Virus record (IMG/VR): IMGVR_UViG_3300038550_000080
Span: 1 to 36,528 of that record
DNA: 36,528 nucleotides
DNA from: a virus
Strand: one strand, 5' to 3'
In this document: piece by piece, positions 1-36,528 of the stretch
Layout of the letters: every line of letters begins with the position of its first letter
Numbering within the stretch: position 1 is the first letter of the stretch
Position numbers and translations under genes: made by a program
Notes under the pieces: generated by a model
Told to the model about the DNA's origin: nothing
The model's input: only the letters and a program-made list of their open reading frames with translations
Database searches by the model: none

Positions 1-36
1 GGCTTGCCACATCGGATGGTTCGCGCCCGTGATTAA
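1..36 (+). CDS. Probable 3' end of the tail gene that runs off the right edge of the window
   Basis: Frame 1 is open from base 1 to a TAA at 34-36 and reads GLPHRMVRARD. The gene starting at 36268 runs open to the last base and ends exactly on a codon boundary, so a circular join adds 11 codons and gives a 98-residue protein. The stop overlaps a GTG at 29-31 in the same way that a copy of this sequence overlaps the GTG start of the next tail gene at 1356. The join is inference; twelve open codons alone prove little. Confidence 0.5.
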   Translation, partial: GLPHRMVRARD

Positions 37-42
37 ACTGGC
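22..42 (+). repeat. Left copy of 21-bp direct repeat flanking the methyltransferase cassette
   Basis: Bases 22-42 match 1349-1369 at 20 of 21 positions; the only mismatch is A37 versus C1364. Both copies hold a GTG followed by ATT and an AA-ending codon. In the right copy this GTG is the probable start of the tail gene at 1356. The pair brackets about 1.3 kb carrying the methyltransferase and a small downstream gene. Confidence 0.8.
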
Positions 43-136
43 CGGACGCTCCATAACCGACGACTGGCTAGACGGTACGTTTAAGAAAAGCGACGGCCCG
101 CGGTAGGGGGATTTTGGAAATTATCGGTTCACGTTT

Positions 137-157
137 GTTGATAGACGTTCTATCAAC
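137..157. promoter_or_regulatory. Palindromic operator candidate upstream of the cytosine methyltransferase
   Basis: GTTGATAGA (137-145) and TCTATCAAC (149-157) form a perfect 9-bp inverted repeat around CGT, 39 bases before the methyltransferase ATG. Methyltransferase genes are often autoregulated or controlled through such palindromes. I could not pick a convincing -35/-10 pair nearby. A GGGGAG Shine-Dalgarno at 181-186 precedes the ATG at 197. Confidence 0.6.
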
Positions 158-196
158 TACTTTCAGACCTAACAGGTATAGGGGAGTAAACGGAAA

Positions 197-1174
197 ATGG
201 CGCAACTCACATCAGTAGAACTATGCGCCGGCGCTGGCGGTCAGGCGCTTGGATTGGAAAGGGCAGGCTTTGCCCATAGTTTCCTGATTGATATTGAAAA
301 GCACGCTTGCAACACGCTTTCCCTCAATCGCCCGAACTGGACGGTTCAACAGGGCGACCTGGCAGAGTTTGACGGACGGCCCTATAAAGGCGTTGATTTG
401 CTTGCTGGCGGGCTTCCCTGTCCCCCTTTTTCTGTCGCAGGTAAACAGCTTGGACAGAAGGACGATAGAAATCTTTTTCCCTCCATGATTCGGCTTGTCG
501 AAGAAATCAAGCCGCGCGCCGTGATGATAGAAAATGTCAGGGGTATTCTGGACGCCGTTTTTGAGGACTACAGAACTTACATATCCGGCCAAATCGGCAA
601 AATGGGTTATAAAACCGACTGGCGTTTGCTTAATGCCTCTGATTTTGGCGTGTCTCAACTCCGGCCCCGTGTTGTCTTTATTGCTATCCGGCGAGACCTA
701 GCCAATTTTTTTGATTGGCCTGATAAGGCCACCCAATTACCGCCCCCCACGGTTGGCGCGCTTCTTTATGACCTGATGGCGGCGAACGGCTGGCGAGGCG
801 CGGACGCATGGCGGGAGAGGGCAAACGAGATTGCGCCTACCATCGTCGGCGGTTCCCTCAAGCATGGCGGCCCGGATTTAGGGCCAACGCGGGCAAGGAA
901 AGCATGGGCCAGCCTTGGCGTTGACGGTTTGGGTATCGCTGACGCACCGCCCGCGCCGGACTTCGTAGGGATACCTAAGCTAACCGTGCGTATGGTTGCA
1001 CGGCTTCAGGGGTTCCCGGATGACTGGCAGTTTTCAGGACGGAAAACGGCAGCTTACCGGCAAGTTGGCAATGCCTTTCCCCCACCTGTTGCCGCCGCTG
1101 TTGGCTCAAAGATTTTTGAGTGTCTGACAGTGCGCCGCATTGTTCCGATCACCAGAAGAAGGAAAGCAGCATAA
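197..1174 (+). CDS. DNA (cytosine-5-)-methyltransferase
   Basis: This 325-residue protein would transfer a methyl group from S-adenosylmethionine to cytosine C5 in a specific DNA site. The conserved motifs appear in order: motif I ELCAGAGG (residues 8-15, SAM binding), motif IV PCPPFS (74-79, catalytic Cys75), motif VI ENV (112-114), motif VIII QLRPR (154-158), motif IX around 262-277 and motif X QVGNA (289-293). The variable target-recognition region between VIII and IX is short, so the site cannot be read off. Length is typical of a small phage or type II enzyme. It has its own palindromic operator upstream, shares one base with the next gene (TAATG), and looks less GC-rich than the flanking tail genes. 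A role in hiding phage DNA from host restriction is likely but inferred. Confidence 0.95.
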   Translation: MAQLTSVELCAGAGGQALGLERAGFAHSFLIDIEKHACNTLSLNRPNWTVQQGDLAEFDGRPYKGVDLLAGGLPCPPFSVAGKQLGQKDDRNLFPSMIRLVEEIKPRAVMIENVRGILDAVFEDYRTYISGQIGKMGYKTDWRLLNASDFGVSQLRPRVVFIAIRRDLANFFDWPDKATQLPPPTVGALLYDLMAANGWRGADAWRERANEIAPTIVGGSLKHGGPDLGPTRARKAWASLGVDGLGIADAPPAPDFVGIPKLTVRMVARLQGFPDDWQFSGRKTAAYRQVGNAFPPPVAAAVGSKIFECLTVRRIVPITRRRKAA

Positions 1175-1359
1175 TGGGCAAGGAGGTATTTTTCACCGAG
1201 GCAAGGCGCGGCTTTCATGCGGCCCTTTTGGGTTCTATCCTGAAAACCGACGACCAAGGTAATCCAAGCAACGCAGATAGTGCCAACAAACAAAGCGTTA
1301 AAATTGCCAAAGGCATCATGGAAATGTTAGGCAGCGAGGCCAAGGGCGCGCGCCCGTGA
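1174..1359 (+). CDS. Small protein of unknown function coupled to the methyltransferase
   Basis: A 61-residue protein whose ATG (1174) shares its A with the methyltransferase TAA, so the two are probably translationally coupled. An earlier in-frame ATG at 1120 lies within the methyltransferase and is less likely. The sequence begins MGKEVFFTEARRG and ends SEAKGARP. It has no membrane segment, cysteines or motif that I recognise. It could be a remnant of a restriction partner, a small regulator or an unrelated passenger. Its last codons run into the right-hand copy of the 21-bp direct repeat, so its C-terminus may have been set by the insertion event. Confidence 0.55.
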   Translation: MGKEVFFTEARRGFHAALLGSILKTDDQGNPSNADSANKQSVKIAKGIMEMLGSEAKGARP

Positions 1360-1369
1360 TTAACCTGGC
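1349..1369 (+). repeat. Right copy of 21-bp direct repeat flanking the methyltransferase cassette
   Basis: Pairs with 22-42 (20 of 21 identical). It covers the end of the small gene at 1174 and the GTG start of the tail gene at 1356. An alternative frame here reads ARARD followed by TAA, echoing RARD-TAA at the left copy, as expected if one tail-gene junction was duplicated around an insert. Confidence 0.8.
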
Positions 1370-1736
1370 GGATGACCTGCGCGATGCGCGGTTGCAACTG
1401 TTGGCCGATGCGTGCAGTGGGGGGACATTGACCTTGCACGACAGCCCGAAACCGGCCATCGGCGCGGCGCTCACCACGCAAAAAACCCTGGCGACCCTGG
1501 CGCTGCCGTCGGGCCTGACGGTCACGAACGCGGCGTTTTCAATGGTCATCAACGAAGTCACCGCCTCCGATACCGGGACGTGCACCTGGGGACGTATCGT
1601 GAGCAGCGCCGATGACTTCGTGCTCGATGGTAACGCTGGGATTCCAAGCAGTGGGGCGCTGTTCCAACTCAAATCGACGGCGATAGAAACCGGCGACCCG
1701 CTGGTCACCGTTTCGGCGATCTTCAGCGAACCGTGA
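1356..1736 (+). CDS. Phage tail-associated protein, unknown
   Basis: A 126-residue protein starting at GTG 1356. It is rich in Ala, Thr and Val with many short strand-like stretches, consistent with a beta-structured virion protein. I recognise no named family. Its TGA overlaps the next start by four bases (GTGAGC at 1733), and it leads a three-gene rightward run that ends at a terminator. On the circular map it directly follows the gene at 36268, so it is probably a distal-tail or baseplate component. The start is uncertain because it lies in the direct repeat. Confidence 0.65.
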   Translation: MINLADDLRDARLQLLADACSGGTLTLHDSPKPAIGAALTTQKTLATLALPSGLTVTNAAFSMVINEVTASDTGTCTWGRIVSSADDFVLDGNAGIPSSGALFQLKSTAIETGDPLVTVSAIFSEP

Positions 1737-3478
1737 GCATCGGATTTCTCAACTTTGATCTTCCGCAACCGAACGCGCTGAATTTTGGCCGGGCGGCGGG
1801 AGAGGAGTTTGAGAACGAACTGACGATTGAGCAGACCCTCGCGCCGGTTTCCGGTCTCCTGTCATTGCGGGCGGTCTATCACTACGAACACGTTTGCCGG
1901 GCGCGCTGGAATGCGCCTGAGGCGCACGCCGTTTCGATGCGTATCGTCTACGGGGCAGGATCGCCCCTGCCAACGCCCCGCCGACTGATCTTTACCACTG
2001 CTGGGCCGGTTGAAAGCGCCGCGTGGATTCGCTACGGAAAAGCCACGCCGTTGCCAGTCGATCATCGACTCGTTTGGGGACTGGCGGCGCACGTCATTCG
2101 GGATGTGCGCATCGTCTTGCCGCAAACCTTGGATGGGCTGCCGAAAGGGTGGACATTCCCTTGGCGACGCGGCGTGTCGGTTGCGGATGCGCTCAGGACG
2201 CGCTGGCAGGCCGGACTCTGGACGCCCCAGTGGACGGGCGTGGCGTGGGGACTCGCTGAACGTCAGGCCCTGTGCCGCACGATACCCACCTCGGCGTCCA
2301 TTTTGTGGCTCCTGGACGAGCGGATTCGCTGGGGTTCGGGGCAAGGTCCGCCGCACGGCTGGCGCGCGCCGCCTTATCCGCCGTACCTGCCCGGCAAGCA
2401 CTGGGGCCGGTTGAACTTCGTTTGCCTTTCGCCCGGCACCCTGAATTTTGGCAATCTTTGTTTCGGCTCCAGCGCCCTGCTGGTTCCCATTCGGAGGAGT
2501 TATCGCGTGCTGAATCAAGCCTCGCTCATTCGCGTTAGCGATGAAGCCGATATTCCGGTCACTCGGTTGTCGGTCAAACTGGATCAAGCCAGTTGGTGTT
2601 GGACATTGCAAGCCACCTTGCCGAATCAAGCGGCGATGGCGCTGGTTCCATCCTACCCGGATAAGGTTCGAGCGACGATCAATGGGTTCGCCTGGGACTT
2701 CCTGGTTGATGAACTGACGTGGAGTCGCCGGTTCGGCGAATGGACGGCGACCTTGAATGGCCGCTCGCCTGGGGCCGTCTATGCCGAACCGTATCAACCC
2801 ACCAAGAGCTACCGCGAAACCAGCGCCAAGACCGCTGAGCAACTTGTCTTACAGGAATTGGGCCCGCTCTGGTCTTTAGACTGGCAGTTGCCCATGTGGA
2901 CGGTGCCGGCGGGGGTCTTCCAGTACGAAAACCTGACGCCCATCGAAGTGATGAATCGGATTGCAAAATCGGCGGGCGGCTGGCTGTATGCCGATGCGCA
3001 GGAGGATGTGCTGCACGTCGTGCCGAAGTGGCCGCAGAAGCCCTGGGCCTGGACATTCATTCCCGATGCGAGCCTGCCGAGCAGTTACACCCTGAGCGAA
3101 GCCCAACAGCCGCTCATCAGTACGGCGTTCGAGAGCATCCTCATCAGCGGCGGGACGGCAGGCATTGCGGTCATTTGCACGCGCGCCGGAACCGGCGGCG
3201 AAACGGTTGCGCCTTCCGTCGTGGATACGTTGATTACCGATATGGAACCGGCGCAAGCTCGGGCCGTCCAGGAAATCGCGGATTGGTGGCCGATGAAGCA
3301 GTACACCCTAACCCTGCCGTTGCAGGCCACGCCTGCCGGGGCGGGATTGCTGTTGCCCACCACCACGTTTGATTTTGTGGACGGTGAAGAAGACGGCTTT
3401 CGCGGAATGGTCACAGGCGTGTCCGTCGATGCGACATGGAATAAAATCGTGCAAACCGTGGAGGTCGTGGCGGTATGA
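1733..3478 (+). CDS. Large phage tail/baseplate hub-like protein
   Basis: A 581-residue protein starting with GTG at 1733, overlapping the previous stop. The N-terminal half (about 1-250) is rich in Trp, Arg and Pro and resembles nothing I can name. From about residue 260 the sequence resembles the hub/receptor-binding platform of phage baseplates, with strand-rich segments around NGFAWDFLVDELTW and ENLTPIEVMNRIAKSAGG. The latter suggests the helix common in gpD/gp27-type hub proteins. The C-terminus VVAV overlaps the next ATG (3475). Assignment as a tail hub rests on these local resemblances and on position among tail genes; the exact family is unproven. Confidence 0.7.
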   Translation: MSIGFLNFDLPQPNALNFGRAAGEEFENELTIEQTLAPVSGLLSLRAVYHYEHVCRARWNAPEAHAVSMRIVYGAGSPLPTPRRLIFTTAGPVESAAWIRYGKATPLPVDHRLVWGLAAHVIRDVRIVLPQTLDGLPKGWTFPWRRGVSVADALRTRWQAGLWTPQWTGVAWGLAERQALCRTIPTSASILWLLDERIRWGSGQGPPHGWRAPPYPPYLPGKHWGRLNFVCLSPGTLNFGNLCFGSSALLVPIRRSYRVLNQASLIRVSDEADIPVTRLSVKLDQASWCWTLQATLPNQAAMALVPSYPDKVRATINGFAWDFLVDELTWSRRFGEWTATLNGRSPGAVYAEPYQPTKSYRETSAKTAEQLVLQELGPLWSLDWQLPMWTVPAGVFQYENLTPIEVMNRIAKSAGGWLYADAQEDVLHVVPKWPQKPWAWTFIPDASLPSSYTLSEAQQPLISTAFESILISGGTAGIAVICTRAGTGGETVAPSVVDTLITDMEPAQARAVQEIADWWPMKQYTLTLPLQATPAGAGLLLPTTTFDFVDGEEDGFRGMVTGVSVDATWNKIVQTVEVVAV

Positions 3479-3723
3479 ACCTGTGGACAGCGTTTCAGCA
3501 GATTGTGAAGACGGGCGGGCCGCTGATGATTGGCGAGGTGGTGAGCATTGAATCCGCTTTTGGCGATCAGCGTTGTACGGTGGAACTGCTCCCCAGCGGC
3601 GCAACGCTGGCAAACGTCATCGCCACGGGCTATGCACTGGAAATCGGCCAGCGATGGGTCATTCAGGACGGGAGGATTGTGGACACCGCGCCAGCAGGGA
3701 CGGTGCTGACGGCGGAGGTGTAG
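3475..3723 (+). CDS. Small tail/baseplate protein, unknown (possible OB-fold)
   Basis: An 82-residue protein whose ATG overlaps the stop of the preceding hub-like gene (ATGA). Residues about 18-75 (GEVVSIESAFGDQRCTVELL and onward) alternate hydrophobic strands with Gly turns, as in small OB-fold or spike-base proteins at phage tail tips. That fold guess is weak. It is the last gene of the rightward tail run, 11 bases ahead of a strong terminator. Confidence 0.65.
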   Translation: MNLWTAFQQIVKTGGPLMIGEVVSIESAFGDQRCTVELLPSGATLANVIATGYALEIGQRWVIQDGRIVDTAPAGTVLTAEV

Positions 3724-3734
3724 GGCTTGCTCTT

Positions 3735-3770
3735 GACACATGGATTGAGAATCAAATTATGTGTCTTTTT
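3735..3770 (+). terminator. Rho-independent terminator closing the tail operon
   Basis: GACACAT (3735-3741) pairs with ATGTGTC (3759-3765). The intervening loop holds an inner TTGA-GAA-TCAA stem (3745-3755), and five T residues follow at 3766-3770. It sits between convergent operons. A second hairpin, TGTAAG (3781-3786) with CTTACA (3792-3797), lies next to the end of the leftward operon but has no T-tract on either strand. Confidence 0.8.
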
Positions 3771-3808
3771 ACATTGAACCTGTAAGCGATCCTTACACAT
3801 TGCTTTCA

Positions 3809-4603
3809 TCAACTTCGGCTGCATTTGCGGGCCGTGCGGGTCGCTGCGCCATGCGTCGATAGCAAATCCACCAGCCAGAATTTATCGGCGCGGGATAAAT
3901 CGACCTGGGCAGTATGGTTCTGTAGGAACCATGCCGCGTCGGCGGGATGAATCGCCCACTCGACCGGCTGCCCCTGGGGACCGGTGCCGGCGGTTCGTGG
4001 TTTTGCGGGCAGCCAGCCGTTTTTGATCCAGCGCATCACGGTAGCCGGCGCAATATCCAATAGCTCGGCGAGACCCTTGGCGCTGTAGCGTTCGATATTT
4101 TCGCCACGAATGCGTTGACCAAGGCGGTTGAGTCGGCAAGCCAGCGCATTGCGGGTGCGAGGCCAGTTTTTCTGGCGAAACCGCTTTTCCAGCGTGTACA
4201 GGCCCAGGTAGGCGTGATCGCAGAGATAGTTATCTTCTTCCTCCGTCCAAATCCGCTCGGCAGCTTTCATCGTTACCACCCCCAGGTGCGCCGCCCGATT
4301 CCGCAACTGATGCAGCGGCACGTTGAGTTGTTGCGCCAGTTGCTCGGCGGTTTTGCCGCGCCGCCGATAAATATTCGGCCATTCCCGGCGAATGAGAGTG
4401 TCTTCCGCCTCCGTCCACTGATGGGTGTGCGGCAGAGTGTAGGTCGCACTTTCCGCGCGCTTCACGCCTAAATACCGCGCTTTCCTGCGGATCGAAACAG
4501 CGGACCTGCCGAGGTCAATGGCTAATTGATTCCCGCCCTCGGTGGGATAGCGAGCGCGAATTTGCGCTTCTTCATCGGGGGTGTAAATGCGGAGGAAGCT
4601 CAT
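3809..4603 (-). CDS. Phage DNA-binding protein with tandem Myb/SANT-like repeats and a C-terminal HTH
   Basis: A 264-residue protein, last gene of the leftward operon; its ATG overlaps the helicase TGA (ATGA). Three segments each begin with an aromatic or acidic stretch typical of SANT/Myb-like domains: YTPDEEAQIRARYP (about 7-20), WTEAEDTLIRREWP (about 62-75) and WTEEEDNYLCDH (about 119-130). Each is followed by a helix and a second basic helix such as RSAVSIRRKARYLG. A helix-turn-helix follows at about 172-200 (LAELLDIAPATVMRWIKNGW), resembling excisionase or MerR-type readers. It probably binds DNA in a repeated manner, perhaps as a late regulator or at the iteron origin; that role is inferred. 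The last 20 residues are basic and Ser/Thr-rich. Confidence 0.75.
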   Translation of the reverse strand: MSFLRIYTPDEEAQIRARYPTEGGNQLAIDLGRSAVSIRRKARYLGVKRAESATYTLPHTHQWTEAEDTLIRREWPNIYRRRGKTAEQLAQQLNVPLHQLRNRAAHLGVVTMKAAERIWTEEEDNYLCDHAYLGLYTLEKRFRQKNWPRTRNALACRLNRLGQRIRGENIERYSAKGLAELLDIAPATVMRWIKNGWLPAKPRTAGTGPQGQPVEWAIHPADAAWFLQNHTAQVDLSRADKFWLVDLLSTHGAATRTARKCSRS

Positions 4604-6333
4604 GTCGTGACCTCATCGAATTTGTATTTCACAATTTCGGGGAAGCCGCGCGCATCACGAGGCGGGCGGACGTGGATATAAGTGGGTTGTGTCAGGTTAT
4701 GGGTTCCTGCAAAACTAAATTTTCTAATGGCCTCGTCAATGTTTTCAGGAAAAATCGAATCAATACATCTATCGATAGGCTCGTCAGAAAAACGCTCCCT
4801 CCACCACTTCTCGGCCTTCTTTCTCGGATAGCTACCCGGCGGATGTTCAAGACAGACCCACTCACTGGCGACTCTCAGGAATCCTGAGAAGTAGTCTACT
4901 CGCAGCGTCGGGATGCCGGACTTGCCGACATGTTTGGAATAGGCGACGCGGGTCACTTCATAGCGGATGGGTGGGGGTAACGGAGCAATGCCGGCGATGA
5001 TCGCGTCTTTTCCCGCGCGCGGCGGCGGGACGCCGGGCTTTTCGCCCGGCTCAAAGGCATAGCCGCATTCAGGACAAGGATTAGCGAAGACGGAAATTTC
5101 TTTTTTGCATTGCGGGCAGGTCTTTGTGGGTTCCGACTTTTTCTGGCCAGGCGCTTTGAGTGTGAGCCGGTCAATGGGTCCGTGCCGACCGACGTTGCCG
5201 CAGAAGTCCAGCACCAGACAGCCGCGCTTCCGGTCACTGTCCTGGCTGCACTTGGATTCTGTGGGGCGCATCCCGCGCCCACACATCTGTACCCACAGCA
5301 CCGGGCTAATCGTGGGGCGGGCGATGATGAGGCAGTCGGTGACCGGCGCATCAAAACCCGTGGTCAACACGCCGACGCTCACCAGCGCAGTCAAACGCCC
5401 GGTTTTAAATTCGCGAATAAACTGGGCGCGGTCACGGGAAGACGTATCTCCTGTCACCACTTGTGCAGAAATGCCGCGCCAAAGCAAATTATTGGCGGTA
5501 TTTTGCGCCGCATCAACGCCTGCACAGAACACGAGCCAATGCCGGCGGCCATCGGCCTGAGCCAGGGGAATCGCCTCATCCAGAATAGCGTCAATGACTT
5601 CTTCGCGCGCCATTAAGGCGTTCAGTTGATCCGCCTGGTAGTCGCCGTTTTGAATTTTGATCTCTTTTAAATCGACTTGATAATTTGTCGGCTGCGGCCA
5701 GAGCGCGGCTAAGTAATCGCTGTTGATCAACGATACAATAGATGCAGACAGATCATAGGCAATGTCGGTAAACAGCCGATTCTCGCCTTTAATAAGAGAC
5801 TGATATCCCGCCGTAGTCGTTTTTGTGGCCTGGACATATCGATAAGGTGTGGCGGTCAGGCCGATTAGCCGTAAGTGCGGGTTCAGTTCGGTCAGATCAC
5901 GAATGAAGCGCCGATAGGTGCCGTCATGATCCAGTGGGACGCGATGCGCTTCATCGATAAACACCAGTTCAATCGGCTGCTCGTAACTCGACAGAGCCTT
6001 GGCTTTGTTGTGTACTGACTGAATGCCGCAAAACAGAATGGGGCGGTCGGTGTTGCGCTGATTCAGTCCAGCGCTATAGACGCCCACCGGCGCATCCGGC
6101 CAGACGCGCAACAGCTTGTCGAGGTTCTGACTGATCAATTCTTTGACGTGGGTCAGCATCAACACGCGGGCGGTCGGGTAATCCGCCAGAATCTTCTGAA
6201 TCAAGGCGGCGATCACCAGGCTTTTCCCGGTGCCGGTGGGCATGACGATCAACGGGTGTCCAGGATTACCGCTCTCGAAATAGTCGAGAACTGATTGCAC
6301 AGCAGCGGTTTGGTAGCTACGCAGTTGCATCAT
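4600..6333 (-). CDS. SF2 DEAD/DEAH-box helicase, RadD-like
   Basis: A 577-residue ATP-dependent helicase. Walker A is PTGTGKS (32-38), the DEAH box is at 127-130, motif III TATP at 160-163, and motif VI QMCGRGMR at 349-356. A four-cysteine zinc ribbon follows: C406, C409, C420, C423. This order (UvrB/Res-like core, helicase C domain, zinc ribbon) matches RadD/YejH-type proteins, which act in branched-DNA processing. The start is supported by GGAGA ahead of the ATGATG at 6333. It overlaps the nuclease gene upstream by 17 bases and the Myb-repeat gene downstream by four, so the set is probably co-translated. In context it would unwind DNA for phage recombination or replication; the substrate is not shown by the sequence. 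Confidence 0.9.
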   Translation of the reverse strand: MMQLRSYQTAAVQSVLDYFESGNPGHPLIVMPTGTGKSLVIAALIQKILADYPTARVLMLTHVKELISQNLDKLLRVWPDAPVGVYSAGLNQRNTDRPILFCGIQSVHNKAKALSSYEQPIELVFIDEAHRVPLDHDGTYRRFIRDLTELNPHLRLIGLTATPYRYVQATKTTTAGYQSLIKGENRLFTDIAYDLSASIVSLINSDYLAALWPQPTNYQVDLKEIKIQNGDYQADQLNALMAREEVIDAILDEAIPLAQADGRRHWLVFCAGVDAAQNTANNLLWRGISAQVVTGDTSSRDRAQFIREFKTGRLTALVSVGVLTTGFDAPVTDCLIIARPTISPVLWVQMCGRGMRPTESKCSQDSDRKRGCLVLDFCGNVGRHGPIDRLTLKAPGQKKSEPTKTCPQCKKEISVFANPCPECGYAFEPGEKPGVPPPRAGKDAIIAGIAPLPPPIRYEVTRVAYSKHVGKSGIPTLRVDYFSGFLRVASEWVCLEHPPGSYPRKKAEKWWRERFSDEPIDRCIDSIFPENIDEAIRKFSFAGTHNLTQPTYIHVRPPRDARGFPEIVKYKFDEVTT

Positions 6334-7318
6334 GGCTTGTCTCCTGTAGTCCGCTCACCCATGTATCGCCGGAATCTTTACAGCGGTAAGTAATCGCGCC
6401 CGTCACCTTGTCCGCGCCAATGGCGTCGCAACTTCGGATTAAATCCGGGTGAAAGGCATGACAGAGACAGCCTTGGCGCTGCTCTTCAATATCGATGACC
6501 CGACGATGCAGGTCACACGTCCAGGGCTGGGCTTCATCAAGATGGGCCGTGGCGTGGGCGCAGGTGCGGCAGTTCACGACGGGCAGTTTCAGGCCGTGAC
6601 AGAGGGCGTGAAAGTCACATCGCTTGCACTGATACCATCCGGAGTCTTCACTGATGCGCAATGGTGGGCGATTCGCGCTGATCACGTCGCGGGCTTTCTG
6701 CAGGTAGGTTTTTGCCTTGGTGGGCTGGTAGTCCGTCCGGCAACTGATAATGTCCCGGACGCCGGGCGTGGCGACCGTGAGGTAATGCCGAGTGAGTTTC
6801 AGGGCGTACATGTAGATTTGCGCCTGAGCGAAGTAGGTCTCATCCCAGGCTTCCAGCGCCTCTTTTTCGCCTTTCTCTTCCTTGAGTTTTTCGAGCTTGC
6901 GGACTTTCGTCTCGTTGCAAACCTTGGCTTCCCAGACATGCGGGGTTTTTGAGGCTTGATAAAGTCCCTCGATAACGCCGTCCAAGTGCCCTCGAAAATG
7001 ACCGCCCAGCAAAACAAAGCCAATTTGTTCGCCGGGCTGTGCCGGGTCTTCTGTCCAGAGTGAGACGCCGGGAACCTGGCGCAGCATTTCGATAAGCACC
7101 TGTTCACCCCGATGGCCGTCGTTGATCCGACGCAACCCGGAAGCCGAAATGGCGCGCCGCAAGACCCAGCGAAAGCCGTACCAGAGCTTGCGGCTGCACG
7201 GCTCTCCGATTTGGCTGGCGCCCAAATAAGGTCGCGGCGCTTCGCTGGATGCGGCTTCGATTACCGCATCCAGCGCCGCCAGGGTCGGGTCGCTAGTAGA
7301 GTGAGCGAGTTCGACCAT
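6317..7318 (-). CDS. PD-(D/E)XK nuclease with Fe-S cluster, Cas4/RecB-like
   Basis: A 333-residue nuclease. The active site is visible as GHLDG (Asp113), WEAK (Glu130, Lys132) and the following helix QAQIYMYA (166-172). One cysteine before the core (Cys41, EPCSRK) and three after it (Cys231, Cys234, Cys240 in CKRCDFHALC) match the four-Cys iron-sulfur pattern of Cas4 and AddB-type exonucleases. A second cysteine-rich tail (C250, C253, C268, C284, C286) may bind zinc. It sits between a DUF669/SSB-like gene and a RadD-like helicase, so it is probably the end-resecting exonuclease of the phage recombination module. The long extra C-terminus beyond the Fe-S region is unusual for a minimal Cas4. 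Confidence 0.85.
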   Translation of the reverse strand: MVELAHSTSDPTLAALDAVIEAASSEAPRPYLGASQIGEPCSRKLWYGFRWVLRRAISASGLRRINDGHRGEQVLIEMLRQVPGVSLWTEDPAQPGEQIGFVLLGGHFRGHLDGVIEGLYQASKTPHVWEAKVCNETKVRKLEKLKEEKGEKEALEAWDETYFAQAQIYMYALKLTRHYLTVATPGVRDIISCRTDYQPTKAKTYLQKARDVISANRPPLRISEDSGWYQCKRCDFHALCHGLKLPVVNCRTCAHATAHLDEAQPWTCDLHRRVIDIEEQRQGCLCHAFHPDLIRSCDAIGADKVTGAITYRCKDSGDTWVSGLQETSHDATA

Positions 7319-7327
7319 AGCGGGGTC

Positions 7328-7927
7328 TCAGAACGTAATGTCATCGTCAAAGTCGCCCGCGGGTTCCAGCGCAGGGGCTGGCGCAGGGGCGGCGGGTTTC
7401 TTCCAGGGCGGAATTTTGCCTTCCGGCTTTGCCGCCGGCCTGGGCGGGGCGGCGGGGGACGGGGTGGGTGTGGCGCGGGCTTGGCGGGCCGGAGGGGGTA
7501 CGGCGGCTTGCGGGGCGCTGGTGGCTTGCGTTTCGCCCAGCCGCATCCATTTCTTGATCTGGTTCTTCTCAGCAAACTCGCCTTTCGCCGGGATATAGGC
7601 GACATGGATCAGGTGCGGGATGCCGTGCAGCGTCTCACTGTCTTTGATGCGCAGCATGCCGGTAGCTCGGCAAATCGCCGACAGTTCGCGTTGCGCAATC
7701 TCTTCCGCCTTGGAATTGGCGTTCTGGATGTTGAGGTTGTGCCAGACATAGCGGCCCTTGGCGGGACCATCAATCACTTGGAAAGTCAGCGCCAAATACT
7801 GTCCAGAGCCATTCTTTGTAGTGCGAAATTCGCTGTTCGTGATGATCACTGGATAGTCGCCAGCGGGCAGGGCGGAAAAGTCAGCAGGTTCTACGGTCGT
7901 TGCGTCAAAGTCGCCTAAGTAAGCCAT
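7328..7927 (-). CDS. DUF669-family single-stranded DNA-binding-like protein
   Basis: A 199-residue protein. The N-terminal 130 residues carry the DUF669 pattern: an acidic start, LPAGDYPVIITNSEFRTTKN, an ALTFQVIDGPAKGRYVWHNL segment and a following helix before IPHLIHVAYI. This family is common beside Sak4-like ATPases in phages and is thought to be the cognate single-strand-binding partner. The C-terminal third is a Pro/Ala linker ending in an acidic tip (DFDDDITF), like the protein-interaction tail of SSB. The ATG at 7927 has only a weak GAG upstream. Binding to single-stranded DNA is inferred from the family and the acidic tail. Confidence 0.8.
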   Translation of the reverse strand: MAYLGDFDATTVEPADFSALPAGDYPVIITNSEFRTTKNGSGQYLALTFQVIDGPAKGRYVWHNLNIQNANSKAEEIAQRELSAICRATGMLRIKDSETLHGIPHLIHVAYIPAKGEFAEKNQIKKWMRLGETQATSAPQAAVPPPARQARATPTPSPAAPPRPAAKPEGKIPPWKKPAAPAPAPALEPAGDFDDDITF

Positions 7928-7960
7928 GGTCGTGCTCTCGTTCGTTCGTTCAGGGGAAGA

Positions 7961-8701
7961 TCAAAAAGGAATGGGCAGGGCCTGATTCAGCGCGGCCCAG
8001 GACATAGGGATTTCCGGCGGAAGGCTATAGCGGTTTTTGGCGAGGTAGGCCGGGCGTTCGCCGGTATGCAGAAGTCGTTCGCCCGACGCCAAAGCTTTTT
8101 TCACGCTTTGGTCTTTGCGCGCGCCGACCAGCTCGCTTTTCACGAACGTCTTGAAATTGGCAAATAACACAGCATCACACCATTCCTGCACCAACGCACT
8201 TGCGCGGGCTTGCAGCTTGGGTTGATACCGTTCAAAACTGTCGCCGTCCGGCGGATCGAAGCGCTTGACTTCGCAGTGTGCCAGCAGCACCACGGTCATG
8301 CCGATGCCGCGCAGGGCGGCAAAGCCGTCGAGGATCACCCGCCATTGTTCAGCCGCCAATAGCGCGTCTTTGCCATAACTGAGCGCTTTATCGTCGTGGG
8401 TTTCCTTGACGTGTTGCTGCACGATCAGGTCGAGCCAGTCGGCGGAATCGAGCACCACGGTCTTAAAGGCGTGCTGTTCGTTAACTAGAACGCCAATGGC
8501 GCTGAAGACCTCGTCCAGCGTGGTCGCCAGAGGGAAGGCTGGGGTTTCCAGCATCCCTAAGCCGTCTTCGGTTTGGATGATGACGGGTGTCGGGAACTGG
8601 CTGGCGAGGGTGGTTTTGCCGACGCCGTGCGGGCCGTAGATCATGAGTCTCGGCGGCGGGGTGCGCGGACCGGATGTGATCGAAGACAGGTCAAAGGCCA
8701 T
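7961..8701 (-). CDS. Sak4-like RecA-family ATPase (AAA_24)
   Basis: A 246-residue ATPase if started at the ATG at 8701, which overlaps the previous TGA (TGATG); a GTG one codon earlier (8704) is also possible. AGGAAG lies upstream within the preceding gene. Walker A is GPHGVGKT (about 23-30) and Walker B is TVVLDSADWL (about 81-90), followed by a sensor-like strand ending VVLLAHCEVKRF. This is the phage AAA_24 family, whose best known member is Sak4, a RecA-core single-strand annealing or pairing protein that works with a phage SSB. The DUF669 gene directly downstream fits that partnership. A nucleotide-binding role is well supported; the recombination role is from family knowledge. Confidence 0.88.
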   Translation of the reverse strand: MAFDLSSITSGPRTPPPRLMIYGPHGVGKTTLASQFPTPVIIQTEDGLGMLETPAFPLATTLDEVFSAIGVLVNEQHAFKTVVLDSADWLDLIVQQHVKETHDDKALSYGKDALLAAEQWRVILDGFAALRGIGMTVVLLAHCEVKRFDPPDGDSFERYQPKLQARASALVQEWCDAVLFANFKTFVKSELVGARKDQSVKKALASGERLLHTGERPAYLAKNRYSLPPEIPMSWAALNQALPIPF

Positions 8702-9084
8702 CACTTCACTTCCTGCACGGTGATTTGGACGCTGCCGGGCTTGATGATCAATGCTTCGCTCAACACGGCGTAGGTCTCAGGTTCATTGTTTTGCAGCCAC
8801 TTGACGCCCTTCTCGTCCAAAGAGGGCTTCATTTCGACAGGCCAAAGGTCTTCGGGAATACGGCCTTTTACCTGTTCCCAGGCATCCCAATTCATGGAAC
8901 GAATCAGCGGCGCTTTGACGGTGACTTTCCATTGGTCAGCCGCATAAGTTTTCTGTCCTTCGGCGGTATGGCCGGTGAGCGCCTGGATTTTGGCGGCAAT
9001 GGCGCGGCGCTGGTCAGCCATAATGGCCTCCTGGGCCTTGGCGCGGACATAGGCAGCCGCGAGTTCAGCGAGTTCTTTCGACAT
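8701..9084 (-). CDS. Conserved phage protein, DUF7173-like
   Basis: A 127-residue protein. Residues 1-35 look helical (ELAELAAAYVRAKAQEAIMA), then a compact segment with TYAADQWKVTV and MNWDAWEQVKGRIPEDLWPV, ending in strands (SVQITVQEVK). Proteins of this shape are regularly encoded beside Sak4-like ATPases and SSBs in phages; I place it there by gene order and general resemblance (the DUF number is from memory). GAGGG precedes the ATG at 9084. No enzymatic motif is visible. It may help load or regulate the recombinase, which is a guess from neighbourhood only. Confidence 0.65.
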   Translation of the reverse strand: MSKELAELAAAYVRAKAQEAIMADQRRAIAAKIQALTGHTAEGQKTYAADQWKVTVKAPLIRSMNWDAWEQVKGRIPEDLWPVEMKPSLDEKGVKWLQNNEPETYAVLSEALIIKPGSVQITVQEVK

Positions 9085-9094
9085 TTCAAAACCC

Positions 9095-9565
9095 TCAAAC
9101 CAGAAAAAATGCCGTCAATACGGCGGTGATAATCAAAAACGCCGTCAGTGCCAGGGATTCGGGGATACGATCTACCCATGACAGGCTGTCGCGTTCATCA
9201 GATAGAGGCGGGCGCAAGTAGGTCGCCATTGGCGGGCGCGGGTCGGGAATGGGTTTGTCGATGGTCGTCGCCATCGGATGGGTGCCGGTACGGGGGCCCG
9301 TCAGCGGGCAGGGACCGGCCATATCGACGATGGCGCTCATCACGCGATCCTGCGCGGCGTCGATGGCGTCGAGGGCGTCGAGGGCGTCGTCCTGGCGCAG
9401 GATGTCGTTCGCCAAGCGGGGGATGTGCGGTCTGGATTCCCGCGCAATATCCCATCTATCGATCTCTCTGAGCGCGGCCTGGTGGCGGCGAATTAAATCT
9501 CGCTCGGCGCGGCCCTGGGCCTGGCGGGCGCTGACGCGGGTTTCAACGATCACAGGGTTTTTCAT
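9095..9565 (-). CDS. Unknown early protein with C-terminal membrane anchor
   Basis: A 156-residue protein. The first 80 residues are charged and probably helical, with a DALDALDAIDAAQDRV stretch suggesting a coiled coil. A Pro/Thr-rich linker follows, and residues about 136-156 are strongly hydrophobic (LALTAFLIITAVLTAFFLV), a likely tail anchor with the bulk in the cytoplasm. GGAGG precedes the ATG at 9565, which overlaps the stop of the preceding small gene (ATGA). I recognise no family. An early phage protein anchored at the inner membrane could act in host takeover or exclusion, but nothing here proves that. Confidence 0.6.
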   Translation of the reverse strand: MKNPVIVETRVSARQAQGRAERDLIRRHQAALREIDRWDIARESRPHIPRLANDILRQDDALDALDAIDAAQDRVMSAIVDMAGPCPLTGPRTGTHPMATTIDKPIPDPRPPMATYLRPPLSDERDSLSWVDRIPESLALTAFLIITAVLTAFFLV

Positions 9566-9711
9566 ACTTCCTCCAATCGCCGCCAGGCGCGGGTCCGGGC
9601 ATGGCGTTTCATAAATGTGGTGACGCGGATTGGCGTCCAGTGGGCGTAACGCTCACGCCGTTTCTTGGCGTGCAGCGCGGCTTTTTCGCTGTAGGTGTGG
9701 TGTTTCTTCAT
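9562..9711 (-). CDS. Small basic protein, unknown
   Basis: A 49-residue, very basic protein starting MKKHHTYSEKAALHAKKRRE and ending RAWRRLEEV. About one third of the residues are Lys, Arg or His, so nucleic-acid binding is plausible. Its ATG overlaps the TGA of the upstream small gene, and its own TGA overlaps the ATG of the next gene (both ATGA), which supports it as a real coupled gene despite its size. No family recognised. Confidence 0.6.
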   Translation of the reverse strand: MKKHHTYSEKAALHAKKRRERYAHWTPIRVTTFMKRHARTRAWRRLEEV

Positions 9712-9878
9712 GCCTCTACGCCCCAGGCAAGAGGCAGCCGTCGATACGGCTCGGGTATGAGGCAGCCGTCGATACGGCTATGGAAGATCACGTCTTGTTT
9801 GCCGGCGGCATTGATCACGCAGATCAATGTCCAGTGCCAGTCATTGGCGAGGAACCACAACTCTTCTTCTTTCGTCAT
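9708..9878 (-). CDS. Small protein, first gene of the leftward operon, unknown
   Basis: A 56-residue protein beginning MTKEEELWFLANDWHWTL. AGGAG sits ten bases before the ATG at 9878, a good ribosome site. The C-terminal part contains a 21-bp duplication read in two different frames (SRIDGCL and EPYRRLPL), so the original protein was probably shorter or ended differently. It is the first gene downstream of the leftward promoter and is coupled by ATGA to the next gene. Function unknown. Confidence 0.6.
   Translation of the reverse strand: MTKEEELWFLANDWHWTLICVINAAGKQDVIFHSRIDGCLIPEPYRRLPLAWGVEA
9731..9779. repeat. 21-bp direct repeat pair, each containing a hairpin
   Basis: Bases 9731-9751 and 9759-9779 are identical over 21 bp and lie 28 bp apart, so they are read out of frame with each other in the small gene on the minus strand. 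Each copy contains AGCCGT-CGAT-ACGGCT, a 6-bp inverted repeat with a 4-base loop. Confidence 0.85.
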
Positions 9879-10040
9879 GTTCGCTGCTCCTGAAAAAGTC
9901 CCGGTCGGCGTCAGAAGGAACCAACCGGGAAACTACCCAGAGGAGGAATTTCGCCAACGTCCCTGTCGGGCTGGCCCGACCCCTAATCCGTTAATCCCCT
10001 TTGCTGGGCATCCGGCGGGTGATGGGGATGGGTTGAGAGA
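9879..10040 (-). other. Leader of the leftward early operon with two hairpins
   Basis: About 155 bases separate the leftward promoter from the first leftward gene. No convincing gene lies here. GTCGGGC (9965-9971) and GCCCGAC (9974-9980) form a perfect 7-bp inverted repeat. CCCGGT (9900-9905) and ACCGGG (9924-9929) form a second stem with two further pairs inside. Neither is followed by a T-tract in the leftward direction, so they look more like RNA structure or anti-termination signals than terminators. Confidence 0.45.
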
Positions 10041-10069
10041 ATGTTAGTAAAAAGCTAAGGTCTATGCAA
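10041..10069 (-). promoter_or_regulatory. Leftward early promoter
   Basis: On the minus strand TTGCAT (10069-10064) and TAACAT (10046-10041) are separated by 17 bases, a good sigma-70 layout. The TTAG-N7-CTAA element at 10044-10058 overlaps the -10 hexamer, so a regulator bound there would block the promoter. It would drive the genes from 9878 leftward. Confidence 0.6.
10044..10058. promoter_or_regulatory. Operator half-site pair TTAG-N7-CTAA (left operator)
   Basis: TTAG at 10044-10047 and CTAA at 10055-10058 with a 7-base spacer match the core of the larger palindrome at 10126-10150. A degenerate third site (ATCG-N7-CTAA, 10069-10083) lies 25 bp further right. Repeated sites in the divergent region next to a Cro-like gene suggest operators for that protein. 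Confidence 0.5.
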
Positions 10070-10125
10070 TCGTTTTTTACTAAGATTGTGAAAAAAAATT
10101 TAGGCAAGCGGAATCCTCTTGCTTT

Positions 10126-10150
10126 TTATCTTAGCAAAGAACTAAGATAA
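10126..10150. promoter_or_regulatory. Perfect 9-bp inverted repeat operator before the Cro-like gene
   Basis: TTATCTTAG (10126-10134) and CTAAGATAA (10142-10150) are exact complements around a 7-base spacer, ending four bases before the Cro-like ATG. TTGCTT (10119-10124) and TAAGAT (10143-10148) could form a rightward promoter with an 18-base spacer. The transcript would then begin at or next to the ATG, which fits the lack of a Shine-Dalgarno there. The promoter call is tentative; the palindrome is certain. Confidence 0.65.
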
Positions 10151-10154
10151 CAAT

Positions 10155-10367
10155 ATGAACAAAACGCCTCTTCAAAGAGCAATCCAGGCCATTGGATTGA
10201 CTCGTCTCAGTGAAGCAGTGGGGGTTCGCCCGCCGACGATCCATGTCTGGCTACGGAGCACAGGCCGCGTGCCTGCTCACCGGGTCATTGCCGTGGAACG
10301 GGCGACGGGTATCAGTCGCCACGAACTGCGTCCCGATATTTATCCCATCGAAGAGCGGGCCGCATGA
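10155..10367 (+). CDS. Cro/YdaS-like helix-turn-helix regulator
   Basis: A 70-residue protein. Residues about 5-40 match the YdaS/Cro pattern: LQRAIQAIGLTRLSEAVGV, a turn, then PPTIHVWLRSTGRVPAHRV, with the recognition helix in the second segment. The following VIAVERATGISRHELRPD is typical of YdaS-type phage Cro proteins. It sits beside TTAG-N7-CTAA operators and opposite the leftward operon, the usual place for a lambda-type switch. No Shine-Dalgarno is visible, so it may be translated from a leaderless message. I see no CI-type partner in the window, so it may be the only transcription switch present. Confidence 0.85.
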   Translation: MNKTPLQRAIQAIGLTRLSEAVGVRPPTIHVWLRSTGRVPAHRVIAVERATGISRHELRPDIYPIEERAA

Positions 10368-10402
10368 TATGCCCAGACGGGCCGAATCTCGGATGAAATC
10401 GG

Positions 10403-10519
10403 ATGAAAGCGCTTGAACTTCTCGAAATGATCATCTTGGCTCTGATACTGATGACCTTGCCAGTCGGAATGCTGTTAGGCGCGGGCTGGCTAATCGGCCA
10501 ATTGTTGGGGGCGCTATGA
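10403..10519 (+). CDS. Small single-pass membrane protein, unknown
   Basis: A 38-residue protein starting MKALELLEMI. Nearly all of residues 8-38 are hydrophobic with small residues (LALILMTLPVGMLLGAGWLI), so it is a likely inner-membrane peptide. Its TGA overlaps the ATG of the next gene (ATGA at 10516), which supports it as a real coupled gene. The ribosome site is weak. No family recognised. Confidence 0.5.
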   Translation: MKALELLEMIILALILMTLPVGMLLGAGWLIGQLLGAL

Positions 10520-10758
10520 CCCTCGACGAAGCCATTTCCCGGATGTTTTGTTGTGCCACGGCTGAGAGGTGCGCCCGCGAAGAGGCGTGTTTTGTCGTCG
10601 TGAAGTGGGCTAGGGACAGACGGACTCAGGAACGGCTGGCGGAAGAGATGGCGCGGGCCGCCAATGCGCCCGTCGATAGCGATGGAGTCGTAACGGATTA
10701 CGCCCCGCAGTGGGAAGCGAACTGTTGTGGGATACCCATTGACTGGGATGCCGCATGA
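10516..10758 (+). CDS. Small cysteine-containing early protein, unknown
   Basis: An 80-residue protein overlapping its neighbours by four bases on both sides (ATGA at 10516 and 10755). It has six cysteines (FCC, AERC, EEAC, NCC) but no clean CxxC zinc-finger spacing. The central part (VVVKWARDRRTQERLAEEMA) is probably helical. It lies between a Cro-like regulator and the primase/helicase, so a small replication or regulatory helper is possible. No family recognised. Confidence 0.6.
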   Translation: MTLDEAISRMFCCATAERCAREEACFVVVKWARDRRTQERLAEEMARAANAPVDSDGVVTDYAPQWEANCCGIPIDWDAA

Positions 10759-13058
10759 ACACCGCCCTCGTGATTCCCCATCCGCAGCCCGACCTGGCGC
10801 AAGCCGAACGGTTTTTAACGTGTTTGGATGAAGAGGCCGAGTTCTTCACCTTCCAGACCTTTGACGACCTCAAGCAACGCAAGGACCAGAGTCTCGCCAA
10901 GATTTTGCACGGGACGCTGGAGCAACACCATACGGATTTGGGCCGGCTGCAATGGCGGCGGGCGGGCGTCTATGTGACGGTCAACGCTACGGACGGAAAA
11001 GGCCGCAAGCTGGCGAACATGGTCAAACCGCGCGCCATCTGGTGCGAGTGGGACCGTTGCGGCGAAGCGTTGCCGCAATGGCCGCTGGACCCACAGGTGG
11101 TGGTTGAGTCCAGCCCCGGCAAGTTTCATTGCTACTGGTTCGCCTGGGACTTGGAATGGGCCGACTTTGATCTACTGATGCAGGTCATGGTCGCCTGGGG
11201 ATCAGACAAGAATGCCAAGGATCGCGCGCGGGTGTTGCGCTTGCCGGGGTTCTGGCACCAGAAAAGCGATCCCCCGTGGCAAGTGCGCATCGTCGTCGAG
11301 AACGAGCGGATGCCGTATTCGCGCGACGAGCTGCTGGCCGCTTTTCCAATCACCTCGCAGCCGCTGGAACTGCTGCCGCCGCCGCCGACGCCGGAAAAAG
11401 AGCATCACCACTGGATGAGCGTGGTCATGCGCCTGGCCGGCGAGCATGGCGCGCGAACCTGGTCCGATTTAAAAACCGGGCGGCACAACCAAATCATCAG
11501 CCTGGGCCACGAACTGGCTTCGCGCGGCGTTCCGGAATCCTATTTCGACGAGGCGTTACGCGCGTTCGAGCGTGCTATGCGCCCGACCAACGCCAATGGC
11601 GAAGTCGAGGGGATGAATTGGAACAACGAGCGCCAAGCGATCCTGCACGGCTACAAAACCGCAGCGGGGAAACCGACCGTCGCGCATGGCGCGCAAGTGG
11701 CTGAGGCGCTGTTGAAGAATCAGGAACAGCAATCCCGCCAAGCGGCGCAAGCCGTCCAGGACGAGCGTCCAGGCATCCCCCCGTTTCCGGCGGAACTGCT
11801 TGATTTGCCGCCGGGGCCCGTGCGGGATTATGTGGACTGGGTGAACGCGACCGGGCCGTGTGTGCAGCCGGTCTTGGCAATCGCCAATGCGCTGGCGCTG
11901 TGGGGCGTGATCATTGGCCGCACCGCGCAAACCGAAACCGGGCTGCGCACCAATCTCTACACGCTGGGGATCGCGCCGTCTGGAACGGGCAAGGACCACG
12001 CCCGCAAGCGCGCCAAGCAACTGCTTCACGATGCCGGATTGACGGAACGCCTGGGCGGCGAAAACCTCGCTTCCGATAGCGGCTTGCTGGACGCCCTACA
12101 CCGTTCGCCGGCTTGCCTGTTTCAGATCGACGAACTGGGCCGCATTTTCAAGACCATTACCAAATCCGACAAGGCCCACCTGGCCGGGATTACCACGGCG
12201 CTGTTGACGCTGTACTCCAGCGCCGATGGCCTGTTCCTCGGCAAAGAGTACGCGACCCAGGAACGCAAGGACATTGATCAGCCGTGCTGTGGGGTGTACG
12301 GCACCACGGTAGAAACGCACTTCTTCAAGGCGCTGACCCAGGACGAAGCGGAAGACGGCTTGCTGGCGCGGATTCTGATCTTTACCGGCGAGGCGGACCC
12401 CGACGAACAAGACGTGACGCCGATTCCGCCGCCCGCTTCATTGGTCGCCACCGTGCAAACGCTGGCGCGCCGGGCGATTAATGCGCAGCTACAAGGCAAC
12501 TTGGATAGTTTGCGCCCGAACCCATCCCGGTATATCTTTACTCCGGCAGCCCGGGCGCTGTTCGCCGAGTTGAAAGCCTGGATCAAGGCGCGGCGCGGCG
12601 ATCACCAGCGCCGGCAGATCAGCGCCATTTGGAATCGTTGCTGGGAAAACGCCGCCAAGGTCGCCTTGATCCTAGCTGCCAGTCGCCTGGACGGGCCGGA
12701 ACAGATTGATCAGCGGGATGCGCAGTATGGCATTGCCTTGACGCGCTGGTGCTGTGACGTGATGGTGGCCTGCATTGCTCAGTACGTGGGCGAAAACGAG
12801 GCGGAAACTACCAGTAAGCGCGTCGAACGGATCATTCGCCAGGCCGGCGCGGACGGGATCACCCTCAATCAGTTGTATGGCAAAACCCGGTTTCTGAAAA
12901 AGCGGGAACGCGCGGAAATGCTGGAAGACCTGGAAATCAGCCACACGATCTTTCGTCAATCCGAAAAAGCGCAAGGCCAGGGTGATCGTGCGGTGCTGCG
13001 GTTTACTCATGGCGCGTTCGCAGTAAACAGCAGTAAACAGCAAGTAAACAGCAAGTAA
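10755..13058 (+). CDS. Replication protein: RepB-type primase fused to DUF3987 helicase-like domain
   Basis: A 767-residue protein. Residues about 30-200 resemble RepB/AEP-type primases: acidic WCEWDR near 96-101, SSPGKFHCYW near 118-127 and DRARVLRLPGFWHQ near 155-170. Residues about 370-650 form a DUF3987 ATPase with Walker A APSGTGKD near 406-413, an acidic FQIDELGR strand (Walker B-like) and an ESxxxE-free sensor region. The C-terminus (about 690-760) looks like a winged-helix segment. The fusion would prime and unwind DNA at the phage origin. The origin lies immediately downstream: four iteron copies begin inside its last codons (SSKQQVNSK), so gene and origin evolve together. The ATG overlaps the previous TGA. 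Confidence 0.88.
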   Translation: MNTALVIPHPQPDLAQAERFLTCLDEEAEFFTFQTFDDLKQRKDQSLAKILHGTLEQHHTDLGRLQWRRAGVYVTVNATDGKGRKLANMVKPRAIWCEWDRCGEALPQWPLDPQVVVESSPGKFHCYWFAWDLEWADFDLLMQVMVAWGSDKNAKDRARVLRLPGFWHQKSDPPWQVRIVVENERMPYSRDELLAAFPITSQPLELLPPPPTPEKEHHHWMSVVMRLAGEHGARTWSDLKTGRHNQIISLGHELASRGVPESYFDEALRAFERAMRPTNANGEVEGMNWNNERQAILHGYKTAAGKPTVAHGAQVAEALLKNQEQQSRQAAQAVQDERPGIPPFPAELLDLPPGPVRDYVDWVNATGPCVQPVLAIANALALWGVIIGRTAQTETGLRTNLYTLGIAPSGTGKDHARKRAKQLLHDAGLTERLGGENLASDSGLLDALHRSPACLFQIDELGRIFKTITKSDKAHLAGITTALLTLYSSADGLFLGKEYATQERKDIDQPCCGVYGTTVETHFFKALTQDEAEDGLLARILIFTGEADPDEQDVTPIPPPASLVATVQTLARRAINAQLQGNLDSLRPNPSRYIFTPAARALFAELKAWIKARRGDHQRRQISAIWNRCWENAAKVALILAASRLDGPEQIDQRDAQYGIALTRWCCDVMVACIAQYVGENEAETTSKRVERIIRQAGADGITLNQLYGKTRFLKKRERAEMLEDLEISHTIFRQSEKAQGQGDRAVLRFTHGAFAVNSSKQQVNSK

Positions 13059-13279
13059 ACAGCAGAGCATCAAGAGCGAGAATCGCTAGGCAGCAAGCGG
13101 ATGATCGAAGTAAACAGAGTAAACAGCATACGCGATGCAGGGTTTACCGGAAGAAACCGGATAGGCGCTCTAATGCTGTTTACTCTGTTTACACTGTTTA
13201 CATATAATACATATATATATTATATACTTATATAATAAGTAAACAGCAAGTAAACAGCAAAAGACCCGAGTAAACAGCA
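13022..13279. other. Iteron-type replication origin (oriV-like)
   Basis: Twelve copies of an 11-bp iteron, consensus AGTAAACAGCA, lie here. Nine are perfect: forward at 13022, 13032, 13043, 13054, 13118, 13238, 13249 and 13269, and reverse at 13174-13184. Three variants are at 13109 (forward) and about 13183 and 13192 (reverse). Spacings of 9, 10, 11 and 20 bp put many copies on the same helix face. Between reverse and forward sets lies a 37-bp stretch (13202-13238) made only of A and T except two C, a likely melting site. This is the arrangement of plasmid and some phage origins. The stretch 13059-13286 holds no gene. Confidence 0.85.
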
Positions 13280-13286
13280 AACCGCA

Positions 13287-13733
13287 ATGGCTCACACGCT
13301 CAAGCTCACATCACCCACCGTGCTGGAATCCGACCTGCAACGGCATATCGTAGAGTATCTGCGGCATGAACAAGCCCGGGGCCGGGTCGGCTGGTTCGCC
13401 CGCATCAACGGCGGCAAAGCCCGACTCATGGGGGGTTTCTGGGTGAAGTTCTATCGACTGTGGATTCCGGCGGCACAGGAAGTGAGCGCGGGCTATAGCG
13501 ACTTACATGGCCTTTATGGGCCACGGAGCGGCTCTCCGGGGCTTTATTTCGCGTTAGAGGTTAAACAACCCGGGGAAAAGCCCACAGACGCTCAGACGGC
13601 GTTTTTGGCGGCTGTCCGTGAGTCCGGCGGCGTCGGGGCAGTGGTGCGCAGTATTGAAGACGTAAAGTCTTTGCTGTTCGGCGAGATCGATATTTTGAGA
13701 GATAGCCGTCCTGCAACGGATGACCTGAAATGA
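13287..13733 (+). CDS. VRR-NUC domain nuclease
   Basis: A 148-residue protein of the VRR-NUC family within the PD-(D/E)XK superfamily. Visible core residues are SDLHGL (Asp72), FALEVKQPG (Glu91, Lys93) and DAQ (Gln103), followed by the closing GGVGAVVRS strand. Such small phage proteins are thought to be structure-selective or Holliday-junction-type nucleases acting in replication intermediates. The ATG at 13287 has no clear Shine-Dalgarno and lies eight bases after the last iteron; a GTG at 13320 is an alternative start. Its position just after the origin fits a role in processing replication or recombination forks. Confidence 0.85.
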   Translation: MAHTLKLTSPTVLESDLQRHIVEYLRHEQARGRVGWFARINGGKARLMGGFWVKFYRLWIPAAQEVSAGYSDLHGLYGPRSGSPGLYFALEVKQPGEKPTDAQTAFLAAVRESGGVGAVVRSIEDVKSLLFGEIDILRDSRPATDDLK

Positions 13734-13744
13734 GGAAACCCGGA

Positions 13745-13921
13745 ATGATGACTGATAAAGCGCGTCAGGCGCAATGCGACTGCGGGCACACCATCACGCT
13801 AACGAAAGAAACCATGGGGGGGCCGCCGGGCGTGGCGTTCTACTGCCCTGTTTGCCGCCGGACATGGCGGGTCTGGCAATTGGTTGTACGCAGCAATCGC
13901 CATGGGGTTCGCCATGAGTGA
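13745..13921 (+). CDS. Small zinc-ribbon-like protein, unknown
   Basis: A 58-residue protein. Two cysteine pairs, CDCGH near residue 12 and CPVC near residue 34, suggest a zinc ribbon. GAGGAAA lies eight to ten bases ahead of ATGATG at 13745/13748, which favours this start over an earlier ATG at 13730 that overlaps the nuclease stop. The remainder is basic with aromatic residues (RRTWRVWQLVV), so nucleic-acid binding is plausible. Family not identified. Confidence 0.6.
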   Translation: MMTDKARQAQCDCGHTITLTKETMGGPPGVAFYCPVCRRTWRVWQLVVRSNRHGVRHE

Positions 13922-14222
13922 AATGCGGGCGACTTACATTCCCTGCGCGTCAGGCAACAACGCGCAAACCGACTGTCTCTTTCAGATTCATGGATCGCTG
14001 ATCGAAGTCATCGGCCATCCTATTATGCACTTTTGCCCCGATGAGGCTCGACAGGCCGCGCAAACACTTTGGACCATGGCGGATAGCATTGAAGGCCGCA
14101 AAGCGCCCAGAGGCGATACTGAGGCGGTTTTGTCGTTGATTGTTGCCGCCGATGAGATGGTGCGTGATGCGACCCGTGAAGCCGCGCCGGTTGCTCATGG
14201 GGACCACGGGAGTGATAGATGA
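13914..14222 (+). CDS. Unknown phage protein
   Basis: A 102-residue protein beginning MSEMRATYIPCASG. The ATG at 13914 overlaps the previous gene's stop by eight bases and is preferred to an in-frame ATG at 13884. The first half is strand-like (TDCLFQIHGSLIEVIGHPI), the second helical (DEARQAAQTLWTMADSIEG). Its TGA overlaps the holin ATG. No motif recognised. Confidence 0.55.
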   Translation: MSEMRATYIPCASGNNAQTDCLFQIHGSLIEVIGHPIMHFCPDEARQAAQTLWTMADSIEGRKAPRGDTEAVLSLIVAADEMVRDATREAAPVAHGDHGSDR

Positions 14223-14482
14223 AAACCTGGATAATGAATCGACTGAAAGAACCCTCAACCTGGCGCGGCCTGGTCTGGCTGTTGACCGTGGCGGGCATCA
14301 CGCTGACCCCGGAGCAGACGAAGCTCATCGTGACGGCGGGGATGGCCCTGGCCGGTTTACTGGGCGTGTTTCTGCCCGAGAGGAATACCCATGTATTATT
14401 GCCGGCGATTGAGTTACAGTCTGTGCCTGCTGCTGATGATCGGTTGCGCCAGCCCGTGTCAATCGACGTGTGGAGGTGTTGA
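14219..14482 (+). CDS. Putative holin, two transmembrane segments
   Basis: An 87-residue protein with two hydrophobic segments, RGLVWLLTVAGITL (about 16-29) and LIVTAGMALAGLLGVFL (about 36-52), separated by a short TPEQTK turn. A basic N-terminus (MKTWIMNRLKEP) is followed by a PSTWRG motif common in this holin group. This matches small class II-type phage holins that open the inner membrane at the end of infection. The C-terminal 35 residues overlap a lipoprotein gene in another frame. The start overlaps the previous TGA. The holin call rests on topology, the PSTWRG-like start and the neighbours. Confidence 0.7.
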   Translation: MKTWIMNRLKEPSTWRGLVWLLTVAGITLTPEQTKLIVTAGMALAGLLGVFLPERNTHVLLPAIELQSVPAADDRLRQPVSIDVWRC

Positions 14483-14501
14483 GTGGACGAGACAAAAGTG
14501 A
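14391..14501 (+). CDS. Embedded small lipoprotein, Rz1-like outer-membrane spanin candidate
   Basis: A 36-residue protein encoded in a different frame inside the holin gene's end. AGAGGA precedes the ATG at 14391 by six bases. The sequence has a basic start, a hydrophobic stretch (SLCLLLMIG) and a lipobox at IGCAS with Cys19 as the lipidation site, so the mature peptide would be about 18 residues. Rz1-type o-spanins are short lipoproteins often nested in lysis genes. An Rz-type partner would be expected; the next gene has a coiled coil but its membrane segment is at the wrong end for a typical i-spanin. Confidence 0.5.
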   Translation: MYYCRRLSYSLCLLLMIGCASPCQSTCGGVEWTRQK

Positions 14502-14968
14502 GTGAGTCGGCGTTTAAGGAACCGATTTCCGCTGATCTGCCGCGCCGGCAGTTCGACAGGAAATTACTGGAATCCCACGACAGCACCCAGGAACGGATTA
14601 GGAATATTTCCAGCCGAGTCACCCGGATTGAAGCCATTTTTGAAAGCGTGAATAAGGATTTGCGCCGGCTGGAAGAGATGCAAAAAGAAGCGGTCGGCCA
14701 TCTGGAAACCACGGCGGCGAATATGAGAGAGATTAGCCACAAGCTGGCGCTTCATACCGAAATGGAAGAATATCAGTGGACCGTCGTGAACTCCGCAAAT
14801 GATACGCTGGTAAAAATTGGCGCGGCGTTGAATGATCATTTGCAAAGCGCCGGGGCGTTGAATACGCGGATCGACTGGATTGAACGGCTGTTGTGGGCGC
14901 TCTGGGGCGTGGTGGGCGCGATGAGTGCGGCTGCGATCCCGCTGGTCATGAAGGGGTTGGGTGTGTAG
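14483..14968 (+). CDS. Coiled-coil protein with C-terminal membrane anchor, XhlA-like lysis candidate
   Basis: A 161-residue protein starting at GTG 14483, with GGAGG seven bases upstream. Residues about 30-115 form heptad-like helices (STQERIRNISSRVTRIEAIF, LRRLEEMQKEAVGHLET). Residues about 133-158 are hydrophobic (LLWALWGVVGAMSAAAIPLV), a tail anchor. This layout matches XhlA-type lysis accessory proteins and also some phage membrane scaffolds. It overlaps the end of the small lipoprotein gene and lies just before the terminase. A role in lysis is likely from position and topology but not certain. Confidence 0.6.
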   Translation: MDETKVSESAFKEPISADLPRRQFDRKLLESHDSTQERIRNISSRVTRIEAIFESVNKDLRRLEEMQKEAVGHLETTAANMREISHKLALHTEMEEYQWTVVNSANDTLVKIGAALNDHLQSAGALNTRIDWIERLLWALWGVVGAMSAAAIPLVMKGLGV

Positions 14969-14970
14969 TT

Positions 14971-15375
14971 ATGCCCAAGACCCGTGGCTTGACGCCGAAA
15001 CAGCAAAAATTCATTGAAGAATACCTCATCGATTTGAACGCGACTCAAGCGGCGATTCGGGCGGGCTATTCGGCGCGGCGGGCTGACGCTATTGGTTTTG
15101 AAAACCTGAGAAAACCCGACATCATTGATGCTATTCAGGCCGAAAGGCAAGAACAAAGCAAACGGACACAAATTACCGCCGATTGGGTTTTAATGCGATT
15201 GCGCGAAGAAGCCACGAACAGCAAAGAAAACTGCTATGCCCCGGCACGGGTCAAGGCGCTAGAGTTACTTGGCAAGCATCTGGCGTTGTTTACCGACAAG
15301 CTGGAGCATCACGTGGCGCAGCCGCTGCCCGATTGGTCTGCGCTGATTTCGTTACCGCTCCTCGATGCTCCATGA
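14971..15375 (+). CDS. Terminase small subunit (Terminase_2-like)
   Basis: A 134-residue DNA-packaging protein. The N-terminus KQQKFIEEYLIDLNATQAAI, then AGYSARRADAIG, is the characteristic helix-turn-helix of Terminase_2/XtmA-type small subunits, which recognise phage DNA and load the large subunit. The ATG at 14971 fits this domain better than an ATG at 14893 lying in the preceding gene. The 3' end overlaps the start of the large subunit by 11 bases, supporting co-translation. Confidence 0.88.
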   Translation: MPKTRGLTPKQQKFIEEYLIDLNATQAAIRAGYSARRADAIGFENLRKPDIIDAIQAERQEQSKRTQITADWVLMRLREEATNSKENCYAPARVKALELLGKHLALFTDKLEHHVAQPLPDWSALISLPLLDAP

Positions 15376-16558
15376 AGCCCAGCAACGGTTGCTCCGCGAT
15401 TCCCGGCGCTTCAACGTGGCCTGCATGGGCCGTCGTTTCGGCAAAAGCACGATGGGTCTAGTAGTGAGTTTCTACGGCGCGCCTCATCAACCGCACAGTT
15501 TGCGCAGCGGGGCCGACGTCGGTTGGTTCGCTCCCACCTACAAGCTGCTGGACGAGGCATGGCGTGGAGCGCGGAGCTTTTTGCGCCCACTGATCAAGCG
15601 GCAGGATGCCCAGCAACATCGACTCGAACTGACGACTAACGCGGCGCTCGATTTTTGGTCGCTAGACAATCCGGACAGCGGCCGGGGCAGGAAATACGGC
15701 ATCGTGATCGTTGACGAAGCGGCCATGGCTCGCAATCTTGAAGAAGCCTGGACTCAGGCGATTCGCCCAACATTAGCAGACCGGCAAGGTGGGGCGTGGT
15801 TCCTGAGCACGCCTAAGGGCGGTAACTACTTCAAAAATTTATTTGAGCGGGCCGCTGATGACTTGGACTGGGCGCGCGCACAATGCCCGACCAATCACAA
15901 CCCGTATATTCATCCCGATGAAATTGAAGCGATGCGCCGCGAACTGCCGAGCCTGGTTTTTCGGCAAGAAGTCGAAGCCCAGTTCGTGGACTTTTCCGGC
16001 GCGGCTGTGCGGCGTGAGTGGCTGCGGTACGCCGAACCGCCGCCCGGCCTGTCCGTGACGCTCGGCGTCGATCTTGCGCTGTCCACCAAGCAAGACGCGG
16101 ATTACACGGCTATTGTCGCCGTCAGCCGCGACGCCAACGGGATCATCTACGTGCGCGACGCACAGCGCATAAGAGCGCCGTTTCATCAGGTGCTTCAGTT
16201 CATTCAGTCCATGGCCGCTAAATGGAAGCCCGCCCTGATCGCGATTGAGCAGGTGCAATATCAGGCGGCGGTGGTGCAGGAACTGACGCGCACGACCGCC
16301 CTGCCGATCAAGGGAGTCAAGCCGGACAAGGACAAGTTGACCCGATTCCTTCCGCTAATCGCGCGCTACGAGCAGGGCCTGGTCGTCCACGCGCCGGGAT
16401 TGCCCGGCTGGTTTGAAGACGAACTGCTCTCGTTCCCAGCCGGCGAGCACGACGACGCCGCTGATGCGCTGGCTTACGCAGCTAGCGAAACGCAAGTCGC
16501 CACCTACTACCCCGCAGTCCTGCGGGCGAACCCCCGCGCCCACCACGAGCACTTCTGA
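15365..16558 (+). CDS. Terminase large subunit
   Basis: A 397-residue packaging motor. Walker A is GRRFGKST (22-29) and Walker B IVIVDEAA (113-120, catalytic Glu118), followed by the STPKG coupling motif (148-152). The nuclease domain shows GVDLA (Asp236), IAIEQ (Glu295) and HDDAADAL (Asp363/364, Asp367). It drives DNA into the prohead and cuts it. The protein is short but has all key residues. The stop lies two bases before the portal ATG. Confidence 0.93.
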   Translation: MLHEAQQRLLRDSRRFNVACMGRRFGKSTMGLVVSFYGAPHQPHSLRSGADVGWFAPTYKLLDEAWRGARSFLRPLIKRQDAQQHRLELTTNAALDFWSLDNPDSGRGRKYGIVIVDEAAMARNLEEAWTQAIRPTLADRQGGAWFLSTPKGGNYFKNLFERAADDLDWARAQCPTNHNPYIHPDEIEAMRRELPSLVFRQEVEAQFVDFSGAAVRREWLRYAEPPPGLSVTLGVDLALSTKQDADYTAIVAVSRDANGIIYVRDAQRIRAPFHQVLQFIQSMAAKWKPALIAIEQVQYQAAVVQELTRTTALPIKGVKPDKDKLTRFLPLIARYEQGLVVHAPGLPGWFEDELLSFPAGEHDDAADALAYAASETQVATYYPAVLRANPRAHHEHF

Positions 16559-16560
16559 CC

Positions 16561-18165
16561 ATGCCCACCCTGCTAGGCCCCGACGGACGGCCGCTCACCG
16601 TATCGCGCGCCGAGCTGACCCGCCCGATGCGCCTGATCGACGTCGGCCGCCTCGGCCGCGCCCAAAGCTTGCTGCGCGGCCTGCCGCCGTCCGGGCTGGC
16701 CGTCCTCCTGGACAGCGCCGCCGCCGGCGTGGCCGACGACTACCTGACCCTCGCCGAGGAGATGGAAGAGCGCGACCCGCACTACGCCGCCGTGCTGGCC
16801 ACGCGCAAGCGCGCGGTGCTGGGCCTGCCGCGCCGGGTGATGGCCGCCAGCGACGCGGCGCGCGACGTGGCGCTGCGCGATGCGGTAGAACAGCACTTGC
16901 TGCAAAACGCCGCGTTCAGCCGCCTGCTGGCCGGGTTGCTGGACGCGCTGGGCAAGGGCTACGCTGCCGTGGAAATCCTCTGGGCGACCGACCGCGCGCC
17001 CTGGCGGCCCCAAGGGTACGTCTGGCGCGATCCCCGCTGTTTTCAGTATGACCGGGCGACCGGCCAGACGCTGCGCCTGCGGACGGCGGCCTGGGGCGAG
17101 GGCGAGCCGTTGCCGCCGGGCCGCTTCGTGGTGCATCAGCCGCAATTGAAGGCGGGCCTGCCGATTCGCGGGGGCCTGGCGCGGCTGGCGGCCATTGCCA
17201 GCCTGTGCCGCCATCTGGCGATGGAGAGCTGGCTGGCCTATGCCGAGTCCTATGGCGCGCCCGTGCGCCTGGCCAAGGCCGATGACCGGCTGTTTCCCGC
17301 CGACCCCACCGAGCGCAGCGACTTCGTCGCCGATTTGCAGGCGAAGTTGCAAACCCTGCTGGGCGCCGACGCCTACGCCGTTTTGCCCAAATCCGTGGAC
17401 ATCGAGCTGCAAGCCAGCCCCATCGGCCATGCCGACATTTATCAGGCGCTCGTCGAATACCTGGAAAAATCGATCAGCAAGGCGGTGCTCGGCCGGGCCG
17501 ACGCCGCCGACGCCACGCCGGGCCGGCTGGGCGGCGAGCAGTTCAGCGGCGAGGTGCGCCGCGACCTGCTGGAAAGCGACGCCGAGGAGCTCAGCACCAC
17601 GCTCAATGATCAACTGGTGCGCGGGTTCATCGACCTGAATTTCGGCGTCCAGGCCGCCTACCCGCGCCTGGAGCTGTACGTCCCAGACCCCGAAGACCTG
17701 GCCGGGCTGACGGACCTGCTGACGAAACTGGTGCCGCTGGGGCTGAAGGTCGAGCAGAGCGTCATCCGCGACAAATGGGGCCTGCCCGACCCCGCGCCCG
17801 ACGCGGAGCTGCTGGGTTCCCCCAGCGTTCTCCCTGCGGAAAATCCCGTAGCGAATGCGGGAAATTCCGTCGTTCCCGCGCCTGCAGGAACCCAGAATCG
17901 CGCCCTGAACCGGGGGAGCGACACGGGGGGGAATCCCGACCCGACCGCGCCACTGGTCGAACGCCTGGGCCGCGACGCTGACCCGCTCCTCGATGCCCTG
18001 CTGGAACCGGTCCGGCAAGCCCTCAGCGCCAGTGGCGACCTGATGGACTTCCGCGAGCGGCTGCTAACCCTCTACCCCGAACTGGACGGCAAAGCCTTCG
18101 CTGAATTGATGGGCCAGGCGCTGGCCGTCGCCGACGCCGCCGGCTACTGGGAGGCGCAACCATGA
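16561..18165 (+). CDS. Portal protein, DUF935 / Mu gp29-like
   Basis: A 534-residue portal, the ring at the head vertex through which DNA passes. The Mu-type DUF935 features are present: LAEEMEERDPHYAAVLATRK near 60-80, LGKGYAAVEILWA near 130, the PQGYVWRDPRCFQYD region near 150 and the EKSISKAVLG helix near 302-311. Residues about 418-445 are encoded by an 84-bp inverted-repeat element and read as a Pro/Ala/Gly/Asn linker, so the C-terminal extension after it is tethered by repeat-derived sequence. Codons here are strongly GC-ending, in contrast to the fibre cassette that follows. The stop overlaps the next ATG by four bases. Confidence 0.9.
   Translation: MPTLLGPDGRPLTVSRAELTRPMRLIDVGRLGRAQSLLRGLPPSGLAVLLDSAAAGVADDYLTLAEEMEERDPHYAAVLATRKRAVLGLPRRVMAASDAARDVALRDAVEQHLLQNAAFSRLLAGLLDALGKGYAAVEILWATDRAPWRPQGYVWRDPRCFQYDRATGQTLRLRTAAWGEGEPLPPGRFVVHQPQLKAGLPIRGGLARLAAIASLCRHLAMESWLAYAESYGAPVRLAKADDRLFPADPTERSDFVADLQAKLQTLLGADAYAVLPKSVDIELQASPIGHADIYQALVEYLEKSISKAVLGRADAADATPGRLGGEQFSGEVRRDLLESDAEELSTTLNDQLVRGFIDLNFGVQAAYPRLELYVPDPEDLAGLTDLLTKLVPLGLKVEQSVIRDKWGLPDPAPDAELLGSPSVLPAENPVANAGNSVVPAPAGTQNRALNRGSDTGGNPDPTAPLVERLGRDADPLLDALLEPVRQALSASGDLMDFRERLLTLYPELDGKAFAELMGQALAVADAAGYWEAQP
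17812..17895. repeat. 84-bp REP-like inverted-repeat element inside the portal gene
   Basis: The element is bounded by CTGGGTTCC (17812-17820) and its exact complement GGAACCCAG (17887-17895). Inside are TCCCG (17844-17848)/CGGGA (17858-17862) and GTTCC (17872-17876)/GGAAC (17887-17891). Its 84 bases are 28 codons, so the portal frame is kept. The right end resembles REP-like repeats with a GTCNTTCCCGC core that are scattered in proteobacterial genomes; that link is from memory. Confidence 0.7.
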
Positions 18166-18515
18166 CGCCCGGAAAACTCAATCTAACGATTTACCAAGGC
18201 GCGACCTTTCGTCGAATCATTCGATTGACGGATAGTACGAATACCGCGATTGATCTTTCAGGGGCCACGGTGAGGATGCATGTCCGGGCCACGCTGGCTG
18301 ATACCGCCACGCTATTAGAGTTGAACGAGACGAATGGCCGGGCGGTTGTTTCAGACGCAGTGAATGGTGAAGTGACGCTATTAGTCACAGCCACTGTGAC
18401 TGCTGCGCTGAATTTCTCGAAAGCGGTTTACGATCTTGAGATTCAATACTCGGATGGAACGGTTGACCGGGTATTGCAAGGCGGAATTATGTTGAGCAAG
18501 GAAGTCACCCGATGA
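18162..18515 (+). CDS. Small beta-rich tail/fibre-associated protein, BppU-N-like
   Basis: A 117-residue protein. The start KLNLTIYQGATFRRIIRLTD and the later AVYDLEIQYSDGTVDRVLQG match a common Ig-like module at the N-terminus of phage baseplate upper proteins and fibre adaptors. It is the first gene of the lower-GC fibre cassette and overlaps both the portal stop and the next ATG. It probably links fibre to tail; the family call is moderate. Confidence 0.65.
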   Translation: MTPGKLNLTIYQGATFRRIIRLTDSTNTAIDLSGATVRMHVRATLADTATLLELNETNGRAVVSDAVNGEVTLLVTATVTAALNFSKAVYDLEIQYSDGTVDRVLQGGIMLSKEVTR

Positions 18516-18709
18516 CCACTGTGACTGTGACTGAGGAAGTGATCGAAGTGACTCAGGAAATTGTCGAAACGATCACGGTTCAAGTTTCCGAACAAGGCCC
18601 ACCAGGGCCAGCGGGACTCTTCGCACCAGACGGTATCGATCTTATTAGTGGCGGTTCGCCCTCCACAGATTTCAGTAACGGGTATATTTTCGAGGGTGGG
18701 CAGCCATGA
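18512..18709 (+). CDS. Small fibre-cassette protein with collagen-like start
   Basis: A 65-residue protein. The first 28 residues are a repetitive Thr/Val/Glu strand region (VTVTEEVIEVTQEIVETITV), followed by GPPGPAG, a short collagen-like motif frequent in phage fibres, and then a Gly/Ser-rich end. It overlaps both neighbours by four bases. A short fibre stem or trimer initiator is plausible. No named family. Confidence 0.6.
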   Translation: MTTVTVTEEVIEVTQEIVETITVQVSEQGPPGPAGLFAPDGIDLISGGSPSTDFSNGYIFEGGQP

Positions 18710-20349
18710 CGATCACGGTTACAGCACAATTACAGTTGCGCAAAGGGACAGCGGCGCAATGGACTAGCGCAAATCCGGTTCTGCTGTCCGGCGAGGTCGG
18801 CTATGAAACCGACACCGGGAAACAGAAGATTGGCGACGGGGCGACCGCCTGGGCTTCGCTCGCCTATTACCACGACCCGGTGTTGGTAACAGATCATGGC
18901 GGATTAACGGGGCTGAGTGACGACGATCATTCGCAATATCACAACGATACGCGCGGCGATGCGCGGTATAGCCTGCTGGCCCATGATCATGCAGCGACCT
19001 ATGCACCCATCGCTAAAGGCGTCACGAACGGCGACAGTCATGATCATTCTGGCGGTGACGGGGCGCAGATCAGCTATTCCACGCTCTCGAATCTGCCGAC
19101 GCTAGGAACCGCAGCAGCCACAGCGGCGACAGACTATGCGGCAGCCGCCCATAACCATACGGGCGTCTACGAAGCCTCTGGCGCGGTATCGACTCACGCC
19201 GCGCTGACCACCACGCACGGGATTTCGAGCTTTGGCGCTTCGCTTGTTGATGATGCTGATGCGGGAACGGCACGAACCACCCTGGGTCTCGGCACGGCAG
19301 CGACAACAGCCTCCACTGACTACGCAGCGGCTTCGCATACCCATGCTGCGTCTGCAATAGCTAGCGGCACGATTGACACAGCGCGGTTAGGCAGTGGTAC
19401 AGCGAATAGTTCGACCTACCTCAGGGGCGATCAAACCTGGGCCGCAGCATCAGGTGGCATGGCAGCGGATACCCATGCCGCAACCGACAAAGCGACTCCC
19501 GTCGATGCGGATGAATTGCCGCTCGTCGATAGCGCGGCGTCGTACATTCTGAAAAAGCTCACCTGGGCGAATCTGAAAGCCACGCTGCAATCCGTGTTTG
19601 CGGTGTTGGCCGGGAATAGTGGCGGCCAAACCCTTATTGGTGGCACAGGAGTTACTGATAAGCTCGTATTACAGGGAACCAGTGGTAATGGAACTTCTAC
19701 AGCCGTCGCGTTAGAGATGAAAGTTGGTAATAATGGCGGAACGACTGCGCTAACCGTAAATAATAGTGGCATATCCTCTTTCCGTGAAGCTACTGTTGTC
19801 AATGGACATATATCGATAATAATTGGTGCGGATAATGCAGCATACACTTTAACAAATGCTACCAATAAAACAGCGCGATTTGCGTATGCGCACTACAATA
19901 CCGCAGAAGAGCCTATTTGTATTTTCAACGGTGGGTCTAATTCTTCTGAAAATTATCTATCGTTTGGTGGCGGCACTGCGATATTAAATGCCGCGACTAG
20001 GGTTTCGTTTTATACTACGCCGGCTATAAATACAATGTTTGGCACGGAGCGGGTGAGGATTAATTCATCTGGTGACACGGGTTTTGGAAATGTAGCGCCT
20101 TCTGCTCGAATCCATGCAACGTCCACCACTGAACAACTCCGCCTCGGCTATGATGCGAGTTATTACGCCTCGTTTACCGTATCCAGCGCCGGGAATCTAA
20201 CGATCACGAATACCGGCACCACGATCTACACCAATAAAGTCATTGAAAATACCGTAGCGGGCGCTGGCATTGTTTTGAAAAGTCCAGACGGAACCCGGTA
20301 TCTCATCACCGTCGCTAATGGCGGCACCCTCACTGTCGCAACTGCATAG
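18706..20349 (+). CDS. Tail fibre protein with Mtd-like N-terminal domain
   Basis: A 547-residue receptor-binding candidate. Residues about 7-50 (LQLRKGTAAQWTSANPVLLS, then GEVGYETDTGKQKIGDGATA) match the N-terminal module shared with major tropism determinant and many fibres. Next come HxH-containing repeats: LGTAAATAATDYAAAAHNHT near 140 and LGTAATTASTDYAAASHTHA near 195. The middle (about 310-470) is distinctly AT-richer in codon use and may be the swapped host-specificity region. The last 60 residues are Thr/Gly-rich strands without a recognisable chaperone domain. It lies between portal and head-morphogenesis genes, which is unusual for a fibre. Confidence 0.8.
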   Translation: MTITVTAQLQLRKGTAAQWTSANPVLLSGEVGYETDTGKQKIGDGATAWASLAYYHDPVLVTDHGGLTGLSDDDHSQYHNDTRGDARYSLLAHDHAATYAPIAKGVTNGDSHDHSGGDGAQISYSTLSNLPTLGTAAATAATDYAAAAHNHTGVYEASGAVSTHAALTTTHGISSFGASLVDDADAGTARTTLGLGTAATTASTDYAAASHTHAASAIASGTIDTARLGSGTANSSTYLRGDQTWAAASGGMAADTHAATDKATPVDADELPLVDSAASYILKKLTWANLKATLQSVFAVLAGNSGGQTLIGGTGVTDKLVLQGTSGNGTSTAVALEMKVGNNGGTTALTVNNSGISSFREATVVNGHISIIIGADNAAYTLTNATNKTARFAYAHYNTAEEPICIFNGGSNSSENYLSFGGGTAILNAATRVSFYTTPAINTMFGTERVRINSSGDTGFGNVAPSARIHATSTTEQLRLGYDASYYASFTVSSAGNLTITNTGTTIYTNKVIENTVAGAGIVLKSPDGTRYLITVANGGTLTVATA

Positions 20350-20359
20350 GATTTTTATC

Positions 20360-20698
20360 ATGGCTATTACGTCTACCGTCGTTAATCTCGAATCTGACAA
20401 TGATTTTCGCAAAAGAGTGCAACTCTATTTCTTGTCTGCGGCGGACTGGGTACTGGCCGGAAATTTTCCGGCGGCTGTGACCACGGATGCGGACAAAAAC
20501 AAAGTCACGCAATTTGCCAGCGATCTGTACAAAGGAGGGGTGAATTTGAACAGTCAAGTGCTGACGATGTTAGCGCAAACCGCGATCCAGGACAAAATCA
20601 ATAGCGTCGAAGGCGTCGAAGGCGCGTACTCGATCATGCAGACTCAGGTGCGGCTGAATTTGAAAAATCTAGCGGGGTGTATCCCGGTGTATGGTTGA
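20360..20698 (+). CDS. Unknown protein at the end of the fibre cassette
   Basis: A 112-residue protein starting at ATG 20360, with AGGA nine bases upstream; an in-frame ATG at 20318 lies in the fibre gene and is less likely. It is mostly helical (NDFRKRVQLYFLSAADWVLA, DKNKVTQFASDLYKG) with one VEGVEG motif. It could be a fibre assembly helper by position. The last eight bases overlap the start of the head-morphogenesis gene. Confidence 0.6.
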   Translation: MAITSTVVNLESDNDFRKRVQLYFLSAADWVLAGNFPAAVTTDADKNKVTQFASDLYKGGVNLNSQVLTMLAQTAIQDKINSVEGVEGAYSIMQTQVRLNLKNLAGCIPVYG

Positions 20699-22004
20699 CT
20701 ACGGCTCCCTCCCCTTTGCCGAGGCGCTGGAGTTCTTCCGGCGCAAACTGAACATGCCCACGAAAAAGTGGGATGACCTGCTCGGCGCGGCCCATGACCG
20801 GGCCTTCGTGGTTGCCGGGGCGATGCAGGCCGACCTGTTGATGGACCTGCGCGCCGCCGTGGACAAGGCGATAGCGGATGGAACGACCTACGAAACCTTT
20901 AAAAAAGACTTCAAAAAGATCGTCGCCGCGCGCGGCTGGACCGGCTGGACCGGCGAAGGCACGAAGGCCGGCGAGGCGTGGCGGACGCGGGTGATCTACG
21001 ACACCAACCTGTTCTCCAGCTACAGCGCCGGGCGCTATCGGCAAATGAAGGACGTGGCGGCATCGCGCCCCTGGTGGCGCTATCGGCATTCCCCCGCCAG
21101 CCGCGTCCCCCGCGCCGAACACCGCGCCTGGGATGGGGTGATCCTGCGCCATGATGACCCCTGGTGGACCACCCACGCCGTTCCGAATGGCTTTGGCTGC
21201 AAGTGCTACATCGAAACCCTGGCCGACCGCGATTTGAAACGCCTCGGCCTGGAACCCACGCCCCAAGAGCAGATTCCCTACAACGCCATCGACCCCAAGA
21301 CCGGCCTGCCCCAGGGCGTCGATAAAGGATGGGATTATCAGCCGGGCGCGAGCGTCGCTGAGGAACTGGACAAGCTAAAAAAGATTGAAACCGAGAAAGT
21401 GGCGAAACTCGATTCGGGGATGGAAAGCTTCAGCGACCGGATGAAACGCCTTGATCAGGAAAAGCAAGCGGCCTATCGCAAGTCAGAAGGGTTAATCCCG
21501 GAAGCGGTCCGACAAGAACTGTTTAGGATGCGGGATACTGCCGGATGGGCGGAGAAAGGCGGTCACTTGATAAGGGATGCCGAGGGCAACCCGGTCGGTA
21601 GAACAAAATGGGTTGCTAAAGCGGACTGGTTTGCCGATTACAAAGCCATGCACGGCGGCAAGGGGCTGAAGGCAGGGCAGATGCCCCAAGTTATTGAACA
21701 TATCCTCCAGGGCAAGATTACGAAAGCCGGGCAGGCGCTGCTGGACTGGCTGGCGGAATATCACGCCGAACAGCAGCGGATGCAGGCCGACTATGCCCAG
21801 GCAATGGCGGTACTGGACGACGAATCAGAAGCCTTATTCAATCGCGTCAAGGGGCAATTTTTACAGAAAGTGTCCGGGGTCGGCGAGTCGGTTTTAGATG
21901 CCATAACCGAAGAGTTTTATAGTACGCACCCTGGAGCCACCCAGCAGGAAGCGCATCAGTTCCTGATGGGTGAACTGCAAACCTTTTTGGACGAAAGCGA
22001 ATGA
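20691..22004 (+). CDS. Phage head morphogenesis protein, Mu F-like (gp30)
   Basis: A 437-residue minor head protein of the Mu F/SPP1 gp7 family, which sits near the portal and helps head assembly or DNA delivery. The typical start SLPFAEALEFFRRKLNMPTK, the central RTRVIYDTNLFSSYSAGRY and the HSPASRVPRAEHRAWDGV segment with PNGFGCKCY (about 100-180) are all present. Residues about 230-437 form an added helical region beyond the usual conserved core. The gene overlaps the preceding stop by eight bases and the next start by four. The call is firm on the conserved half; the C-terminal extension is unexplained. Confidence 0.9.
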   Translation: MVDYGSLPFAEALEFFRRKLNMPTKKWDDLLGAAHDRAFVVAGAMQADLLMDLRAAVDKAIADGTTYETFKKDFKKIVAARGWTGWTGEGTKAGEAWRTRVIYDTNLFSSYSAGRYRQMKDVAASRPWWRYRHSPASRVPRAEHRAWDGVILRHDDPWWTTHAVPNGFGCKCYIETLADRDLKRLGLEPTPQEQIPYNAIDPKTGLPQGVDKGWDYQPGASVAEELDKLKKIETEKVAKLDSGMESFSDRMKRLDQEKQAAYRKSEGLIPEAVRQELFRMRDTAGWAEKGGHLIRDAEGNPVGRTKWVAKADWFADYKAMHGGKGLKAGQMPQVIEHILQGKITKAGQALLDWLAEYHAEQQRMQADYAQAMAVLDDESEALFNRVKGQFLQKVSGVGESVLDAITEEFYSTHPGATQQEAHQFLMGELQTFLDESE

Positions 22005-22156
22005 TCGCCTTGAAAGACCGGCTGCCTCCCTTCAAAACCCTGCTGTCACCGGAAGACCGCGCTCGACTGGAGGCGCTGTCCCCAGAGCAACGCCTGGCCT
22101 TGATCCGCGCCTTGGCGCTGTCGGCCCTGATCCGCCGCCCGCTAGGCCAAGTTTAG
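22001..22156 (+). CDS. Small protein coupled to the Mu F-like gene, unknown
   Basis: A 51-residue protein starting MIALKDRLPPFKTLL and ending LIRRPLGQV. Its ATG overlaps the Mu F-like TGA (ATGA), a good sign of a real gene. It is helical with an LSPEDRARLEALSPEQRLAL stretch. The stop at 22154-22156 lies at the left edge of the first REP-like palindrome, so the gene may have been trimmed by the insertion that brought the reverse-strand gene. Confidence 0.55.
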   Translation: MIALKDRLPPFKTLLSPEDRARLEALSPEQRLALIRALALSALIRRPLGQV

Positions 22157-22194
22157 TAGTAGTAGGGCGGGCAATGCCCCACCTGCACTACTGC
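22155..22194. repeat. Left, degenerate copy of REP-like palindrome
   Basis: Shares the AGTAGTAGTAGGG core and GGGCAATGCCC centre with the perfect palindrome at 22957-22997, but the right arm is degenerate. The stop codon of the reverse-strand gene (22188-22190) lies in its right arm. It may end transcription of that gene and of the head operon. Confidence 0.65.
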
Positions 22195-22685
22195 GGGGAT
22201 TGCTTGGAGATTTTGCCCACATTGAAGGGCGTGTACGGTTTGAGACCCAGGCTGGCGCAGGTTTCCTCATAGGCGCGGTCCAGTCGCCGCTGATCCGGCG
22301 CAGGTTCTTGCGCGTTCAGCGCATGAAACGCCTGCTCGGCTTCGGCCAGGTGGGCGTCATCAGTCGCCGGCAACCGCCCCAAGAACAAAATCCACTGTTT
22401 TTTCAATTCCGCATGGGTCATCAGTCGGTTTAGCATGCCGAAGGCCAGGAGCGCTCCGTTCATGCCCGCCACACTCAGCGCCAGCCCCGCAACCAGCCAC
22501 GTTTGCGCCGGCTGCCAATCCGCCGGAAACAAGGAACCCAACGTGGCAAACGCGGCGCTCGACAGCAGCAACGACACGAAGGCCGTCCAGTTCAGGAACT
22601 GACCGTAGAACCGCTCCAGGCTTTCGTGATAGCGGATATTCATTCGCCCTTGAAACAGCAATTCATGGCGAGTCAGCGCAGTCAT
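22188..22685 (-). CDS. Reverse-strand two-TM membrane protein (SLATT-like moron candidate)
   Basis: A 165-residue protein if started at the ATG at 22685, where GGAG lies nine bases upstream; a longer form from 22826 would add a Pro-rich, poorly supported leader. An N-terminal helix with GRMNIRYHESLERFYGQFLN precedes two hydrophobic segments (WTAFVSLLLSSAAFATLGSL and WLVAGLALSVAGMNGALLAF). A cytoplasmic helical tail ends in RAYEETCASLGLKP. This layout resembles SLATT-type two-TM proteins linked to defence and abortive infection; similarity is by eye only. It is the only minus-strand gene within the structural region and lies between two REP-like palindromes, so it looks like an acquired moron. 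Confidence 0.7.
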   Translation of the reverse strand: MTALTRHELLFQGRMNIRYHESLERFYGQFLNWTAFVSLLLSSAAFATLGSLFPADWQPAQTWLVAGLALSVAGMNGALLAFGMLNRLMTHAELKKQWILFLGRLPATDDAHLAEAEQAFHALNAQEPAPDQRRLDRAYEETCASLGLKPYTPFNVGKISKQSPQ

Positions 22686-22956
22686 GGTTTTTTCTCCGGG
22701 GGATGGTGGCGGTGGAATCAGGCGCGGCGAATAATGTTCATGAAGAGTTTGACCGTGCCGTTCCTGATTGGTGGCGCGATCCGGCGGTTTAGAGGGGGGT
22801 TGACGATCAGCGTCGGGTTTTCCCATAGGGAGTTAAGTCTCCGCAGCGACGCAGACGAAGGAAAGAGCGGCAGGTGGCCGTCTGCGGGAAGCCACTTTTC
22901 GGGAGCGACCCTAGCCGTTCCTCTATTCTAACTGAACAGCCCGTAGGCACCGAGTA
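22686..22956. other. Gene-free stretch upstream of the reverse-strand gene
   Basis: Together with the palindrome that follows, this gives more than 300 bases without a convincing gene. It should contain the promoter of the reverse-strand gene, but I could not find a good -35/-10 pair. CGCAGACG (22850-22857) and CGTCTGCG (22879-22886) form an 8-bp inverted repeat with a 21-base loop. Frames open across it have no ribosome site or recognisable protein features. Confidence 0.5.
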
Positions 22957-22997
22957 AGCAGTAGTAGTAGGGTGGGCAATGCCCACCCTACACTGCT
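22957..22997. repeat. Right, perfect copy of REP-like palindrome
   Basis: GTAGGGTGGGCA (22967-22978) and TGCCCACCCTAC (22980-22991) are exact complements around a single A. AGCAGT (22957-22962) and ACTGCT (22992-22997) extend the stem across a 4-base AGTA bulge. Palindromes with this GGGTGGGCA core are, from memory, scattered between genes in many bacterial chromosomes, which suggests the segment came from a host. It lies 24 bases ahead of the gpG-like gene. Confidence 0.85.
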
Positions 22998-23021
22998 CGC
23001 GACTCGCTCAAGGAGACCCCC

Positions 23022-23465
23022 ATGGCCGGCGCATCCCTTGAAATCCACATCGACGACCGTCAAGTCCGCGACGGCCTGGCGCAACTGCAAGCCCGGCTGA
23101 GCGACCTCAGCCCGGTCTTCCAGGACATCGGCGAGGCGCTGCTGAATAGCACGCGCGAACGCTTCCACCACCAAACCGCCCCCGATGGCTCGTCCTGGGC
23201 CGCGCTGTCCCCCGACTACCAGGCCCGCAAGAAAAAGAACGCAAACCTGATCCTCACCCTCAACGGCTACCTGCGCGGCACGCTGAACTACCAAGCCAGC
23301 AAACAGGAACTGCGCGTGGGCACCCCCTTGATTTACGGCGCGACCCATCAATTCGGCCGCCCGGAGAAGAACATCCCCGCCCGCCCCTTCCTCGGCCTGT
23401 CCGCCGACGACCGGACGATGATCCAGGACGCGCTACAAGAATGGCTGCGCGGCGACTTCACCTGA
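23022..23465 (+). CDS. Virion morphogenesis protein, Mu G-like (Phage_tail_S)
   Basis: A 147-residue protein of the Mu gpG/phage tail S group, which completes tails or joins them to heads. Visible family features are the N-terminal SLEIHIDDRQVRDGLAQLQA, the DGSSWAALSPDYQARKKK motif near 55-72 and LIYGATHQFGRPEKNIPARP near 102-122 with the closing PFLGLS. GGAG lies nine bases before the ATG. It is the first structural gene after the palindrome-bounded insert and is followed by a LexA-like site. Confidence 0.88.
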   Translation: MAGASLEIHIDDRQVRDGLAQLQARLSDLSPVFQDIGEALLNSTRERFHHQTAPDGSSWAALSPDYQARKKKNANLILTLNGYLRGTLNYQASKQELRVGTPLIYGATHQFGRPEKNIPARPFLGLSADDRTMIQDALQEWLRGDFT

Positions 23466-23495
23466 CCGCCCGCTTTTTTGCCTTGACTTTAGGAA

Positions 23496-23519
23496 AAACC
23501 TGTATACTCATACAGGTTT
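23496..23519. promoter_or_regulatory. LexA/SOS-box-like palindrome before the protease/scaffold gene
   Basis: A perfect 10-bp inverted repeat with a 4-base centre: AAACCTGTAT (23496-23505) and ATACAGGTTT (23510-23519). Its core CTGTATACTCATACAG (23500-23515) fits the gammaproteobacterial LexA consensus CTGT-N8-ACAG and differs from the E. coli recA box only in the central four bases (from memory). TTGACT lies at 23483-23488 as a possible -35, though the best -10 (TATACT, 23503) is only 14 bases away. A terminator for the gpG-like gene is an alternative reading, but there is no T-tract beyond the arm. Confidence 0.7.
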
Positions 23520-23541
23520 CTACCTATAGCAGAGCTTATCC

Positions 23542-24495
23542 ATGCAGACCGCTCGCGCCATCAACCTGCCGCTCGATGGTCAGCTCCCGGACTGGATTCA
23601 ACTCCTGCCCGCCGGGCCGCGCGTCCATGGCGCCGATGGCCGCGCCTGGACCCTCGACGATCCCGCCGCGTTGATCACTGCCTTTCAACAGCGCCACGCC
23701 CCTCTGGTGGTGGACTGGGAACACGCCAGCGAACACCGCGCCCCGCATGGCCTGGACGCGCCCGCCGCCGGCTGGATTCACGCGCTGGAGCTGCGCAACG
23801 GCCAAGTCTGGGGCAACGTCGAATGGACCGGCCGCGCCGTGCAACAGATTCAAGAGAAGGAATACCGCTACCTGTCGCCGGTCTTCAACTATCGCAAAGA
23901 CACCCGCCAGATCGTCGCCCTGACCAGCGTCGCCCTGACCAATCAACCCAATCTCCCCCTCACTGCTCTCAATCGCGAGGAATCGCCCATGCCGCTCTCT
24001 GACGCCCTTTGTCAGGCTCTGGAAATCCCCGCTGGCGCGGAAGAGGTGACCGCCATCACCCGCGTCAACACCCTCAAGGACGCCCTGCGCGCCGCCAACG
24101 CCCAGGCGAAGCAACCGCCGCTGGACACCTTTGTGCCGCGCGCCGATTACGATGCGCTGCTGGCCCGCGCCACGAATGCCGAGCAAAAGCTGGCCGAGGT
24201 CGAACAGGCCCAGCGCCAGGCGCGGATCGCCGCCCTGCTCCAGAGGGCGCTGACCGAGCGCAAGATCAGCCCGGCCACTCAGGAGTACTACCAGGCGATG
24301 TGCAAAGTCGATGGCGGCATCGAGGCGTTCGAAACGTTCTTGAGCAAAGCGCCGCCGCTGTTGCCGGACCCCAAGCCACAAGCCGGTGCGGCCGCCGGTG
24401 CGGCGAGCCAAGCCCTCAACCGCGCCACATTCTCCGCCCTCTCGTCCCAGGCTCAGCACGACTTTGTCCGCCAGGGCGGCCAGGTCACTGATTAA
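23542..24495 (+). CDS. Prohead protease-scaffold, Mu I-like (gp32)
   Basis: A 317-residue protein of the Mu I family. The N-terminal protease half (about 1-145) shows PLVVDWEHASEH near 53-64, PAAGWIHALELRNGQVWGNV near 75-94 and the YLSPVFNYRKDTRQIVAL segment near 112-131. The C-terminal half is a helical scaffold (ATNAEQKLAEVEQAQRQARI near 210-230). In Mu the scaffold Z is also made separately from an internal start; the same is likely here at 23989. It cleaves scaffold during head maturation. It is the first gene after the LexA-like site. Confidence 0.87.
   Translation: MQTARAINLPLDGQLPDWIQLLPAGPRVHGADGRAWTLDDPAALITAFQQRHAPLVVDWEHASEHRAPHGLDAPAAGWIHALELRNGQVWGNVEWTGRAVQQIQEKEYRYLSPVFNYRKDTRQIVALTSVALTNQPNLPLTALNREESPMPLSDALCQALEIPAGAEEVTAITRVNTLKDALRAANAQAKQPPLDTFVPRADYDALLARATNAEQKLAEVEQAQRQARIAALLQRALTERKISPATQEYYQAMCKVDGGIEAFETFLSKAPPLLPDPKPQAGAAAGAASQALNRATFSALSSQAQHDFVRQGGQVTD
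23989..24495 (+). CDS. Nested scaffolding protein from internal start (Mu Z-like)
   Basis: An in-frame ATG at 23989 (codon 150 of the protease gene) is preceded by GAGGAA at 23977-23982, six bases away, a strong ribosome site inside the coding region. The product would be 168 residues and contain only the helical scaffold region. Mu encodes its scaffold Z in the same way, so this is a supported inference rather than a proven gene. Confidence 0.6.
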   Translation: MPLSDALCQALEIPAGAEEVTAITRVNTLKDALRAANAQAKQPPLDTFVPRADYDALLARATNAEQKLAEVEQAQRQARIAALLQRALTERKISPATQEYYQAMCKVDGGIEAFETFLSKAPPLLPDPKPQAGAAAGAASQALNRATFSALSSQAQHDFVRQGGQVTD

Positions 24496-24509
24496 CGTAA
24501 GGAGTCTCC

Positions 24510-25670
24510 ATGGCTACGAACACTCTCAGCAACCTCATCCCGGCGATCTACGGCGCGCTGGATGTGGTCTCGCGCGAACTGGTGGGGCTGATCCCCGCCG
24601 TGACCCTCGACGCCAGCGCCAATCGCGTGGCGCAGAACCAAACCCTCTACCTGCCGGTCGCCCCGGCCAGCAGCGCCGGCGACATCACCCCCGCCGCGAC
24701 GCCGCCGGCGCTGTCCGGCCAGACCATCGCCAGCCAGTCAGTGACGATCAGCAAGTACCGCCGCGTGTTCTTCTCCTGGGAGGGCGAGGAACAGGCGGCG
24801 GTCAACAGCGGCCCCGGTTTCCAGGCCATCCTGCGCAATCAGTTCGCGCAAGCGATGCGCACGCTGGTCAACGAGGTCGAGGCGGATTTGGCCGCCCTGT
24901 ACACCAAGGCCAGCCGCGCCTACGGCACGGCGGGCACCGCGCCGTTTGGCACCGCCGGGGATTACACCGACGCAGCGAACGCGCGGAAGATTCTGGCCGA
25001 CAACGGCGCGCCGCTCTCGGATTTGCAACTGGTGGTCAACACCGCCGCCGGGGCGAACCTGCGCGGCAAACAGGGCGGGCGCGGCGTCGATTTGGAAGGC
25101 ACCGCCGCGCTGTTGCGCCAGGGCGTGCTGCAGGACATTCACGGCTTCATGGTGCGCGAGTCGGCGCAGATCGTGAACCACACCAAGGGCGCGGGCACCG
25201 GCTATGACTTTGCCGCCGCCGGTGAAGCGGTGGGGCAAACCACCCTCAGCGTGGAAGGCGGCACGGTCAACACCACCGGCATCAAGGCGGGCGACATCAT
25301 CACCCACGCCGGCGACACGGTGAACAAGTACGTGGTGACTACCGGCACGACCTCGACCTCGGGCGATATCGCCATCGGCGCGCCGGGCCTGCTGATCGCG
25401 GGCGCGGACGCCAATGAAATCACCATCGGCAACAGCTACGCCGCCAACCTGGCGTTCGCCCGCTCGGCCCTCGTGCTGGCGACCCGCCTGCCGCGCGTCC
25501 CCGAGGGCGGCGATCAGGCCACTGACCGGCAAACCCTCTCCGACCCGGTCTCCGGTCTCAGCTTCGATGTGGCGATGTACCCCGGCTATCACGCCAACAG
25601 CTACGAGGTCAGCCTCGCCTGGGGCGTGGCGTGCATTAAGCCCGAACACCTCGCCATCCTGCTGGGTTGA
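24510..25670 (+). CDS. Major capsid protein, P22 coat-like
   Basis: A 386-residue protein. It opens with a helical arm (SNLIPAIYGALDVVSRELVG) followed by SANRVAQNQTLYLPVAPA, as in P22 gp5-type coats. A central segment near 230-300 (GQTTLSVEGGTVNTTGIKAG, then TVNKYVVTTG) would be the inserted I-domain-like region, and SYEVSLAWGVACIKPEHLAI closes the protein in the same way as P22 coat. AAGGAG precedes the ATG. A P22-like coat with Mu-type portal, F and I proteins is an informative mix. Alternatives are other HK97-fold coats; the coat role is secure from position and size. Confidence 0.83.
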   Translation: MATNTLSNLIPAIYGALDVVSRELVGLIPAVTLDASANRVAQNQTLYLPVAPASSAGDITPAATPPALSGQTIASQSVTISKYRRVFFSWEGEEQAAVNSGPGFQAILRNQFAQAMRTLVNEVEADLAALYTKASRAYGTAGTAPFGTAGDYTDAANARKILADNGAPLSDLQLVVNTAAGANLRGKQGGRGVDLEGTAALLRQGVLQDIHGFMVRESAQIVNHTKGAGTGYDFAAAGEAVGQTTLSVEGGTVNTTGIKAGDIITHAGDTVNKYVVTTGTTSTSGDIAIGAPGLLIAGADANEITIGNSYAANLAFARSALVLATRLPRVPEGGDQATDRQTLSDPVSGLSFDVAMYPGYHANSYEVSLAWGVACIKPEHLAILLG

Positions 25671-25678
25671 GGCGAGCG

Positions 25679-25700
25679 GGGGCCGTCAGGCCCCTGTTTC
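25679..25700 (+). terminator. Hairpin with short T-run after the coat gene
   Basis: GGGGCC (25679-25684) and GGCCCC (25689-25694) pair around GTCA and are followed by TGTTTC, nine bases after the coat stop. The T-run is short, so it is probably a partial terminator that lets coat be made in excess of the downstream connector genes. A second stem, GCGGGC/GCCCGC, follows near 25735-25750. Confidence 0.5.
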
Positions 25701-25772
25701 TCATCCGAACCCGCCAGGCCGAATCCAGAAAACAGCGGGCTGACGCCCGCCGCTCACCGAGAAGACCCCGCC

Positions 25773-26189
25773 ATGTATGCCACCGCCGCCGATATCGACG
25801 CGCGCTACCCCGGCGAGTTAGACCAGGCCGGTCCGCGCGATGCCAACGGCGATCTCGACAGCGCCGCCATTGACCTGGCGCTGAGCGCCGCTGACGCGAT
25901 CATCGACCGCAGCCTGCGGGGGATCGGCTGGACGGTCCCGCTCAGTGACCCGGTCGATGAGTGGGTGGTCACCCTGGCGGTCGACCTGGCGCTGTACCTG
26001 GCCACGCCGACCGTGCTCGCCAGCCAGGGCGACTTCAAAGACCGCGAAACCCGCTACCGCGACGCCCTGGCGACGCTCGAAGCCATCGTAAAAGGCGACA
26101 TCCTGCCGCCGCGCCCCGCCGAGAATGGCGCTTCAACGACCATTTATACGGCCAGTAATGACCGTTTATGGGGCCGGGGGATGCTATGA
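25773..26189 (+). CDS. Head-tail connector, Mu gp36-like (DUF1320)
   Basis: A 138-residue connector. MYATAADIDARYPGELDQAG at the start, ALSAADAIIDRSLRGIG near 44-60 and the VVTLAVDLALYLATP helix near 70-85 match the DUF1320/Mu gp36 family, which forms the first ring beneath the portal. It overlaps the next start by four bases (ATGA). Start at ATG 25773 lies a few bases after ACCGAGAAG. Confidence 0.88.
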   Translation: MYATAADIDARYPGELDQAGPRDANGDLDSAAIDLALSAADAIIDRSLRGIGWTVPLSDPVDEWVVTLAVDLALYLATPTVLASQGDFKDRETRYRDALATLEAIVKGDILPPRPAENGASTTIYTASNDRLWGRGML

Positions 26190-26629
26190 ACCCCAGCGCC
26201 ATTCAAGACGCCATTGTTGTCGGGCTGGAGGCGCGCTATCCGGCCTTCACCGTCGAGCCGCACGGCGGCAACCTCGTCGAGCGCGAAGTGCCGATGCTAT
26301 TGAGCAAAGCCCCGGCGCTGCTGCTGGCCATCACCGGCTTCCGCGACGTGGCCGTTTACGACGGCGGGCGCTGGGCGGCCACCTTCACCTTCAGCCTGGT
26401 GGTGCTCGGCAAGGACACCGCCACCGACGCGCGCGATGATCTGGCCGTGGACGCCGTCTTTGACCTGTTGCCCTGGCTGCCGTACCAACGCTGGGGGTTG
26501 AACGAGGCGTTGCCGCCCGATCCCGCCTCCCTGACCGCCGACAACCTATACACCGGCTCGCTCAATAATCTGCGCATCGCCCTGTGGGGCCTGCGCTGGA
26601 GCCAACCTTTCCGCACCTTCCCGTTTTAG
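26186..26629 (+). CDS. Tail completion protein, Mu gp37-like (DUF1834)
   Basis: A 147-residue protein from ATG 26186, which overlaps the gp36-like TGA; an in-frame ATG at 26168 is less likely. The start NPSAIQDAIVVGLEARYPAF, the LLLAITGFRDVAVYDGGRWA region and the ALWGLRWSQPF close match the DUF1834 family of Mu-like phages. It works with gp36 at the neck. Confidence 0.85.
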   Translation: MNPSAIQDAIVVGLEARYPAFTVEPHGGNLVEREVPMLLSKAPALLLAITGFRDVAVYDGGRWAATFTFSLVVLGKDTATDARDDLAVDAVFDLLPWLPYQRWGLNEALPPDPASLTADNLYTGSLNNLRIALWGLRWSQPFRTFPF

Positions 26630-26638
26630 GAGTTCGTC

Positions 26639-27415
26639 ATGGCGATTGCCGTTGCCTCTAAATCCCTCTATCTCAACTGCGCGATCAAGTTCGGTTTCTG
26701 GTCGGGCGACACCGCGCCAACCCAGTTTTACGACCCGGTGAACTGGACCAAGCTGGAATTGACCAGCCAAGTCCAGGAATCCGATGACCTGCTGTCCAAT
26801 ATGGAAGGTAGCGCCGGAGAAATCCTGGCGTCCGTCAACAAGACCACGGAAGCCGGTAGCCTCAGCGCCGAGGCCGACTACATGCCGCCGGCGCTGTACG
26901 CCGTGTTGCTGGGCGCCACGTTGACGGAGGTGACGCAGACCACCGCCGCCGTGGCCGATGAAGCGATTACTCCGGCGGTGGGGCTGTGGGTGCCGCTGGC
27001 GAACAAGTACCTGGCCGCGCACGGCACGGGCACTGAGATCGTGGCGGAAACCTCCGGCGACGTGACGATCGCCAGCACGCACTACGAAGTGGATTTAGTC
27101 AACGGGCTGTTCAAGGCGCTGGATGCCACCGGGGCGACGGTCGCCAAGATCAGCTACCACACCACCACGCGCACCATCGAAAACTACGCGGCGGGCAAGG
27201 CGATCAGTCAGTACGTCATGCTGATTGGCTCGGCGACAGAGAAAGTGTCCATGAAGCGCGGGCGAATCCAGGTGAACAAAGTCAACATGGCCGGTTCGGC
27301 GGCGTTTGACCCGGTCACCGGTACTTACGTCAAGGGACAGTTCAGCGGCAAGATGCTGACGCCCGCCGGCTATACCTCGCCCTGGACGTTCCAGGTGTCG
27401 GATATGGCGGCTTAA
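26639..27415 (+). CDS. Major tail tube protein
   Basis: A 258-residue tube protein with a beta-rich pattern. QESDDLLSNMEGSAGEILAS, the segment TEAGSLSAEADYMPP, KVSMKRGRIQVNKVNMAGSA and TYVKGQFSGKMLTP follow the usual strand order of siphovirus tube proteins. No sheath gene is visible in the window, which points to a non-contractile tail. GGAG lies seven bases before the ATG. Confidence 0.78.
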   Translation: MAIAVASKSLYLNCAIKFGFWSGDTAPTQFYDPVNWTKLELTSQVQESDDLLSNMEGSAGEILASVNKTTEAGSLSAEADYMPPALYAVLLGATLTEVTQTTAAVADEAITPAVGLWVPLANKYLAAHGTGTEIVAETSGDVTIASTHYEVDLVNGLFKALDATGATVAKISYHTTTRTIENYAAGKAISQYVMLIGSATEKVSMKRGRIQVNKVNMAGSAAFDPVTGTYVKGQFSGKMLTPAGYTSPWTFQVSDMAA

Positions 27416-27430
27416 ACCAACGGCTGAATC

Positions 27431-27682
27431 ATGCGCGATATTGCAACGATCAACGCCATCTGTTTGATGATTAGGCATCGTCAACAGATGGTGAATCTAC
27501 TCAGTAAGTGCAGCAATCAGGCGGAATTGAAGACCGCGATTCGCCGGTTTTGTGAAGATGGTCAAGCATGTTTTGATCAGGAGACAGAAAACCAAGTTCC
27601 CGAGGAGGACAAACGTTGGTGCGTGCCTGACTGGGATGCATTGGAGGTCATTGTTAAAACCTTTTGTGTCTCTGAGAAATGA
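27431..27682 (+). CDS. Small tail protein, possible assembly chaperone
   Basis: An 83-residue protein in the place normally held by the tail-assembly chaperone (gpG-like) between tube and tape measure. It is helical and acidic at the end, with five cysteines. I see no slippery heptamer that would fuse it to the next frame. Function inferred from position only. Confidence 0.5.
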   Translation: MRDIATINAICLMIRHRQQMVNLLSKCSNQAELKTAIRRFCEDGQACFDQETENQVPEEDKRWCVPDWDALEVIVKTFCVSEK

Positions 27683-27685
27683 TTT

Positions 27686-28096
27686 ATGGCGATTACCCTT
27701 GATGAAATCAGCCTGCCAGACGGTCTGATCTGGGAGGATGAATTCACCTGGTCGCCCGTGGCGCAAAGCACGGACTACGGGCTGACCGGGGCGTTGATCG
27801 TCCAGGAAGCCGTCAAACTGGCGGGCCGCCCGATGACCCTAGTCGGGCAGTCCGAGGGCCGCCAGTCGGCGGCTTGCTGGATCAGCCGCGCAAACCTGCT
27901 CACGCTGCAAACCGCCCTGCACGCCGCCGGGGCGACCTTCACGCTCACTCTGCACGACGCCCGCACCTTCACTGTCACGCCCCGCCAAGACCCGCTCGAA
28001 GCGGAAGCGCGCCCGGTGGTAGGGCCGTTCTTGCCGGCTGACCCTGACAACGCGACGTGGTACTGGCTCAAGCAAGTGAAGTTGCAGACCGTTTAA
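27686..28096 (+). CDS. Small tail protein, unknown
   Basis: A 136-residue beta-rich protein starting MAITLDEISLPDGLIW and ending WYWLKQVKLQTV. Strands alternate with turns in TLTLHDARTFTVTPRQDPL. Similar proteins occur between tail tube and tape measure in Mu-like siphophages and probably belong to the tail tip. Family not named. Confidence 0.6.
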   Translation: MAITLDEISLPDGLIWEDEFTWSPVAQSTDYGLTGALIVQEAVKLAGRPMTLVGQSEGRQSAACWISRANLLTLQTALHAAGATFTLTLHDARTFTVTPRQDPLEAEARPVVGPFLPADPDNATWYWLKQVKLQTV

Positions 28097-28140
28097 TTCA
28101 CCGATTGCCCCCAAAAACGTCAGGATCAGCGAGTTGCTTC

Positions 28141-29292
28141 ATGCTCTCCAATCTCTTTAAGGCGCCTTTCCCCTACTTCGGCGGGAAGGCCGACGCCGCG
28201 CCGGCGGTCTGGGCCGCGCTCGGCGACGTGGCGCATTACGTCGAGCCGTTTTGCGGCTCATTGGCCGTGCTGTTGCGCCGCCCGCACCCGTGCAACCGAG
28301 CGTATTTTTCGGAAACGGTCAACGACGCGGATGGTTTTTTGATCAATGTGTGGCGGGCAATACAACATCATCCTGACGAAACCGCAGAATGGGCGTCTTG
28401 GCCAGTGACCGAGGTCGATATTATGGCGCGTCATTTATGGCTGATGCGCTGGAAATCCGAAGCGAATATCGAACGACTGATGGCCGACCCGGAGTGGTGT
28501 GACCCCCGTGCGGCGGGGTATTGGCTGTACGGGATTTGTGGCTGGATTGGCGCTGGCTGGTGCGCCGGCGACGGACCATGGATCGTCAATGCGGATGGGC
28601 GAATCGAACGGCGCTCGGCCCGCGAGCCGGGCGTATCGCGCAAATGCCCTCACCTCACCTCCAGCGGCAGGGGCGTATACCGTCCCCAAATCCGCGAGCC
28701 GGGCGTATCGCGCCGGTGCCCTAACATCAGCGACGGCGGCAGGGGTGTAAACCGCCCCGGAATCCGCGAGCCGGGGGTGTGGAACGAGGAGGATTTTCAT
28801 CCGATGACCCTGCCGGAGTTGCGCCGCTGGTTTGCGTTTTTGTCGGCGCGATTGCGCCATGTGCGCATCGTCAACGGCGACTGGGCGCGGGTCTGTACGT
28901 CCGGCGCACTGAAGATGCTAGAAGTGCGGATGAAAGAAGGCGTCTGCGGCATCTTTTTTGACCCGCCCTACGGCCATGCGGCAAATCGGGCGGCGCTGTA
29001 TGCCGAGGAAGATTTTGACGTGGCTGATGCTGTGCGGGACTGGTGTTTGGCGCATGGGGATGATCCAGACTATCGGATCGTGTTAGCCGGTTTTGATGGC
29101 GAGCACAATGGGCTGGAAGCCCATGGCTGGCGAGCGGTGGCGTGGTTCAAAAGCGGATTTTTGAAGGGGGGGATGAAACAGCAAGGGAAAATCGGCCATC
29201 AGCAGCATCGGGAACGCTTATGGCTGAGTCCGCATTGCTTGCAAAAGCGCACAGAAGAACAGCCGTCTTTGATAGCCTGCCTGGAGGCCTAA
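28141..29292 (+). CDS. Dam-like DNA N6-adenine methyltransferase (D12 class) with internal repeats
   Basis: A 383-residue protein. The D12-class features are APFPYFGGK (8-16), the SAM-binding YVEPFCGSLAVLL (33-45) and DPPYG (274-278, catalytic). An in-frame start at 28057 lies within the preceding gene, so ATG 28141 is preferred. Between the two motif groups, residues 161-208 consist of two 24-residue tandem repeats with a third partial copy (REPGVSR, CP, GRGV, RP pattern). They fall in the target-recognition region, so they may alter site choice. A GATC-type target is possible but unproven. It sits in the tail operon, an unusual but known location for phage methylases. Confidence 0.88.
   Translation: MLSNLFKAPFPYFGGKADAAPAVWAALGDVAHYVEPFCGSLAVLLRRPHPCNRAYFSETVNDADGFLINVWRAIQHHPDETAEWASWPVTEVDIMARHLWLMRWKSEANIERLMADPEWCDPRAAGYWLYGICGWIGAGWCAGDGPWIVNADGRIERRSAREPGVSRKCPHLTSSGRGVYRPQIREPGVSRRCPNISDGGRGVNRPGIREPGVWNEEDFHPMTLPELRRWFAFLSARLRHVRIVNGDWARVCTSGALKMLEVRMKEGVCGIFFDPPYGHAANRAALYAEEDFDVADAVRDWCLAHGDDPDYRIVLAGFDGEHNGLEAHGWRAVAWFKSGFLKGGMKQQGKIGHQQHRERLWLSPHCLQKRTEEQPSLIACLEA
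28621..28782 (+). repeat. 72-bp tandem repeat (24 residues) in the adenine methyltransferase
   Basis: Copies begin at 28621, 28693 and 28765 with CGCGAGCCGGG; the third is partial. The period is exactly 72 bp, so the frame is kept. The first two translate to 24-residue units with the shared core REPGVSR-CP-GRGV-RP-I. Confidence 0.85.
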
Positions 29293-32200
29293 ATGGCCGC
29301 GCCTAGCAACCTCGTTCTGCAACTACTGATCACCGCCAAAGACGAAGCCAGCGCCGCGTTTGGCAAGCTGTTCAGCTATCTCGACAACAATACCCGCGTT
29401 GTCGCGAATCAAATCCGCGCCGCCTTCACCGGCCTGTTCGGCGGCGGCCTGGACGGCGCTATTGAGTTTGAAGCGCAGCTAGACCGGGTGATCGCCAAGG
29501 GCGATGACACTTATCGCACTTACGACAACCTCGCCAGCCAAATCAGCGCCGTCGGCGCGCAGTTCGGCCTGTCCGGCGCGGAAGCCGCTCAGGGCATGGA
29601 GTCCCTGGCCGCCGCCGGGCTATCCGCCGCCGATGCGATCAACGCCTTGCCGCAAGTCCTGGCGCTGGCGGCGGCGGAACAAATCAGCGCCGATGCGGCG
29701 GCGCAAAAGCTCATCGATTCCCTGTCCATCATGGGACTGGGTTTTGAAGAAGCCGGGCGCATGGCCGATGTGCTGGCGAAAGGCGCGAACATCACGACCT
29801 CCAGCGCCAGCCAGTTAGCGGAGGCGCTCTCGGAAGCCGGGGGAACCGCCAAGGCCGCCGGACTGGACTTGGAAACGGCGGTTGCCGCTCTCGACCTGCT
29901 CCATAAAAACGGCATCAAGGGCAGTGAAGCGGGTACGGCGCTCAAGGCGATCCTGACCGCTCTGCTAGACCCCGCGAGCAAAGCCAGCCAGGAACTCAGC
30001 GCCCTGGGGATTTCCAGCCGCGACCTGGGAACGGTCATGGCCGCCCTGCAACAGCGCGGAGCCGCCGCCAATGCCGCCATTTTGGCGTTTGGCACAGAAG
30101 CCGGGCCGGGCTTGCGCGCGTTGCTGGCGGAAGGGCAGTCGGGCCTGAACGACTACACCGTGCAACTGCGCAACGCCGATGGCGCCGCCGCCGATGCTGC
30201 TGAACAAATGGGCGGCAACCTCAAAACCGCCCTGGCGCAACTCGCCAGCATTTGGCAAAGCCTGAAAGCAGCGTTCTTGGAGCCGATTCTCGCCCCGGTC
30301 ACGGCGTCTCTCAAGGATTTCGCCAAGGCGCTCCAAGACGGGCTCAGCAGCGCCACATTCGCTACCGTGCAAGCCACGATTCGCCAATTCGGCGAACAGG
30401 CCGCCCAGTCCATCCGGGGATTTGTTCAGTCCTTTGATTTTGCGGGCGCGCTCAAGTCCCTCGGCGCGTTTGTCGTGCAGACCGGCCAATCGTTCGGCGC
30501 TATCGCCAGCGCCGGACAGCAAGCCGCATCCGTGGTGCAAATCGCCTGGAACGGGATTACCGCAGGGTTCCGAACTCTCGGCGCGGGGATGGTGGAAATT
30601 GTCGCCAGCCTGGTGGCGACCCTGGCGAATATCGAAGAAGCCGCCTCGAAAATCGGCCTTGGCACGGTGGAACAGGCCAACGCTCTGCGCGGCCAGGCAC
30701 TGGGAATGCAGGCGACTGCGCAGGCGCTGCTGTCCGGGGTGGCGCAAGACGGACGCGACATGGCCGCCGCGATGGAGCGCCTGACGCAACAAGCCGAACA
30801 GGCCGATGGGGCGCTCAAGACGGTCAAGGAAACCGCCGAAACCCCGGTCAACGCCGTCGGCCTGGAGCCGATTAACAAGACCCTGGCGGATTACGCCGGG
30901 CAACTGGAACGCGCGAAGATCGCCCAAGCGCAGGCCGCGCAGGCCGCTTCGGATGCGGAAGCGGATTATCTGTTGCTGGGCGATGCCATCGACAAAGGAA
31001 CCGGCAGCGCTTATCGCTACGAACAGGCGGCGATGGCAAATCAGGCCGCTCAAGTGGCGCTCAGGATCGCCAACGATAACCTGACGCAAGCCAGTTCCGA
31101 CTATACCGTCGCCGTACAACACGCGATTCGCGAAACGGATGCGGAAGCGGCGTCAGTGACGCAGATCGTTCAGACTAAAGAACAAAAGATCGCGCAACTC
31201 AAAACCGAAATCGCTCAAGCTCAGCGGTACAACGACGCTTTAAGCGATACCGCTCAGGCGCAACTGGCCGCCAAGGACGCCGATATTGCCCTGGCCGAGG
31301 CTATGGGTCACACGGCTCAAGTGCAACAACTGCAAAACGAGCGCGCGATGTTGGCGGCGCAACTGGCGCTAGAGCAGGCCGAGGGCAAACGCGATCAGCA
31401 ACAGCAGGAACTGGCCATGGCGCAAGCCTTGCGCGAACAGGTCGCTGCGCGCGTCGCAAACAACCAGGCCAGCCAGCAAGATTTGGCGCTGGCGGATTTG
31501 CGCGTTCGCAAATCTCAAGCCGATCTTGAGGCGACGGAAAAATACATCCAGGTGCAGGAGCAATTACGCCGCCAGGCCGAAATCATGGCCGGGCCGGTGG
31601 GCGAATTGATCGCCCTGTATCAGCGCAAAACCGCCGCGCTAAGCCGGGAAACCGAAGCCATAGAACGCGGCTATGACCGCAAGCTGCGCGACCTGAATGT
31701 GGAGTTGGATCAGGCTAAAGCCAAGGGCGACAGCGCGAAAGTCGCCGAGTTGCTCATCAAGATCAAAGACGCGGAAGCCGAAAAAGCCCAGGCCGTGGCG
31801 GACGCCAAAATCAAGGAATTGCAAGCTGAGATTGACCTGATGGACGCCAAACGGCTGGCGCTGCTCGCCGAGGGCGATTTGAACGCCGCCAATCAAGAAA
31901 AGCTTGCGGCGCTGGATGCGCAGATCGCCAAGCTCAAAGAGTTGCAAGACGCCGAGCAAGACCACGCCGATAGCGTTCAGGCCGAAGCCGAGGCCGCCCG
32001 GAACGCGGCCGATACGACCGATGAGCGCACGCAAGCGACCGAGGAAAATACGCAAGCGGCGCGTGATAACGCCGATGCCGTGGAATACCAGATTCGCGGC
32101 ATTGACCGTCTCAACGAAAAAGGCAAAGAGCTGTGGGCTGCGATGCGCGCCTCACTGGCTACGATGCGGGGATTTTCTGCGGAATCCACCGTCGGGGCGA

Positions 32201-32814
32201 TTAACGAAATCATCCAGAGCATTGAATCGCTGATCGCGGCTGAAGAAGTCGCTGCCGAAAAAGTGGATGAATTGGCCGCCACTTATGAGCGTGGCGGCGA
32301 GGCGGGACGGCAGGCGTTGGCGCAATTGCAACACATGGGCGATGGCGGTGTTTACGCGATCCAGGGCATTACGGACGCTGGCGAGGCGGCGCGGCAAAAG
32401 ATCAAACAAATTCAGCAGGCGGCAATGGACGCTGAACAAGCGCTGGCCGACATGGCGACGGACTATCGAAAACAAATCTTGCAATTGCAGGGGGATGAGC
32501 AGGCGCTGCTGGATATTGAGCACCAAGAGCGGCTCGATCAGTTGGCGGAACTGCACGAAAAATCCGGGCGCTTGGGCGATGAGGAATACCGCCAGGCGAT
32601 CCGTCAGGCCAATGAACTGCATCGGTTGAAACTGGCGCAATTAGCTGAAGAAGCTCAGGAGAATACCGCCACCACCCGCCTCAACGACCTCGCCGACGCG
32701 GCGGAACGGGCCGGTTCAGCAGTGCGTGATTTGGCCGGGATCAACCTCAGCACGATCAACGATCAGGCCACGCGCCTGGCAAAATCCTTTAGCGACCTGG
32801 ACGGAGTACTGTAA
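29293..32814 (+). CDS. Tail tape measure protein
   Basis: At 1173 residues this is the longest protein, as expected for a tape measure. Residues about 60-330 carry the TP901-type core (GLSGAEAAQGMESLAAAGLS, then SSASQLAEALSEAGGTAKAA and ALDLLHKNGIKGSEAGTALK). Hydrophobic segments lie near 380-450. A long coiled-coil region follows (about 600-1000, rich in Ala, Gln, Glu, Lys). Its length sets tail length and predicts a tail of roughly 170 nm by the usual 1.5 angstrom per residue rule. The stop shares one base with the next ATG. Confidence 0.92.
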   Translation: MAAPSNLVLQLLITAKDEASAAFGKLFSYLDNNTRVVANQIRAAFTGLFGGGLDGAIEFEAQLDRVIAKGDDTYRTYDNLASQISAVGAQFGLSGAEAAQGMESLAAAGLSAADAINALPQVLALAAAEQISADAAAQKLIDSLSIMGLGFEEAGRMADVLAKGANITTSSASQLAEALSEAGGTAKAAGLDLETAVAALDLLHKNGIKGSEAGTALKAILTALLDPASKASQELSALGISSRDLGTVMAALQQRGAAANAAILAFGTEAGPGLRALLAEGQSGLNDYTVQLRNADGAAADAAEQMGGNLKTALAQLASIWQSLKAAFLEPILAPVTASLKDFAKALQDGLSSATFATVQATIRQFGEQAAQSIRGFVQSFDFAGALKSLGAFVVQTGQSFGAIASAGQQAASVVQIAWNGITAGFRTLGAGMVEIVASLVATLANIEEAASKIGLGTVEQANALRGQALGMQATAQALLSGVAQDGRDMAAAMERLTQQAEQADGALKTVKETAETPVNAVGLEPINKTLADYAGQLERAKIAQAQAAQAASDAEADYLLLGDAIDKGTGSAYRYEQAAMANQAAQVALRIANDNLTQASSDYTVAVQHAIRETDAEAASVTQIVQTKEQKIAQLKTEIAQAQRYNDALSDTAQAQLAAKDADIALAEAMGHTAQVQQLQNERAMLAAQLALEQAEGKRDQQQQELAMAQALREQVAARVANNQASQQDLALADLRVRKSQADLEATEKYIQVQEQLRRQAEIMAGPVGELIALYQRKTAALSRETEAIERGYDRKLRDLNVELDQAKAKGDSAKVAELLIKIKDAEAEKAQAVADAKIKELQAEIDLMDAKRLALLAEGDLNAANQEKLAALDAQIAKLKELQDAEQDHADSVQAEAEAARNAADTTDERTQATEENTQAARDNADAVEYQIRGIDRLNEKGKELWAAMRASLATMRGFSAESTVGAINEIIQSIESLIAAEEVAAEKVDELAATYERGGEAGRQALAQLQHMGDGGVYAIQGITDAGEAARQKIKQIQQAAMDAEQALADMATDYRKQILQLQGDEQALLDIEHQERLDQLAELHEKSGRLGDEEYRQAIRQANELHRLKLAQLAEEAQENTATTRLNDLADAAERAGSAVRDLAGINLSTINDQATRLAKSFSDLDGVL

Positions 32815-32984
32815 TGGCCGTTGTCGAAAAGATGAAAGAACTTGCGAAAATGACCCTGCCGACGCGGGAATCCGCGCCGTCCACGACGTCCACGCCATCG
32901 ACGTCCACGCCCACGCCCGGCGCGGGTTTGACCGCTGAACAACTGATCGCCGAACTCGCCCGGCAAAAACGGAGCGCCGCCTAA
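32814..32984 (+). CDS. Small Ser/Thr/Pro-linker tail protein, unknown
   Basis: A 56-residue protein between the tape measure and a large tail protein, sharing one base with each neighbour (TAATG both times). The middle is a low-complexity stretch (APSTTSTPSTSTPTPGAG) between two helices. A flexible tail-tip linker is possible. No family recognised. Confidence 0.6.
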   Translation: MAVVEKMKELAKMTLPTRESAPSTTSTPSTSTPTPGAGLTAEQLIAELARQKRSAA

Positions 32985-35152
32985 TGGCCGATATTCTCGC
33001 CAGTGACATTAAACTGCTCGCCGCCGAACGCATGACGGATTTGGACGACAGCGGCGGGTATCCCTCGAACACTGAAGTGCTCGATAACGTCGATAACAAC
33101 CTGTTCCCTGACATTGCCTCAGGCAACCGGATTGCTGGGGCGTTCCAGCATCGGATGATCTATGCCGCCGTGCGCAGTCCGAACGATGCAATGTTCCTCG
33201 CCAGCCGCGCCTACATTGCCTCTCTCCCCACGGATACCACGGTTAATCCCTTGATTTGGCCTGGGCAAGGCGGGGATGAACGCCCCGAAGCCCTGGCGTC
33301 GATCTATGCCGCCAAGGGCGCGAACACAAATTTGCGGCTGTATACCGACTACGGGCCGGGGACAACGCGACTGACGTTTTACTGGGATACGGTCAACCAA
33401 ACGGTTCAGCCGGCGTTGCGGCCCGAAATGAGCGGGTCGTTTACCGGGCTTTTGGAGGATATCTCTGCGGGGTCGTTGCAGACCGTGACGCTCAAGTATG
33501 TCGGCAGCGGGGGGGTCGACGATGCGCGAATGAATCATTACGACTGTTCACCGGCGCTTACGCAGACCTTCAACGGCGCTTATTTCGCTGACGAAGAACA
33601 CGCGAATTATGCCACGCCGACCCAATTGTATCTGCCAGACCCGCAGGAATTGACGGTTTATGGCATTACGACGCTGGAGAATGCAGCGTCCATCAGCGAT
33701 AACGAAATCGACGTGGCCGACAACGAACGTCCGCTGGCCCCGCTGGTGTCGCAAGTGATTTCGGGCAGCGCCACGCAACTCACCGTCAACCGTTATGGGT
33801 TTATCTATTTCGCGCAAGTGGTTAACGCAGCGGCGGGCCGCATCCAAACCTTGCCGGTAGAAGGCAGTTACGACTGGATACAGGAGGTCTATTACCGAGT
33901 CAATGGGGCGTGGGTGCAAGAATCGTTCGTCAAGCAAGCGACCACGAACTTCATTGTCACCTTGGCGAATACCCCGGATGCGGGAAGCAAGTTGATCTAT
34001 TTTACTGCAACTGAGCACAATACAACCTATTACAGCCAAGGCACGAAATTCGTCTTTTTGCTCACCCCGCCGGTCGAGCCGAGTTCTGTCACCATCACGG
34101 CGCTGGATTTGACGGAAACCGCCCTGACCGCCACGGACAACGGCGTCGGCGGGTTCACCGGCGACGTGACGGCGGGAACGATTGACTACACGACCGGGCT
34201 GGTCACGGTCACCCTGGACGCCACCTGCTACACGATCAATGTGCTGTGTGAGTACCTTTACACCGCGCTGCTCGATGATTTGCCGAACCTCGGCATCGAA
34301 CTGGCGAAACTGCCGCTCTCCAAGACCGCGCCGATTTTCCGCGTGGGTGATTACGTCATCGTGCACCACACCGACCACGAGACCCTCGCCAATCCGCTGG
34401 TGGCGAATACCACCTACACCCTGAACCGGGCGAATGTCCGCCAGATTTGGCTGGAGGATGCCGTGGGCGCGCGCATCCCGACAACGCAATACACGATTGA
34501 TTTAAGCGCCGGGTCGATCCACACCATCGTCGGCCTGAATTTGTCGGGCTATCAGCAACCGATTGAGGCTTTCACCACGATCCACGATGAGGCCGTTATT
34601 ATCGGCCTGTTGAATGACGCGAAAACGCTGCGCCTCAGCCAGGGCTTGACCTACAACTACCTGGCTGACGAAACGTATGTGTCCTCGCTCCTGTGGTGCG
34701 GCGACCTGTTCGCCTCGGTCACGACCCCCTTCGCGCAACAGTCCTGGACGAGCGTGTGGAGCGATGCGCTGATTGGCAGCGTGATTACCCCGCAGTTCAG
34801 CCATCAGGTCTATCCCATCGAGGTCACCAATGACGGGGCGATTACGGAACGCTGGCGGATTCAGTTCACCGGCGCCACGACCGTGCATGTCATCGGCGAG
34901 CACGTCGGGCAAATCGCCACCAGCCTGTCCACGACCGCCGACATTGCGCCGGTCAATCCCTTTACGAGCCAGCCCTATTTCACGATTCCTTACGAAGGGT
35001 GGGGCGCGGGCTGGGTATCGGGAAACCTGTTGCGCTTTAACACGCAGGGCGCGGATCAGGCGATCCATTGCGCCCGGATTAGTCAACCCTCGGCCAGCGC
35101 CGTGACGGATGACAATTTCAAGCTGGTCTTCCTCGGAGACGTGGACGCATGA
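32984..35152 (+). CDS. Large distal tail protein, unknown
   Basis: A 722-residue protein with strand-rich composition throughout, starting MADILASDIKLLAAERMTDL. A segment near 365-420 (SSVTITALDLTETALTATDN, then GFTGDVTAGTIDYTTGLVTV) looks like a beta-sandwich insert of the kind seen in tail-tip proteins. Similar large proteins follow the tape measure in Mu-like siphophages. It overlaps the next gene by four bases. Role as a tail-tip or baseplate component is inferred from position. Confidence 0.65.
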   Translation: MADILASDIKLLAAERMTDLDDSGGYPSNTEVLDNVDNNLFPDIASGNRIAGAFQHRMIYAAVRSPNDAMFLASRAYIASLPTDTTVNPLIWPGQGGDERPEALASIYAAKGANTNLRLYTDYGPGTTRLTFYWDTVNQTVQPALRPEMSGSFTGLLEDISAGSLQTVTLKYVGSGGVDDARMNHYDCSPALTQTFNGAYFADEEHANYATPTQLYLPDPQELTVYGITTLENAASISDNEIDVADNERPLAPLVSQVISGSATQLTVNRYGFIYFAQVVNAAAGRIQTLPVEGSYDWIQEVYYRVNGAWVQESFVKQATTNFIVTLANTPDAGSKLIYFTATEHNTTYYSQGTKFVFLLTPPVEPSSVTITALDLTETALTATDNGVGGFTGDVTAGTIDYTTGLVTVTLDATCYTINVLCEYLYTALLDDLPNLGIELAKLPLSKTAPIFRVGDYVIVHHTDHETLANPLVANTTYTLNRANVRQIWLEDAVGARIPTTQYTIDLSAGSIHTIVGLNLSGYQQPIEAFTTIHDEAVIIGLLNDAKTLRLSQGLTYNYLADETYVSSLLWCGDLFASVTTPFAQQSWTSVWSDALIGSVITPQFSHQVYPIEVTNDGAITERWRIQFTGATTVHVIGEHVGQIATSLSTTADIAPVNPFTSQPYFTIPYEGWGAGWVSGNLLRFNTQGADQAIHCARISQPSASAVTDDNFKLVFLGDVDA

Positions 35153-36264
35153 GCACCGCCGTCAAATACTACACCTCCGCGATGAGCGGAGCGCCATCGC
35201 TGGCGAACACCGCCGGGGCGCTCATCGGCGTCCTGGACGCCTGCCTGGTGGACGGCTTCGGCAGCGTGTCCGTGGATTCGCTGGTGGTCGCCAGCAACGT
35301 AGCGACAGTTACTGTTTCGGCGGGGCATCAGTTCGCCATGGTGGGATCGACCGGGCCGGTGATTCGCATTGCGGGAGCCAGTCCCTCGGGCCTGAACGGC
35401 GATTGGCGGGTCACGGTCACCAGCACGACCGCGTTCACCTTTGCCACCACGGGAATTTCTGATCAGACCGCCTCAGGAACGATCACCGCCAAACGCGCGC
35501 CGGCGGGATTCAGCAAGGCGTTTTCCGGTACGAACAAAGCCGCCTATCGCTCGGATGACGTGACCGGAACCCGGCTGTATCTGCGCATCGACGATACCGC
35601 CACGTCGTCTGCCCGTTGCCGGGGCTATGAAGCCATGACGGATGTGGATACGGGGACGGGGCCGTTTCCCACGGACACCCAATTGTCGGGCGGGGGATAT
35701 GTTTACAAATCCAATTCAAGCAGCAATCGAGCCTGGACGCTGGTGAGCGATGGCCGAATCGTTTATTTTTTCTGCGATGCGGGCGGGACTGGGGCGTATC
35801 AGGGAGGCTTATTGTTTGGAGATATTGCCAGTTATGTCAGCGCCGATGCGTATGGTTGTGTGTTGATTTGCTCGATTACCAGTAACGGCACCTACAACTT
35901 TTATCTGGCTCAATCCAATACGGGCAGTTGGACAGCGCGCAATTACTCACAATTGGGCAGCAGCATTACCAACGCACGCTATACGCATGGAAAATGCTCA
36001 TCGGCATTAGGCGCGACGAACGCCGATGCTTATCCTGCTGTTGCAGACAACGCAGTGCATGTCTGGCCGATTGAAGTTTGGGATGATTACGCTAATTCAC
36101 GGGGATTAATCCCTGGCGGCTGGTGTCCGGTGCATAGTGGCGCGAGCTATCACGGCGATCTGCTCGAAAATATGGCGGCGCTGCCTAACCGAACCTTCAT
36201 CATCCAGGCGGTCGCTACCAGTACCGCATCGTGCGCTATCGACCTCACTGGCCCCTGGAGATAA
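35149..36264 (+). CDS. Distal tail protein, unknown
   Basis: A 371-residue protein. It begins with a short helical TSAMSGAPSLANTAGALIGV, then an Ig-like beta segment (residues about 40-115, VVASNVATVTVSAGHQFAMV), then a region rich in Gly, Ser, Tyr and Asn ending CAIDLTGPWR. The composition suits a virion surface or tail-tip protein. It overlaps the previous gene by four bases and lies three bases before the next ATG. Confidence 0.65.
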   Translation: MSTAVKYYTSAMSGAPSLANTAGALIGVLDACLVDGFGSVSVDSLVVASNVATVTVSAGHQFAMVGSTGPVIRIAGASPSGLNGDWRVTVTSTTAFTFATTGISDQTASGTITAKRAPAGFSKAFSGTNKAAYRSDDVTGTRLYLRIDDTATSSARCRGYEAMTDVDTGTGPFPTDTQLSGGGYVYKSNSSSNRAWTLVSDGRIVYFFCDAGGTGAYQGGLLFGDIASYVSADAYGCVLICSITSNGTYNFYLAQSNTGSWTARNYSQLGSSITNARYTHGKCSSALGATNADAYPAVADNAVHVWPIEVWDDYANSRGLIPGGWCPVHSGASYHGDLLENMAALPNRTFIIQAVATSTASCAIDLTGPWR

Positions 36265-36267
36265 TTC

Positions 36268-36528
36268 ATGGCGACGCGCAACGGCTCGGCGATTGGAACG
36301 GTACTTCCGCGCAGCAATAAATACGATGGCGGCCCGCTGAAGATCATCGAACCCGTGACTCGACTGAACAGCGCCATTTACCCTCGCCGCGTGCGCTTGC
36401 ACGATCAAATCAGCGGGCGGCTGGTGCGCGAGGCGTGGAATGATCCCGCGACCGGCGACGTGACCTTTGACTATCTGCGTGAAGGGCCGTGGGTGCTCTA
36501 TGCGCTCGATCATACGAACGAGTTTGAA
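36268..36528 (+). CDS. Small tail protein, 3' end beyond the window edge
   Basis: An 87-residue fragment with GGAG seven bases before the ATG at 36268. It begins MATRNGSAIGTVLPRSNKYD and contains RRVRLHDQISGRLVREAW and WVLYALDHTNEFE. These match a small, widespread phage tail protein type with a GPWVLYALDHT-like close. It is open to the last base. If the window is circular, 1-36 completes it to 98 residues. Confidence 0.75.
   Translation, partial: MATRNGSAIGTVLPRSNKYDGGPLKIIEPVTRLNSAIYPRRVRLHDQISGRLVREAWNDPATGDVTFDYLREGPWVLYALDHTNEFE

Follow-up and report, generated by a model that had tools for sequence, protein, structure and literature searches.

The viral DNA analyzed here (36,528 nucleotides, all of IMG/VR record IMGVR_UViG_3300038550_000080; hereafter, the window) carries an array of short repeats across and behind the end of its primase gene. 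Judged from sequence, this array region is a candidate for, and very probably is, the phage's replication origin. We put the probability at roughly 0.8 that the origin is bound by the winged helix of the primase-helicase encoded just upstream, whose MCM-like ring would melt the A/T-rich core and whose primase would start synthesis. An iteron-type origin next to a primase fusion was the original prediction for this DNA, and it is strongly supported by arrays that occupy the same place in many relatives but use other iteron words.

Anatomy of the array

The region at 13022-13279 holds 12 copies of the 8-bp core GTAAACAG (nine forward and three reverse), with two more in the rest of the 36.5-kb window. 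As originally predicted, nine of the cores lie within perfect iterons (AGTAAACAGCA, starting at 13022, 13032, 13043, 13054, 13118, 13238, 13249, and 13269 on the forward strand and at 13174 on the reverse strand), three belong to variants, and the phasing is near helical. The spacings are 10, 11, 11, and then 9 bp on the left, 9 and 9 bp in the reverse triplet, and 11 and 20 bp on the right. With up to two mismatches allowed, AGTAAACAGCA has 21 matches in the window compared to 4.2 expected, a number reached by none of 100 shuffled sequences. The array thus has the short direct repeats, the spacings of mostly 9 to 11 bp, and the adjoining initiator gene of iteron-type origins.

The last codons of the primase gene contain three iterons, and the stop codon (13056-13058) falls within a fourth, also as predicted. 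The nearly pure A/T stretch that had been noted beside the iterons, another trait of origins, is indeed the most A/T-rich 37-mer of the window, with 35 of its 37 bases being A or T. The proposed arrangement of reverse copies on one side of this core and forward copies on the other holds for the copies adjoining it (three reverse to the left and three forward to the right) but not for six forward copies farther left. Missed in the original prediction was a perfect 20-bp inverted repeat that is itself made of iterons, with arms at 13110-13129 and 13173-13192 and a 43-nt loop, which could be extruded as a hairpin or cruciform. The single-stranded DNA fold of the array region has a z score of −8.3 relative to shuffled sequences. 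We looked for a DnaA box at the array and found none; GC skew, a proposed indicator, has no turn at 13.1 kb in the window and is uninformative here. Coordinates are given in Table 1.

Table 1. Positions of the proposed origin and the adjoining features in the window
Feature	Position	Strand	Basis
Proposed initiator: RepB-type primase, DUF3987 (MCM-like AAA+) helicase, and C-terminal winged helix, 767 aa	10755..13058	+	Pfam, PHROG, AlphaFold
C-terminal winged helix (residues ~660-767), proposed origin-binding domain	12732..13055	+	AlphaFold, family profile, iteron tracking
Left outer iteron block, in and across the primase gene end	13022..13064	+	Four AGTAAACAGCA (13022, 13032, 13043, 13054)
Forward iteron pair, left arm of inverted repeat	13109..13128	+	13109 variant, 13118 perfect
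20-bp inverted repeat, 43-nt loop	13110..13192	.	Perfect arms; fold z = −8.3
Reverse iteron triplet, right arm of inverted repeat	13173..13201	-	9-bp spacing; core starts 13176, 13185, 13194
A/T-rich core, proposed DNA-unwinding element	13202..13238	.	35/37 A+T
Right iteron block	13238..13279	+	Three AGTAAACAGCA (13238, 13249, 13269)
VRR-NUC nuclease gene, directly after the array	13287..13733	+	Pfam VRR_NUC

The primase-helicase and its gene neighborhood

The 767-aa protein matches RepB_primase (E = 3.5e-9) and DUF3987 (E = 3.4e-17) in Pfam and a DNA primase family in PHROGs. Its AlphaFold model has a pLDDT of >90 for most of residues ~340 to 760. In a PDB fold search with the full model, the AAA+ and winged-helix part matched MCM helicases (E values down to 5e-6), with low TM-scores owing to poor prediction of much of the N-terminal half; as modeled, the DUF3987 helicase part seems to resemble MCM. 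The last ~100 residues form a predicted winged helix (mean pLDDT, 88.6; order, helix-helix-helix-strand-strand), of which the final ~12 residues are encoded by iterons and are poorly ordered in the model. A family profile of this domain matches the winged helix of the RNA polymerase III subunit RPC6 (E = 3.2e-7).

The window protein therefore has the PrimQH-like order of RepB_primase, DUF3987, and winged helix. Primase-DUF3987-winged-helix proteins are described by Kazlauskas et al. 2018 in work on PrimQH family archaeo-eukaryotic primases, where DUF3987 is a predicted helicase and the winged helix is suggested to recognize origins (PMC5862659). The passages on these proteins name no origin for DUF3987 proteins (PMC5862659), for which the arrays reported here are candidate sites. 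A search of the open-access literature (subscription papers lay outside it) found no published origin for DUF3987 proteins and no paper containing both "DUF3987" and "iteron."

The primase operon begins with a YdaS/Cro-like regulator gene (10155-10367) and is divergent from a recombination operon encoding a DEAD-type helicase, a Cas4-like exonuclease, a DUF669 single-strand-binding protein, a Sak4-like annealing ATPase, and a protein with helix-turn-helix modules. Such modules are found by Pfam and PHROG in the Myb-type protein encoded at 3809-4603. Next on the plus strand are the terminase, portal, head protein, and protease genes. By Pfam or record annotation, a nuclease of the VRR-NUC type also comes after the array in three relatives (L050, L052, and L269); as an obligate partner it was rejected, being present in only 2 of 40 records. 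In agreement with the original prediction, no classical Rep is visible: the Pfam and PHROGs scan of the replication-region proteins revealed no dedicated plasmid Rep of the RepA/Rep_3 type.

Arrays behind the primase stop codon in relatives

No close relatives emerged when viral and genome collections were scanned with the window primase as a single-protein query, and the relatives returned by tblastn against phage and plasmid records were distant ones. A scan of 369 genomes of one bacterial class gave just two at the cutoff. The relatives were gathered mainly by alignment-based scans, which yielded 225 viral loci; 219 loci were testable. Four of the tblastn relatives have an array on both strands after the primase stop codon, each with its own word: Moraxella phage Mcat11 (CGCAGACA), Spartinivicinus plasmid pC (ATGTGAAAA), Rhizobium phage RHph_TM3_3_14B (GGAATTG), and a plasmid from Deinococcus encoding a protein that resembles the window protein in the primase part only. 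Further words in relatives include TTGAAAGA, GAGGAATT, and AACCTGTCA.

To score arrays, we compared the 400 bp beginning 60 bp before the primase stop codon with every other 400-bp segment of the same locus, using the commonest 9-mer (one mismatch, both strands, nonoverlapping). The segment behind the stop codon beat all others in 75 of the 219 testable loci. After protein clustering, the positives were 33 of 74 at 90% identity, 17 of 36 at 70%, and 12 of 26 at 50%, with about 3.7, 1.8, and 1.3 expected, respectively. Iterons at the same place in related phages, to which the original prediction had looked for confirmation, are thus present in 12 of 26 lineages, but not in one large clade (L140-L219), discussed below. 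High repeat numbers also occur elsewhere: in L224, L227, and L231, control segments away from the primase have 15 to 22 copies of a 9-mer within 400 bp.

What is conserved is place, not sequence. The arrays keep their layout (both strands, an A/T core, and a long inverted repeat) and differ in their word. The A/T peak lies between the iterons in 35 of 42 nonredundant array loci, and in 37 of 42 nonredundant origins, the window's included, the strongest inverted repeat exceeds those of all control segments. Grouped by similarity, the iteron words form at least about 11 groups, a conservative count because one group chained together. Array-bearing relatives differ in their N-terminal primase module (RepB_primase, Prim-Pol, or NrS-1 type), while the helicase, the winged helix, and the array stay together. 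The gene behind the array also varies (VRR-NUC, RuvC-like by inspection, and others).

This variation bears on two readings that link the array to its downstream genes. A packaging (pac) or terminase-binding site would fit the terminase small subunit gene 1.6 kb downstream, and in four viral contigs (L011, L012, L014, and L018) GTAAACAG arrays lie just upstream of terminase-small-subunit-like genes. In relatives, however, the array accompanies the primase gene while the next gene changes, and pac sites, unlike origins, are not expected to have an A/T-rich core, making this reading highly improbable. We give even less credence to an operator or other array controlling transcription of the operon that follows the primase gene. 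A promoter-like site (13179-13208) does overlap the array, and a double role is common at origins; but the match is at chance level (one found versus 0.6 expected), and arrays alike in size, dyad symmetry, A/T core, and location behind the primase are found again in lineages with other downstream genes.

The original prediction further proposed a plasmid-like origin and a phage-plasmid state, which our results do not support. One of them, Spartinivicinus plasmid pC, is a circular 82-kb record in which primase, array, and VRR-NUC follow one another as in the window, and the window, which may be incomplete, has no detected tyrosine integrase, serine recombinase, or Mu-type transposase (the Mu-type search being one without a positive control). 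Nevertheless, ParA was found neither in the window nor in 39 relatives, a serine recombinase of integrase size is present in 10 of 15 relatives checked, and other iteron-bearing relatives carry a tyrosine integrase. The array therefore goes with integrating temperate phages, and an origin for stable extrachromosomal upkeep of a phage-plasmid seems very unlikely.

In the L140-L219 clade, the winged helix is present with no adjacent array (75 testable loci; none within about 5 kb), so the presence of a winged helix alone does not point to an adjacent origin, and the domain could instead have a structural, MCM-like role. A wider search of three records of this clade found an array in one, ~9 kb from the primase. 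Within the clade, L289 has nine ATGACAAAA-like copies at about 16.1 to 16.5 kb. The idea that a phage DNA polymerase distinguishes clades that have arrays from those that lack them was rejected, as PolA was absent from all 40 records.

Iteron words track the C-terminal winged helix

Two binders had been proposed, the primase fusion and the Myb-type protein, and our results favor the former. In array-bearing relatives, the winged helix makes up the last ~100 residues of the protein. Winged-helix identity correlated with iteron similarity when the helicase domain was controlled for, both across 42 loci (partial Mantel r = 0.43; P = 0.0002) and across 15 diverse loci (r = 0.25; P = 0.008), with shared ancestry not fully removed by these tests. 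Conversely, the helicase domain showed no link with the iteron in the 15 diverse loci when the winged helix was controlled for (−0.02). Among pairs with helicase identities of 0.60 to 0.75, which are nonindependent, winged-helix identity was 0.60 for pairs with the same iteron versus 0.39 for pairs with different iterons. A switch is seen between L230 and L236, which have the same scaffold and helicases that are 65% identical, but winged helices that are only 31% identical and different words. As the winged helix and the array adjoin in the DNA, shared recombination could yield part of the correlation. These comparisons, together with the structure model, suggest that the iteron binder is likely the primase's own C-terminal winged helix.

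An unlikely alternative is that the region is an origin but that a protein other than the primase-helicase recognizes its iterons and then recruits the primase-helicase, much as lambda O recruits DnaB. Candidates would be the Myb-type protein, some other protein of the phage, or an initiator of the host. The helix-turn-helix modules of the Myb-type protein would suit such a role, and the winged helix is also present where no adjacent array was found. The tracking of the winged helix by the iteron word and the absence of a DnaA box argue otherwise. Homologues of the Myb-type protein are absent from 39 other records, most of which are from iteron-bearing lineages, and its proposed role as the iteron binder is therefore unsupported.

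Comparison with known replication systems

Closer parallels than phage-plasmids appear to be the origins of phage P4 and of the staphylococcal pathogenicity islands (SaPIs). By layout, the window protein is like SaPI Rep and Cch2, helicases with a C-terminal DNA-binding domain and a short-repeat origin directly downstream. For SaPI Rep and SCCmec Cch2 of staphylococcal islands, the C-terminal domain has been shown experimentally to recognize repeats just downstream of their own genes, and SaPI Rep is reported to bind as two hexamers (PMC7581432). In the window, the repeats have the same position directly downstream of the helicase gene, and their reading by the C-terminal domain is backed statistically. 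Unlike in the SaPI and SCCmec systems, where the primase is separate, the window has a DUF3987 MCM-like motor fused to a RepB-type primase, in a tailed phage.

P4 alpha, like the window protein, combines a primase, a helicase, and a C-terminal winged helix. Its helicase is of the SF3 type. Its primase is of the Toprim type, and its winged helix has been shown experimentally to bind the origin repeats (PMC4234260). Both origins have iterons on both strands around A/T-rich DNA, the P4 crr site lies directly downstream of the alpha gene, and the P4 iteron GGTGAACA(G) is one base apart from GTAAACAG in the shared core. P4 differs from the window's array in needing two separate sites, ori and crr. 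Homology between the winged helix and the P4 alpha C-terminal domain was rejected (hhalign probability, 0.2). One exact AGTAAACAGCA occurs in the P4 ori (L044, about 9285 to 9300) beside annotated type 1 repeats (GGTGAACA).

The crenarchaeal plasmid pRN1 (ORF904) and Bordetella phage BIP-1 share with the window an archaeo-eukaryotic-type primase, a helicase, and a winged helix in one protein, as well as an origin directly downstream of the gene (PMC4234260). The pRN1 stem-loop (21-nt stem and 58-nt loop) is similar in size to that of the window (20-bp stem and 43-nt loop) (PMC4234260). However, pRN1 lacks iterons and its helicase is of the SF3 type, while the window's stem is itself built of iterons.

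Proposed mechanism and implications

By analogy with these systems, the primase-helicase would bind the iterons through its own C-terminal winged helix, and its MCM-like AAA+ helicase would assemble as a ring, probably as two rings, beside the A/T core. The protein would then melt the core, the fused primase would prime both strands, and a host polymerase would copy the genome, presumably in both directions. With a winged-helix binder and an MCM-like motor, the protein would thus resemble P4 alpha or SaPI Rep in how it works but differ from them in its primase and its motor.

An initiator-helicase with its origin directly downstream is known; unusual here are the motor, the primase, and the address, which changes from one lineage to another. 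We tentatively propose, at slightly less than even odds, that the primase, MCM-like helicase, winged helix, and array directly behind the gene form a self-contained origin cassette, carried by a widespread group of temperate phages, and that its address is repeatedly rewritten, iterons and winged helix changing in concert while the scaffold is kept, perhaps as an escape from interference by coresident phages or satellites using the same initiator. DUF3987 proteins are common in phages, and for many phages at once a testable origin can be proposed by the rule of looking behind the primase stop codon. Winged helices matched with their iteron words make up a natural data set on how initiator helicases choose DNA, and the system provides a simple model for how an MCM-like helicase can start on a short viral origin with no separate initiator.

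A change of spelling can also be followed between close relatives. In the first 130 bp after the primase stop codon of L241 and L243, whose helicase domains are 92% identical, the scaffold and A/T core are kept and the iteron spelling of the whole array has shifted together, an apparent case of concerted evolution.

Similarly spelled arrays in other loci

Because close relatives of the window were not found, GTAAACAG itself was not seen to be kept behind another DUF3987 gene. A search by GTAAACAG triplet matched 15 viral and 20 genome stretches, and DUF3987 was absent from all 13 viral records checked among the matches; a common spelling is therefore no guide to relatedness. Arrays of GTAAACAG on both strands, together with A/T-rich DNA, occur in viral contigs L011, L012, L014, L017, L018, and L022, which have no detectable DUF3987 gene, and in several of these contigs the array is just upstream of terminase-small-subunit-like and VRR-NUC-like genes. 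They are possibly unrelated origins with a similar word. In L009, a tandem 11-bp array (7916-7945) lies ~130 bp downstream of a gene whose product has a RecA-like AAA domain and matches the CHC2 zinc finger weakly; this could be another type of primase with its repeats at the same place.

What the first reader, a model, noticed from the sequence alone, without database searches (positions are those of the whole stretch)
23496..23519. LexA-box palindrome driving protease/scaffold/coat genes
The sequence CTGTATACTCATACAG fits the LexA consensus and is within four central bases of the E. coli recA box as I remember it. It lies in the short gap before the Mu I-like gene, so head production may be tied to the host SOS response even though no CI repressor is seen. 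SOS boxes are usually at early switches, not in the middle of a structural operon.
Basis: partly seen in the sequence, partly recalled or inferred. Interest (0 to 1): 0.7.

Follow-up and report, generated by a model that had tools for sequence, protein, structure and literature searches.

The report
Conserved inverted repeat before protease gene
The LexA-like box is really there, but in related phages the letters LexA needs are not kept while a larger mirror-image element around a promoter-like core is, so it is more likely the phage's own switch for its head genes than a link to the host's DNA-damage response.

Summary
AAACCTGTAT-ACTC-ATACAGGTTT (23496-23519) is a perfect 10-bp inverted repeat, the window's only exact CTGT-N8-ACAG, in the 76-bp gap before a Mu I-type protease gene (23542) and a P22-type coat gene. 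CTGTAT-N4-ATACAG is expected 0.0008 times in the window by chance. The LexA reading is not supported by comparison. A larger element, AAAC-N3-TATAnTnATA-N3-GTTT, lies 42-46 bases before the I start in 5 of 209 distinct upstream regions, including a prophage in a Competibacteraceae genome. The two N3 columns are exactly where LexA's CTG and CAG fall, and they vary: only this phage has both. The nearest relative (I 74%, G 88%) has no box. In 39 Competibacteraceae genomes, LexA exceeds its curated cut-off in 2 and the strict box occurs in 2, near chance; the true host is unknown. Most likely this is a phage operator/promoter at the place where Mu has its late promoter P_I, with a TATACT core and an unidentified regulator. 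The LexA match would then be a side effect of the repeat. SOS control is not excluded: phage GIL01 has LexA boxes in its capsid-gene promoter. An RNA hairpin is also possible. Interest is modest.

The parts
23496..23519 (.). Perfect inverted repeat AAACCTGTAT-ACTC-ATACAGGTTT, containing the LexA-like CTGTATACTCATACAG (23500-23515)
23496..23499 (+). AAAC outer half-site, invariant in 5 of 5 carriers
23500..23502 (+). CTG: LexA-specific triplet, not conserved in relatives (ATG, CGT, CAT, TGT)
23503..23508 (+). TATACT, -10-like core; TATACT in 4 of 5 carriers, TATAGT in 1
23513..23515 (+). CAG: LexA-specific triplet, shared only with L272 (others AAT, CCA, ATG)
23516..23519 (+). GTTT outer half-site, invariant in 5 of 5 carriers
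23483..23488 (+). TTGACT, -35-like, only 14 bases before TATACT; same spacing in L126 and L170 (TTGACA), absent in L171 and L272
   Evidence: no canonical promoter scored there
23474..23479 (+). Run of T before the -35-like hexamer; a T run followed by GC(C)TTG is also seen in L126, L170, L093, L172
23022..23465 (+). Phage virion morphogenesis gene (Mu G-like, PF05069), upstream neighbour
23542..24495 (+). Mu I-like head maturation protease/scaffold gene (PF10123), first gene after the element
24510..25670 (+). Coat protein gene (PF11651), second gene after the element

Best explanation
The palindrome is the core of a phage-specific promoter/operator for the protease-scaffold-coat genes, at the place where Mu has its late promoter P_I. 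A TATACT core acts as the -10 element. A dimeric DNA-binding protein, probably phage-encoded, reads the flanking AAAC/GTTT half-sites and controls start-up of the I transcript. The exact LexA consensus in this one phage comes from this repeat being perfect here and from its variable triplets reading CTG/CAG. Shown: the repeat, its constant place before I, the conserved columns, its single copy per record. Inferred: that it is a promoter, the start site, the regulator and the direction of control.
For: Of 209 distinct regions upstream of I genes, 5 carry AAAC-N3-TATAnTnATA-N3-GTTT with 0-1 mismatch in 16, at -42 to -46 from the I start; the next best has 5 mismatches. AAAC, GTTT and TATA.T are invariant in the 5, while the LexA triplets vary. 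One carrier (L272) is a prophage in a Competibacteraceae genome. A matrix built from the five finds no other good site in the carriers' records. Symmetry is kept although letters change: 81% of pairs formed against 40-49% when slid, 5 pairs with both sides changed. All carriers lie in one supported 9-row clade (99/95). Of 35 looser matches in viral contigs, only the 3 before I genes lie in GC-rich phage DNA. Mu has the P_I promoter before gene I (PMC4461284, abstract and passages).
Against: No canonical sigma-70 promoter scores here. The -35-like TTGACT is only 14 bases from TATACT and is missing in L171 and L272. Four of the 9 clade members, including the sister L002, lack the element, so it is not needed by all. 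The 0-mismatch counts partly follow from deriving the pattern on these sites. The covariation does not clearly beat shuffles with 5 sequences (20 to 98 of 500 reach it). No Mor/C activator is found in the window, and no regulator has been tied to the site.
Confidence: 0.57

Rival explanations
1. A true LexA (SOS) box: host LexA sits on CTGTATACTCATACAG over the -10 of the I promoter and is released by DNA damage, tying head production to the SOS response.
For: Full match to the 12 specified bases of the gammaproteobacterial consensus, 7.7e-4 expected by chance in the window. It overlaps a -10-like hexamer. GIL01 is a precedent, with LexA boxes in a capsid-gene promoter (PMC6182141, abstract and passages). 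In one Competibacteraceae genome (G028) lexA itself is preceded by CTG-N10-CAG, so LexA of that type exists in the family.
Against: The box is absent in the nearest relative, and the CTG/CAG triplets are lost in the other carriers. Among 167 loci with an I match, CTGTAT-N4-ATACAG within 600 bases upstream occurs only in the window and its own copy L001. LexA (TIGR00498) is over its cut-off in 2 of 39 Competibacteraceae genomes. The strict box occurs in 2 of 39, and no CTGT-N8-ACAG lies in 4 recA loci from 3 genomes. Limits: the host is unknown, completeness is not told, and the two genomes with LexA also lack the strict box.
Confidence: 0.13
2. An RNA hairpin in the leader of the I message, acting on translation, processing or attenuation rather than a DNA operator.
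For: The strand folds well: z -3.9 (window), -3.7 (L126), -4.2 (L171). The distance to the start codon is constant.
Against: z is only -1.8 in L272 and -1.0 in L170. The middle three pairs are mostly unpaired outside the window. The invariant letters in the centre spell a -10 hexamer, which a loop would not need. No terminator scored.
Confidence: 0.17
3. No present function: an inherited or decaying promoter remnant, kept by shared descent in a few phages.
For: 4 of 9 clade members lack it; the tree needs 4 changes of the label, and 123 of 500 shuffles are as low.
Against: The I proteins of the other carriers are down to 54-59% identity with the window while 16 bases and the repeat symmetry stayed.
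Confidence: 0.1

Closest known systems
Phage Mu late promoter P_I (activated by C)
   Same: Same place: directly before gene I, in the G-I gap, driving protease/scaffold and coat.
   Different: In Mu the activator site is upstream of -35 (PMC4461284, passages); here the repeat lies over the -10-like core. No Mor/C-family gene found in the window.
LexA/SOS boxes in a phage late promoter (GIL01 P3)
   Same: LexA-like box in the promoter of capsid genes (PMC6182141, abstract and passages).
   Different: GIL01 has tandem boxes plus gp7 and gp6; here there is a single site whose LexA-specific bases are not kept in relatives, and no LexA DNA-binding domain was found in the phage.
E. coli recA/lexA operators
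   Same: Outer 12 bases of the 16-mer, as recalled.
   Different: Extended AAAC/GTTT arms are the conserved part here, not CTG/CAG.
Mu central strong gyrase site region
   Same: Same G-I gap (gyrase cut site annotated in Mu).
   Different: The window's 76-bp gap lacks the long gap and the TTTAAAC-type repeats seen in L002, Mu and others.

Membership tests
LexA (SOS) box | Match to CTGTAT-N4-ATACAG | tested here: met
LexA (SOS) box | Box kept in relatives with the same flanking genes | tested here: not met
   absent in L002; CTG/CAG lost in L126, L171, L170 and half lost in L272
LexA (SOS) box | Host has LexA with this specificity | tested here: inconclusive
   host not known; LexA over cut-off in 2 of 39 Competibacteraceae genomes, one with CTG-N10-CAG before lexA; strict box in 2 of 39
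LexA (SOS) box | Overlaps a promoter | tested here: inconclusive
   TATACT inside the repeat, but no canonical promoter
LexA (SOS) box | LexA binding and release on DNA damage | not testable with these tools
   needs binding and reporter tests
Mu late promoter P_I | Lies directly before gene I | tested here: met
Mu late promoter P_I | Phage encodes a Mor/C-family activator | tested here: not met
   PF08765 not found in the window; found in relative record G008
Mu late promoter P_I | Activator site upstream of -35 | tested here: not met
   the repeat covers the -10-like core; layout of Mu from PMC4461284
Intrinsic terminator | GC-rich stem followed by a T run | tested here: not met
Mu strong gyrase site | TTTAAAC-type repeats in the G-I gap | tested here: not met
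   no TTTTAAATG and no + strand TTTTTAAA in the window

The most novel reading that the evidence does not exclude
The conserved repeat is the operator of a LexA/UmuD-type self-cleaving repressor with changed specificity, host- or phage-borne, so that head-protein synthesis in these phages is under direct DNA-damage control, with the window's version drifting back to or retaining the classical LexA sequence. This would parallel GIL01 (LexA at a capsid promoter) and Acinetobacter (UmuDAb on an atypical SOS box, PMC11332147, start of abstract seen in a search listing) in hosts that mostly lack a recognisable LexA.
Probability: 0.07. Interest if true: 0.6.

Novelty: new variant of a known kind. 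Interest (0 to 1): 0.3.

Why it matters
If right, it corrects a tempting SOS annotation: a textbook-quality LexA box can arise inside another conserved operator, so box matches in phages should be checked against relatives. It also gives a testable, so far unassigned control site for capsid expression in Mu-headed phages that carry no C/Mor activator.

Tried and rejected
Chance palindrome: rejected, since relatives keep a repeat at the same place. Intrinsic terminator: rejected by scan. Part of the Mu-type gyrase-site gap: rejected for the window, which lacks that gap. A shared operator with the early YdaS/Cro-like switch: rejected, that repeat is ATCTTAG-N7-CTAAGAT. A Mu C/Mor-driven P_I: no Mor in the window. 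A second copy of the element elsewhere in the phage: none. An exact repeat in viral contigs: AAACCTGTAT-N4-ATACAGGTTT gave 0 stretches. Operators of S24/LexA-like genes in Competibacteraceae as a match to the element: nothing found, but my signature filter recovered a gene in only 2 of 9 loci, so this is not a test. Host assignment through the primase gene: 1 of 39 Competibacteraceae genomes, weak; no near match among phages.

A candidate regulator was looked for: the D5-like HTH protein at 3809-4603 (phrog_323) and the YdaS-like one share about 35% identity with proteins of L126's record, but neither was found in the G033 region at E below 0.3. This is only a lead. Literature: searches for LexA with late genes or late promoters gave 0 papers for two term sets; GIL01 came up.

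Full report
What is there. The window is a 36,528-base virus record of IMG/VR. The reported sequence is exactly where stated: AAACCTGTATACTCATACAGGTTT at 23496-23519, a perfect 10-bp inverted repeat around ACTC. Inside it CTGTATACTCATACAG is the only exact CTGT-N8-ACAG of the window. By base composition CTGTAT-N4-ATACAG is expected 7.7e-4 times in the window, the loose form 0.48 times. With one mismatch allowed, 8 loose matches are found against 7.3 expected, so only the exact form carries weight. The 76-bp gap lies between a Mu G-like virion morphogenesis gene (PF05069) and a Mu I-like protease gene (PF10123), followed by a P22-type coat gene (PF11651).

Promoter-like parts. TATACT (23503-23508) lies inside the repeat. 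TTGACT (23483-23488) lies 14 bases before it, too close for a usual sigma-70 promoter, and scans found no canonical promoter and no terminator in the gap. The same T run, TTGACA and 14-base spacing occur in relatives L126 and L170. L171 and L272 have the TATACT core without a -35-like hexamer.

Relatives. I collected I-gene relatives from viral contigs, one species genome per bacterium and named phages (three of its 211 records were fetched, Mu). The nearest, L002 (I 74%, G 88%), has a 488-bp gap with no box. For all loci held with an I match I took the upstream region: 209 distinct regions remained after removing identical ones, and 2 further regions were dropped as shorter than 60 bases. The best match to AAAC-N3-TATAnTnATA-N3-GTTT within 120 bases of the start has 0 mismatches in 4 regions, 1 in 1 region, and 5 or more in the other 204. 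In the same regions further upstream (207 usable), the best is 4 mismatches in 1 and 5 in 9. The pattern was drawn from the carriers, so their low counts are partly by construction; the empty range between 1 and 5 and the constant distance (-42 to -46) are not.

The five sites, AAAC|N3|core|N3|GTTT, read CTG TATACTCATA CAG (window), ATG TATAGTGATA AAT (L126), CGT TATACTGATA CAG (L272), CAT TATACTGATA CCA (L171), TGT TATACTGCTA ATG (L170). AAAC, GTTT and TATA.T are invariant. The triplets that define a LexA box are the variable ones. This is the main reason for not accepting the LexA reading: selection, as far as five sites show it, is on a different set of bases.

Symmetry. With 14 pairs counted, 81% of cells pair against 40-49% when the partner is slid, and 5 pairs have a change on both sides. 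Against shuffles of the 3' letters this is weak (20 to 98 of 500 shuffles reach the observed values), as expected with five sequences. Both a DNA operator and an RNA hairpin predict symmetry. The hairpin is strong in three of five (z -3.7 to -4.2) and weak in two (-1.8, -1.0), and the three middle pairs are mostly broken outside the window.

Distribution. In a tree of 26 I proteins (chosen from those held) the five carriers fall in a supported 9-row clade (99/95) that also holds L002, L090, L093 and L172 without the element. A looser pattern followed by ATG hit 35 stretches in viral contigs. Three of them are the L126, L170 and L171 contigs before I genes. The other 32 are AT-rich (GC at most 0.43) and have no match to the window's I; three of these have a weak match (E 0.007) to another phage's I protein. 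A stricter form hit 10 stretches, 2 of them before I genes. In 39 Competibacteraceae genomes the relaxed element occurs in 2: once before I in the G033 prophage and once in G018, which I did not follow. The G033 prophage sits beside ordinary bacterial genes with an integrase-like ORF next to it (names from my reading of the translations). A matrix built from the five sites finds no second good site in the window, in the 40-kb stretch around the G033 prophage, or in the records of L126, L170 and L171.

Host and LexA. The host of the window is not known. The nearest cellular relatives are Competibacteraceae prophages. In 39 genomes of that family LexA (TIGR00498) matched over the curated cut-off in 2; 21 of 39 have some match, many of them partial or weak. 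The strict box occurs in 2 of 39 genomes. By a rough estimate of my own from genome size and GC, about that many are expected by chance. Four recA loci from three genomes hold no CTGT-N8-ACAG. On the other side, one of the two genomes with LexA has CTGATTAAATTAACAG directly before lexA, so an E. coli-type LexA exists in the family, and the strict pattern would miss such a box. Completeness of these genomes is not told.

Mechanism. In Mu the late promoters are lys, I, P and mom, all needing the activator C (PMC4461284, abstract and passages), and the G-I gap also holds the annotated gyrase cut site. A control site directly before I is therefore expected by position. Here, however, the repeat covers the -10-like core rather than lying upstream of -35, and no Mor/C gene was found in the phage. 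I propose a phage-specific P_I whose operator is AAAC/GTTT with a TATACT core; the regulator is unknown. Two phage HTH proteins are candidates, without evidence of binding. LexA control remains possible for this one phage, and GIL01 shows that LexA can sit in a capsid-gene promoter (PMC6182141, abstract and passages), so even then the finding would be a variant of something known.

Noticed in passing
G-I gap of many Mu-like loci, e.g. L121, L136, L171, Mu itself L310:1020-1045: A pair of TTTAAAC-like (or, in Pseudomonas, GTTAGA) repeats about 11 bases apart lies within 350 bases before I in 72 of 206 distinct regions and in none of the control stretches inside or after I. Mu has it about 35-60 bases after its annotated gyrase cut site; it may be part of the strong gyrase site.
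   Followed up: partly
Pseudomonas loci such as L033, L140, L168, about 120-140 bases before I: Another recurrent inverted repeat, CCCATTCTCTACGTATAGAATGGG or CATTCTATACGTATAGAATG, and a GC-rich one at the start codon ATGCCGCCA...TGGCGGCAT.
   Followed up: no
window 10128-10148: Inverted repeat ATCTTAG-N7-CTAAGAT just before the YdaS/Cro-like gene (10155-10367), a likely early-switch operator; a further TACTAAGATT half lies at about 10078-10087.
   Followed up: no
window 22967-22991: Perfect GC-rich palindrome GTAGGGTGGGCAATGCCCACCCTAC before the G gene, resembling the GTAGGTTGGGC... repeats in the gaps of L002 and L272.
   Followed up: no
window 22188-22826, - strand: An ORF of 212 aa on the opposite strand between F and G, matching only phrog_11791 of unknown function; possible inserted extra gene.
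   Followed up: no
window 197-14000: Mu-type head genes are combined with a non-Mu early region: cytosine methylase, helicase, SSB-like, AAA_24, primase; no Mor gene. No transposase was seen among the ORFs scanned.
   Followed up: partly
39 Competibacteraceae genomes: LexA is over the curated cut-off in only 2 of 39, while many carry weaker LexA-like matches, several as neighbouring pairs on one contig. The family may mostly lack classical LexA.
   Followed up: partly
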